From Lumbricus rubellus (lineage: Eukaryota > Annelida > Clitellata > Crassiclitellata > Lumbricidae), in assembly GCA_945859605.1 (NCBI GenBank), contig OX243817.1:21794623-21858622 (forward strand): a stretch of 64,000 nt of DNA, in the 5' to 3' direction. The notes under the pieces are model-generated. The model ran no database searches and was not told where the DNA came from. It saw nothing but the letters and a program-made list of their open reading frames with translations. Within the stretch, counting starts at the first letter, position 1. The number at the start of each line of letters is the position of its first letter. Positions 1 to 64,000 of this stretch are shown here, piece after piece. Position numbers and translations under genes: made by a program.

Positions 1-167
1 TCCATTTGTCTCCTCTATGCCCTTGCAAGCAGTATCTCTGAGAGAATCCAATACTCTATAATAGGCTGTATTATGTTTTCTAATACGATAGCCTACTCTT
101 TCTGAACGTAAGATGAAGAAGATTTTTAAAATCCAAATAGCCTACTATAAGAAAAGTAGAGACTAAC

Positions 168-1052
168 CTGCGTAAGGCTGATTGATAGGAGGAATCTGGA
201 AATTATAACAAGTTTTCTTTAGGTTGGTAAGCAATCAGTTATAGCTCAATATGATGAAAAAAGAACTATCTCTTACAGCGCAAGAATTGTGTACAATCAG
301 ATGAAATGAAATCCATATTTATAAGCACAACTCGTCATGGATTGTTATACAGAACGATCGTTCATTGTGACCTGTAAAGAATGTGTTCAGATGAATTTAC
401 GACACAGCTGCTTACATGTAGTTACATGTAAATGTTAAATTTCCAAATGAGTTGGCCTAGGCTGAATCTTTGGCAATGTTTTGAGCAAGGGCCTCTTCAT
501 GTCGGCCTTCTAATTGAACCACAGTGAAATCGGTGTGCACTTAAGACATCAGTATGGAATTTTGAGCATAAAGTAGAAATTTTTACTTTTAACGATTGTG
601 TAGAGATCAGCCCCTGTAAAAAACAGACCTGGAATATTTCATAGGCCTATTTCAGAGAAATGTCGATTGCTAGGGTCCTTCATAAGGCCTGCAATGCCCT
701 GCATGTAGGCTACTGGGATAGAAACGGAGTTGTAATAAATAATTACCTGATAATGGACACACTGCAGAGAAGGTCCATAGCATGTTGGTTGATTGAAGAA
801 GAGTTCACATGTTTTGCTCGCATTGTTGTAGTTGAAGTGTTCGCAATACCAGTATCGTTGGCACTCGAGGGCACAGGTCATGGCGGAGTTCGAGTACAGG
901 GAATCCGAAGGTGCGTCAAAGCCACAGAGTCCTGATCCAGGAGGGGCTTCCAGTACATGGTACTCACGCACGTCCATAATCATGGCGTAGGACATGCTGA
1001 CGAGTCCAACAACAAAGTAGAAGGCCGTCCAAATCATTGTATGATCGACCAT
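168..1052 (-). CDS. Gene 0: PAN-domain secreted protein, 5' exons only (partial)
   Basis: Two exons are visible; the rest lies left of the window. Exon 1 (747-1052, 102 codons) encodes a hydrophobic leader (MVDHTMIWTAFYF...) followed by a PAN/apple-type domain with the family pattern CALECQRYWYCEHFNYN and a downstream CELFF. It ends in CAT-TAT-CAG before a gtaatt donor, phase 0, exactly as in the paralogues. The microexon (168-195, 28 nt) sits between an AG acceptor and gttagt, enters in phase 0 and leaves in phase 1, encoding IPPINQPYA plus one base; its NQPYA matches the DQPYV/NQPDM microexons of the other copies. The start at 1052 aligns with paralogue starts; an upstream in-frame ATG at 1088 is possible. 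The cysteine and FReD exons are expected beyond base 1. Role inferred: secreted lectin-like protein. Confidence 0.8.
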
Positions 1053-2646
1053 CGTAATTGGCAAAATCTTAAACAAAATTTCAATCAATCTTCTTAATAG
1101 TGAAATCTACAATATTTGATGTATATTTCTCTTGAAAATTAATTAATTAGCTAATAAATTTGAATTTAATTAATTAACGATTAATAGCCAGCAAAGATGG
1201 AATTTAGATTTAGATATTGAACTGACTTGTAAATTATAGACCATCAGAGTAGCCTATACCCATAGGGGAGCCTAAACCTTGCTTTGTCTAATGCAGCTCT
1301 ACCTTCCGAGTACCTTGAAAAATGAAATAAACGTTTTGCTATCCATCCAACAACCTCCGTGCACCACTACTGCCTCGGCTATCGATTCTATGCATGTGAA
1401 AAACGCTATTATGACTGTCGCTCGCTGTCTAACTGTGTGCGCTGTTTACAATGCCATCCATGCCACTGGATCTGTTTTTCTGGATACTGAGCTCATCAGG
1501 ATAATGCGTATAAGTGCAGGCGGAAGACGTGTACAATACAAAATTATAGGCCTGCACTTAAAACAGCACTCATGAAGCTTCAATAGCTTCATAGAAATAG
1601 GTCTCTAACCTCTTCGTGCTTTGCTGATAGGGTTTTATTGCATTAGGGCCTACAGCTAGCACGGGGCTTGGTACGGAACAACAGCCGCGAGATGGACATT
1701 TTAGGAAACCATAAAATTCTTTCAACTCAAATGTCGTAAATTCGTGGCTTGGCCTTGCGCTTCGCATTCGTGTGGCTCTTTAGTCGTTTAGAGCACACCA
1801 TTTAAGCCCATTATTAATCAGAGTTAAGTGAAACCAACTCTGAGATTATTATAATTATTATATGATCATTGATCAATGTTCATATTCATTGAGTGTCATG
1901 AAAATGCAATTATAGCCTATTGTAATTTCATTGCAGTAGCCCACTAGTGTGTTTCTATTAATTAGATCGGTAATTCATTAGCGGCAATTCATTAACGACC
2001 TAACCTTACATCTTCATAATTATAAATTATTTAAAACTTTTATTATAGGTCTAAACTATCCACCCAAAACAACTGTTTGAGGCGAAATGTTACATAACTA
2101 TTCATGTGATCCCTTGTTTTTCGCGGACAGTTAGCCTACTGTTAACAGTGTTAAGCGCGACCGACTTCCGTCTGAATTGGCAGCCGTCTTCTTCAGTTAG
2201 GCCTAATCTGCTATCGTTTCTGTTCAAAGTTTCTTTTTTAAACAGATAGACAGTTCCAGATTTCGTCCAGGCTAAAACTTGACAAATCGAAATGTTTTAA
2301 TTCAAAAACGTTAAGAGCAAGCAGGAACCAATCGAGCGTCCAATTCACTTATAGCCTAGGGCCAATAGCTACATAGGCCTACTATCATGCACACAATCTT
2401 GAATACAAACACGTCGTGTTAAACATTATTGCTACTGTTTTGAATAGTCGCTTGGGGGCTTATAGAAATAGTCGCTAAAGTGCGTGTTGACACTAGGATG
2501 TTCTGTTACAGATCCTCATTTCGTGCTCTTCTAATCAACAGTTCTTCTAGTTACAAATTTCTTTCTTGAGTATAAAAAACCTGTTGAATCGTTGATTTTT
2601 CTATAAATTGCACACATGCGTTGTTCATTTTAGGTGGAATTCTGGA
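1053..2646. other. Intergenic region upstream of gene 0, no gene seen
   Basis: AT-rich sequence with several TAGGCCTA-type octamers. No exon with family similarity or a convincing splice-bounded frame was found on either strand. A cysteine-rich plus-strand stretch near 1326-1490 was examined and rejected. The promoter of gene 0 should lie here but no clear TATA element was identified. Confidence 0.5.
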
Positions 2647-2701
2647 GTAAGTAAGTAAGTAAGTAAGAAAATAAGCGTGTAAGTAAGTAAGTAAGTAAGT
2701 A
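2647..2701. repeat. (TAAG)n microsatellite
   Basis: Imperfect tandem array of the tetramer TAAG, interrupted once near its middle by an A-rich variant. Confidence 0.9.
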
Positions 2702-2789
2702 TAGCCTATATTTAATGAGCCGCCTGAAAACGCACTGCGGGAGCAACAATCAGTTACGCAAAAACAGTGAGTACCGAATATCGAAGCAG

Positions 2790-3358
2790 GACGTTTTGGC
2801 GCCGCCGTTTTGGCGCCGGACGTTTTGGCGCCGCCGTTTTGGCGCGACCGTTTTGGCGCCGGACGTTTTGGCGCCGGAATTTTTTCACCCTCGTTCTAGA
2901 ATATAAAAATTATGATATTGTAGGTAATCGTAGGAGGTTCATTTACGCACATTTTGAGGTAAATTTTGTAATGATATTCCACGCCATTCAAAAGTTATGC
3001 CCGAAATAGCAAAGAATGTATGTATAAGACATGCGTCGTGAGGGTCGATTAGGGTCAGGTTAGGCGTCGTGAGGGTCGGTTAGGGTTAGGCATAGGATTA
3101 TTGTAGTCATTCAGTCCCGTATAGGGTACAGATTACGGTTAATTATTACACCACTTAATGAAACTTGAAAACTAAATATTACACTGCGTACTGATGTATT
3201 TGTAAACTGAACCGAAAATAAGCTGCTGAGATCAATTTTTATATGGGCGCCAAAACGGCGGCGCCAAAACGGTCGCGCCAAAACGGTGGCGCCAAAACGG
3301 TCGCGCCAAAACGGCGGCGCCAAAACGGTCGCGCCAAAACGGCGGCGCCAAAACGTCA
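2790..3358. mobile_element. Foldback-like element FB-1 with short-unit inverted arms
   Basis: The left arm (about 2791-2880) is a tandem array of roughly 14-16 bp units built on CGTTTTGGCGCC; the right arm (about 3245-3356) is the same unit inverted, GGCGCCAAAACG. The roughly 360-bp centre has no long open frame. It carries a segment (about 3030-3115) rich in GAGGGTCGGTTAGGGT that recurs in FB-3 and near 58000. Arms made of short tandem units are the defining feature of foldback elements (FB of Drosophila, TU of sea urchin). No clean target duplication is visible; a weak GTACCG match flanks it. Confidence 0.7.
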
Positions 3359-3669
3359 CGTACCGTGAAAATATATATTACATAGCCAAATAGTCAATAG
3401 GCCTAATAAAGTCAGGGTAAAAGGCAGTCACTTAGTGCTACATAAAGTAGGCTAAATGGCAGAATTAAAGCTATAGTCATTTATATATCATACGTGTAAT
3501 AAAACCTTTCCTGATTAATGTATCATCATGTGGAGAAGGACATTTAATTTGAACCAGTGGTCAACATAATTAATTAGAACTCATTTGTCGGCCTCTGTGT
3601 GCTGCCGCGAGACTGCCAGAGAAGACATTCTCCAGCCGACCCAGCATCAGTCGCAACAATGTATCTTTC

Positions 3670-3926
3670 CAGTGGCGTAGACAAAAGGTTAAAAAAAACT
3701 CATTGGCTTAGGAAAAAGTGTGTTTAAAAGGTTATTTATCTACTTAAATAAGAAAAACAAAACAATTATTTGTAGTAACAATTGTTTTCATTGTTTTATT
3801 CTATTTGTTACTTTAGTTCCTTTTTATTTAATGTAGACTAATACTGTTGGGTTGGTGTCAGGAAGGGCATCCGGCCAGGTCATAAAAAACAAACCCTTCC
3901 ATCATAAATTAGTGGCTACGCCACTG
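3670..3926. mobile_element. hAT-type MITE (257 bp)
   Basis: The ends are inverted repeats CAGTGGCGTAG and CTACGCCACTG, flanked by a perfect 8-bp duplication TATCTTTC (3662-3669 and 3927-3934). There is no coding capacity. An 8-bp duplication with CAGTGG termini is typical of hAT elements. Inside, near 3845-3880, is a GGAAGGGCATCCGGCC segment that looks like an unrelated nested repeat. Confidence 0.85.
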
Positions 3927-4229
3927 TATCTTTCTGGCGTTGTTTTTATCAGTCGCATTATTTTGGCAGTTTCAATAACAGCTAGAATGCCAACAGTATA
4001 GTAGGAATTATTTTCCTTCACTCATTTCTTAAGAAAAGCGGGCTTGTGCAATAACCTAAAATAAAATTAGACCGATAAGGAAATTCGATAAATGTTTCTC
4101 ACTTTAACAAAGCGCTACATTGCATGCGTGCAAACAGCATTCTGGCATCACGCTGGCAGCGTAGCGTGGAACATTAGGCCTATGTGCGTACTTTCTGATA
4201 ATATAGAAAATCCTTTTAAAAACTAAAAC

Positions 4230-4410
4230 TGCCAAAGCTGTTTAAAAGAATTTTTTTGAACTGCACAACTCCTTCTTTCTTTTTCCATCATCCATGGTAA
4301 ATTACTTCCAATCGGAGAACAACGACCTTTTTGGCTAGTTTTTGCTGTACATAAGTGCTTCTACAACTGCACATTTTGTGTAGGCTACAACTGCACGTTA
4401 AGAAAAGCCC
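4230..4410. repeat. Dispersed repeat with AACTGCAC sub-units, copy 1
   Basis: Closely similar to 28550-28755, sharing the CTGCACAA...CCTTCTTT start, a CCATGGTAA block, the ACTTCCAATCGGAG block and repeated AACTGCAC units ending near AACTGCACGTTAA. The two copies differ by small TA-linked insertions: GGCTA is present here near 4380 and absent in the other copy. Class unknown. Confidence 0.65.
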
Positions 4411-4466
4411 TGAAAACTGCCGCACTATTATATATGCGAAACGACCGTACAGAAAGAATCGCAGCT

Positions 4467-7400
4467 TCATTTTCTCTTAATCATCATTCGTGCTGCACGA
4501 AGTCCGCCGTTTGTCACCCAGCCACCGCTGTAAGCCCATATAAACCCTCCGTCAGTGTATGTGCAGGTGAGACAGCATTGGTAACAATCATTGAGCCACC
4601 ATCCTCCTCTGTACACCTGGGCGCAATTACCTGACCTTGTGTCGTGATCGGCATCATAAGTTGAGAATCTCAATCCATTGGTATGGAATGCGGTTGGCAG
4701 TGAAGTGTTCGTCAGGCAATCTCCTGCATTTCCATTGTATCCTGAGACATGAAGGGCGTATCCATTGCTTTCCGAATCAACAGAGAAGGTGGCATATTCG
4801 GCGTAGAACCAATTACCGCTCGTATCTGGTTGTACCTGAAAGAAATAAGTAGCCTATAGCCTAAAACCTTACATGTGCCTTAACGGCACCGACGTGAAGG
4901 AAAAAACACGAAACGAGAAGCGAAATAGATACCGATCAACTCCATGCAATCGACTGCATTGCACCTGCAAGACTGTGGCGGCGCCACCCAAAGTTGTAAA
5001 AACGTTTTTAGTTTTTATTCTTTCCCACAAAAAGTGTTTTTCCCCAATAGACGTGATCATGGTGTCGTTTACCGTCGCGTCCCCAACCAGGCATCTATCC
5101 ATCCGTCCCGGGACCAAAACGTGGCCATATTATTAGGCTACTTGTACAGTTATATGTATTCCACACTATTATCACAATATTATCTATGTTGTTTATTAAA
5201 TCAAGACGGGGTTATTGTCCGGGGTTATTGTAGTGATAGGCTAATTGTCCGGATGGTTTTTTGTTAGTGGGTTATTGTTTTATAACCGCCTTTAAGGAAA
5301 CGACACAAATTAATAAAATTTACTTCGTCCAACTTAAACATTATTAGGCATACAATATTTAAAATTATATTTTTCAGCTCTGAACCTTAATCGTTAAATT
5401 CCACAAATCTAAAACTAAGCGAAGTGAATCATATTATTCACGAACGCCTGCCTCATCGCTTCTGAGTACAGTGATGTTGGTAATGGACAATAAAGCAACT
5501 ATCATTCTTCTACGGAAATACTGTGATTATTAGGTAAATTAAATAACTGAATTATAGAGGTATAATTTATAAATGCCTCTATGCGAAGAGAATAGACAGC
5601 GTTCGTAGTCAGAAGATGGATCTGTTCATTTCCGAGCCAAAATTCGCCTCCTTCAGAATCTCCAAATATCCTATATTCAATCCAGTTTCGGTAGAAGTCC
5701 ACAGAATTGTCAAAACGTTTCAATACGGTTATCCAGTCGTTTACAACCGGGAGAGGAACTCATGTTCAAGAAAAGGACGCCAAAGATTATGTGGCAATCC
5801 CATCCTACGTCGTGGAGTCAGATTCAAGAGAAACGGTCAGAGGAGAGAAATTCTCCGAATTCGACCTCACCCTTATAACCACCTCCACTGAAATGTTATG
5901 GTCTTAGAAGGTCACATGCATAGACCCCAATAGGGGGAGCGAAAAAAATAGTTTCTATGATTTGGAAAATAAGCCAGTGTAAGAATTATGGAAAAATAAC
6001 TGGAGGTTGGACCACTATACACTTGAAATCGGGGTGTGAAAAACAGACTTCAACATGGGGCTCTAAGAAAGACTGGCGGGTTGAAACCACCCCAAGCCCC
6101 CCCCCACCCCGGCAATTCTCACCCTGAAATAAGCTCACATTTTTCGAATATCTTCATTCTCGCAGTAATTGTGATTTTAAGACTAAAACTGAAACTATCA
6201 AAAACTTTGAGCAAAATATATTTTGTTATGGGCATTATCACTTACCAGCGATCGGCAAACCAGTAAGAGGATCCAGTTTCTAAAAGTAAAACATTAATAA
6301 AAGAGACGGAAGATCTCATTCCACAATTATTTCAGACCAATGTCTTATAATAATATAAATAATAATATTATGTCAAGACTTGTTCTTTTAAGCGCAATTA
6401 GACCCACTTCTGCAGATCACTCAACATTATTTAAAACTTTTTTACAAAGAGCTGTAGCCTATTGGTCCCTTAGTCACTATCTTCAGACATAAGAAACATG
6501 GATACCTAAATTTCTGACATGGGCGCCCGTAAAAAATAGGTTTCAATTTTCCAGGGGGGCAAGTGCCCCCTCTTGCCCCTATGTGCGGACATAGGGGCAA
6601 GAGGGGGCACTTGCCCCCCCCTTGGAAAATTGAAACCTATTTTTCTCACTACTACTTTTGGAGTCTATAACAAATTTCTTCGCATTAGAGAATTTAAAAA
6701 AACTACTTTTAACTAATACTTTTCGATTTTTTAAACAAATTTCCTTGCGAAAAGAAACATTTCATATTAGAAATTTTAAAAACTGAAAATGAGAAATTTA
6801 CACAAAGAAACCTCTGTGAAAATACCTATGCATGTTCTTAACTCCCTGCTTTACATTTTTTGACCTTCTGCAAAAATGTTTTTGACGTTGTCCATCGTGT
6901 TCTGCCCCCTAATGGAAATATTTCTGCGGGCGCCCATGATTTCTGACGTCGCTAAGTAGTGCTACGTGGCTTCTAAGTGCCTGTACTCTTTGCAACCAGC
7001 TCTCGCCTCATCTGGGCAGAAAGGCAAAGAACGTTGACGGTTATGATGCCACTAAGAGATTAGATTCAATGGAGCGAATGTGATTCTATAAGAACTGGAG
7101 TTTGACTGCCTTAAATTTGCTGGTACTCAGTTCTTGGTTTTGACTCAGCACTTGTTTATTTCTACTGAAGTGAAGCTAAGTGATCTGTGATCTGTGTGGA
7201 GTTGCATAAGCATCGAGCAGTCGTTAGAATAGATTTAAAGTTCGCAATCAAGACTGAAGGTGCTGCTAATGGACTCCATTGAGAATCGTCGTAGCCTACT
7301 TAACTTCCGGCTATTTTTTTATAATCGAAGGTATAAATGGTGGTCAAAATGTCATTTTTGTTCACGAACACACGACCATAGACGTAGTAGTGTAGTAGCT

Positions 7401-8511
7401 GTCCCGGAAGACACTCGGCTTCATATCCGTAGCTGTGGCCGCCTAGCAGTCCAGACCTCGATCCGGGTGCATGTACCGGAGTAGCGCGTTTTTCGTTCCC
7501 GTATTCATGACATCGATAAGCGTAGGGTGCGTCTGATTGAAGAGTGGCAGCTGTTTGACCAGGTGATCATCGATCGGACCTTCAAACAGTAGCCTCTACG
7601 TCTATGGTCGTGTGTTCGTGAACAAAAATGACATTTTGACCATCATATTTAGCTGAATTTTACTTCTTTTCAGCTTTTCCATGTTGGAAAGTTGCATTTT
7701 TCGGTGCTGCATCTCAAACTCTCATAAATTTGACAAACTCACGAATATTTCTAATCGGCTTTAGGATCTCGTGTAACTATGGCCACTGTTGTTGTGTGTA
7801 AAATTTCAGGCAAATCCTAAATATTTTGACGCAGTTATGACACTTTATTGTGGTTCCACTTTAACGCGGACACAGTGTATGTGCACTTGTAATAGCGCCC
7901 CTTTAAGCTCTCTACTAAGAGGCGCTCCCGAATGCAGAGCGGACACTGCATCGGAGTTTCACGCCGAAGCGCTGAGCAATTGTGAGTGAAGGACTTGCCC
8001 ACAGTCCTTACGCGGCGAGGTGGATTCGAACCTCGAACCTTCCGGCTCCAAGGCAACGACGCCACCACTACACCAACGCCCCCCTCGTGATGTAATGTTA
8101 CGAAATACTCAGTCTAAAGCGTTAGAAAACCTCTTAGCAATCAATTAAACAGCGAATTGCACTTTCTAGAACCGAGACTATCTAAAACGGTGAACTTACC
8201 ATCATGAATTTACAGTCGCTGTCGTATTGTGTTTTCAACGGTGCGAAACTGTAGAAGTAACACAATCGGCTTGCAGTGTAGTAGCTGAATAGATTGCACT
8301 CAGGTGATAAGTTGCATTCTGCGGCACACTTCAGCTGTAACTCTGCATCAAAACTTTGTATTGCGTCTTCTGGAGCTGGACAACAATCGGCAACCCTAAA
8401 ATAATGACTTTGGCCAAACTGCATTTCACATCGGAAAACAGTTGGCTGCATGATTACCACGTAAACAACCAATCTGACCGAAAAGGTGTGAAGAAATAAT
8501 TTAAGATGCAT
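4467..8511 (-). CDS. Gene X: divergent PAN-FReD secreted protein
   Basis: Four exons give about 298 residues. Exon 1 (8200-8511): leader starting MHLKLFLHTFSV, then a PAN-like domain (CAAECNLSPECNLFSYYTASRLC), strong gtaagt donor, phase 0. Microexon (6246-6279, 34 nt, KLDPLTGLPIA, phase 0 to 1, gtaagtg donor). FReD exon a (5577-5758) with NDWITVLKRFDNSVDFYRNW and EFWLGNEQIHLLTT. FReD exon b (4467-4835, 123 codons with stop) with WFYAEY, NGLRFSTYDADHD (calcium-site-like) and GGWWLNDCYQCCLTC. Lengths close the frame at every junction. There is no fibronectin-II-like exon, and the FReD is interrupted by an intron the other copies lack. Oddity: protein similarity puts the exon a donor at GAG|GCATTT, a GC rather than GT site, so this is either a GC-AG intron or a damaged gene. 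Likely a secreted lectin-like protein. Confidence 0.72.
5205..5280. repeat. Short array of GGTTATTGTCCG-like units
   Basis: Three to four degenerate units of about 12-25 bp based on GGGTTATTGTCCGG within the intron between the two FReD exons of gene X. It resembles one arm of the foldback-like elements in this window; no inverted partner was found nearby. Confidence 0.4.
6518..6938. mobile_element. hAT-type MITE with large internal hairpin (421 bp)
   Basis: Terminal inverted repeats CATGGGCGCCCG and CGGGCGCCCATG are flanked by a perfect 8-bp duplication ATTTCTGA (6510-6517 and 6939-6946). Near the left end (about 6533-6650) two arms of over 50 bp form a nearly perfect palindrome around a few-base centre. 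It lies in intron 1 of gene X. The same family recurs at 61990-62227. Confidence 0.88.
7880..8086 (-). mobile_element. tRNA-derived SINE, family 1 (reverse copy)
   Basis: Reverse orientation of the element at 9088-9300. Read on the minus strand it has a tRNA-like head (GGTGTAGTGGTGGCGTCG, then a B-box-like GGTTCGAATCC) and a tail with GAGCGCCTCTTAGTAG and GGGGCGCTATTACAAGTGCAC, resembling an L2/CR1-type LINE 3' end. It lies just downstream of exon 1 of gene X. Confidence 0.75.
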
Positions 8512-9087
8512 ATTTCTGTCTGATGATCTGCTAGGTTGGATGTCTCTTCCCAAAGCGCTGAGAGTTGAACTGGCCGTAAAAGTAGAAGACAACATCAGAC
8601 TGAACAATGGCAGGCTGCTATAAGCTCAGCGAGCATTGATTTCAGAGCTAAACAGTCAACGGGTATAGGCCTAACTGTTCTAGGCCGACGCTTTTTAGCT
8701 GCAGTATCGAAATTGCAGTTACGATTCATCGATTCATGTCGTAGCACAGCTGAATATTTCAGCATATCATCTGCTTTACGGTTCTTCACTTCAAAGGCAG
8801 CAATAAAGGCAACAAGTTAGAGCCAAGAGTTCATAGAATTATTGTTCATTCCTAAAGTGAATTAAAATGTATTGAGACTGCAACCATGATAACCATTCTA
8901 ATGATCATCATCATCAGAAAACCTGATTTTAGGTATTTATAATTCTGATTCGACTTTGATTTTATCTAGTTTACATGTACATGTATATGCCACTGAGGAT
9001 GATAAATTGTCATAATTATTTCGAGCACACAAGGACTAGATGTAAGACAGAAATTCTGTCATGTCATCCTTTGTTAAGTCTTTGATG
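8512..9087. other. 5' flank of gene X, no gene seen
   Basis: Non-repetitive sequence upstream of the proposed start of gene X. The exon 1 frame stays open upstream to 8607, so an earlier start is possible, but the leader beginning at 8511 is the better hydrophobic signal. No convincing TATA or other promoter motif was identified. Confidence 0.4.
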
Positions 9088-9300
9088 TGGGGCGCGGTGG
9101 TGCAGTGGTGGCGTCGTTGCCTTGGAGCCGGAAGGTTCGAGGTTCGAATCCACCTCGCCGCGTAAGGACCTTGGGCAAGTCCTTCACTCACAATTGCTTA
9201 GCGCTTCGGCGTGTAACTCCGATGCAGCGTCCGCTCTGCATTCGGAAGCGCCTCTGAGTAGAGAGAGCTTGAAGGGGCGCTATAACAAGTGCACACACAA
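9088..9300 (+). mobile_element. tRNA-derived SINE, family 1
   Basis: It starts GGGGCGCGGTGGTGCAGTGG, contains the perfect pol III B-box-like GGTTCGAATCC, then a body with GGCAAGTCCTTCACTCAC and a LINE-like tail GCGCCTCTGAGTAG...GGGGCGCTATAACAAGTGCAC. It is inverted relative to 7880-8086, so two copies face each other around exon 1 of gene X. A TRNAscan-type search should reject it as a true tRNA because of the long 3' body. Confidence 0.8.
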
Positions 9301-10019
9301 ACAAGTCTTAATTGTTCGGAAGCAGGTTTATTAATTGAAGCGACCTTGTTTTATTTATGTTCAATTAATTTTGTTGAACAAGTGTGACTTTAAAAGTTAG
9401 GTCTACACCAGGTCCTCTTGAAGAATTCTCTCCCTGTTTCATCTGATCCGTCCAATTCCAATTCCCGACCAGTCACACTATCAGCGTTATGCGAGTGTTT
9501 TAAACCCAGGTTTGTTCGAATTCGAAGGGTGTTAGTATAACCTCTTTTTTCGTAAAAGGTGCCGTAATGTTTAAAATTTGACCAGAGGCTCCGATAAACG
9601 ACCCTCCAGGCAATGGCGATCTGACGATTATCTAACACAACATGCTGTGATGATGATTAAATTTTATCGAATAAGCAAACATGACTTAAGTCTATAGCCT
9701 AAGTCTATTTTTTTTAATTTGCTAGTATTGCGGCGTCTGTATTGAGACGAAGACTTTATGCGAAGCAAGAAGACTGTGTAATAAATATTTAAAAGCAGCT
9801 TATAACTAATGATTCTGGTTTATCTGTGCATTTGCGTTCATATTATTTTGGAATTATACTTTCCTAAAAAGGAACCTTTATCCGTCTCAGTAATGTTACT
9901 GCAGCTACCGTTCTAACACACGGAAGAGTAATAAGCTACGTGCCGTGGAGCAGGGCGATTCCAGGTTCGAATCCGCTTCATGCCGACGCGTAGGACCTTG
10001 AGAATGTATTTCATGGACG

Positions 10020-10115
10020 TTGTGGGGCGCGGTGGTGCAGTGGGTATGTTCGTTGCTTTGCAGCCGGAGGGTTGCAGGCTCGAATCCACCTCAAACCGCC
10101 GTGTAGGGCCCTCGA
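10020..10115 (+). mobile_element. SINE family 1, 5' fragment
   Basis: GGGGCGCGGTGGTGCAGTGG followed by GCAGCCGGAGGGTTGCAGG and a CTCGAATCCACCTC B-box-like block, matching the head of the element at 9088. The body is cut short where FB-2 begins. A second degenerate GGTTCGAATCC-bearing piece precedes it at about 9940-9980. Confidence 0.65.
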
Positions 10116-10132
10116 TTGGTATTGGGATTGGT

Positions 10133-10945
10133 GGGGAACGGACATTAGCCCCCCTGGGCATTAGCCCCCCTCGGACATTAGCCCCCCGGACATTAGCCCC
10201 CGGACATTAGCCCCCCCCCCTCAGGTAGGACATTAGCCCCCCAGTCATACATTGCACATTAGTTTAACATTGTGAGAATATGTTAAATGGAGGTTTAATA
10301 TGCATAATATGAAACATTTAAAGGCATTAATTGTAGAACAACTCATTGTGTAAAGTTTCTCATAAATGTAAAAAATTCTAAAGTTTGTGAATTTCATATG
10401 AAGTTTAAAGATGATATATTATTTCTAAAAACTTGTCGTCGACTACGCTTTTCGTAAGTCCAAAGTATATGTACAAAGACAGCGTTCAGAGTTTACCATA
10501 GCTGTAAGAGATGACTCTAGGTCTGTAAAGGATGATTGGATCATTTCTAATCAAAGTTTAAATGGAAACGACGCTAATAAGTCTATGAAGCTGAGACGTA
10601 GCCTAACTAACGTTAACAAACCTTTGTTGCAGGACACTAAACAAATAGACTGTATAGGCCCTACATACGATTCCCAGTCGTTCATTTCGAATACAAGTCT
10701 ATATGCCTACTGACACAATTAGAACCTAAATGACACTAAGAAGTTTCGTATAAGCATGCGAATCCCATTGACAATTTATCAGTTACGGCACTATTCGATG
10801 ATTTGCACAAGAAGGGGGGCTAATGTCCGGGGGGGCTAATGTCCTAGCAAAAATGAGGGGGGGGGGGCTAATGTCCGGAGGGCTAATGTCCGGGGGGACT
10901 ATGGCCGGGGGGGCTAATGTCCAGGGGGGCTAATGTCCTACACTC
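10133..10945. mobile_element. Foldback-like element FB-2 (813 bp) with 9-bp duplication
   Basis: The left arm (about 10139-10243) is a tandem array of roughly 14-22 bp units GGACATTAGCCCCCC; the right arm (about 10815-10940) is the same unit inverted, GGGGGGCTAATGTCC. It is flanked by a perfect 9-bp repeat GGGATTGGT (10124-10132 and 10946-10954). The centre (10245-10810) is AT-rich and without a gene. A 9-bp duplication with long inverted ends suggests a Mutator-like (MULE) or foldback mechanism; this is inference. Confidence 0.75.
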
Positions 10946-11225
10946 GGGATTGGTACTGTCTGAGTAGTCTACCAGTAATGGATGAGCTAACCAGACACGG
11001 AAACACATTTTCACTGTTCATCCTAAATGCTATTCAGATAAGTATCCAACGTCAACAAACGTCAACAGAGTTTGTTATTTTACCATTAATTCAACGTCAG
11101 CACAAAAACATAGCGCATGACAAATGAGGCCGCTATGTCACTGTGCAATTATAGCCTCAAACACATAATATGATGAATATGAATGCATCAAACTTTACTT
11201 ACTTCCCTAGAGTTTGTTATTTTAC

Positions 11226-11580
11226 CATTCATTCGTTCATTCGTTCAGTCATTCATTCATTCATTATATGCATTTTTATGGCGCCTCTTCAATGGGGCTA
11301 CTCAGAGGCGCTCCCAATCTCAGCGCGACCAAATAAAACTATCTTAAGTTGAGAGAGGAAACCTGAGAAGGATTTTTACAAAGAGAGCGTAGTGTCAGAG
11401 GAAGACCATTCCAGGTAGAGGGCCCTACCACCGAGAAAGCACTGTTCTGCATAGTGGAAGAACGAGCAAATGGAACTAAGAGGCTGAGAGCAGACTCTTT
11501 TCAGTCAAACGAAGGTACCATGTGCCAGAGCAACGCTGTATCCTAGAGAAATCAAGGCGCTTGTGTAAACTGACGGCGCA
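11226..11580 (-). mobile_element. LINE/SINE 3' fragment with (ATTC)n tail
   Basis: An (ATTC/GTTC)n array is followed by ATGGCGCCTCTTCAATGG and CTACTCAGAGGCGCTCCC. Read on the minus strand this is an L2/CR1-like 3' end (GAGCGCCTCTGAGTAG...GAGGCGC) finishing in a GAAT-type simple tail. A very similar block lies at 32905-33125. The remainder to 11580 has no open frame. Confidence 0.55.
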
Positions 11581-12400
11581 CTTACTGAAACAGCGTGAAT
11601 TCACTTACTTCCTAATGAGTGCTTGTATATTTACCAGGTATCATAGCAACCCTTCTGCAAAACGGTGAGGACTGAGGCTTGTGTGATTTAACTGTTGTGA
11701 GGAACGCGCATTAGTGTCTGATGCAGAGAAAATACGTTTGCGCTTTCAGTGCGGAGATCATTTCTTCCGGAATTTTGAACGAATTCGTTCAATCGGAACT
11801 CCGCCTCTGTGCTTTTAATCTGACTACGGATGCTAATTACTCGAGCTGCAAGGTTACCGGAAATACTAAACTGGACAACACGTATATCTTCTGTGAAAGG
11901 GAATAATTTGACGAAGCGTGTAGACCAAATTCCAGGATTAATTACATGTTGCATTGATAGGCCTACGCAGTTTTGAGCACATAGATTTTCTCTGAATTGT
12001 ATTTCAGACAAACCCTGAGAAACTCGGTGGCCGTATTTAAATTTCCATACACGCTGATTGCAAACAAAGGAAGTCATCAGCGAATTCATTAAAAATTCGG
12101 GAAGAATTGATTTTCGCACTGTCTCCTGCATAGTCATTAATCCGTCATGTCTAATTTTCTATGCCTACTGCTGTGACTCTGCTCAAAGCAGAACTTGCGA
12201 TCGGCGAGTCGGCAGTGTAGTCTTTTCACCAACATGCCTTTGTTTCCGATCATAATTATCGACGATTTGCTCTGTTCCATATATTTCTCGACTTGTTTCA
12301 ACCTGCGTTTTCGGCTCCAAGTTTTATTTGCAGTGTGCCAGCTTTACAATGTTTTCAGAAGGTCGTGTCAGGGGCCAGGGCCATGGGAGTTAGACTACTC

Positions 12401-12769
12401 CATAGGCGGAGACTTGTTCTATAGGTTTTTTGGGACGAACGAGCGGTCGATGGAAGATCTCCGAGGGCGTGACATTTTGGGGCGGACGGCTGAGTCGCAG
12501 ACCGAGGACATCCGACATTTTTCCATTTTCAGCGAAGAAATTTTTTTACGACCTTCTTTAGTTATTTTAGTCAAAATTTCCTTTAAAAACATAAGCTTAC
12601 CATTTTTCCTGCCAAAAAAGAACTGATGACCTTTTTAAAGTCATTTACTCGAAGATCTCCTTATAATGTTACCCGTATCAACCATTAAATATAGGGGGAC
12701 AAAAGCATGGACAGTGCACACCACATACATTGGGGGACCGTCCTCTTGCCCCATAAGTATCCGCCAGTG
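12401..12769. mobile_element. hAT-type MITE (369 bp)
   Basis: The ends CATAGGCGGAGACTT and AAGTATCCGCCAGTG are imperfect inverted repeats, flanked by 8-bp GACTACTC (12393-12400) and GGCTACTC (12770-12777), one mismatch. No coding capacity. Related termini (CATGGGCGGAGACTT) occur at 44566. Confidence 0.65.
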
Positions 12770-13324
12770 GGCTACTCAACAGGTCGAAGAAATTAGATGT
12801 AGATAAGTACTGAAAATTCCAAGAGATTTGGCAGGTTGTAAAGCAGGTATAAATTAAGACAGATGAGTCAAAATGACCTGACGCAACCTCTTGATGGACT
12901 TCGTAACTGTGAATTAAAATTGCTCAATTAATATAATAATTAGTGCTATTTGTTGTAACAAAATAGGCGTACTCACGTTACCTTACATTGTGCACAGGCG
13001 TCTTCACAAGTGTGTATGCCTACAGAAGCATAATTTCCCTTCACTTACCATCGGTCTTACGCTTCAGCCTGAAACTCCGATTCAGTGTCCGCGCGCTGTA
13101 GTCTGGGCGCCTCTGTGTAGTGATCATGAAGTGGAGCTATAACAAATGCTCAATGCTAATACATACATTGAATGAATAAAGCAGCTGCTGGGGCGGTTAT
13201 CAACCTTTTAAGTGCGGCGACCCATTGGTGACATATCGAAAGTTGGGACGACCCCCCACCAAAAAAATCGATCGAGCTACACCTTCACCGCATTTTTCAA
13301 ACCATAATTGCCCACCGGTAACGG

Positions 13325-13430
13325 TCCACTTCTCCGAGGGTCCACTATATTCCGAAGGTCCACTATTCCAAAGGTACACTGTTCTGAAGGTCCACTATTC
13401 CGAAGGTCCACTATTCCGAACATTGTTATT
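13325..13430. repeat. Tandem array of GAAGGTCCACTATTCC units
   Basis: About six degenerate units of 16-17 bp. Its style is that of the arms of FB-1 and FB-2, but no inverted partner is seen; it may be an orphan arm. It is followed by a strongly G-rich stretch (13450-13690). Confidence 0.6.
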
Positions 13431-14068
13431 GATCCATATACCCCTGTTACCGGAGGAGGTCGGAGTGTGGTGGGATGTGGTGGGGTGGAGTGGAGTAGGG
13501 GTGGGGGAGTGGTAGGGGCGGAAAGGAAATTTTACCGAAGACACAAATTTTACGTTTGGCGTACGGGTGGGGGTCTGAGTGCGGCGGGGTGTTGTGGGGA
13601 GTGGTGGGTCAGGTGGATGGGGTGGGGTTGAGTGGGGGAAAGGTGGGGTCAAGTGCGTGTAGGGAAGTAAGAGATTGGCCGGGAGCGGGGCGAATCCTAA
13701 ATTTCCCGGGCAACGCCCCAGCTAGAAAGTGTGTTGTGCCGGTCTAACATAAAACGGAGCGATAGAAAAAACAAAGGTAGCTGAGTACAACATTTTAGAG
13801 GTCACGGTCTGTTGACGGTGCTGTAATTAGGTAAGGTGCGCGAAATCTGCAGATGTCAGTAACTATACCTACTAAATGGTGAAGCTCTAGGTCTGCGCCA
13901 GCATTACATTTTTTACCTGGTAATACGATGAACCCTACACGTAAATAAAGTTTGAAAACCGTTGTCTTGTGCCAGAGCCTAGGTCTAGTGTCTGAAACAA
14001 TGTTATTTCGACCTTGTTGCAGTAGGCCCAATGAAATTAATCGTATGCTTAAATACATGTCATTAGAG

Positions 14069-14419
14069 CAGCGGTTCCCAACCCATGGCCCGCGGGCCAA
14101 AAGTGGCCCGCCAAGCCTAAAAAATGGCCCGCCAGGCCTCAAAAATGGTCCTCGTCTCTCGAAAGAAAAACTGTATGAAAAATTGACAATTTTGACAGGA
14201 TAGAACACAATTTATTTTCTATTACAAATTATTTTATTTTGACGTCTATAAATAACATCAAATATTCTATTTTGAATCAATTATAACAATTTTATATGCT
14301 TTTAGTTAAGTAAATTTAGCATTGTGGCCCCTAATGTCCTTTAACTAAGAAAAAGTGGCCCGCTTGTCCTCCAACTTAGAAAAAGTGGCCCTAAGGTCCA
14401 AAAAGGTTGGGAACCACTG
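14069..14419. mobile_element. hAT-type MITE (351 bp) just downstream of gene A
   Basis: CAGCGGTTCCCAACC and GGTTGGGAACCACTG ends are flanked by a perfect 8-bp duplication CATTAGAG (14061-14068 and 14420-14427). The interior is built of AAAGTGGCCCGC-type repeats. The element ends 28 bp before the stop codon of gene A reads out, so it lies in the likely 3' UTR. Confidence 0.9.
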
Positions 14420-14454
14420 CATTAGAGACTATAAGTGGCAACGCTTGATGCACC

Positions 14455-17400
14455 TTAAACGGCTGCTATCATCATGCGACTGGTCTTAAGTTGAGAGGAG
14501 ACAGTGAGTCCAAGGTCAGATAGAGTGTTCCAGTTAAACTTGGTAGTGTTGTACATGCAATTAAGACACGCGTACGAGCAGCTGTTGTACCAGAATCCAC
14601 TCATTTCATCAGAAGCGCAATTAGTAGATAAGGACAAGTCATTGTCCGAGTCGAAAGCTGAAAATTTCATTCCGTTCTGAGAGTAGATGCCAGAATTGTT
14701 TTTCACGTTCAACGCATCGCCTGCATCTCCCACGTAACCAGACACGTTCAGTGCGTAACCAAGTGACCCTGGTGTTATGAAGAATGAATCGTATTCAGCT
14801 GAAAACCATTTTCCCTCTACCATAGATTGTATCTCGATGCGTAGACGGTAGGGGGCGTTGGTTGTCAGTTGGTGCATCTTCTCAAGGCCCAGCCAGAAAT
14901 TGGTGGAGATGTTACCAAAGCCGCTTTGGAAAATTACGAATGGCTGGTAGAAGAGATTGCGCCCGTCTACCCTCTGCTGGATGACGATCCAGTTGTTGAT
15001 GGACATCAGTAGAGAGGGTTTGATCATGGTCGGAATTGTTACGTTGACCGTGACAAACATCACCCGGTAGTTATCTAACAGAATTTAATATAAAAAAAAT
15101 TAATGCCATATAGGTTGATTTAAAAAAGCGACGGAATGATGCTTTGAAAGTAGACCTAAGTAATGGAGAATTTACTACTAAACACTATGAACAATGTGAA
15201 CATATGCTATTAATACGTCGAACAGCAAAAATGTTTGACTCTAAGAACCATTGTCAATTTTAACTTTTGCTCAAAAGCAAGTTATCAAAGCAGACAGCTT
15301 CAGCCTGCATATCAGGTTCAGTGGCCATGCTACTCGAACTGTAATTTTTACCTTGCATCAAGTCGAGCAAAAACAGTCTACGCGCATTGCTCATTCTCGC
15401 ATTATTTGCTTGGTGCATGGCATTCAACAGTTACTGTTTGCTTTCCATAGATCTCTGAAATAGCACCACAGTGTGAGCAGTGTGTATCTAGATCAGTTGC
15501 AGACTGTAAGTATGCACCCAAATAGCACGCACTTATTTTCATGAAATCATAAATGTGCCAAAGTATAAGCGAACTCAATTATTCAATCTAAAGATGGAGC
15601 AGGCCTACAGCTGTTTCCAATAAATTATTATTGTGTAGGCTATGTAAATTGATGCACTGCAAGATAATTTACCTGATAGCTTTCTCACGCAATGTGCCAG
15701 AGTTCGATTAGCAACGAGACAGGCATTGCATCCATCGCCGGTTAGATTCACACCACATTCGTTGAAAAGACGACCGCCATAAGTGAACGGCAACGAGCAG
15801 TTCACCGCTTGAATTCCTAAAAGTAAGCCTAAACTTAAATGACGAGCAAAGTTTCTGTGTTCTATAGGATATACATGTATGTAGCCTATTCTGTGTATGT
15901 ACGGTGAACGGAAAAACCGAACCTCTCCTATTGCTACAATTAGCCTATATTTGTATTGGTTTGTACAGTTTAATAAAATATGGCGGAACTACTAGTTTAA
16001 AGGACAATAATCAGATAACTATCATTTGTTAGCTATATAACGTGTGTTAAAAATTTCTTCCTTCTACCTCAACACACGCACACAGACGCGCTCACCACTG
16101 ACTAATTGCTGAATCGATTACAGCTTGATCAAATTCGTCCCACTCCTGTAGCCTATTGTACGCTGACGCAGTTCTTCGACATAGCGTTCCTTTTCTTGTA
16201 AACTTTTCTTGCATCGACACAGACCAGATTTTATAGTCCACGGGATTAAGGTCTATAATCGGTTTTAGATTTAAAAGTAGAGTAGACTGCATATATTATT
16301 AGTGCAGAATGGGAATAAAAATTTAGGTTTATTCTCAATAATATTTTTACATTTTCGGTGTTAATTTCTATATTATATATATAATATATTATATATAATA
16401 TAGAAATATATATTATATATTATATACTTGATACATTTCAAAAAGCCTAGGCCTTAATCCCGTGGACTATCGTAGAGAAATTTATAGCACTGTGAAAATT
16501 TTCGCTTTATCAGCAGAGGAGAACGATAAAAGCTTCTTCCTCTCTTCCTCCTACCCTCCCTCCCTCCTTCACTTCATTTAAATTGTGTAAGAAAGCATAT
16601 ATATTAACAAACATTATTGGTAAAACGCTAATATTTGTAAAAAATCTGGTATTTGTAGCTATAAAAGCACAATTTTACCTCTCCAATCCTCCCAGCCTTC
16701 CTCTTTACCTCCCTTCCTCCCTCATCCAATGAAATTGGTATAGGCTAAGTGCGTATTGAAAAAAAATGCTAAACAGTTGGAAAAATTGGAACTTGGTACA
16801 TTTTTGCACACCAAGCATTCATACCGATATCCTACCGTCCTTCCATAATTATTAATTTTTCTTAATTTTCTTCGCATAAAAATTATCTTTGTCAAAAATA
16901 ACTCATCGTCCAAAAATCTCTGATTTAAAAGTTTCTTAAGTTCAGTAATTTTTAAGTCCATAAAATACTGTTGTTGAGACACAATTTGTTCACTAAAAAA
17001 AGTAACGAGTGACGTCACGGTATTGCCCAATCTCAAATGGAAACATTATGTCCTCACCCCATAGCTCGTCTGTGAACTCACTCTGCAGTCTAATCAATCT
17101 ACCAATGTTACGTCATGAAGTTTCCCATTCTAAATATAGAAATATTGGAAATATTCATTTTGTATCAGCAGATGCATAGCTTGAGTTGAGAGAGCAACGT
17201 TATAGATGGTCAGCCATTTACAAGACTAGTCTTCCTTTCAATCAAGCCCTCCTCTGCTATCCGGATTGCTGGACAAGCATAATACACAAACTAATCTATG
17301 TTGTATTATGCGACACAACAATAATTTTGAAAAATATTATGGGCTTTAGATCAAAACACTGTGAAGAAAAAAGAGACGACTCACCCATGTCAGGCTGATT

Positions 17401-18655
17401 GGGGTGAGCCTGCAAATAATAAAAAATTCTTTATAAGATAACGACTTGCTAACTAATAACTGGATGTTCCGCTTTGTTAGTAGGCTATAGAGTTGTTTTA
17501 TTTGTTGATTTAGCTGTATTGTATTCTTTTTGTCGATTGCGTATTAAGTTTTTTCCTAATTATAATATTATCTTTGTGTTCCTGCAATTGAATAAACTAT
17601 TCTTTTTTATTTAACACGATTACGGGGTAGCCTTATTAGGGAGAATTGGCCATCCCTTGTCAAACAAATTATGTTAAAGTATTACGTTCGCTGTCAAAAT
17701 TGCATTATGTTTTTTGGTTCAGAAAATAAATAAAATAGATATAGAATAATACAAGAGTTTAAAGTGAATCAGAATTGAGTATTCTCTGTTAGAACCACTG
17801 TAAGTTAGGCTGTAATGCTTAATAGCCTATCTCTCCTAAACCTTACACTTAGGCCTACACTGAATTATTCCCTACATATAGGCTAGTTCTCACATCGTGT
17901 GGCACTGGTACTAGATATATGATTTCATTTTAGGCTATAGTATTTCATTTCATTTGGGACGTATTCAAACACATAAAACACCCATTCGCTAGTATCGCTA
18001 CAGCCTTGTTTCTGCATATTTATTTTCATACAAGAAGCCTATATTTTAAAAAATGATTGATTACAGCATAAACAGAATGTTTCCAAATAATAATTGGATG
18101 TTCTAAAAGTAGACTCTAATCTTTGAGATTGTTCTCAACAAGTAATTCTTTATTTCCAACTTCTAATTAAATCACGGTTAAATGCACAAAAAGCTTCTGG
18201 AAAGGACTTTTAACAAAATGCCTTTTGCAGTTATCGTAATAATACCAAGATCTTGTTACAATATACAGTGACATAAAATATCTCACATTTAAAAATCATC
18301 CTCTATTATATTTCGAAATAGAAAAGGTTTATCAAATCTTGACCTGATAGTGGGTACACGGCAGTGAGGTTCCATAGCATTTTGGTCGGTTGAAGAAGAT
18401 GTCACACGTTTTGCTCACATTGTTGTAGTTGAAGTTCTCGCAGTACAAGGATCGTTGACATGTTAGAGCACAGTCCAAGACGGAGTTCAAGGACAGCGAA
18501 TCCGAAGGTGCATCAAGGACACACAGATGTGATCCAGGAGGAGCTTCCAACACTTGGTACTCACGTACGTGATCTATCATGGCGCAAGAAGCTTTTGCGC
18601 CTTCAACAACAAGATTGAAAATCGCCCAAAGCATCGAATAACCGACCATTATCAC
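14455..18655 (-). CDS. Gene A: secreted PAN-FN2-like-FReD protein
   Basis: Four exons, 1101 nt, about 366 residues. Exon 1 (18344-18655): leader MIMVGYSMLWAIFNLVVEG, then a PAN/apple domain (CALTCQRSLYCENFNYN, CDIFF), ending CAG before gtcaag, phase 0. Microexon (17385-17409, 25 nt, AHPNQPDM, gtgagt donor). Cysteine exon (15673-15816, 144 nt, phase 1-1): [16 protein letters not shown] fits the fibronectin type II start C-x2-PF-x-Y-x7-C, but the WC motif is AC and there is an extra Cys. FReD exon (14455-15074, 620 nt): [40 protein letters not shown] and SCSYACLNC. The usual SNLNG of FReDs is replaced by ACLNC, adding two cysteines. Probably a secreted carbohydrate- or microbe-binding lectin. 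A mariner fragment lies in intron 2. Confidence 0.9.
16092..16292 (-). pseudogene. Mariner-type transposase C-terminal fragment
   Basis: The minus strand encodes DLNPVDYKIW followed by VEELRQRT, then EWDEFDQAVIDSAISQW: the C-terminal part of a Tc1/mariner transposase around the catalytic DLNP region. The frame shifts between RQRT and QEWDEF at a GGCTA insertion (plus strand TAGCCTA, 16149-16155); removing it restores a continuous mariner-like frame. The copy in gene B intron 2 has the same lesion, so the insertion predates the A/B duplication. Inactive. Confidence 0.8.
16238..16476. repeat. Palindromic rearrangement of mariner fragment with AT-rich core
   Basis: GTCCACGGGATTAAGG (about 16238) reappears inverted as CCTTAATCCCGTGGAC (about 16451), around a (TATA)n palindrome at 16368-16430. 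It looks like an inverted duplication of the end of the mariner fragment. The same arrangement occurs in gene B (about 22172-22430). Confidence 0.65.
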
Positions 18656-20400
18656 CTATAATATCTTATACGCTATTTGATCTAATAAGTGTGAATTTTA
18701 TATAAGCTTCGTCTGCGGGAGCAACTGTATGTAATATTATTTCTTTTTCTCAACATTTTTCAGGTGTCGATCCAGCAACGGCGACGGTTGCATGCATTTA
18801 CCGATTCAATGTAGCTGGGACTTCGCCTGCGTCATTTATCCGCCCTGCCTAGAGCGCAAGGTAGCGGACAAAAGCCTCGAAATTGTTAGCTTCTGTATAA
18901 TACTGAAAACAGAAGTCAACGTTTCCTGTCAGTCTAACAATTCTGTTCGTTACCTATCGATTCAGTCATGTCGAAAGGCTAACATGGCTGCGGTTCGTTG
19001 TTTAAACTGTACGCCGTCTACCTTAATTGCCACGCCACTGTTTCACGTGTAGACCTATGGTGTTTGCTTCAGCTTTTACTTAGCCGCATTCAGCAAAATA
19101 GATATTGCCTATGCAAATTGAAAAAGAGCACATTCAAAGCAGCACAAAGTCATAATAAACGTTCAGACTTTCATTCGCTACAAGGTTTGAAATGCACTGA
19201 CGATTCATAATATGAATCGATCGCGTTGGCATATGTAGGCCTATTATAATATTATAGGCCAACGCGTAGAGTATGCCTATCTACGTCAGCTAATTTCGTT
19301 ATGCTCTAGTGAGGTTGGACAGCACAATGACCACCGTCTTTCACTGTATACGCAAAAATCGATTCATGTGCCATGCACGGTGAAAGCAATGCTTCAGGCG
19401 ACGTTTGAAAACAGCGACATTTAATAATTAATTACCAGTTAGCCTAATCATCAGCGAACATTGAAATGTCCGAACTGATGAATGAACAATGAAGTGAGGC
19501 GTATGGGCCTATGTCTTTGTTTTCATCGGATAAGTAGGCCTAAAGTCGATGACGCAGGTCCGCAATTAACCACATTCTGCACAACGGGTGTTTTCAAGAG
19601 TCCGGCTGAGAGCTAGAACATAAGTAATCTGAATCGATTGCGGTATGCTTGAACTTCCATCAAATGAACGAAGTGACTGTAACCCTTTAATGCCGAGATG
19701 GTAGTAAATGGTATGGGAAATACTATACCTCCGGCATTAAGGGGTTAACGAGCAGCGGACGTTGGAGAGAGTAGGGACGATGAAAAGAAAAGAAGTCTTC
19801 ATCTGACTTGTCGCGTCTTAATGGCCTTAGCAATGGGACAAATGAGACGCAGCGACAATTAAATGAATAAGCTTAAATTAATCAAACGGCACGAAATTTT
19901 AATTAATAATTTGATAGGGGCCTACATAGTTAAATGCAAAGTACTAAAAAAACTGGTCCAAATGTTTAGCCTGCTGTAGAGTAGAGAATTTAAGAATGCT
20001 AACGCTCAGAAATCTTAATAACAACAGATACAAAACGTGCAGTTTTCCTGTTCGACTCTGTACCAAACAAAGGGAGTCCTCGTCTGACTTGTCATGTTTT
20101 AATACTATAGCTTGAGCAGCAGAACAAATGAAGCACAAAGACAATAATTATGTTAGCTATCGAACGATACAACATCACGGTTTTCAAATGAAGTCAAAGA
20201 TATATTTTAAACGTTAGGCTACTAAACGGAAAACTATCATGCTTGTAAGCATAATATAGCGCCAATGTCTATAATAGTTTGTCAGGTTAACGCTCAGAAA
20301 CCATGTTAAGATTCGCTGTGTTAAAGTAATAGATTCAAAGAGTCCTCTTCATATACATCGTATACGTGTCATTACAGCCTAGTGCAACACTTCATGCCCC
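18656..20400. other. A-B intergenic spacer
   Basis: No gene seen. Nearly the whole spacer is paralogous to 25097-26735 (upstream of B), including TTCGTCTGCGGGAGCAACTG just upstream of each exon 1 and CAGCGGACGTTGGAGAGAGT further out. It therefore holds the duplicated promoter region of gene A. The copies differ by the TTAA-flanked element at 19683 and by several TA-linked micro-insertions. Confidence 0.7.
19683..19744. mobile_element. 62-bp TTAA-flanked nano-MITE (piggyBac-like)
   Basis: The ends CCCTTTAATGCCG and CGGCATTAAGGGG are inverted; the right flank is TTAA and the left flank GTAA. The paralogous site upstream of gene B (about 26100) reads GTGACTTTAACGAGC with no insert: an empty site carrying one TTAA. 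TTAA duplication and CCCTTT termini are typical of piggyBac-type elements. A second copy lies at 48643-48705. Confidence 0.85.
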
Positions 20401-23400
20401 TTAAACGGCTGCTATCATCATGCGACTGGTCTTAAGTTGAGAGGAAACAGTGAGTCCAAGGTCAGATAAAGTGTTCCAGTTAAACTTGGTAGTGTTATAC
20501 ATGCAATTAAGACACGCGTACGAACAGCTGTTATACCAGAATCCACTCATTTGATCAGAAGCGCAGTTAGTAGACAAGGACAAGTCGTTGTCCAAGTCGA
20601 AAGCTGAAAATTTCATTCCGTTCTGAGAGTAGATGCCGGAATTGTTTTTCATGTTCAGCGCATCGCCTGCATCTCCCACGTAACCAGACACGTTCAGTGC
20701 GTAACCAAGTAACCCTGATGTTATCAAGAAGGAATCGTATTCAGCTGAAAACCATTTTCCCTCTACCATAGATTGCATCTCGATGCGTAGACGGTAGGGG
20801 GCGTTGGTTGTCAGTTGGTGCATCTTCTCAAGGCCCAGCCAGAAATTGGTGGAGATGTTACCAAAGCCGCTTTGGAAAATTACGTATGGTTGGTAGAAGA
20901 GAATGCGCCCGTCTACCCTCTGCTGGATGACGATCCAGTTGTTGATGGACATCAGTAGAGAGGGTTTGATCATGGTCGGAATTGTTACGTTCTCCGTGAC
21001 AAACACCACCCGGAAGTTATCTAACAGAATTTAACAAAATGCTGTATAGGTTGATTTTAAAAAGCGACGGAATGATGCTTTGAAAGTACACTTAAGTAAT
21101 GGAGAATTTACTACTAAACACAATGAACATAATGCTATTAATACGGCGAAGAGCAAAAATCTTCAACTCTAAGAACCATTGTCAGCAGCTTTACTTTTTC
21201 ACAAAAGCAACCTATTAAAGCTGAAAGCTGCATGACAGGTTCAGTCGCCATGGTGCTCAAACTGTCATTTTTTCCTTGCATCAAGTCGAGCAAAAACAGT
21301 TTACGCGCATTGCTCATTCTCGCATTATTTGCTTGGTGCATGGCATTCAACAGTTACTGTTTGCTTTCCACAGATCTCTGAAATAGCACCACAGTGGCAG
21401 CAGTGTGTGTCTAGATCAGTTGCAGACTATAAGTATGCACCCAAATAGCACGCACTTATTTTCATGAAATCATAAATGTGCCAAAGTATAAGCGAACTCA
21501 ATTATTCAATCTAAAGCTTGGAGCAATGGAGCAGGCCTATACAGCTGTTTCCAATAAATTATTATTGTGTAGGCTATGTAAATTGATGCACTGCAAGATA
21601 ATTTACCTGATAGCTTTCTCAAGCAGATTGCCAGACTTCGATTAGCAACCAGACAGGCATTGCATCCATCGCCAGTTAGATTCACACCACATTCGTTGAA
21701 AAGACGACCGCCATACGTGAACGGCAAACAGCAGTTCACCGCTTGAATTCCTAAAAGTAAGCTTAAACTGAAATGACAAGCAAAGTTTCTGTGTTCTATA
21801 TAGGCTATGCATGTATGTATTCTGTGTATGTACGGTGAACGGAAAAACCGAACCTCTCCTATTGCCACAATTTGCCTATTTTGTATTGGTTTGTACATTT
21901 TAATAAAATATGGCGGAACTACTAGTTTAAAGGACAATAATCAGATAACTATCATTTGTTAGCTATATAACGTGTGTTAAAAATTTCCTCCTTCGACCTC
22001 AGCACACACACAAAGACGCGCTCGTCACTGACTAGGCCTAAATCCTGAATCGGTTACAGCTTGATCAAATTCATCCCACTTCTCTAGCCTATTGTACGCT
22101 GACGCAGTTCTTCGACATAGCGTTCCTTTCCTTGTAAACTTTTCTTGCATCGACACAGATAAGATTTTATAGTCCACAGGATTGAGGTCTATAATCGGTT
22201 TTCGATTTAAAGGTAGAGTAGACTGCATAGCCTATATTATAATTAGGCCTATTAGCGCAGAATGGGAATAAAATAGGTTTATTCTCAATAATATTTTTAC
22301 ATTTTTGGTGTTAATTTCTATATTATACATAATATATATACAATATATATTATATATGATATAGAAATATATATTATATATTATATACTTGATACATATC
22401 AAATAGCCTAGACCTTAATCCTGTGAACTATAAAATCTACGAAGTGACTAGCGGACCGCCAGGCGGCCGTCCAATTTCAATTACTAGCGGACCGCCAGTC
22501 ACGTGTAACCCGTCACATGACTGGCCTAACGAGTCTTGATTCTTGAATATTGTTACAATGGCGGCAGCAGTTACCGAAAATAGAAGTTTGATTAACGAAG
22601 ATAAATTTTGGTGTAAATAGAATTTGATAATCCTGTCAACAGCGGTCCCAAATTATACCACTCAATGTAGATCTACTCATCCCAACATGCAAAGCGTGAG
22701 GGTCGGTTAGGGCTCAGGTTAGGCGTCTTGAGGGTCGGTTAGGGTTAGTTTTAGGGTTAGTGCAGTCATTCTGCTGAAATTGAAGCTGAACTGATGAACA
22801 ATCGTCGATACGTCGCGCTCTAATTTTATTGCCCTCATTGGCAGCCATATTTGCTGGCGGTCCGCTAGTACTCCGTATTGGACGGCCGCCACTGGCGGTC
22901 CGCTAGTATTTGAAATTCGAGGGCCGCCTGGCGGTCCGCTAGTCACAGCCTAAAATCTATCGTAGAGAAATTTCTAGCACTGGGAAAATTTTCGCTTTAT
23001 CAGCAGAGGAGAACGATGAAAGCTTCTTCCTCTCTCCCTCCTACCCTCCCTCCCTCCTTCACTCCATTTAAATGTGTACAAGAACGCATTAACAATTGGT
23101 AAAGCGCTAATATTTGTAAAAAATCTGGTATTTGTAGCTATAAAAGCACAATTTCACCTCTCCAATCCTCCAAGCCTTCCTCTTTGCCTCCCTTCCTCCC
23201 TTCCTCCCTCATCCAATGAAATTGGTATAGGCTAAGTGCGTATTGAAAAAAATACTAAACAGTTGCAAAAATTGGAACTTGGTACATTTTTCCACACCAA
23301 GCATTCATACCGATGTCCTTCCATATTAATTTTTCCTAATTTTCTACGCACAAAAATTCTCTTTACAGCTTGATCAAATTCTCTGATTTAAAAAATTGTT

Positions 23401-25096
23401 AATTTCAGTAATTTCTAAGTCCATAAATATTTTGAGACTCAATGTGTTCACTAAAAAAACAGTATGTCACGGTATTGCCCAATCTCAAATGGAAACATTA
23501 TGTCCTCACCCCATAGCTGGTATGTGAACTCACTCTGCAGTCTAATCAATCTACCAATGTTACGTCATGAAGTTTTTCATTCTAAATAGGGAATTATTGG
23601 AAATATTCATTTTTTATTAGTATACGCAGAGCTTGAGTTGAGAGAGCAAAGTACATGTAGCCTACTAACTAGATGTTCAGCCATTTACAAGACTAGTCTT
23701 CCTTTCAATCAAGCCCTCCTCTGCTATCCGGATTGCTGGACCAGCATAATACAAAAACTATGTTGTAGGCCTATTATGCGACACAACATTAATTTTGAAA
23801 AATATTATGGGTTTTAGATCAAAGCACTGTGAAGAATAGAGAGACGACTCACCCATGTCAGGCTGATCGGGGTGAGCCTGCAAATAATTAAAAATTCTTT
23901 ATAAGATAACGACTTGCTAACTAATAACTGGATGTTCCGCTTTGTTAGTAAAGAGTTGTTTTATTTGTTGATTTAGCTGTATTATATTCTATTTTGTCGA
24001 TTGTCAATCAATAAGTTCCCCCCTAATGATCTTTGTGTTCGTGCAATTGAATGAACTGGCTGTCGTGGTTTTTATTTTTATTTTACACGATAAGCCTACT
24101 GGGTGGCCTCAATAGCGGGATTGATAATCCATTGTGAACCAAATTATGTTAAAATATTCTGTTCACTGTCATAATTGCATTATGCTTTTTGGTTCGGGAA
24201 ATAAATAAAATACAAATCGAATAAAACAAGGGTCTAAAGTGATTCAGATTTGAGCATTCTCTATTAGAACCACTGCAAGTTTGGTTGTAATGCCTAATAG
24301 CCTATCTCTCCTATACCTTACCCTTACACTGAATTATTCCTTGCATATAGTTCTCACATCGTGTGGTACAACATATATGATTCCATTTTATAGTATTTTA
24401 TTTGGGACGTATTCAAACACATAAAACACACCTTAGCTACAGCCTTGTTTCTGCATTTTTTAAAATACAAGTAGCCTATATTTAAAAAAATGATTGATTA
24501 CAGCATAAACAGAATGTTTCCAAATTATAATTGGATGTTCTAAAAGTAGACTCTAATCTTTGAGATTGTTCTCAACAAGTGATTCTTTATTTCCAACTTC
24601 CAATTAAATCACGGTTAGCCTAAATGCACACAAAGCTACTGGAAATGACTTTCAACAAATGTATTTTGCAGTTATCATAATAATACCAAGATCTTGTTCT
24701 ATTATGCAGTGACATAAAATATCTCACATTTTAAAATAATCCTCTATTATATTTCGAAATAGAAAAGGTTTATCAAATCTTGACCTGATAGTGTGTACAC
24801 GGTAGTGAGGGTCCATAGCATTTTGGTCGGTTGAAGAAGATTTCGCATGTTTTGCTCACGTTGTTGTAGTTGAAGTTCTCGCAGTACAAGGATCGTTGAC
24901 ATTCTAAGGCACAGACCAAGGCGGAGTTCAAGGGAAGCGAATTCGAAGGTGCGTCAAGGGCGCAGAGCTGTGATCCAGAAGGTGCTTCCAGCACTTGGTA
25001 CTCACGTACGTGATCTATCATGGCACAAGAAGCTATTGCGCCTTCGACAACAAAATTGAAAATCGCCCAAAGCATCGAATAACCGACCATTATCAC
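20401..25096 (-). CDS. Gene B: secreted PAN-FN2-like-FReD protein
   Basis: Same four-exon structure as gene A: exon 1 24785-25096 (leader and PAN, CALECQRSLYCENFNYN), microexon 23853-23877 (25 nt, AHPDQPDM, gtgagt donor), cysteine exon 21607-21750 (144 nt, NCCLPFTYGGRLFNEC) and FReD exon 20401-21020 (620 nt). All phases close, giving about 366 residues. The second residue pair of the cysteine exon is CC where A has CS. Introns align with those of A over their whole length apart from FB-3 (22440-22950), so B and A are recent tandem duplicates. FReD features are as in A, including ACLNC and a DLDND calcium-site-like motif. The downstream flank has an uninterrupted CATTACAG site where A and C carry hAT insertions. 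Confidence 0.9.
22025..22228 (-). pseudogene. Mariner transposase fragment, duplicate in gene B intron 2
   Basis: Paralogue of 16092-16292, with DLNPVDYKI and EWDEFDQAV still readable, the same GGCTA frameshift (plus strand TAGCCTA near 22085), and an extra GGCCTA near 22034 that is absent in the A copy. It arose by duplication of the whole gene unit, not by new transposition. Confidence 0.8.
22440..22950. mobile_element. Foldback-like element FB-3 (511 bp) with 9-bp duplication
   Basis: The left arm contains GTGACTAGCGGACCGCC units and the right arm their inverse GGCGGTCCGCTAGTCAC. It is flanked by a perfect 9-bp repeat TAAAATCTA (22431-22439 and 22951-22959). It is absent from the paralogous position in gene A intron 2, so it inserted after the duplication. 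The centre holds the same GAGGGTCGGTTAGGG-rich core as FB-1 (about 22690-22770), although the arms are unrelated in sequence. Confidence 0.85.
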
Positions 25097-26740
25097 CTAT
25101 AATATCTTATACACTATTTGATCTAATAAGTGTGAATTTTAAATAAGCTTCGTCTGCGGGAGCAACTGTATGTAGCCTAAACTTTATTTCTCTCAAAATT
25201 TTCAAGGTATCGATCCAGCAACGGCGACGGTTGCATTTGCCGATTCAATGTAGCTGGGACTTCGCCTGCGTGCGCATCGTTTATCTGCCCTGCCTAGAGC
25301 GCAGGGTAGCGGACAAAAGCCTCGACATTGTTATCCTCAGTACTTATAGCCTAATACTGACAACAGAAGTCAACGTTTCCTGTCAATCTAGCAATTCCCT
25401 TCGTTGCCTATCGATTGAGTCAAGTAGAAAGGCTGGGGTTTGTTGTTTAACCTAGCCACGCCACTGTTTTACGTGTAGGACCTATGCTGCTTGCTTCAGC
25501 GTTTATATAGCCGCCTTCCGCAAAAATAGATATGCAAATTGAAAAAGAGCACATTCAAAGCTTCAAAGCAGCACATCATAAACGTTCAGACTTTCATTCG
25601 CTACAAGGTTTGCAATGCACTGACGACTCATAATATGAATCGATAGCGTTGGCCTATGTATTAGGCTATATAGGCCAACGAGTAGGGTCTCTTCGTCAGC
25701 TAAATGTGTTGTGTTCTAAGTCTATTAAATAGTGAAGTTGGACGTTCGTCAGCACACAAAGACCACCGTCTATCACTGTAGGTAAAAATCGATTCATCAT
25801 GTGCCATGCACGGTGAAAGCAATGCTTCGACCGTCACTTCAAAACAGCGACATTAATAATTAATTACCAGTTAGCCTAGTCATCATCAGCGAAAAAGGAA
25901 AATGTCCGAACTGATGAATGGACACTGAAGTGAGTCGCGTGGGCCTATGTCTTTGTTTTCATCAGATAAGTAACGTCGATGACGCAGGTCCGCAATTAAC
26001 CAGATTCTACACAACGGATGTTGTCAAGAGTCCGGCTGAAAGAACATAAGTAAGAATCGATTGCGGTATGCCTGAAATTCCATCAAATGAATGAAGTGAC
26101 TTTAACGAGCAGCGGACGTTGGAGAGAGTAGGGACGATGAAAACAAAAGAAGTCCTCATCTGACTTGTCGCGTCTTAATGACCTTAGCAATGGGACAAAT
26201 GAGACACAGCGACAATTAAATGAATAAGCTTAAATTAATCAAACGGCACGAAATTTTAATTAATATATTGATTATTAGGGCCTACATAGTTAAATGTAAA
26301 GTACTAAAAACTGGCCCAAATGTTTAGCCTGCTGTAGAGTAGAGAATTTAAGAATGCTAACGCTCAGAAATCTTAATAACAACAGATACAAAACGTGCAG
26401 TTTTCCTGTTCGACTCTTTGCAAAACAAAAGGAGTCCTCGTCTGACTTGTTATGTCTTAATACCATAGCCTGAGCAGCAGAACAAATGAAGCACAAAGAC
26501 AATAATTCTGTTAGCTATCGAACGATACAACATCACGGTTTTAAAATGAAGTCAAAGACATATATTTTAAACGTTATACGCTACTAAACGGAAAACTATC
26601 ATGCGTGTAAGCATAATATAGCGCCAATGCCCATAAGAGTTTGTCAGGTTGACGCTCAGAAACAGGGTTAAGATTCGCAGTGTTAAAGTAATAGATTCAA
26701 AGAGTCCTCTATCATATACATCGTATACGTGTCATTAGAG
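25097..26740. other. B-C intergenic spacer
   Basis: Paralogous to the A-B spacer over almost its whole length. It contains the likely promoter region of gene B and the empty site of the TTAA nano-MITE at about 26100. No gene seen. Confidence 0.65.
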
Positions 26741-27221
26741 CAGTGGTTCTTAACCAGTGTTCGGCCGAACCCCTGGGGTTCGATGAGCCAGTGCCACGGG
26801 TTCGGCAGAGGTCCTCTGAAATATAATACATATTCAGTGAAAAATCATTTGCTATTTTATTTTATTTGTCAACTTTTATTTAATTGTTTTGTTTGAAATA
26901 GATTGCCTCCCAGGCCCTACCTCATAAAAATGTGTTCATCTTGTTAACCTTAGTTTTGTCTTAGTGCATCTCCCGATAATTAACACAGGTTGCCAATGCC
27001 ATCTTTCTGTAACAACTGGTAGATATGTAAATTTCTTTTTTTCTGCAGAAATAGCATCGTACTACGTACGCTAAAAGCAACTATTACCCTTTTCTTATAT
27101 ATTTATACCACAGAGTACGTCGAGCATAAAAGAAAAATTATTGTTCAAACTTGAGGGGTTCGGTGAGTGGTCATGGATTTCTCTTGGGGTTCGGCTCCAT
27201 TGAAAAGGTTAAGAACCACTG
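26741..27221. mobile_element. hAT-type MITE (481 bp) just downstream of gene C
   Basis: CAGTGGTTCTTAACC and GGTTAAGAACCACTG ends are flanked by a perfect 8-bp duplication CATTAGAG (26733-26740 and 27222-27229). The interior (GGGGTTCGATGAGCC and similar) differs from the element at 14069, yet the target duplication is identical and the position relative to the gene is the same. The equivalent site downstream of B is empty. Confidence 0.92.
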
Positions 27222-27252
27222 CATTAGAGCCTAGTGCAACACTTCATGCACC

Positions 27253-30200
27253 TTAAACGGCTGCTATCATCATGCGACTGGTCTTAAGTTGAGAGGAAAC
27301 AGTAAGTCCAAGGTCAGATAGAGTGTTCCAGTTAAACTTTGTTGTGTTATACATGCAATTAAGACACGCGTACGAACAGCTGTTATACCAGAATCCACTC
27401 ATTTGATCAGAAGCGCAGTTAGTAGACAAGGACAAGTCGTTGTCCAAGTCGAAAGCTGAAAATTTCATTCCGTTCTGAGAGTAGATGCCGGAATTGTTTT
27501 TCATGTTCAACGCATCACCTGCGTCTCCCACGTAACCAGACACGTTCAACGCGTAGCCAAGCGACCCTGATGTTATTACGAAGGAATCGTATTCAGCTGA
27601 AAACCATTTTCCTTCTACCATAGATTGCAACTCGATGCGGAGACGGTAGGGGGCGTTGGTTGTCAGTTGGTGCATCTTCTCAAGGCCAAGCCAGAAATTG
27701 GTGGAGATGTTGCCAAAGCCGCCTTGGAAAATTACGAATGGCTGGTAGAAGAGAATGCGTCCGTCTACCCTTTGCTGGATGACGATCCAGTTGTTGATGG
27801 ACATCAGCAGAGAAGGTTTGATCAAGGTTGGAATTGTTACGTTTACCGTGAGAAACATCACCCGGAAGTTATCTAACAGAATTAAACAAAATGCTGTATA
27901 AGTTGATTTTAAAAATGCGACGGAAGGATGCTTTGAAAGTAGACCTACTTAATGGAGCATTTACTACTAAACACAATGAACAATGTGAACATAAATTATG
28001 CTAGTAAATATGTGACTCTAAGAACCATAATCAGTTTTAGGCTAACTGTTGTTCAAAAGCAAATAATCAAGGCAGACAGCTGCAGCCTACATATCAGGTT
28101 CAGTGGCCAATGGCCATTGTGCTCGAACTGTCATTTTAACTTTGCATCAAGTCGAGCAAAAACAGTCTACGAGGATTCTCGCATTATTTTGTTTGGTGAA
28201 TGGCACTCAACAGTTACTGTTTGCTTTCCATAAATCTCTGAAATAGCACCATAGTGGCAGCAGTGTGTATAGCCTGGGCTATATAGGCTAGATTAGTTGC
28301 AGAATATAAGTCGGCTATGTAACCAAAAGCAAGCACTTATTTTCATGCAATAACGAATGTGTCAAAGTAAGCGAACTCTATTAAGCCTATTTACTCAACG
28401 GCCAATTTTTATAATTGTACATGAGAAGTTTGTTGTCGAAGTCATGCAACACTTCCTTGACAGGAAAGAAGTTTGCGAGTTCTACGTCGAGGCCTTGTTA
28501 TCTCTTTACCGAACGAGGGTATAAGATTCTGACCCCCATTTACTACACTTTGGTCCAGGGCTGTTTTTAAGAAATTTTTGGAACTGCACAACCCCTTCTT
28601 TTCTTCCCCATCCTCCATGGTAAAGTAGCCTACTTCCAATCGGAGTAAAATGACCTTTATCAAATAGTTTTAACTGCACAGAAGTGCTTCTACAACTGCA
28701 CAAATTCATTTAGAACTGCACATTTTGTGTACAACTGCACGTTAAAAAAACCTGCTTTGGTCGATAACAGGTTGAACATAAACACACAGTTTTAATTAGT
28801 TTTCACCATATTTCTGTGGTTGAAAACTATGCGTCTTTTGTGTTTAGCAAAACGCATATCGAAATGAATTTTTAATGATAACTTCCGATAATTCGTTACT
28901 AGGATTTTTATCTTTGGAGAGTTAGGCTAAAACAACACAGAACATAACTGTGCATTGAGTTAGTTAACCGATGATGCCTGCTGTTAAAATTCAGGCCCTG
29001 CAAATTAATTAATTTTACCTGCCAACGTTCTGACGCAGGGTGTTACGATTCGATTAGCAACGAGACAGGCATTGCATCCATCGCCAGTTAGATTCACACC
29101 ACATTCGTTGTAAAGACGACCACCATAGGTGAACGGCAACAAGCAGTTCACCGCTTGAATTCCTAAAAGTAAACTTAAATTACGACGATAGTTTCTGCGC
29201 CCTATAAGCTTACACCAAATAGAAAAGCTGGAAAGTTTAGAGCTTAGGCTACTAAGCTTAGAAATAGACAATTATATGTATACTGTTTAAGAATCATGCG
29301 CAGCATCAACACAATGTCAAGACGTGCGATGGAAGAATTAGCGCTGTAACTGGGACGACCATGGACTATTAACTATACGGGACAGTGACGAGGTGGATAT
29401 CCTTTACATAATATGTAAATATAATTATATTATTGGAAGTTCAGTCATTGGCTATTTACCGACTAAGTTATGTCATAACAAAGATGATTAGCATCATCGT
29501 TATGGAGCTTTGAATAAACAACACCATGGCTTAACCGAGTGTTTCAAAAAAAGCAATCGATAATGAATCGGACTCTTCTGAAAACGACTTGTCGTGATGC
29601 ATAGATTTTTATCTCGTTGCGTATTCGGTATGGGGCTTTGATTGTCAGCAGGTAGTGGTGGTAGCCATTGGGTAGCGTCCACTTACATATCTGATGAAGA
29701 CTTATTTATTATTATTAGATCAATAATAAACGTTTCTTTAACAACCATCTACATGTACCTGTCTTACTTATTATGGTTGTGCTTACTGCTGTGCTTAGCC
29801 TCCTTCTTGATGTTTGCATAGGCCGCCGCACGCAGTCTGGACGCCGCTGTCCACGGTGACAATGCAGGGTCGTTCCTTCTCTGTGGTTGGTTCTACAACC
29901 TTGAACGTTCTGCCATTGAATATGCGACACCTCCCAGACTGTTCACTGTTTCGCCATCTGCTAAATAGGCCTACTTGCTTTTTCCTTTTGGCCTGGGCTG
30001 AGACCGCCGGACCGCTGCTGAGTAGAGATCTTAAAGATGCGCTGTATAAATTCTGATCGACAGATTGATGTATTACAGCTTCACCAATGGTTGCACTCTG
30101 CCAGTGCCAGTCCCAAGTCTAGATAAAGGAGGAGGGTGATACTAATCATCTTCGATATGGCAGTGTCACTAAACAGTCACAAGTGATGGATCACGTACTA

Positions 30201-31561
30201 TAATGGTGTCAAGCATCGATGTTAAAAAATGACGAAAACGGAATTTTAAAAATGGGGGAAAATGTCATTCATTTCGAGACGAAAAAACAGGAAAAACGAC
30301 AAAAAACTGAAACGGAAAATAAGTTGACTTTGTTACATCCTAAACTGCATTTTAAACTTAAATACCTTGTTTATGCAATTTTATCTGAATCGGCAAATAA
30401 CACAACTTTGTTGATAATAAAAAATTAATTATTAGTGACATTAATTACAACAGATAGCTTATTTTTCTTATAATAAGATTAATAATGAGTATAAGGTTTA
30501 AGATAATAAAGTTTAACAAGAAATGGAGAAAATAAAAGGTGTTAAAAATCTTTTCAAATTTAAATTGTAAACACAAGACCGCATGAGTTCATGCTGATCG
30601 GCATAAGGCAATAATTTTTCTAATTTTGTAGTGCAATAAATGCGATGATTGATGCAAATCTAGTGTCCAGGGGTAATCTGAAATCGGGGAGGAGAGCTAA
30701 TTTGAAATCTTTACACCGGTAGGCCTATTAGGACATAGGCATAGTTAGTCTGAAATTGAGATGGCTTTTAATGCTCACCTGCGTAAGGCTGATCAGGCTG
30801 GGTCTGTAAATAAGACAACTTTGTTAGTCATGAAATATGATGTTAGAAAGAAAGTAAATAATAAATCGTATTCAAACAGTAGAGTTAATATTTAAATCAA
30901 GTTGTATTATTTATTTTCTCCTACAGTAATTCTTTTATTTATTCTTACGTTTATGGGATTATCAGTAGCCTAAGTATAAAAGTGAACGTTTTAAACAATG
31001 TTTTGGAAAGAGCTTTTGTTTATTAAACAAAAAAATTTCTTTGTCGAATAATTTGTTCGAAGAAGTCATTGTGAATGTTCTATATATTGCTTTTAATTTC
31101 TAGCACCCTTTTAAATTGTAGCGTAAAAAATAATCTAAAATGTTGTTTAAACAATTTAGTCCAATAGCTGCATGATTTTGTCTAGAAAGTTTGAAATATC
31201 CAAACGGGTAGGCATGAATATAAAATATTATCAATTCACATTATCTAACCTGAAAATGAATACAGCACGATGAAGGTCCATAGCATTTCGGTCGATCGAA
31301 GAAGAGGTCGCAAGTTTTGTTCGCGGTTTTGTAGTTGAGGTTGTTGCAGTAGGATGATCGTTGACACACGAGGGCACAGTCTAGGATGGAGCTCAGGGAC
31401 AGCGACTCCGAAGGTGCGTCCAAGGCGCAGGCATTTGATCCGGAGGCAGCATCCGCCATTCGGAACTCACGCACATCAATTACGGTGGCGCAAGAGACGT
31501 CCACCAATCCAACAGCAAGACAAACTGACACAAAACACTTAGCATACCCGACCATGGTCAT
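27253..31561 (-). CDS. Gene C: secreted PAN-FN2-like-FReD protein, mosaic
   Basis: Exons: 31250-31561 (leader and PAN), 30779-30803 (25-nt microexon, TQPDQPYA, gtgagc donor), 29019-29162 (144 nt, cysteine exon with gtaaaa donor), 27253-27872 (620-nt FReD). About 366 residues, all phases closed. The FReD differs from that of A at about ten residues in 203, and the adjoining intron is also very similar. The PAN exon (CALVCQRSSYCNNLNYK) is far more divergent and the microexon resembles those of gene 0, E and F. The gene therefore looks like a mosaic of a recently homogenised 3' part and an older 5' part. Family motifs are intact; probably functional. Confidence 0.88.
28550..28755. repeat. Dispersed repeat with AACTGCAC sub-units, copy 2
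   Basis: Second copy of the repeat at 4230-4410, in the intron between the cysteine and FReD exons of gene C. It carries a GCCTA insertion after TA near 28627 where copy 1 reads ATTACTTCC, and lacks the GGCTA that copy 1 has. Confidence 0.65.
30219..30445. repeat. AT-rich repeat core related to 42600-42720
   Basis: The block from GACTTTGTTACATCC through GCATTTTAAACTTAAA to ACACAACTTTGTTGATAA aligns with 42615-42715. The flanks are A-rich variants of GGAAAAACGACAAAAAACTG, unlike the CGACACACC units around the other copy. Possibly another foldback-like element with changed arms. It is in intron 1-2 territory of gene C. Confidence 0.45.
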
Positions 31562-32904
31562 AGAATAAACTTAAAATGTAAGCTTACTTCTCAATTGATA
31601 TGGTCATGAATAAAATTTAGAATGTAGGCTACATGTACTTCTCAATTGATATCTTAGATCCTGAGCATGTCAGAACTTCTGATGCAACCAAATGTGCCGA
31701 ATATATCTTCGTTGACTAATATAGGAATAGGATCTGCTCGTCGAGTCAGCAAGGCGGTCGCAACAACAACCAATAGAAAGCCTAGAAACTGCTTTGTCTA
31801 ATATAATAATTGCCTTCAATGTGTCTTGAATGAATAGTCGCTGCTTTGAAGCCATCAACTGTGCACGTCATCAGTAACTGTTCTATTGATTCAGGGGCGT
31901 CAGGGTTGCCTCATTATCATGTCCAGAGCTGTCTGTCCTTTGTGTAGATTGTCGCGACGTTAATCCATGTTTCGATCAGCACTAGAAACTTGATAGCATA
32001 ACGACGATGAATTTTTAATGGTCTACAACCCAACACTGACAAGTGCATTGGAGCTTATGGAAACAATGGAGTGTCAATGATTTATCTTCTGTAAGGTTTA
32101 ATATATGTTTGTTTTATTTGCGCTCCATGACTTTTTCACGCCGACACAACAGCGTGGCAAATAGATGTGACGACTTTAGAGGAAGCACATTGCAATCAAT
32201 ATTATAAAGATCTATGCTGTGCTGCTGCATGTTCAACGAGCAATGTTTGTGCTTAGACAAAAATAATAATGATAGGAGTTTCTACGCATACTGTAGAATG
32301 TGTAGATGCTGCTATGCAGAGCGTAATGGTTAATATTTTTTTTCCTAAAATCGGAATACAAGGAAACACAGAGTCTTCGAGGACTTTACGTCCTGTGAAT
32401 GGCATAACTCTAAAATAATTATCATAATATGCTTTAGGCAAGACTATTAATGTGTCAACATTAGTCTAGTTCTTACATCAAAAAATGCAGTTCTAATGGC
32501 AGCGGCCTACAACAAATGACTCTGTCAGTCATTCACACCATAGTTAGTAATCTCCTGCTCTTACCCCTACTTCGCTTCCGGGCAGCCTCTCCCTTCATGA
32601 TTCGATTCAGAATTTGGATCAATGAAGTGAAAATTCATTGCATGTTTAAAGAACTCTAAATAGCTGTTAAAGATTTCAGGTTCAAGGAACAGACTTCAGC
32701 CTTGGAGATTGTTTCGAAAATAAAAAAACCGGTGTATAATTTGGACACCTCGAACGGTGTGATTGATGGTAGGCATGCAGGACCACGCTCAAGGACACAT
32801 AAAAGCTTGACTTCCGGTAGAAGGAGCTGGAATGGACCAGTCTAAAAATTCAAGTGCACATGAACTCGGACGGTGAAGATGACCTTCATTCACTTAATTT
32901 CGGT
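31562..32904. other. 5' flank of gene C, no gene seen
   Basis: Unique sequence upstream of gene C. It does not align with the spacers upstream of A and B, in line with the mosaic nature of gene C. No exon or clear repeat was recognised. Confidence 0.45.
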
Positions 32905-33125
32905 CTACGCACTCATTCATTCATTCATTCATTCATTATTAGAATTTATATAGCGCCTCTTCAAGAAACTACTCAGAGGCGCTCCCAGCCCAGCCACGAC
33001 AAAAGAAAAAAGTTTTAAGAGACTTGAGAAATAAAGATTGACTGGTCAGGTGGAGGAGATGGAGGTTTGAAGACGAGTTCAATGCCGAGACGATTGATGC
33101 AGAGAAGTGTGGAAACGGGAGATAG
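32905..33125 (-). mobile_element. LINE/SINE 3' fragment with (ATTC)n tail
   Basis: An (ATTC)n array and then TATATAGCGCCTCTTCAAG and CTACTCAGAGGCGCTCCC: the same reversed L2/CR1-like 3' end as at 11226. On the minus strand it reads GAGCGCCTCTGAGTAG...GAGGCGCTATATA and ends in a GAAT tail. Confidence 0.6.
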
Positions 33126-33128
33126 CGT

Positions 33129-34846
33129 CCCGTCAAAAGCGCCAAGGTCAAAAATGCGCCGACAAAAGCACGCCGACAAAGTGTGCCGTCATAAGCGCGC
33201 AGAAAAAGTGCCCGCCAAATGCGTGCCGACAAAAGTGCGTGGCATTGACCAAAAGACTGTTCTATCCCTTCGCCTAACAAATTTAAAGACAATACCCACC
33301 TTTGGGCTACTCTCTCTTTTTATCAAGGCATTTCGCACCTCTGTTGATTCACGCAGCTCTTTAAATTAAAAGTTGTTTGTCCACAAATAAAAAGTTCCAA
33401 AATAAGTTATCTTGTGCCAGCATCCGTCAGTGTTCCAGATCATCGACCACTTTCGCAAGAAGCAAGATACATGTATATAATTATGCATGTGGAGATCATG
33501 ATTGGGCGTTACTGAATCGGATTTCATCAACCCGAGGCTTCAAATCAAAGTGCGTATACAACTAAACCGACGTCTCCTACATGTACAATTGTAGCTACAT
33601 GTATGTTTACAACATTCGCCAACGTAGGCCAACTCGAGTCTGCTCGTCTTTCTCCATGGTTTCGCTCAAAACATTTAAATGTGAAGAGTCAACACAACAA
33701 ACTTTTTAAAAACTAAGACTTATCCTTCATAGAAATAGGTTATAAAAGACTGTACTAGCCATTTGGACTGATCACATCAAATTTATCTCAACAAAAGTTG
33801 CAAAAAATATTGGCATTTTGTCCAGGGCATCCCATGTTCTTCCTAAATCCATTCGCTCTCAACTCTACTATTCACTAGTATACCCGTATTTTACATACTG
33901 CAACTTAATATGGGCCTCCAACTATGCTTCACGACTATATAAGTTGGTAATATTGCAAAAAAGGGCGGTTCGAATAATTGCTGGAGTTCCTCGTCGATCA
34001 CATACTAGCCCATTGTTCTCCGAATTCCAGATTCTTAGATTTTGCCAGATAAACATTTTTCAGGTATGCGAGTTCCTCTATCGCTTTGATCACAACCTGC
34101 TACCATGTGCTTATAGGTCTTTTTTCCAGCAGGGCTCTGACTTGCATCGGTATAACACTAGAAGCGCCAGTCTGTATCGTAGCATAAAGGCCCAATCCAA
34201 CTCTCGTAGATTTTCCATTAGATTCATGGGTCCTCCAATTTTTAACTCACTTCCATTAAACATAAAAGAGGCACCTAATTTGTTAATATTTAAAAAACTG
34301 CTGCGATCACATTTGGCCGTTGAAAAATAAAGTTTATAAGTTTATGCTGGTCAATAATTGTCAGTAGTTAAGTCTAGCTGTTAGTTAAGTTTTAGTTAAG
34401 ACTTAAAAATCAATCTGTATGCCTTTATTGCATTCATTTACGTGAGTTGCACAGTCAATGAACTTGGTTTAACTGCTGATCTATCCGTATTTGCTTCTTG
34501 GTAATTGGGGTCCCTCCTTAGCGGGATTAATATCCCTTTTGGGGTCCCTTGTCTCCTATGTGCCAATTTGTTTTTTGCGATAATGCTTTTGCTGTGCTAT
34601 CCTGTTGTTGTTTTGGCAAAGGTTTCAATAAAAGATTGATTGATTGATTGATTGATTGATTTAGGCTACATTTGACTAAGCTTCCACTTCACGTTTTGAA
34701 CGTTGGGCATTTTATTTTTCTTCAGTGGTTCACGCTATTTGCATTATTATTATACACGAGTTCCTTAGTTGAGTTTCTTCGATTTTGTGTCAGTCTTTGT
34801 CTCGAAAAATGCGCGCTTTTGTCGGTGCACTTTTGACGGGGTGCCA
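33129..34846. mobile_element. Foldback-like element FB-4 carrying a LINE fragment
   Basis: The left arm (33129-33245) has degenerate units of CCGACAAAAGCGCGCC, starting CCCGTCAAAAGCGCC. The right arm (about 34803-34846) has the inverse, GCGCGCTTTTGTCGGTGCACTTTTGACGGGG. The ends match as inverted repeats. A LINE reverse transcriptase fragment (33762-34661) lies inside, probably a nested insertion. A further orphan array of GCGCGCATTTGTCT units lies at 60735-60780. Confidence 0.6.
33762..34661 (+). pseudogene. 5'-truncated non-LTR retrotransposon, reverse transcriptase C-terminus
   Basis: An open frame from about 33762 (WTDHIKF) to 34330 encodes SQLYYSLVYPYFTYCNLIW, LVILQKRAVRIIAGVPRR and FNSLPLNIK, the region after the catalytic domain in CR1/Jockey-like reverse transcriptases. 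A 3' UTR of about 300 bp ends in AATAAA followed by (ATTG)n. The 5' half of the element, including the catalytic YxDD motif, is missing, so this is a dead 5' truncation. Confidence 0.85.
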
Positions 34847-34849
34847 TCG

Positions 34850-36380
34850 GCAATGCTTCGGAGAAAAGAAAGCGATTAATAATGACGATGAAGATGATCA
34901 TTATTATTATTATTATTGCCTCTAGGTATTATCATAGAAGTAGGCCTATTATCAGGGACTTGACTATTATCTATTGCATGTTATTAGTATTGTTTTCCCC
35001 GAGATAAACATGATCCCTCAGAGACTTCAACATTATCTCTAAAAGCAAATATATTATGTCTGCAGTGAACCCTATTAGCCCTGCATGGTCTAAGTTGTTA
35101 GAAGTCCCCACCACCCATAAAGGTCACACCGTTGAAGCGCTGAATCGTCAGCGAGTGGCGCTGACGTTGTTATTATTATTATTGTAAAGGAGTTGTTATT
35201 ATTACAATTGCTTTGACTATTTCTTCATACGAAAACTGTTTCACATTGTTTGCATTTATGACTTTGGCATTATTTCCTGTACACGTAAACAATTATACAG
35301 GCAAACTCGGAAATGTACCAATAGCAACGTTATTGTATTTTCACATTGGAAGCAATGGCAAACATGCAACGCAATAGGCCTAAATGGAACGTGCAGAAAT
35401 CGCAATTGTAGACAGAATAGAAGCAAAGAACCGATCCGAACAAAAGAGGGTGGACGATATCACACAATAGAGAAAACGATCAGGGTTAAACAATGCAGGA
35501 TAAATTGCAATTGCAGAAACAGCAAATAATGAATGCCAGGGATTAAAAGCAGAAGCCGACGGAGAAGTGAAACACACACAGAGGCCGCCGAGATGTGCGA
35601 CGGCTGATCGAACTGCAGACATGCTATGCTGGCTCAGACACAATTGCTTGATCTACGTAGGCGTATAATACATGTATATGAATGAGATGGAACAGATAGG
35701 CAAACGCAGGAATTAAAGAAGCGCACGATAAAATGCATTAAGAAAATAATGAAAGCTTTGCAAATAACAGAAACTAATATTATCAGAGAAAGAGAAGAAC
35801 GAGGAAAGCAGCGACACTCTCGTGTTCAAAACAAGCTGAAAACATGGTCTGAAGTTGAAATGAAAAGATTATTATTATATATTAATAAGCCATTGAAGAA
35901 GCAGGATTGAAATCCAACAGATCAGAGACGATGATGAAGATCAGACAACTTTCACGTAGAAATTCAAGGACTATACAGATTAGAGTTTGAATGATTACCT
36001 ACAATACAATTTCTTATTCATAACACGCTTTAACAAGACAAGTCTTGCACAAAAGCGTGCGGCCTATGATGTTGACAGTCGCTGCGGCAAGCAAAGTGAA
36101 CTGAAAGTGAAAACTCAGCCAAAAAATAACACGAGTCACAACTTTCACAAGCGAATGAACTCCGATGAAGACGTAAGAGTGCAGTCGAATAGTTTCTCGT
36201 ATGATGTTAAGTTGAGTTTAGGATCGAAATGTTATTTATTACTAGTCACTAGTGTAGACCGGAATGACACAAAAGAATAGACATCAAAGAAGGGTTAGCT
36301 ACATTATTCTAATGGTTTGGACCAGTGGCCTAGTTGATTGCGAAGCACAGCAACGTTCAGTGTCCACTGATCGAGTGCAG
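34850..36380. other. Intergenic region, no gene seen
   Basis: Low-complexity ATT runs near 34900 and 35170, otherwise unique. Short open frames at 35380-35643 and 35987-36280 show no family similarity, signal peptide or splice support. Confidence 0.4.
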
Positions 36381-36386
36381 TATCTA

Positions 36387-36443
36387 CAGGGGGTTGGCCA
36401 AAAAGTTAACCCCTACGTAGGGATTACTATTTTTGGCCCACCC
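36387..36443. mobile_element. 57-bp TA-flanked palindromic nano-element
   Basis: CAGGGGGTTGGCCAAAAAG at the left and TTTTTGGCCCACCC at the right are near-inverted repeats, bounded by TA on each side. The ends resemble those of the 328-bp element at 48466. Probably a minimal Tc1/mariner-type MITE. Confidence 0.5.
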
Positions 36444-37099
36444 TATAGTTCAGTGAGGTTGAACACTGAGCAATCAGTGAGCATGGATGGGGAGGGATTA
36501 GTGGACAGGGCGAACGTCCGGTTATAGATTCAGTTCATCGTGAACAACAGTGGGAGATTTTAGTCGTTGAGGAGTATGGGTTGGGGTGGGGTGGAGTCCA
36601 ATCCATATGTCGTTGAAAAACATCAATTTCTTCTGCGATCTGACTTAAAACAGAGATTCCGGTCTAATTGCATATCGCTTAGAGTGCCGCTATCGATCTG
36701 AGGCAGCAGCGCGTTCAACGAACTTCTGAAGACAAAGAAAGTAAACTGTCAACAAGCTACCTGGCAATCGAATTGACTATCGATAAAAGAAAGTAGGTCC
36801 AGAGGTAGCAAAACACTTTTCAAGTTTTTGTCGCAGTGAGCATGGCAGGGCCGGTGTCACGATAATAAAATGTACCCCAATATAAAGTACCCCCCCCCCA
36901 AAAAAAAACCTACCAAAGTCTCCTCTTTATGAAACTCTGTCTTTGATGATATTTTATTATACAAAAGTGTATATATTTTCGTATTAAACAAATTAACAAC
37001 GTAAACTAACCGTTTAACCTGCTCATCTATAAATTTCTTGTAACTTAGCCCCATTCACGGTGAATGGTGAGACTTTATTTTGTCGACGGATGAAATATT

Positions 37100-37206
37100 C
37101 TATCTTCCGAAGACTTTATTTCAGAATATGGTCTCCGGGGCCAGTTTGTTCTGGAACAGATTCGTTGGGAGGGGGATCTGTTTTAAAATAAAGTCTTCGG
37201 ATAGAC
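37100..37206. repeat. Short inverted repeat
   Basis: TCCGAAGACTTTATTT (about 37107) and its inverse AAATAAAGTCTTCGGA (about 37187) lie about 65 bp apart. Could be a small MITE; no target duplication was recognised. Confidence 0.5.
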
Positions 37207-37425
37207 GTTTAGGGGAGAGACCCTGTCACGCGACATCGGCCATAGGCATAGGTAAAGCAGACAGTTGTCTGGGGCGCCACTATCTGGGGCGCCATTTCCC
37301 CAAATATTTGTTAAAGTTTTCTCCTTTTTATGCTTGGTAATTTCTCCCATTCTACTTACAATTTTGACTTGATTCAGAACTTGCTAATGGAGCAAATACC
37401 CCAAAATTGTTTATTTCATTGCGCA

Positions 37426-38460
37426 GGGGCCTCCATTTAGTCGCCTCCTACGACATGCATGGAGGATGCAGCGGTCCTATTCTTCTTCCCGAAACCGCAG
37501 GGGCCTCCGTTTAGTCGCCTCTTACGACATGCATGGAGGATGCAGCGGTCCTATTCTTCTTCCCGAAACCGCAGGGGCCTCCGTTTAGTCGCCTCTTACG
37601 ACATGCATGGAGGATGCAGCGGTCCTATTCTTCTTCCCGAAACCGCAGGGGCCTCCGTTTAGTCGCCTCTTACGACATGCATGGAGGATGCAGCGGTCCT
37701 ATTCTTCTTCCCGAAACCGCAGGGGCCTCCGTTTAGTCGCCTCTTACGACATGCATGGAGGATGCAGCGGTCCTTTCTTCTTCCCGAAACCGCAGGGGCC
37801 TCCGTTTAGTCGCCTCTTACGACATGCATGGAGGATGCAGCGGTCCTATTCTTCTTCCCGAAACCGCAGGGGCCTCCGTTTAGTCGCCTCTTACGACATG
37901 CATGGAGGATGCAGCGGTCCTATTCTTCTTCCCGAAACCGCAGGGGCCTCCATTTAGTCGCCTCTTACGACATGCAAGGAGGATGCAGCGGTCCTATTCT
38001 TCTTCCCGAAACCGCAGGGGCCTCCATTTAGTCGCCTTTTACGACATGCAAGGAGGATGCAGCGATCCTATTCTTCTTCCCGAAACCGCAGGGGCCTCCA
38101 TTTAGTCGCCTTTTACGACATGCAAGGAGGATGCAGCGGTCCTATTCTTCTTCCCGAAACCGCAGGGGCCTCCATTTAGTCGTCTCTTACGATATGCAAG
38201 GAGGATGCAGTGGTCCTATTCTTCTTCCCGAAACCGCAGGGGCCTCCATTTAGTCGCCTCTTACGACATGCATTGAAGATGCAGCGGTCCTATTCTTCTT
38301 CCCGAAACCGCAGGGGCCTCCGTTTAGTCGCCTCTTACGACATGCATGGAGGATGCAGCGGTCCTATTCTTCTTCCCGAAACCGCAGGGGCCTCCATTTA
38401 GTCGCCTCTTACGACATGCAAGGATGATGCAGCGGTCCTATTCTTCCCCGAAACCGCAGG
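37426..38460. repeat. 74-bp minisatellite, about 14 copies
   Basis: Tandem units start AGGGGCCTCCGTTTAGTCGC, continue with CTCTTACGACATGCATGG and AGGATGCAGCGGTCC, and end CCCGAAACCGC. Units are highly similar; left-hand copies share GGCCTCCGTTTAG and right-hand copies GGCCTCCATTTAG with ATGCAAGG. Because 74 is not a multiple of three and all three frames of the unit are open, long spurious frames arise; these are not genes. Confidence 0.95.
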
Positions 38461-40390
38461 AGCGTAGCTTATAGCATTCGATCACCTTAAGTGTATTTTG
38501 ACGCAACCAAATTAGGGTTTGGTTGAATATCATTGGCTGGAACTACAGCATACATGTAGAATCTTTGGTGCCGCATTGTCCGAATGAGCAACGTAAGAGT
38601 AAAGTCTGGTATATCAGTCATCTTAATATCCAAAAACTTGATTGCACACGGATATTATATGTTTTTGCCGATGATAATGCACACACATTCTGGGTATTTT
38701 GTGCTGCGATCCCCCCGTTAATGGAAAGTAAGCAAACATTTCTACCGTCATGTCATGTAAATTCCAGACATTCTCATATTGACGTCGTTATGGTTACTCA
38801 AACGACGTCATGATCACTTTGACATGTAATGTAGTTAAGTATTAAATTACGTCACAGTTGCTACTCCAAACTGGCTGCATGTCGGTTTTTAGGTTGGGTA
38901 TCATTAGATAATAAGGTAGCACTAATTAATACTTAATCGAATCGCATCGTATCTAATCATTTATAAACCATCTTTCTCAGCATCGACTGTACAGAGGATT
39001 ACAGATGCGCTTTTTCCACAGAAGCCTGCACGAGGAAAAAAGAAGCGTTTCAAGAAAAGGACAGGATGCGTTAACGATTATTCAGACAAGAGCGTAGCCA
39101 TAATTATGCCAAGTAGAGTAGTAGATGAACCTGTCACAGCAACTTCCAGGCGTTGAGCCGATGCAGATAATTTTCATAGACTACTATTATACGAGGGATA
39201 CACACTACTCAGGTCCAAACGGTCTGTATAGGCTACAGCGCGAGGTTTCAGAAGAGGTTGAGGAGAGAGGCGCTTACGCATAAAGTCAGAGAGTTATCTA
39301 GATGTTAGGCCAAGTTGGGTTTTGAAGACCAACAGGACGAATAGTTTCATATTGAATACGTGAGTTGATCGGAAGCCAGTGTAACACGTCCATACGTGGA
39401 AATGTTGGAATCAAGAAAGGAGTTCTATGAGCAGCGGCGTTTGAGATTGATAGTATAGTAGGAGAGATGCAAGTTTGGGAGACTCATGGAGTCATGGGTA
39501 GCCGGTAGCATTGTTGGCTCCCTGTGGCGGAGGATGGATGCAGTTTAACGTCGTGCCCAGGGCATGACGTCGTGCTCAGGACATGATTGTAGATTATCGA
39601 GAAGGGTGCGGCCAAGTTAACGAGGAAAAACTGCTTCCCGAAAGTATTTTCAGATGATCAAATAGTTATTAGAGTTGGGAAATCTGCATGTTGGCGTAAT
39701 CTGATCAAACAAATAAGGTGTTGCTGTCTTCTGGTCTTCTGCAAATGGGTGAGTGACAGAGGAACTAACCTACACACTCTTCACTCTGAAAAGTTTTTTG
39801 ATCGCATAGAGCACAAGAATGTTTGCTCCTTAATATTTATGGGCACGAGTGTCTGGATCTAAAACAATGGTATAAGACTTTAAGTTGTGTGTTTGAAAAC
39901 AACGACTCGCCATGCAAATGTGTTTGGTCTTATGTCACAAAGCTGTAGGCTATTAATTTTGATCATCACGGTATCAGTTGTTTTCTAACTCTATTAATAG
40001 TAAGTCTACACTACATAAGCTGCCGAATACAAAGAACCTATAGAATATTCAAAGCGCCTACAGGGACAAGCACATCTCCTTGTGACCTAGAATTTTCAAG
40101 TAAATTGATAGTGGCCCGCAACAAAGAAGCGTTTGTGCATTTTCGGCTATCCGATTTAAATGACAAGTTGATATAGCGCAGAAAATATATGTTAATCAGT
40201 CACGTGTTCTTTTTCAATATGGACTTGAAGAGCATCGAATACAAAGAATGTTTGTAGTTGCACAAAATTAATAAGAAACTCTTCCTTTCAGCAACTCTGT
40301 CTCTCTGTCTGCGTCTCTCTGTTTCTGTGTCTCTGTCTCTCTATGTTTCTGTGTCACTGTCTGTGTCTCTGTCTTAATATTCTCTCTATT
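38461..40390. other. Intergenic region, no gene seen
   Basis: Mostly unique sequence between the minisatellite and a CT-rich microsatellite. The block 39240-39560 looks like a degraded LINE 3' end (TGTCAGAGAG, GAAGCCAGTG and similar) but no protein motif was recognised. Confidence 0.35.
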
Positions 40391-40398
40391 TCTCGCTC

Positions 40399-40492
<94 letters not shown>

Positions 40493-40560
40493 CCTCTCTC
40501 TCTCTCTCCCTCTCTCTCTCCCTCTCCCTCTCTCTCTCTCTCTCACTCTCTCTCTCTGCG
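40399..40560. repeat. (CT)n microsatellite
   Basis: Long CT dinucleotide array with some CCCT interruptions, flanked on both sides (40297-40390 and 40560-40635) by looser TCTCTGT repeats. Confidence 0.95.
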
Positions 40561-40772
40561 TCTCTCTGTTTTTGTGTCTCTGTATGTGTCTCTGTCTCAA
40601 TGTCTCTCTGTTTCTCGCTCCTTTCTTCTCTCTCCCTTCCATCGGATTCTTATTCTTTATATATAGGCTATTTCTGAGCTTGAAGCGGCACTCATGAATA
40701 ACCTGATGGCAACGCTTAACGTTTAGGGCTAAATATCATTTAATACAGTTAGCGCTATTCTTTCCTCTGAAA

Positions 40773-42321
40773 ATGTGGAGGAGGTCTCTCATTGTAGCTG
40801 AGATTCTTCTTTTACGTGGAATCTATCTGCAGTCGCCAATTGGTAAGACGGAATGTTTCACTCATCACGTAACCGATGTAGAAAATTAATGCGAAGAATG
40901 AAAGACCTCAGCTGACCAGTAGCCTAGGTCTCTCGTAACAATACTCGGTCCATCTGGTTAGACTGTTAGATAACGAACCCCAACAATTCCAGAAGCAAGA
41001 TCTTGTTCTGGTTTCTTAAAAATATCCGCTCTTCTCGTTCTCGTCAAATGTGCGAGATTTAATTAATATTGTACTTGATTGCAATTGTTATGTGATATGG
41101 GACTTTCAGAATTGCTTTTGTTGTTTTTGTTGCGTTATATTTTAAATCGTCCAAACAGTTGGTGGATTCACTAAAAGTGATATAGCCTAACGTTTGTTCT
41201 GTTAGAGATTTCTTTGGTAAAATTCGGTCCGTTTTCATAAATATCAGTTGCCTTTGAGCCTGTTGAATTGGATTTTGACATGCTTAGTCTACTTCTGGCC
41301 AAGATATTGGCGCAATAAACCGTGTTTTGTTTGGACCAGGACCACCTTGTAGATATAGGCTACTATCCAAATGATTTACTAGGTTTATTTGTTTATATGA
41401 GCTGTCTTGAATGGTGTAGGCTATTCGTTCACTGGAGGAAGCATTGACGAACGTTGTGTGCATTCTGCAGTTGATCTGAATTTGATTGCGACTCTTCAGG
41501 ATGCGCCACTTTGTAACATAACAGGAGTGGCTAGATTCAAAGGCCACATCTACGTTTTGTGTGGATGGCATCACGATTATATCTACAACGTTATTAAGAC
41601 GATTCGTGTTTACGAAGATGGGAATCAATTCGACCTCCTGTGGCTGATCGTGGTAGAAGAAATTGAAAACCCTTTCCACGTTATTCCAGACGAGAACTCA
41701 GATATCCTGTACGTATATGACAAGATGAAAAACTGCATCTGGAAGATATCTTTAGGTGACTGTATAGCTGTGAGATGGCTGTGCGATGCAGGAGGATTCA
41801 TACACCAGCAAATGGTTACGGATGGTCGTCTTTTGCTGGCCAATTGGGACGAGACATGCGATCGTCTGGATGTTTACGGATCAGATGCTGTGCTCATCGA
41901 GAGTGTTCCGCTGCCTTGCGACACACAATTCTCGTCGAGTGTCATTCAGAAATCCAACACAGAATTCATCATAGCTCACCATATTCTGTCGGATGGAGGA
42001 GAAGAGGATTTGTGCGTGATAAGTCATCTGACGAGGTATGGACAGCGGATTCGTCGATTCAACCCTAAGGACGAAGCAAAGGATTTGCGATGGCCTTGTC
42101 TTTTGACGCTCGATTCGGACAAACGTCGGCTGTTTGTGATGGATTATTACAACCACGTTATCGTTCTGTTTGACTCCGATTCTCTGAGTTGGATTCAAGT
42201 TATTCTGAGGAAAGAAAACGACTATTTGCCCTGGGGATATATATACGACGAAATGAGTCAACAGTTGCTTATGTCAGAGCACAAAACGCTGTACGTTTAC
42301 GAAATTGTAGACAGAAAATGA
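40773..42321 (+). CDS. Two-exon beta-propeller-like (NHL-type) protein
   Basis: Exon 1 (40773-40842) starts MWRRSLIVAEILLL, a weak signal-peptide-like leader, and ends ATTG before a gtaaga donor, phase 1. Exon 2 starts at 41420 (after GTAG) or 41438 (after GGAG), both in phase 1, and runs about 300 codons to a TGA at 42319-42321. It has repeated blocks of the kind seen in NHL or six-bladed propellers: ARFKGHIYVLCG, NPFHVIPDENSDILYVYD, and near the end TLDSDKRRLFVMDYYNHVIVLFD. No catalytic motif is recognised. It is the only gene on the plus strand and has no sequence link to the lectin family around it. Function unknown; propellers usually bind ligands or proteins. Alternative: a single-exon frame from the ATG at 41407 without the leader. 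Confidence 0.72.
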
Positions 42322-42519
42322 AATCTTTTAAGTGATGCATTTTTTAATAGGAAATAATCACTTGGTATGTGCAAATTGTGCATTGAATCCCATTAAAATA
42401 GGGCCCACCAAAGATTATGAATCAGCAATCCAGAAGCTTTCCATTAACCTCTTTTTTGAATCAACAATTATAGACGAGTGTCAGTGACTTGTGAAATATT
42501 ATAGTCTAATATGCGACAC

Positions 42520-42905
42520 ACCAATTCTTCGCGACACACCAGCGACACACCACTTTTACGCGACACACCTCCTGTAGCTTCGCGACACACTAGTGAAACA
42601 CAGTGAAAGGAAATAGTTCGACTTTGTCATATTTTAGATTGCATTTTAAGATAAAAAGACATTGTTCACGCAATTTATTTTTTAATCAGCAATCAACACA
42701 ACGTTATTAGTAAACACTAAGTAGGCTAACATTAATTTAGAATGACGAAATTGTAAGTACAACTCTGCCGAAAGGCCAGGAAACAAAGGACGACTGTAGA
42801 CAGTTACGCTACGACGCAATGAATTCGCTGTTGAGATTAATTTTTTAGCCATTTAAGCTATTATATTCGTTTAATTGATAAAAAAATGATAGACACACCG
42901 CTCTC
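42520..42905. repeat. CGACACACC-unit array with AT-rich repeat core
   Basis: Five or so GCGACACACC units (42525-42600) are followed by a core (42615-42715) similar to 30310-30420 and a single inverted-context AGACACACCGC near 42893. Looks like a degraded foldback-type element with one well-kept arm. Confidence 0.5.
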
Positions 42906-43194
42906 AGGTACAAAAAGCAGTGAATCAGATGGAATAGGAACCTAAGATTGTCTGTGTTCGTATCTATTGAATTTTATCCCAGTATGAGTGTTGAAAATTA
43001 CATAAATAATTTTTAAAAATGATTTCCTGGACAGTTCATTGACTGTTCGATATTGCTCTACGGCTCTGACATGCCATACCTTGCCATTTAGCTTTACTGC
43101 TGAAGCATGGAGTCACTGATAAAGCCATACTTTAGGCTATTTAATAGTCAATCTGTTAGTGCAGAAATGACTGGAGCCGCTGCATGCTTACTGA

Positions 43195-46138
43195 CTACAC
43201 TGCCCTGATCATCATTCGACTGGTCTTAAGTTGAATCGACGCAGCCGCTCCAACATCAGGCAAACTGAACCAGTTGAAATCTAGAGTGCCGTACACGCAA
43301 TTAAGACACGCGTAGGAACACTGGTTCATCCAAAAACCACTGGGATACATAACAGCGCAATTCCCACTAGAGGCCAGGTCATTGTCCTTGTCTGGAGTGG
43401 AGAATTTCATTCCGTTCTGAAAGAAGATTCCAGATTTGTTCATGTTGTTGAGAGCATCGCCTGCATCTCCCACGTAACCAGCCACGTTCAGTGCGTAGCG
43501 AAGTGACTCTGATGTTATGAAGAATGAATCATATTCAGCTGAAAACCATTTTCCATGATCCATGGATTGTAACTCGATGCGTAGACGGTAATGGGCGTTG
43601 ATTGTTAGTTGGTACATCTTTTCAAGGCCTAGCCAGAAGTTCTTGTTGATGTCTCCGAAGCCTACTTTGTAAACTGGCCATAGCTGATTGAAGGATTGAC
43701 TGCCGTCTACCCTCTGCTGGATGACGATCCAGTTGTTGATGGACATCAGTAGAGAAGCTGGGCTGAAGTTCGGAATTGTGACGTTCACCGTGACGAACAT
43801 CACGAGAAAGTTACCTGTCACAAATAAAAACGCGACTAATACAAATATAATAATTATTATTGCCAAGCAATAATTAACATACATGGGCGTGCTCTCAGCA
43901 GAGGTGCAGGGCAAAAATTAATCTATTTATGTATTTCAGAGATGAGTCTGGGTTACGTTTGTAGGCTATACAGTTTTCAAAGTGCTGCCAATTGCTGCAC
44001 AGCCACCATTTCTCTGAACATTGCTGGGTTCGATTTTTTTAATCGCAGCTTCCTGTATTAAGGAAGAAGTTCAAGTTTTTAGTCTAATATGATATCCGAT
44101 TAGAAATAATTATTATTATTCTAAAGCGTAGGAGACGTTGACAAAATCACAATTCGCCAATACAAATCGAATTCAGAATAGACTTTATCGTCAATTTCAG
44201 GTGTTTACTTAATCAGCAAAATGTCTAACATAAATTAGATGAAGAACATGATTTTTTAATCTCATAACTGCATTTCCTAGAACCGCAAGATATTTCGTTG
44301 GTTCCTCATAACTCATAAGAGTGTCTTAAGTAATGTAAAGTAAATCACCTGATAGTTGTCTTCTGCAGTGTGCTACGGTTCGATTCGCAACGAGACAGGC
44401 GTTGCATCCATCACCTGATAGGTTCGCAGCACATTCGTTGTACAGACGACCGCCATAAGTGAACGGCAACGAGCAGTTCTCCGCAGGAATTCCTGTACAT
44501 AACATTAGCAATAGCAATAAATCACGAAGTTTTGTATATCATATCATCTCATATAATATCAAATCCATGGGCGGAGACTTAGGGGACAGGGGACGGTCCC
44601 CCTCAATGAATGTGTTTGGGGGCGGCCCATGTGTTTGTCCTCCCCCTCAATTGTTGAGTGTTATGACTAAAAAAGGGTCATCAACTTTTTTACTGGAAAA
44701 ATTAGTCTATTTTCTAGAAATTTCGACAGGATAACTAAACAAAGGTCATCAGAAATTTTGGTCGCCAAAAGTGGAAAATTTCGTCGGCGACTCAGCCATT
44801 CGTCAGCCCAAAATCTCGCGTCCCTCCTTCGGCGCCACTCGTTCGTCTCCCCCCACCCACCACCACCAAGTCTCCGCCCAAGTCTCCGCCCAAGTCTCGG
44901 CCCAAGTCTCCACCCATGATCACATCATGCCATATACATGTATCATAGAAAGTATCATTTTATACACTAGATTATATCATATCACATCAGGTCATATTAT
45001 AGCAATTATTTGTTTATTTGAAGAAAAACAAATCTTAGTGATGGCACACCGGAAACCGTATACCCAGCTAGACCCACATGTAAGCCACATGTCCAAGTAG
45101 AAATTGGCGTAGGGAACTGAAATGCCGTTCGAGACGAGAAGCCAAAATGGCGTCCTTGGCCACAGGTGGCTATTATATTACTCTATTGAATTGGGTGTTG
45201 AACAGTAGAATACTGCCACATATATGGTATATGGACGTAGGTCCTACTTGAAAACCCAGACCGGCCTTCATGGACTTCCCAACGGCGAGGTTTGTTTTAA
45301 TGTGTAGGTCTTAAAGCATGACATTGCAGTTACCTTTTAACAACAATGTTACTTTATAGAAAGGTGATTTACAGAAAAATTAAAGACTCACCTATGTCGG
45401 GTTGGTCGATCTGTGCCTGAAATGTCAAATAGGCTGTTATGAGAAAGAGAATTAAACCGTAAAACAACGAGATCAAACATCTGGAGTGTCGATCAAAGAT
45501 TGTATTACCAATGGTTCTTTACGAGTAGGCCTAAGTGCTTTTTGAGTTCTTTTTAATCTATCTTTTCCTAATACGAAAGCTTCAAAAATAATGCCTCAAA
45601 ACCTGTCGTTTGAATCTAAGAAATAAAGCAGGATAACTTGTTTCTCTGTGTAACTAAGCAATTGTTATTTCTGCATATCTTTTAAAAACATTTAATGCAT
45701 ATAAACATTTTAGCTGCTAAACAATAATTTTTCTGCATAGGTTTGTAAGTAAAAAGATTCTGGTTTTGAACACCGTTTGCCAAAGAAAGATAGGTCAACC
45801 ATCATCACGATGGTTGGAAAATAAATCATAACCTGATGATGGATGCATGATGGAGAGGGTCCATAACACTTGGGTCGATGGAAGAAGACATCGCATGTTC
45901 TGTTCACATTGTTGTAGTTGAAGTTCTCACAGTACACGGATCGCAGGCATTCTAACGCACAGTCAAGGACCGAGTTCAAGGACAGCGATTCGGAAGGTGC
46001 GTCAAGAGCACAGAGCTGTGGTCCAGAAGGAGCTTCCACCATCTTGAACTCACGCACGTGTATTAGCCTGGTAGAAGAAATGCTGACCAGTCCAAAGGTA
46101 AAACAGAGTACTACGAAAAACATCACATGAACCACCAT
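43195..46138 (-). CDS. Gene D: secreted PAN-FN2-like-FReD protein
   Basis: Exons: 45833-46138 (102 codons; leader MVVHVMFFVVLCFTFGLV, PAN with CALECLRSVYCENFNYN and CDVFF), 45392-45416 (25-nt microexon, AQIDQPDI, gtgagt donor), 44349-44492 (144 nt, [16 protein letters not shown], gtgatt donor) and 43195-43814 (620-nt FReD, TAG stop). About 364 residues. The FReD has [46 protein letters not shown]. It is clearly diverged from A-C and closer to E and F. The intron between microexon and cysteine exon holds a hAT MITE. Likely secreted lectin; all family cysteines are present. Confidence 0.9.
44566..44918. mobile_element. hAT-type MITE (353 bp) in gene D intron 2
   Basis: The ends CATGGGCGGAGACTTAGGG and CCCAAGTCTCCACCCATG are flanked by ATCAAATC (44558-44565) and ATCACATC (44919-44926), one mismatch in eight. 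The right end carries a short tandem array of CAAGTCTCCGCC. A related partial copy starts near 50742. Confidence 0.75.
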
Positions 46139-47414
46139 TTTCGCAGCTTATACCCAAAACAAAACGTAATGCAAGCTTACAGTAACAGTCAGCGTCAGAC
46201 CATCTGATGCGGCAAATCTGTTAAATATAGCTTTCGAGTAACCTTTGATCTACTTACGTAAATATTGTGCAACAAAAAACTTAGCATTTAGACCATACGA
46301 ATCAATGAACCTGTAAAATTGCCATCAATGTGTTCATTACTTGCGCAAGCTTCTACTTCGCTTGGATGGATGGCCTAAAAGCGATATCAAAGTGCCTTGT
46401 CTTTGTTTTGTCTCATGAGAAAGCAACGTTTCATAATGCAAAGTAAAGAGAAATATTGGATGCTTTGCTTGTTTTGGGAATTTGAGATGACACCTATTGA
46501 TCTTATGCTTGGCAAAGTGTTGTTCACGGCTAAGTGTGTGCCTTCGAGTAATCTATTCCTTGAAAGTAATGTTAAGCGCTTTCACGTTAGATTCTACAAC
46601 CTTGTCGCCGTGTTCGACATTAAGCAATTTAGCATAAAGCCTTTAACAAATTCTACACAATAATTGTGTGTCCCTAAACAGGGTAACAATATCGCCGCTG
46701 GCACTCAATCATGTTCGACATAACATAGGCCTACTAACTACATTTCATCGGAGACAGGCTACATTTACTGGTGTCTGGACAATTCGGAGACGGACAATAT
46801 CGGAGCGGACAAATCGGAACGGACAATTCGTAGCGGACAATTTGTAGCGGACAATTCAGAGCGGACAATTCGGAGGGGACAATTAAGAGCGGACAAAAGG
46901 ACAGCAATACATTTTTGCTAAAATGGAAATTGTATTGTTGATTATAATATTTGCTCAAACAGACTTTTTGATGAAAATAATTTTTTTTCAGCAGAGGCTG
47001 TATTCGTGGAAGAAATTATTGTGCCTAAATAGAAGTTGGATTGATGGAAACTATTCTTACCTCATAGCAATTACAACTGTATGGAAAGATGATTAGCCTA
47101 TTATAATCTTTCTTGGGGTCGGTGAATAAGCTCGTCCCCCTGACATGGCTGTTGTGGGCGCGGAGAAATTCTCGGAGATTTACATTGCATTAGTATAGGC
47201 CTAAGCATGGTGTAAGAAGGGTTTACACCATGGGCCTAAGTAAGATTCGTTAATAAGTAAAATACAGAAAGCGTGTCAGTTTACAGGCTGACAATAATAT
47301 TATGTGCAATGTAGATAAGGGTTTTGAGACCTAGAATTTTGTGGATTCACGTTACAAATTTGCTAAAGAGATGGTTGAGCTCGATAAGTATACATGTACG
47401 CCTAATAGCCTACT
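46139..47414. other. 5' flank of gene D and orphan repeat, no gene seen
   Basis: Mostly unique AT-rich sequence that should contain the promoter of gene D; it also holds the GGACAATTCGGAGC array at 46780-46905. No exon-like frame with similarity was found. Confidence 0.4.
46780..46905. repeat. Tandem array of CGGACAATTCGGAG units
   Basis: About eight degenerate 15-17 bp units. The style matches foldback arms elsewhere in the window but no inverted partner was found within reach, so it is recorded as an orphan arm or minisatellite. Confidence 0.7.
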
Positions 47415-47731
47415 CAGTGGCGGATACAGAAATTTTTCAGGGAGGAGCCAAGATTCATGACTTGGGTCCGGAAAATTTTTGCTGATCCTGGGCAGAAAAA
47501 ATCTGATGATTCTTTTTTTAGTCGTCCGGTCGAAAAGTCTGAAAAGATACCCTAAAAAACGTAGGCCTATGCCCTTTTTGTTGAAATCGAATGGGGGCCA
47601 CGATACAGAAAAATCATAGGCTACCTTAAAAAAATTGATGCCCTTCTTTTGTTGAAACCGAATGGGGGCCACGATACATGGGCATTTCTAAATGGGAGGC
47701 ATGGCCGGATTGGCCCCTGGATCCACCCCTG
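47415..47731. mobile_element. hAT-type MITE (317 bp)
   Basis: The ends CAGTGGCGGATACAG and CTGGATCCACCCCTG are flanked by AGCCTACT (47407-47414) and AGTATACT (47732-47739), two mismatches in eight. The interior has two copies of GAATGGGGGCCACGATACA. An older, degraded hAT element. Confidence 0.6.
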
Positions 47732-48465
47732 AGTATACTGTAGTTTAATTGAAAAAAATAAGCAAACTATGGTGGTTAAATGAAGTTAAAAAAACAAGAA
47801 AATTGGAGGCTAGCCAAATTACATGTATGCCTAATTGAATAACAAAATAAGTCGAATTTTTAAATGAGTAAAATACCACACTTCTACGTAATCAGACAGG
47901 AACTACAGACAAAATCTGTCAGTGTGTGGGGCCAACATTTAACTCAGGCGGTGTTTTACAGCAAATGTTTATTAAACGGAATTTATAATCAAACAACGCA
48001 TGCACCCAGTCCAACATTCGGCTGTCGTGCAGTTTGTCCTGCACTCTAGTATTGGCCACACTGGTTTTTAAGACGACACTGTAGAATGGATCTGGGGCTC
48101 TGTGGTGAACGTGGTGTTTTTTCCGGGAAAAACTTTTGTCACTTGAGAGACTCACATACATCATGTTGGACGTGGCAGTAACGGTCGAAATGCATGGATG
48201 AAATTCAATGCAGGTTGTTCAAAGCGATCCATGGCAAGTTCGGCATCGCTCGACGGTCGTCTGTCTTCATAAACAACGAGAAGCACAATGGATCTGCAGA
48301 CAAGCCATGCTGCCCGCTTATAAATAATGAATGCAGTTGCTCCAGATATGTAACAATAACCGCCAGCTTCATTTCAGGCGACGCATTTGCAATTCTTATG
48401 ATTGATTACCGTGCGGAAGGTTTTTCGATCGATCAGCGCGAATTTCCTAGGGAAATCCAAGTCTA

Positions 48466-48793
48466 CAGGGTTGGCCATAAAATAGACTCACCTACGGTTT
48501 TTCGCAGTAGGCTATCTTGGTCTTATGCAAGAATTTCGTAATCATATTTTACGGGCTTACAGGCAATAAAAATTAATAGGCTCTATTTACGTCCATTGGC
48601 TAAATTTCACCAGAACATTTCATACCGAACAAAAGTCTTTAACCCTTTGATGCCGAGAGTGTAGTAAAATGTATGGGAAATCCTATACCCTCCGGCATTA
48701 AAGGGTTAAACCTGTGAGATCTGATTTTAAAATTCTTACTTCTGGCCAAGACATTGGCGAAACTAAGGTTGGTCTATTTTATGGCCCAACCTG
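48466..48793. mobile_element. TA-flanked MITE (328 bp, Tc1/mariner-like)
   Basis: The ends CAGGGTTGGCCATAAAATAG and CTATTTTATGGCCCAACCTG are inverted repeats bounded by TA on both sides, as expected for a Tc1/mariner-type element. A TTAA nano-MITE is nested inside at 48643. It interrupts the duplicated spacer block. Confidence 0.75.
48643..48705. mobile_element. 63-bp TTAA nano-MITE, second copy
   Basis: CCCTTTGATGCCG...CGGCATTAAAGGG between perfect TTAA sites (48639-48642 and 48706-48709). The interior (TGTATGGGAAATCC) matches the copy at 19683. Confidence 0.85.
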
Positions 48794-49299
48794 TATATAG
48801 GCTACATATCGTTTGACATTTGATCTGTCTTCTTTGTCAGGGCAGATCCTGTTGTTCACTACCTCTTAGGAGGCGCGGTAGACAGGTGACCAGTACACGC
48901 CCAAACCATTTCAAACTGAACTTTAGGCTACTCGTAATTAAATTTTCGGGATTTCTACGCCGTCCAATAATCGAAGTCACCAGACAAATACATGTAGTAG
49001 CAATAAAACTTATTAAATTTGAGATTCCCATTAAGTTAAGCATTTCATACAAGAACTAATACGTGCTGTTAAACTTTTCGCAGGAACTGAAGAAGTAGGC
49101 TACATGTATCAATAACTTATTAGTATTGTACTAAATCAATTGCTTGGTGATATACTCGCCACGTGGTCGCTGTTTTTGATTTTACTCTGCCTCTCACTTC
49201 ACAAATAGTGTTTGCAAGTCGTCGTTAAAATAATGCATTTATAATAGGGCCTATTATGTATATTTCTCCATGTCTTACTCCAATCGATATTAGGACCTG

Positions 49300-49620
49300 T
49301 AGCCAAATAGAAGGAGGATGGCTGGACATGTAGGCTACTCCGCATGCCAGAGCAAAGACCGGCAAAGAAGGCGTTGACATGGATACCGGAGGGTGGATGG
49401 AGAAGGAGAGGACGCCCAAAGAGGACGTGGAGGAGCACGTTTAAGGAGGACTTGGCAGGCATGGAAATCGATTGGAATGAAGCAGAGAAAGCTGCAAGCA
49501 ACCGCACGAAATGGAGGAATCTTGTCGACCAACGGAAGGAACTAAGAGAGAGCCAAATAGACTCACTTGTAGCGGCGTGGTCGCGTAATAGCGCCTTAAA
49601 AATTGTCGTTCGTGGTGCTA
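49300..49620 (+). pseudogene. Non-LTR retrotransposon reverse transcriptase C-terminal fragment
   Basis: The plus strand encodes MPEQRPAKKALTW, RRRGRPKRTWRSTFKEDL and EAEKAASNRTKWRNLVDQ, the C-terminal tail typical of RTE-like and related LINEs. Upstream, RRMAGHV is separated from LRMP by a GGCTA inserted after TA (49333-49337); without it the family motif GHVLRMP reads through. Related tail on the opposite strand at 53605. Inactive fragment. Confidence 0.82.
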
Positions 49621-50114
49621 TTATTATTATTGTCTCGACACATAGCATAACAATTCTGGTTTAGCCTATAATTTAGGCATTTCGATCGAAAATGCTTCAT
49701 CTCGGACATTTTAATTGCATGGCGCATTACTTATCTAAGCCCTGGGCTAGGGCTATTCTGCGCTGTTGTGCAGCCTATTATGTATACAAGAGACTCGTCC
49801 AATTTTCTCTCCACAATTGGACGCAGTCTGATGTTTGCTTCTGGTAATAGTCTCAAATGACGTTGATAATGATGTGCAATTATAGCAACAATAACGCAGA
49901 GTTCGTCTTTACAAATTCCAGCATTGCAAAGGCCAATTTGTAAACCGTATAGGCATTGCCTATAAGTTTGATAATGAATGCACTTTGCGTTTGCGATTTC
50001 GTTCTTAGTGTTTCATCAATTGCGACTGGGCTCGACTCCCGGACATCGACTCTCTCTGCGACTCAATATTAGCACTTTAGCATGCACACAGTCCTCTTAT
50101 TTATACCCTGATAG

Positions 50115-50545
50115 AGCTGCAGAGAACAGAGGGCTGAGGTCCGGGCCGGTCTGAGGTCCGAACCGGTCTGACGGGGAAAAGGAGCGGAGATCCGCGATGG
50201 CGGGGTAGGGGTTTAGGTACCGACCGGTCTGAGGTCCGGACGGGTCTGGAAGAAGAAAGAGGACTGGAGGGTTTGAACTGGCGGGAGAAGGGGCTGAGAT
50301 CCGGACCAGTCTGAGTCCGGGCTAGCGGGGATAGGGGGCTGAGGTTCGGCCCGGTGTGAGTCCAGGCTGACGGAGAAAGGGGTTGAGGTTCGGCCCGGTG
50401 TGAGTCAGGGCTGGCGGAGAAAGGGGCTGAGGTTTGGCCCGGTGTGAGTCCGGGTTGACGGAGAAAGGGGCTGCGGTTTGGACCGGTGTGAGTCCGGTCT
50501 AGCGGGAGAAGGGTGTTGAGTCCGGGTTGGCGGAGGAAGGGGCTG
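50115..50545. repeat. GC-rich minisatellite
   Basis: Tandem degenerate units of roughly 50-60 bp built from GGGGCTGAGGTTCGGCCCGG, TGTGAGTCCGGGCT and GACGGAGAAA. It produces a spurious proline-rich minus-strand frame; no gene is proposed. Confidence 0.8.
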
Positions 50546-51135
50546 AGATTCACAAGGACAGTAATTTTGAATTTCGCTACAATAGCGCGTCGATGCTTAT
50601 GCTAATAGAATGCGCCGCAGACCGTGATGAGGTAGTGTGCACCGTGTCCGGCCCGCCGGCCTCTTGAGGGGCTACGCCGGTACCGGCAGTCCTACACAAC
50701 TATAAATTGGCAAATGGGGTGTTCATTTAGCAACAGAGTCATGGGCGGAGACTTGGGGGTCAGAGGACGGTCCACGAGACCCCGAAGTTTGTGATTGTGG
50801 GCGGAGATGCTGCTTTTGTGGATTGGCCATGATGTTGAGGCCATCGCCTGCATCTCTCTGAATTGTGGTAGACTGTGAGCAGTTTGGATGTCACTATAGA
50901 CAAAATTATTCCACGCTATAGTGGTCCCTGGTACTGTATAGAAAATTTACGAGCGTTAGTTCTGGCATATTGACACATAAAGGCACGGCTGATCTACGAA
51001 ATACTACTAAAACAATGACTAAGCTTATAATATATTTAGAATTATTGCAACACGATACCTGGGCTTGATAAAAGCTTTTTCAATCTAGTTTGTCTCAAAA
51101 AATCGCAGGAATCATCAGCAGCAATGTCTAATGAA

Positions 51136-51301
51136 CATGAGCGGAGATAATCAAGGGCTATGGGGCTAAGACCCCTCCCAAGAACGACAAGATTCACCTT
51201 TTAACCATGAAAATGGTATCCTTTTCGGAGTAAGCAACCCCCTAAGAAGGCCCAGACTTGGGGTTAGCCCCTCCAAGAACGGAAACCAAACTCCGCCCAT
51301 G
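51136..51301. mobile_element. hAT-type MITE (166 bp) abutting the stop codon of gene E
   Basis: The ends CATGAGCGGAGA and CTCCGCCCATG are flanked by a perfect 8-bp duplication CTAATGAA (51128-51135 and 51302-51309). The right duplication ends only two bases from the gene E stop codon (51312-51314), so the element forms the start of its 3' UTR. Confidence 0.88.
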
Positions 51302-51311
51302 CTAATGAACC

Positions 51312-54300
51312 TTAAACGGTTTTTATCATCATTCGACTCGTTTTAAGCTGCGCCGAATCAGTCACCAATCCAAGGTCATACAGAGTGATCCAAGTGAACA
51401 CTGTAGTGTCGTACACGCAATTGAGACATGCGTACGAACACCATTGGAACCAAAATCCGCTGGGATACATAGTAGCGCAACTATTAGGAGACTTGTCATT
51501 GTCTTTGTCGAAGGTAGAAAATTTCATTCCGTTCTGACGATAGATTCCAGAATCGTCCATGTTGTTGAGTGAGTCGCCTGCATCTCCCACGTAACCAGAC
51601 ACGTTCAGTGCGTAGCCTAATGACTCGGATGTTATGAAGAATGAATCGTATTCAACTGAAAACCACTTGTCATTTTCCACGGATTGCATCTCCATGCGTA
51701 GACGGTAGGGGGCGTTACTTGTCAGCTGGTACATCTTCTCAAGGCCAAGCCAGAAGTTTTTGCTGATGTCGCCGAAGCCTGCTTTGTAAACTGACCATGA
51801 CTGATTGAAGGATAAACTGCCGTCTACCCTCTGCTGGATGACGATCCAGTTGTTGATGGACATCAGTAGAGAAGATGTGTTGAAGGTCGGAATTGTTACA
51901 TTGCTTGTGACAAATGTAGTCACATACGTCCCTGGACATAATGGGCTCATTATTAAAATCTGAGAAAAATGTTGTACAATAAAAAAATAACTTGCTGTCA
52001 CATTCATAATAATATCAGCTGATGATGGGGAATCCAGGACTTTCCAAATCTCAGAATATGACATTCACAATTTCACACGCTGCAGTATAATTGGCAAACG
52101 TGCAAGATTGTCTGATAGGCCTATGCATGGTCTGGCATCTTTGTTAAACAGTGTACGTTGTGTTCTCTACAGTACTGTTAATTCATTCTTATTTCTGATA
52201 TAGGTCATTTAAATTACAAATACTGTAGAATGTGATGGTGACAAGTGATAGCTTACCTATGCAAACTGTCTGTGTTCGATTTTCAATCAGACATCCACCA
52301 CAGCCATCGGTAGTCAGATTCTTGCTACAGCCGTTGTACAGACCACCACCGTAGGTGAATGGCAAGGAACAGTTTTCGACTGGAATCCCTGTATTCATAA
52401 AACAACGTTGAAAGCGATTGAATACCATGAGCAACACAATAACCCTTTCACGCATTAATAAGCTACAATCTGTCCTTAATAATGATGCGGCTCGCCTGAT
52501 TGGCCGAATCCCAAAGGTTGGCCATATATCAAGTTTTATACGGGAGGAACTACACTGGCTAGGCCTACCTATGCAAAAGCGCATTGAGTTTAAGATCCTA
52601 ATGCTTATGCGTAATTGTCTAGCTGTCCAAGCTCAGACTTACATGTATCTTAGGGAACTGTGTGTGCCTGTAGCCTACTATTCATTCCAGACCGTAGATT
52701 TCTTCGCGCTGCTACGCATGGTGACCTAATTGTCCTTATATGGCTCGAACTTCCACAGTGTTGCATAAAAGCTTCGCTATAGTTGGTCTTTCTGTCTGGA
52801 ATAAGTTGCCACACTCTCCGCAATGAACTTCTTTTCCTTTATGTGCACACTTTCCGGAAGCTTTTGAAAACATTTCTCTTTTATTGTGGCTTGGTGCCAG
52901 TGCCTCCGAGGAATTTCTTTAGAAGTGGCGCTATATAAATGCACAATTACGATCGAACATAGCTTCTTTCGTTGGACGGAGCATCGAATGCACCAATAGG
53001 CTATTATTCAAAGTTTGTATTTAATTCAAATAGTCAGACAGATCAAAAAATTTAGGATCTCAACAATATACAACTCTAACAACTCTGAAATGACATGCAC
53101 GATACATTAGAAATCAAACATTTTCACCGATTGAATCTCTGTTGAATAATTCAGGTCATGTCTTTTCCCCAGTAACGAGCAGATCAGCATGCTTACCTAC
53201 ATAGGGCTGGTCCTCTTGAATCTGTAAACGCAACCGTTACAAAGAGCGAAACACTCACTCGAAAGAGCAACAATTCATTTTTTTTATCAAAATTTAGCAA
53301 ACTTAAAATATTATTAGGATCAAAAATTTCATTAGCGTAAAGTATTTAGCAAAATTAGCCTATGCAAATATCCATAGACCTATTTGTGAATTCGGATATA
53401 ATTAGGCCTATTAGCGTCAGCATGTGTTAGTAGAAGTAGGCCTAAGCTTAATTATAGCATAGAAATCAGATTTTTTAATGTAAGTAGGCTCAGGTGTATC
53501 TGTATTTAATTTTGGTCGATCAAAGCTTTATGTAACCTATTTACGAAAACACAAACGTCTAAAATGTTTACTGTAACAAGTTCATAGAGTTACATTCTTA
53601 TTCTTTAGGTGAGCTGCCTCTCGGCAGGTCCAGATGCCCAACGACGCCACTCTTCTCGATGTTGTGCTTTTTCTTTGAGTTTTCCATATCCATCCTCCAT
53701 CATCCAATCCAAGAACTTTTCCCTAGGTCTTCCTCTTCCCCTCTTCCCCTCCATTTGACCCTCCACTATGTCTCTTTGCAAGGAGTTGCCTCTCAGTACA
53801 TGTCCTATCCAGTTCCTCTGCCTTGTTCTAATTGTATTCATCAAGGATCTTTCCTCTTCCACCTTCTTACATTAGTTACATTAGGTCAATAGAATTTGTG
53901 ACAATGCCTATGGGCATAATTGGCTATATGGTCAAATAGTTTTGGACTAAATACAACTCTGCGAACTTACACATTTGCAGTAAACTTTAAGGAGGACCCT
54001 GTTAACTATTATACACTTAAAAGCTCACGCAATTATGCATGGGCCAAATAATAATAGTAATAATTTTCTTTTATTCAACAAATTCGGTTGACAGAACGCA
54101 ACCGGTTACAGCGTGCAATAATATCATACATGTAATTATGCAGTTTAAACATATCACAGGAACGCAGATCATGGAATGCACAAATGTTAACTATACTAAC
54201 AGAACAGACAACCTGCAATAATCGGCGCTAATAGCAGCCTACAAAAGAATGTCCGCCCAAAAGGGGCTCGAACTCGTTACCTCTTGCTCTCTGCGCCAGC

Positions 54301-55641
54301 GTGTTATCCATTACACTAACGATGATGTAGCGAACCTGGGATTTCCCCCCTGAGCCGTCCCCTGGATTTCCCCCCCCCCAAGGCCATGTTCTGTTCCCGG
54401 CTTGTGGTCCCGTGGCTCCGCCTCCCGGCTTATGTTCCCGGCTTGTGTTCCCTAGGCTCCGCCTTCCGGCTTATGTTCCTCGGCTTATGTTCCCCGGCTT
54501 GTGTTCTCCGGCTTGTGTTCCCCGGCTTGTGTTCCCTAGGCTCCGCCTCCCGGCTTATGTTCCTCGGCTTGTGTTCTCCGGCTTGTGTTCCCTAGGCTCC
54601 GCCTCCCGGCTTGTGTTCCTCGGCTTGTGTTCTCTCCCGGCTTGTGTTCCTCGGTTTGTGTTCCCTAGGCCCCGCCTCCCGGCTAGGACAAGCTATAAAT
54701 AGAGGAGGGAGAACACACACGGGAGCTCCAATAGTCGGTCAGCCTGAGAGAGTCGTTGTGGAGTCAGTGGGTCAGCCTGTGAAAGTCGTTGTGGAGTCAG
54801 TGAGTCAGTCTGAGAGAGTCGTTGTGAAGTTAGTCGGTCAGTTAGGGGTTCAGCGACGCAGTGATAATTAGACAGTCGTTGTGTGATTTGATTCGATGCT
54901 GCTATCGTGACGAGTTAATAAACTATTGAAAAGAACTCTGTGTCTTCAGTATTTCTCGTGGGGGAAAAGACGTTCTGTGACTCTGGTTCGAATCGCCGTC
55001 GGCAGAAGTGGTGTAAGTCCTTCGAAATACCACGAAGGCCGAACTTACGCTCCCGGGGAGCGACACGCGTGACTTACAGAACACCGGCGAACCCGTTTAT
55101 CGTTACAATATTAATGAACTTAAATCTGACAGCGTACAGTAGGCCTACACTGTGCACTCAATATGCGCATAGCCTATACATCTTTTGTACTCGAACGCAA
55201 TCATAAAAGCACTCTTCTCTAAAAATAATCAAGTATTCCATTACCAAAGCTGAAGTGAAGATTACATTCGTGCAAAATCAAACTTGTTTAGGCTTAGGCC
55301 TAAGTCTAATTGCATAAGGCAACGTGTTTAACCTGATAATGAATGCATGAAGGAGACTGTTCATAGCACTTTGGTCGACTGAAGAATATATCGCAGGATT
55401 TGTTCACGCTGTCATAGTTGAAGTTCTCACAGTACGAGAAGCGCTGACACTGAAGGGCGCAGTACAGAACTGAATCCAATGAAAAAGAATCGGAAGGTTT
55501 GTCGACGGCGCATAGTTCGAATCCAGGTGAAGCCACCGACACTTGGAACTGACGCACATCAGACAACTGATCGCATGATAATACGATGGCATCCCCGAAT
55601 GCACAACAGAAAATTACACCGAGTACCGAAAAGATAAACAT
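51312..55641 (-). CDS. Gene E: secreted PAN-FN2-like-FReD protein
   Basis: Exons: 55333-55641 (103 codons; leader [21 protein letters not shown] with [17 protein letters not shown]), 53197-53221 (25-nt microexon, IQEDQPYV, gtaagc donor), 52257-52388 (132 nt, [16 protein letters not shown]; four codons shorter at its end than in A-D, phase 1-1 kept) and 51312-51931 (620-nt FRe[50 protein letters not shown]). About 361 residues. Intron 2 contains an L2-like fragment and intron 1 a LINE tail, a SINE and an LTR-like segment. The PAN exon and upstream region are close to gene F; the cysteine exon is the most diverged of the set. Confidence 0.9.
52436..52955 (+). pseudogene. L2/CR1-type LINE reverse transcriptase C-terminal fragment
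   Basis: On the strand opposite gene E, within its intron 2: [55 protein letters not shown], then a tail ending GCGCTATATAAATGC. The conserved frame is disturbed by three TA-linked insertions: GGCCTA at 52562, CATGTA at 52642 and GCCTA at 52673. Ignoring them, [18 protein letters not shown] and the [13 protein letters not shown] region read as expected for the family. Confidence 0.85.
53605..53862 (-). pseudogene. Non-LTR retrotransposon C-terminal fragment
   Basis: The minus strand encodes [33 protein letters not shown] and REEWRRWA, the same class of C-terminal tail as at 49300 but a different family. Located in intron 1 of gene E. No catalytic domain; inactive. Confidence 0.8.
54249..54325 (-). 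mobile_element. tRNA-derived SINE, family 2 (reverse, 5' part)
   Basis: Read on the minus strand: TAGTGTAATGGATAACACGC, then GAGTTCGAGCCCCTTTTGGGCGGAC, matching the head of the element at 57121. The B-box-like GAGTTCGAGCCCC is clear. It directly abuts the LTR-like segment at 54326. Confidence 0.65.
54326..55107 (+). mobile_element. Probable solo LTR (782 bp) in gene E intron 1
   Basis: Begins TGTAGCGAAC and ends GTTTATCGTTACA (TG...CA with short inverted ends). Inside, in order: a minisatellite of about 15-16 bp GGCTTGTGTTCCC units (54368-54690), a TATA-like CTATAAATAGAGG (54693), two or three units of about 39 bp with GAGAGTCGTTGTGGAGTCAG, and a polyadenylation-like AATAAA (about 54920). 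This is the layout of an LTR; no target duplication was found and no internal retroelement genes are adjacent. Confidence 0.5.
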
Positions 55642-56136
55642 GATTGTTGAAATTCAAACTACTCCACTGTTAAGATCAAACGTTGATTGTGTCCAGTCAG
55701 CAGACTTACTCTTCTAATTCGTTTTGTGTTTCATAGTCAATACCATCCAGTTATGATATTTTGGTTGCCTATCATTGTGAAAAATTCACATTACTCTGAG
55801 CTCTATCATAGAAACTTACTGCGTACCGGTGCCTTGATATAAACTGTAAAGTCTACAATTATGTCATACATGTTCAGTCTCTAATTCATTTTGTGGCACT
55901 GCCTCAAATTGCTTTCATTCACTTTTCAAAATGTCTTGTCATTAGAGACTCCTATTTGGTCATTCTTCCAGAGAAATCGACCGATGCGAGCGAAAGTCTT
56001 GTGCTCGATATATTTAACGAGGGTTACATAAACCACGGCCTGAGAAGTGTATTGTTGTTGTTCAGACGTAGAATAGCCTAAATCGATGGAACACTCTTTT
56101 CACGATGTTGTCAACACACTCAGAGCTTTATCCAGA

Positions 56137-56388
56137 CAGTGGCGGCGGCAGAGGGCAATAGGGGAGGGGACTAAGCCCCCCAAAATAGGTGATCCATTTT
56201 CCCAATGCAAAAATTAAAAATTTCGACGTTCAGCCCTTCCCCCCAAAAACTGTGACGACTAAAAAAGGTCATCAGAAATTTTGGAGGTGAAAATGGAAAT
56301 TTTTTCCAAGGTTTCGGCCTGATGACTAAAACATGAATTTTTCCCCGGAGTTCTGCCCCCCAAAACTGATATCCTGGCGCCGCCACTG
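56137..56388. mobile_element. hAT-type MITE (252 bp) upstream of gene E
   Basis: The ends CAGTGGCGGCG and CGCCGCCACTG are flanked by a perfect 8-bp duplication TATCCAGA (56129-56136 and 56389-56396). The paralogous region upstream of gene F (about 63826) reads TTTATCTAGAAAG without an insert, confirming the empty site. Confidence 0.92.
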
Positions 56389-57120
56389 TATCCAGAACGA
56401 AGCGAGAGAAAATTGCAACATGTCCGAACACATGTAGGCTATCAAATTCGGTTTTTAGATAAAATATACAGCCCATTGATTGCAGTGGCATTAAGACAGA
56501 CGATACAGGTCTGTAGACCTAACTTTGGTGTACCAACTGACCTGACTGCCCGTCCTCCGTCTATGCTCTTTTATTCATGTTACATTCGCTTTGTGGGTTG
56601 AGATGAATATGTCTCTCAAATATAAAATGCTCTCACAGATAACCATGTTCGTAAAACTTTTAATAGACCTTCAAAATGCCTGATACAAAGGTCCCAATAC
56701 TTAAATAAATGTTTATGTTGGGCCATGAACGTCCTCGCGCAGCGACGGGCTTCGCCATTAAAGCATGAGTCATTGAGTTTTGACGACAATATTCACAAAC
56801 AAACCTTTGGAGAAAAGTGTCTTTGAATTTTTCTGAAAATTTCATGCAATACGGGCTGAAAAACATAAGTCAAATGCAATGACTACAAGTTGTGCATCGA
56901 CGTAATAATGACGTTCATTGTATGATTCTCGCGACTAAACCTACTCCTGATATGGATCGCGATCAAGTCTACACAGGAAAATCACTATGGAGACTTCTTG
57001 TCAAATATCCGTTGTTTACCTGCAACGTTACACTGCGCAGTGCAACATTGGAGTCATGATCATGGGTAAATCAATTCACATCAAAATGAAACGCCGCCAT
57101 TACTCTACCGCCCCCCCCTG

Positions 57121-57320
57121 GGGCGTTAGAGTAATGGTTAACACGCTGGCCAAGAGTGCGAGAGGTAGCTGGTTCGAGCCCCTTTGGGCGGATTTGATTT
57201 GTAGCGCCATTGTAATTGTAAAGCTGTCTGCTCAGTTGGTAGTTAAGTTTAATGTAAAGCGCAGTGCGTCTTGCAGGCGTTTCAATAAAGAAAGCTTATT
57301 ATTATTATTATTTTTTTTTT
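57121..57320 (+). mobile_element. tRNA-derived SINE, family 2
   Basis: GGGGCGTTAGAGTAATGGTT, then GGTTCGAGCCCCTTTGGGCG (B-box-like), a body containing TTGGTAGTTAAGTTTAATG and a tail TTTCAATAAAGAAAGC followed by (TTA)n and poly(T). Just upstream the first 18 bases are present inverted (about 57098-57115). Confidence 0.7.
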
Positions 57321-57544
57321 TTTTTTTTTTTTTTTTTGCCCCGAGGTATTTAGGATCCCTCAGGGACTTATTACTAACTACGTGTTTAAAAACCAGTCCA
57401 GAATGGCCCTAATCGTCGATTTCTTGGCTAGCGAAAGTGCCCCTAAACGCTACTGCGTTAAACCGTTGGATTGTAAGTGAAAGACGTTGGTATAGAAAAG
57501 TTGTTTCTCTTGCGTCCCCCGTAACGGTGCAGAGTTTCTGACCC

Positions 57545-57729
<185 letters not shown>

Positions 57730-57959
57730 GCCTACTTGTTCTGACACCAAATATTTTCACTGAAATTTCTGTTATTAAGAGTTGGTATTACTTAGTATTA
57801 GTAATACAGCAAAAATACCACACGTCATGGCTGAAATACGTCATAACGCGCGAAGTACATTTAAGAAAATCTTTTTTATTGTTCTTGAAGATTGAAAACA
57901 AGTGAAATTTAACAGTTCAATACAATGAGCTCCTGAGCATACTAGCGTTATCATCAGTC

Positions 57960-58115
57960 GTACACGGTAGGCCTATACGTCGTGTATAAGGTCGGTTAGG
58001 TCAGGTTAGTAGGTTACCGTCCGTGATGGTCGGTTAGGGTCAGATAAGGCGTCGTGAGGGTCGGTTAGGGTGAGGTTTAGGGTTAGAATCGTCATTCAGT
58101 CGCCGATAATATTGT
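57960..58115. repeat. Third copy of the GTCGTGAGGGTCGGTTAGGGT core
   Basis: Contains GGTCGGTTAGGTCAGGTTAG, GCGTCGTGAGGGTCGGTTAG and CGTCATTCAGTCG, matching the centres of FB-1 (3030-3115) and FB-3 (22690-22770). No short-unit arms are evident around it. Confidence 0.65.
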
Positions 58116-58555
58116 TTTTCAATGTTTCTTATCGCATGGCATTCAGTGGCCTTATTTTTCAAAAACCTAAATATGAGTTACTTTAAATCCGTAAATAATT
58201 ATATGAGTTCAGTTCCATTATGCTTGCAAGCGAACTCCATGGCCAGTCGTGCTCTTAGCACCTGGACAGAGCTGCTATACGCGTATAGGGCGTCAGTAGC
58301 GCCACCTACTGAAATGAAATAAGTCTAGTGGAAAATATTGTACAAGAAGTAGGCTATAGAATTAGAAAGTATGCTCACCATCTTCATTGTACTCTTACAC
58401 AGTGACCTAGCTCAAAGTCGCCTGGGAGAAGCAGCTGAAAGTTGAGTGGTAGCAAGTGATGTGTAACTAGGCCTATGTGTTTTCTGACACTGCGCACAGT
58501 GCGCAGGTCTGGTGAGCTGGGAGTATCATGGTAAAGAACGAACAAAACTGGATAT

Positions 58556-59000
58556 TGTTGGGTTCCACGACTGGACTAGGCATAGGATGGGCACTGGTCA
58601 CGGGCCAGTAACTTTGTAGCCTTCTGGGAGACACCTGGTGACAGACGGGTCTTATTTAAGGAATTACTTCAGGGGGCGTGAGGAGACTCTTTGATTTGTT
58701 GTTAGAATAAGGTCGTACTGCTTATGCAGTCTTTTGTCAGAGTTCTCCGTTAACCTAAGTTTAATTAAGGTTCTTTAGTGTTATACCCTTTTGCAGGGTT
58801 TAGTTAAGTTACTTCGTCGCCAGCCTGTGGCTGTTTGAAGACATTTTGTTTCGTACGGTCGTCGCCGAATGAACTCTGTTGACGACTTTCCAACTGGCCT
58901 GCAGTTTGGTAATTGTATCGTTTATGTTTTTGTTGAATTATACCTATTGAACTAGACAACGAGTCTTTACTTTGAGCCTAACCTAGGGGACCACGTAACA
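58556..59000. mobile_element. Probable solo LTR (445 bp)
   Basis: Begins TGTTGGGTTCC and ends GGGGACCACGTAACA, flanked by ATAT on both sides (58552-58555 and 59001-59004), consistent with a 4-bp LTR-type duplication. It contains a TATA-like TCTTATTTAAGG. It interrupts a block paralogous to the D-E spacer. Confidence 0.6.
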
Positions 59001-60095
59001 ATATACAGACAACATCTGTCAGTTTGTACAATCGGCTCATACGCGTTTTTTACAGCAAATGTTTACTAAACGGAATTTAGAATCAAACAACGCACATAGT
59101 CCAACATTCAGCTGTCGTGCGCTTTAGTTTTGGCCACGCTTGTCTAAATAGACGCTAAAGAAGAATAGGCTAATGATCTGAGACTCTGTTGTGAACGTGG
59201 TGTTTTTCTAAGAAGAGCTTTTTGTTAGCCTACTTGGGAGACTCACATACGTCGTTTTGGGCGTTGCAATAATAGTTCAACTGAAACGGACAGACGAAAT
59301 TCAATGCAGATTGTTCAAAGCGATCCATCTTCGACGCGACCTGTCTTGATACAACGAGAAGACTAGGCCCATATGGATCTGCAGGGAAAAAATAACGCAT
59401 GCCGTTTCAGTCAAGAAGTAACAATGATTCAGATTCCTTTCCAAACGACGCATTTGCTATTTTAATGGCGAATCGCTGTGAGGAAGACTTTTCAAATGAC
59501 CAGAACGACTATGCACATACAAATATATATATATATATATATAGGCCTATATGCTGAAAAATGCACATCTACATTTTGTTTGACATTATTTTGGATATCG
59601 TTCGCTTTTTATGGAAGCTATTCTTCTTATTATTCACATTCTCTGCCCTTAGGCATGTTCGTATGTCCACTAACGCCATTTTCTTCTGTTCTGTGCTTCT
59701 CTCTTTGGTCCACTGTATCCATCCTCTGTCAGCATCCAGTCCAGCAGCTATAGGGACGCTATAATTTCCACTGCCTTTCAGAAGGTGCAGTATTGAAAGG
59801 CGATCAGAAGACGCCCAACCCATTGAGAACGGAACTATCTGCTATATACTCGTTATTTAGAGATTGGCATGTAGCGCACAATAAGCGAAGTCCCGACGAT
59901 GGTGGCAATAGAGCTCATTAAGGTTCCCCATTAAGTTCAGCATTATCACACAAGGACTAATGCGTGCTGCTAAACTCCTCGCAGCAACTTAAGATTATCA
60001 ATGGCACATAGTTATTGTGGTTAACTAAATTGTTTGGTGATATTACTCGAAACGTGGTCGTCGTTTTTGATTGTAATGTGCCTCTCACCGATGTA
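59000..60095. other. Duplicated intergenic block, E-F copy
   Basis: Counterpart of 47890-49200. The middle part differs: this copy has a (TA)n run (59525-59543) and a segment 59570-59840 where the other copy has the TA-flanked MITE. No gene is proposed. Confidence 0.6.
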
Positions 60096-60730
60096 TGTAT
60101 GTATGGTATGTATGTATGTATGTGTGTATGTATGTATGTATGTATGCATGCATGCATGCATGCATTCATGCATGCATGTACTGTATGTATGTATGTATGT
60201 ATGTATGTATGTATGTATGTATGTATGTATGTATGTATGTATGTATGTATGTATGTATGTATGTATGTATGTATGTATGTATGTATGTATGTATGTATGT
60301 ATGTATGTATGTATGTATATATAAGTGTGTATGTATGTAAGTTACAGTATGTATGTATGTATGTATGTATGTATGTATGTATGTATGTATGTATGTATGT
60401 ATGTATGTATGTATGTATGTATGTATGTATGTATGTATGTATGTATGTATGTATGTATGTATGTATGTATGTATGTATGTATGTATGTATGTATGAATGA
60501 CGAATGTATGTATGTATGATGCATATGTATGTACATACATAATACATGCACACATATGATCGCGCTAAATTGCCTCCATTGGGTCAGCAGCACCGTGAGA
60601 ACGCAACGTCCACAAATATACATAATACATACATACATACAAATGCATTCATACAAACATATGCATTAATATACATGCATACATACATACATACATACAT
60701 ACATACATACATACATACATACATACATTT
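60090..60730. repeat. (ATGT)n and (ACAT)n microsatellites
   Basis: About 400 bp of TATG/ATGT tetramer repeats (60090-60520) with a GCAT-rich sub-block near 60145-60175, followed after about 100 bp by the complementary CATA tetramer (60620-60728). The two arrays are inverted relative to each other and could form a long hairpin. Confidence 0.95.
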
Positions 60731-61062
60731 TTTCTGTTGCGCGCATTTGTCTGCGCGCATTTGTTTGCGCGCTTTGTCGGTGGTATTTTTGGGTAGTTTC
60801 TGTTGCCGCAGAACACAAATGCATGGGCTAAGCATGCTTATACGAGCCTATTAACAGAGGGATCTGATAGTAGCACGTTGTATGCGTAGAGCAGGTAGTA
60901 AAACAATAGTGACTTGAGAGTGACGTTTTATATCAGCATCAAATCGCTAATGCTCTTATGTTGTCAAAATAGATATACAATTGTACAATGTACACTTCAT
61001 CATAAATGTTGAATAAACCCAACAGAATAGGCTGGTTCGAAAATGAATCCAGGGACTTTATC

Positions 61063-63352
61063 TTAAGCACGCTTAATCATCATTCGACTGGTCTTAAGAG
61101 CATACGATTTGCTCAGCTCCAGAAAAACTAAAGGATTCCAGGAAAAAGGTTGCGATGCACCGTACTTGCAGTTAAGACAAGCGCAGAAACAAGCATTGTA
61201 CCAGAAGCCGCCCGGGTACGATATAGCACATGTGCTTTTCTTTGGTGTGTTGTCTCGATCGGATGTTGAGAATTTCATTCCGTTCTGAAAGACGACTCCA
61301 GAATACATCATGCTGTTGAAGGCGTCGCCTGCATCTCCCACGTAACCAAACACGTTCAGTGCGTAACCAAGCGTCTCTGATGTTATGAAGAATGAATCGT
61401 ATTCAGCTGAAAACCAGTTTCCTTCTTCCATTGACTGTATTTCGATGCGTAGACGGTAGGGGGCGTTGATCGTCAGTTGGTACATTTTCTCAAGTCCAAG
61501 CCAGAAGTTTTTGTTTATGACTCCGAATCCGTTTTTGTAGAACATCCAGATTTTGTTGAAGTCGACGCTTCCGTCCACCCTCTGCTGGATGACGATCCAG
61601 TTATTGATCGACATCAGTGGTGTGTCCATGGTGAAGGTTGGAATTGTCACATTTACCGTAACGAATGAAGCCATATACGTTCCTGGACATAATGATTTTT
61701 CTTGTCAATACATTCAGCAAAAAATATCTAGGCTTTCTAATGAACTCTGTCAGTTAACCAATATCAACTAGGTTTAGAAATGAACGATCCAGAGCTTTTG
61801 AAATCTTGATATATAAACTTCACACAAAGCAACAGCTACTCTCAAACGCGGGAGACTTTACCAAACAAAGTCCTATTTACTTCTAAGATACGGTACTGCA
61901 AATAGGAATCAACGGACTATTCTAAGGGTCAGAATGATTTACAAGAGGTCTAATAACAACTTAGGCCAAATGAGAGTAATTTGCAAAACCATGGGCGCCC
62001 GCAGAAATTTTTGCAGAAGAGGAAAAACACGATGTCCGAAGAAATTATTTTAAAATCAATAAGTAGTAGCTAAAAAGTAGGCTTCTGGAGGCGTAACATA
62101 GGCTATAAGTTGAAAAGGTAAATGAATAAATGAATTAAAAACCCAGAAGTAGTAGTTAGAAAAATAGGTGTCAATTTTCCAGGGAGTGCAAGTGCCCCCC
62201 TCTTGCCCCTATGTGCGGGCGCCCATGTGCAAAACATATGTAACAAAGAAAAAAGCTACGCCACTTTCGTCGGATGGAGTAGGCCTATGTGATGCGCAAA
62301 ATGATATAGCCTACAGGTTTGTATTTAATTCCACTAGACATAATTTATGGACTAGAATAATTCATGATAATATTATTAGCAAGTCTAACTTAGCAATGCA
62401 TGACAAGATAAAGATTGACAGAAATCCATTGTTGAATACGCTAAGCCTGTCTTTCCTTAAGAACGTGTGGATCCGTAACCTATTATGCTTACCTACATAG
62501 GGTTGGTCCTCTTGAATCTGAAACCCAACCATTGCAATAAAGTAAAACATTGTTTCGAAAGAGGAAAAACTCAATGAAATGATAAACGTACAATGTTACA
62601 TACTGTACACAATAATGCAATATAACTCATAGACGTGATAATAAAATATAGTAATTATAACCGAATAGTAATGTAAAGCAAATGCTAAAAAGGGTAAGGC
62701 AGATGACGATGATGATGATGATGCTGAAGATAACGGTGATGATGACGACGAGTAAGCCTACAGGTTAGATGAAAATTACACATAGAAAGGTCTACAAAAA
62801 AATAAAAAAAATAAAAAAAATGGCAACCAACAATGGCGACCATCCCACAATAACTCAATACTGTCAATGCGCTCAAACCTGAGCAAGTAGGCGACCTTAA
62901 ATATTATGAGTAGGCCTAAATCATATTATACTCGAAGACCATAACAAGGGTAACTTTCATTTAGAAATAATCAAGTGTTCCATTATATTTGGCTTTAAAA
63001 CTAGACTTGTTTAAGTCTTATTGAATAAAGCAAAGTATTTAACCTGATGATGGATGCACGACAGAGACTGTTCATAGCACTTTGGTCGACTGAAGAATAT
63101 ACCGCAGGTTTTGTCCACGCTGTCATAGTTGAAGTTCTCACAGAACGAGAATCGCTGACACTGAAGGGCGCAGTCCAGAACTGAATCCAATGAAAAAGAA
63201 TCGGAAGGTTTGTCGACGGCGCATAGTTCGAATCCAGGTGAAGCCACCGACACTTGAAACTGACGCACATCAGACAACTGATCGCATGATAATACGATGG
63301 CATCTCCGAATGCACAGGAAAAAATCGCAACCAGAACCAATAAGATAAACAT
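61063..63352 (-). CDS. Gene F: secreted PAN-FReD protein lacking the FN2-like exon
   Basis: Exons: 63044-63352 (103 codons from the ATG aligned with gene E; ATGs at 63358 and 63364 are also in frame; leader MFILLVLVAIFSCAFGDA; PAN with [17 protein letters not shown]), 62493-62517 (25-nt microexon, IQEDQPYV, gtaagc donor) and 61063-61682 (620-nt FRe[33 protein letters not shown]). About 317 residues. No cysteine exon is found in the 810 bp between microexon and FReD; a hAT MITE lies there instead. Because the missing exon is phase 1-1, the frame is kept. The calcium-site-like motif is DRDNT rather than D-x-D-N-D, so metal binding may differ. It and gene E share PAN exon and 5' flank. Confidence 0.88.
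61990..62227. mobile_element. hAT-type MITE (238 bp) in gene F
   Basis: CATGGGCGCCCGCAG and CTGCGGGCGCCCATG-like ends are flanked by a perfect 8-bp duplication TGCAAAAC (61982-61989 and 62228-62235). Same family as 6518-6938, sharing CAATTTTCCAGGG and CCTCTTGCCCCTATGTGCGG. It sits in the intron where paralogues have the cysteine exon. Confidence 0.9.
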
Positions 63353-64000
63353 GTTCATATTCAAAATATTCCTCTGTTACGATAAAACGTTGAGTGTATC
63401 CAGTCAGCTGACCTACTCTTCAAATACGCTTCGTTTTCCTATAAGCTTACTTTATCATCGAGTTAGCTATTTGATTGCCTATCAATGCAAAATAATCACA
63501 TTTCTCTGAATCTATATTATAAAAAATTTGGTGTGTACCGGTGCCTTTGTGCAAAGAAAAAATAATGTCTTCAATACTATGTTCATTTTCTAATTCATTT
63601 TGTGGCACTGCTTCGGATCGCTATCATTCACTCTTGAAAATGTCTTGTCATCAGAGATTCTTATATGGTCCATCTTCCACAGAAATCGACCGATGCGAGC
63701 TGAAGTCTTGATTATTATTTTAACGTTGTTTACATAAAGCACTGCATGGTTGAGTATTGTCTTATTCAGACGCAGAGTAAATCGATGGAATACTTTTGTC
63801 ACGATCTTTTGGCAACACTCAGAACTTTATCTAGAAAGAAGAGAGAGAGATAATTTCAACATGTCCGAACACATGTAGGCTAACAAATTCTGTGTGTAGA
63901 TAAAATACACAACCGATTGAATGCAGGGCTCATCAATGCTCTCTAATTCATGTTGCACTTTCTTTGTGATTTGAGATGAGTGTATGATGTGTATCTCTCA
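63353..64000. promoter_or_regulatory. 5' flank of gene F, conserved with gene E
   Basis: Aligns with 55642-56640 upstream of gene E through TGTGTCCAGTCAGC-like, TTTTGTGGCACTGC, AAAATGTCTTGTCAT and AACACATGTAGGCTA blocks. Two paralogous promoters conserved over several hundred bases suggest recent duplication and perhaps shared regulation. No specific TATA box or factor site is asserted. Confidence 0.5.

Follow-up and report, generated by a model that had tools for sequence, protein, structure and literature searches.

Introduction

The excision footprint CATG of Tc1/Tc3-type elements corresponds to a 2-nt overhang, CA, and the target duplications of PHIS elements (PIF/Harbinger, ISL2EU, Pangu) include TWA. 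Excision of Tc1/mariner elements, as described in the relevant part of PMC3878927, produces 3′ overhangs of 2 or 3 bp that are joined into a footprint, and Table 1 of that source gives the Sleeping Beauty footprint as C(A/T)GTA. For the PHIS group, the portion of PMC4482050 on ends and targets lists duplications of AT (ISL2EU), ANT (Pangu), CWG (NuwaI) and TNA (NuwaII), and describes Pangu ends as often beginning with AG or GG.

The genome of Lumbricus rubellus contains short words of comparable design. They were studied in a genome sample and in a window, the whole 64-kb stretch of DNA analysed here, which includes fibrinogen-related genes in tandem copies whose non-coding DNA can be aligned. 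Footprints of Sleeping Beauty, Frog Prince, Himar1 and Hsmar1, as given in the footprint sections of PMC3878927 and PMC8151067, likewise comprise a TA duplication and a few element-end bases, and G(G/C)CTA in this genome is built in the same way as Sleeping Beauty C(A/T)GTA (PMC3878927, footprint table). The words in this genome differ in their bases, which are GG/CC, in the occurrence of 4-nt and 5-nt forms beside the 3-nt form, and in their density of approximately 1.2 putative scars per kb in sampled stretches, whereas the described footprints were recovered from experiments.

As with Tc1/Tc3 CATG, TACATGTA is in excess here (52 against 5.8 expected, window included), and TA-CA ends occur in six of seven resident DDE_3 loci, although this footprint is assigned by its fit to CA ends and not by tracing to one element. 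PHIS relatives are also present, with 105 DDE_Tnp_4 matches. In contrast to the non-TA duplications of that group, the words are bounded by the TA dinucleotide only, and TA-GGC ends were seen in none of the seven DDE_Tnp_4 loci examined.

Results

Three TA words in a decayed LINE fragment

An earlier note on this DNA had placed three words, GGCCTA, CATGTA and GCCTA, directly after a TA within a LINE reading frame, and its coordinates are exact in the sequence (Table 1). The first two inserts are in frame, adding GL (HWL[GL]PMQK) and MY (TY[MY]LRE), respectively. The third had been described as a frameshift, and tblastn matches do switch from frame 1 (to 52672) to frame 3 (from 52675 on). The note had further held that the words were inserted here rather than deleted elsewhere; the empty state was found both in the spanning sequences among 16 protein relatives, as counted from the alignment, and in six genomic LINE copies (L212, L213 and L215–L218) aligned as DNA to the window's copy.

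The genome search (787,420,884 bp, 368 contigs) scored 40 LINE places, the window's own included, from which eight loci were extracted. The DNA comparison thus drew on the window's copy and 7 of the 39 other places, with L214, which lies in reverse orientation in the alignment, left out. The closest copy, L212, shows GGCTACC, AATTATC and TGTACTA at the three empty sites, each of which thus includes a TA target. The other five copies, as read from the alignment, keep TA at site 2 and at neither of the other two sites. Relative to these five, the window's copy carries indels of +3 (AAT), +6, +6, +5, +2 (TA) and −2, so that the TA words make up half of the six indels and are the sole insertions of at least 5. 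Presence of the words in the LINE family itself, a condition that the note had named against its own proposal, is not seen in the copies examined. Judged from these alignments, the three LINE words are true insertions. Their occurrence within 119 bp is unremarkable at 136 words per 64 kb, for which a Poisson estimate gives approximately one such cluster per window. No LINE relatives were found in the other genome contigs and viral contigs searched for them.

Table 1. The LINE fragment and TA words of the window, in window coordinates
Feature	Position	Strand	Comparison
LINE 3′ fragment, decayed (putative CR1/L2-like), carrying inserts	52427..52905 (limits approximate)	+	16 relatives among proteins; 40 places scored in the genome
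Site 1: TA 52560-52561 + GGCCTA 52562-52567	52560..52567	.	Absent in 12/12 spanning proteins and 6/6 genomic copies; L212 bare TA
Site 2: TA 52640-52641 + CATGTA 52642-52647, putative CA-type footprint	52640..52647	.	Absent in 15/15 spanning proteins and 6/6 genomic copies; TA in all six
Site 3: TA 52671-52672 + GCCTA 52673-52677, frameshift	52671..52677	.	Absent in 13/13 spanning proteins and 6/6 genomic copies; L212 bare TA
TAGCCTA, tandem copy 1	15882..15888	.	Bare TA in paralog near 21818
TAGGCCTA	17850..17857	.	Bare TA in paralog near 24327
TAGGCTA	17931..17937	.	Bare TA in paralog near 24391
TAGGCCTA	19236..19243	.	Bare TA in paralog near 25659
TAGGCCTA	19535..19542	.	Bare TA in paralog near 25971
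TAGGCCTA	22033..22040	.	Bare TA in paralog near 16102
TAGCCTA	24616..24622	.	Bare TA in paralog near 18181
TAGGCTA	28038..28044	.	Bare TA in paralog near 15261; local re-scoring favours empty weakly
TAGCCTA within conserved FReD exon	51613..51619	.	Paralogs occupied-like: chance occurrence, no insertion

Word excess and bare-TA paralogs in the window

Within the window, TAGGCTA and TAGCCTA occur 41 and 43 times (approximately 6–11 expected for both 7-mers together), TAGGCCTA 32 times (0.6–2.5 expected) and TACATGTA 20 times (1.4–1.7 expected), while the Sleeping Beauty-type control word TACAGTA/TACTGTA is found 10 times for 8 expected. When words of the forms XY-N3-XY and XY-N4-XY were compared for all 16 dinucleotides XY, the excess was 126 for TA, 29 for AT (AT-rich words) and 0–1 for the remaining fourteen, a strong preference for TA of the kind that the earlier note had anticipated. 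Duplicate counting through paralogs was considered and rejected, as de-duplication reduces the three-nt words from 82 to 76 and leaves the four-nt words at 30. Chance or composition as the cause of the excess is ruled out by the window counts together with the sample counts and shuffles given below. Among the Sleeping Beauty-type words, which show no clear excess overall, TACTGTA and TACAGTA break a (TATG)n array at 60179 and 60343, and removing CTGTA or CAGTA restores its period.

Words lying in aligned regions were each compared with their nearest paralog to see if it matched a version with a bare TA. The nearest paralog of the GG words (GGC/GCC and GGCC) carried a bare TA in 21 of 39 cases, the same word in 10 and an occupied-like sequence in 8. 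Control TA-N3-TA and TA-N4-TA words had a bare-TA paralog in 31 of 217 cases (Fisher p 3e-7 against the GG words, with sites viewed from both copies and pairs thus not fully independent). The nearest paralog of CATG/AGCT words was empty in 4/8. Indels in BLAST alignments between paralogs give a corresponding picture. TA-bounded cases make up 6/18 five-bp indels, all six GGC or GCC, and 6/14 six-bp indels (four GGCC, one TGCC and one AGCC); two-bp indels were TA-bounded in 6/30 (plain TA repeats), and every other length yielded at most 2. One 3.3-kb paralog pair contains 11 GG-word differences beside 266 mismatches and 59 gaps. The pre-insertion site is therefore a bare TA and the resulting word has the form TA-(2 to 4 nt)-TA, as in Tc1/mariner/pogo-type footprints, with a rarer 5-nt form as well.

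Coding exons hold a single word for 13.8 expected (p 7.5e-6; 6,513 bp in 15 intervals, set from open frames and paralogy), and its paralogs indicate that this one is no insertion. Such avoidance fits neutral scars that are tolerated outside coding DNA only. The fibrinogen-related exons of the tandem copies lie on the minus strand at 14455-15084, 20401-21030, 27253-27948, 43195-43917, 51312-52064 and 61063-61704, with Pfam Fibrinogen_C in the one tested, and stand alongside PAN-domain exons (639-1106, 8182-8625 and 45710-46147 tested). Leech (Helobdella robusta) proteins are the only named relatives of these exons among the matches listed, and a search of viral contigs for relatives of the FReD gene returned none.

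Abundance in a genome-wide sample

Nineteen 10-kb stretches, of which 171,234 bp were left after tandem-repeat masking, served as the genome sample. TAGGCTA and TAGCCTA together occur 133 times (16–22 expected), TAGGCCTA 94 times (1.9–4.3) and TACATGTA 32 times (3.6–4.4), and all these counts exceed the maximum of 200 trinucleotide-preserving shuffles. TAAGCTTA is found 15 times (1.9–3.0 expected) and TACCGGTA 9 times (0.9 expected). In the 171 kb of unmasked sample, TAGGCCTA ranks first in over-representation among 31,112 octamer classes. Simple arithmetic from the sample extrapolates to a genomic word excess of approximately 0.9 million, a figure that is rough because counts are uneven between loci. 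Excision footprints as such are already well known; in the open-licence literature searched, no earlier description of such words as a genomic feature was recognised, nor any precedent for an abundance of this extrapolated order.

Individual loci carry anything between 1 and 35 GG words per 10 kb (L228 and L221 against L219, L232 and L234). This unevenness may stem from local hopping, chromatin or the age of the sequence. Scans of viral contigs for word pairs returned 210 loci, which are not evident animal DNA. Three viral contigs (L147, L171 and L080) have 11–15 GG words each, a density that is selected, since the search pattern that retrieved them itself included GG words; the words are probably the contigs' own repeats.

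Word classes

Words of the type XYY′X′ are in clear excess for four dinucleotides in the sample and window combined: GG (125 observed, 6.5 expected), CA (52, 5.8), AG (25, 4.1) and CC (9, 1.2). AT-rich TA palindromes are likewise raised, with 40 TATATATA for 12 expected and 29 TAAATTTA for 16. The 5-nt form GG(G/C)CC occurs 16 times (1.1–1.8 expected). GGC/GCC is the commonest word form of all, and its two orientations are equally frequent (67:67 in the sample, 108:108 with the window), the strand symmetry of a footprint. The AGCT words (TAAGCTTA), at 25 for 4.1 expected in the sample and window, suggest AG-ended elements.

The counts of 3-nt and 4-nt GG words are correlated over the 19 loci (r = 0.91) and over-dispersed (D = 7.4), and the flanks of the two forms are indistinguishable at six positions (p 0.3 or more). 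The two are therefore made by one process. The base before TA in GG words is A in.37, G in.35, T in.21 and C in.08 of cases; C is scarcer and G commoner there than in TAG controls. Avoidance of CTAG was considered as a cause of the C depletion and rejected, as the depletion persists against TAG-only controls (10/232 against 226/1654; chi-square p 2e-5 for GGC/GCC and 0.005 for GGCC).

TACATGTA behaves differently: its variance equals its mean across the 19 loci, its correlation with the GG words is 0.24–0.27, and its flanks have no such shift. Because CATG differs in dispersion, correlation and C before TA, the three LINE words probably do not derive from one element. The suggestion that GGC and GCC come from both ends of one element is thus compatible with their equal numbers, but a single source for all three words is unlikely. 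The best reading is that the words are excision footprints from at least two element kinds.

Candidate source elements

No parent element was found inside the window. In the genome, DDE_3 (Tc1/mariner-like) matches are common (146 among 150 scored). Seven DDE_3 loci have terminal repeats, with TA-CAC or TA-CAG ends in six of them and no such ends assigned in L241; an eighth, L245, has no terminal repeats. CAC and CAG, the 3-nt footprints of these resident Tc1-like elements, show no clear excess in the sample. DDE_1 (pogo-like) matches number 109, including 24 with one common score and open frames of 480–599 aa.

Among these pogo-like loci, the homology shared by L253 and L254 begins exactly at TA followed by GGGTGGAGTGGGGCAAAAGGCC. 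L253 has the matching right end and measures 3737 bp with both TAs. It combines the Pfam domains of pogo-like elements, DDE_1 (PF03184, E 1.1e-17) and an N-terminal HTH_psq (PF05225, E 5.2e-5), with terminal inverted repeats and TA on both sides. L256 belongs to a related pogo-like family (54% protein identity) with GGGTAGGTGGGGGCAAGACGCC after the TA, and the third pogo-like locus, L258, has a CC end, CCGTATTTTAGCG, after the TA; no element ends were obtained for the DDE_1 loci L255 and L257.

The end of the resident pogo-like family, TA-GGGTGGAGTGGGGCAAAA, is present as 37 exact left ends. When up to 3 mismatches are allowed, the genome has 351 occurrences of the 20-base end and 39 of a reversed control; of the 40 places with one mismatch, 37 correspond to the right-end form. 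The 20 left ends that were fetched all adjoin TA and have 20 different flanks, as expected of elements that look mobile. The base before TA in insertions of this family is G in 11, T in 10, A in 3 and C in 1 of 25 ends. C is rare and G frequent both here and in the GG words; A is frequent in the words only, which counts in part against this family as their source.

The resident TA-inserting elements for which ends were obtained have precisely the word bases GG, CA and CC there, with GG ends in L253/L254 and L256 and CA ends in six of the seven DDE_3 loci; a GGC end was not found among those examined. From its termini, the pogo-like family ending TA-GGGTGGAGTGGGGCAAAA is the best resident candidate source of the GG words, and CATG appears to fit the resident CA-ended Tc1-like elements. 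Two other repeats were considered and set aside: a TA-GGCCC inverted repeat in L220 lies within a foldback arm of 216 nt and is no GG-type end, and the TAGGCCGCATTCCC repeat common to L227 and L222 reads as LINE-like coding DNA.

The window itself contains several inverted-repeat structures. A 332-bp TA-flanked element with CAGGGTTGGCC ends (48464-48795) is likely a non-autonomous relative of the CA-ended elements. Another inverted-repeat element with TA flanks (TA-GTCCACGGGATTAAGG...) is found in both tandem copies, at 16234-16469 and 22168-22432, and the latter contains TAGCCTA and TAGGCCTA. Approximately 526 bp (22431-22957) present in tandem copy 2 and not in copy 1 include nested CTAGCGGACCGCCAG-type inverted repeats. 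A 177-nt inverted pair (7908-8084 and 9089-9265) is 94% complementary and by reading resembles a tRNA-derived SINE (GGTTCGAATCC motif); ARAGORN found no tRNA in it.

Discussion

The TA words of this genome are probably excision footprints of TA-specific cut-and-paste elements. The earlier note had proposed that TA-(3 or 4 nt)-TA is what Tc1/mariner-type elements leave behind, and the polarity of the insertions, their targeting of TA and their form all hold up. The insertions, the set of words, the genome-wide excess and the presence of mobile-looking GG- and CA-ended elements flanked by TA are observed features. From them we infer excision as the maker of the words, an assignment of words to elements and a model of overhang overlap. 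The analysis turned up no excision product that could be linked to a particular known copy of an element.

An element of the Tc1/mariner/pogo kind inserts at TA and duplicates it. On its departure, the transposase cleaves the non-transferred strand at either end, a few bases within the element, so that short 3′ tails stay on both flanks, and end joining seals the flanks into TA, tail bases and TA. For ends beginning with XY and 2-nt tails, zero overlap would give TA-XYY′X′-TA (GGCC, CATG, CCGG), while a 1-nt overlap would leave one mismatch that could be repaired either way, to XYX′ or XY′X′ (GGC or GCC). Under such a model GGC, GCC and GGCC would be scars of GG-ended elements, with the pogo-like family ending TA-GGGTGGAGTGGGGCAAAA as the candidate, and CATG would be the scar of resident CA-ended Tc1-like elements. 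The pogo-like element L253 would thereby be linked to the GG words. The excess of GGCC (125) and GG(G/C)CC (16) fits GG overhangs joined with 0 or 1 nt of overlap, and the element end therefore need not read GGC. Against the overlap model, the 1-nt-overlap form is raised for GG only (CAG/CTG 42 for 34 expected, CCG/CGG 14 for 13), which the model does not explain. Also weighing against the excision reading are the raised AT-rich TA palindromes, the lack of a clear excess of CAC and CAG words, and the strong over-dispersion of the GG words between loci.

A lost or rare element with 5′-GGC ends and 3-nt overhangs, the strict analogue of Sleeping Beauty CAG, is a serious alternative source of the GG words. 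Full overlap of its overhangs would yield GGC/GCC, a 2-nt overlap GGCC and a 1-nt overlap GG(G/C)CC. One register series would thereby cover all three lengths, including the Sleeping Beauty-like 3-nt form, and the pre-TA base preference of the words is not fully that of the GGG-ended family. A GGC end with a 3-nt overhang accounts equally well for the GG series. However, searches of the LINE loci, the PHIS/pogo loci examined, the 19 sampled stretches and the window yielded no TA-GGC...GCC-TA inverted-repeat element, and the pattern TAGGC-N7-GTGGGGCAAAA, which covers only relatives of the resident GG-ended family, had 0 matches in the genome. We consider this alternative possible rather than probable, and lean mildly towards the pogo family with GGG ends, ahead of a lost element with GGC ends.

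Explanations that dispense with excision fare less well. A TA-specific nuclease or repair activity that adds short palindromic fillers, with no transposon involved, would account for an excess in several TA-palindrome-TA words (GGCC, CATG, AGCT, CCGG). Yet the fillers form a small, specific set, as TAGGGTA occurs at expectation and the GGCGCC form (TAGGCGCCTA) is absent from the word counts, and CA, CC and GG are also the terminal bases of TA-inserting elements resident in this genome, AG being without such a match; this explanation is improbable. It is very doubtful that the bare TAs arose from ancestral words through microhomology deletions between two TAs. The 2-bp microhomology of TA...TA makes such deletions possible, but the empty state is ancestral at the three LINE sites in copies and proteins, which already contradicts the proposal there, and deletion could neither produce TAGGCCTA as the top over-represented octamer nor choose GGC-type over other TA-N3/N4-TA words. 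Equally hard to credit is a selected motif, such as a protein-binding site, that arose by point mutation or small insertion: the words are palindromic, abundant and unevenly spread, but they are exact 5–6 bp insertions at TA in a dead LINE and in non-coding paralog DNA, with the same flanks across three lengths and with mutated neighbours common.

One lineage of GG-ended pogo-type elements, of which only a few dozen well-preserved copies remain today, may have given rise to roughly a million excision scars in the 787-Mb genome, a reading to which we give slightly less than an even chance. With the same reserve, again just short of even, such scars could rank with the most frequent insertion mutations of this species. 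Set against approximately 0.9 million scars, the number of well-preserved copies looks low, and long activity or frequent excision would be needed.

Cut-and-paste elements are counted by their remaining copies, whereas scars count departures, which appear to exceed resident copies by orders of magnitude. If the excision reading is true, the scars would be a fossil record of transposon departures far exceeding the remaining elements, and non-coding DNA would have been rewritten word by word. A large class of 5–6 bp insertions would be explained, and transposon activity over evolutionary time would be measurable through plain k-mer counts. An excess of TA-XYY′X′-TA words would provide a simple test for active element ends in any genome, and the words would offer a natural readout of how the germ line joins and repairs overhangs with one mismatch.
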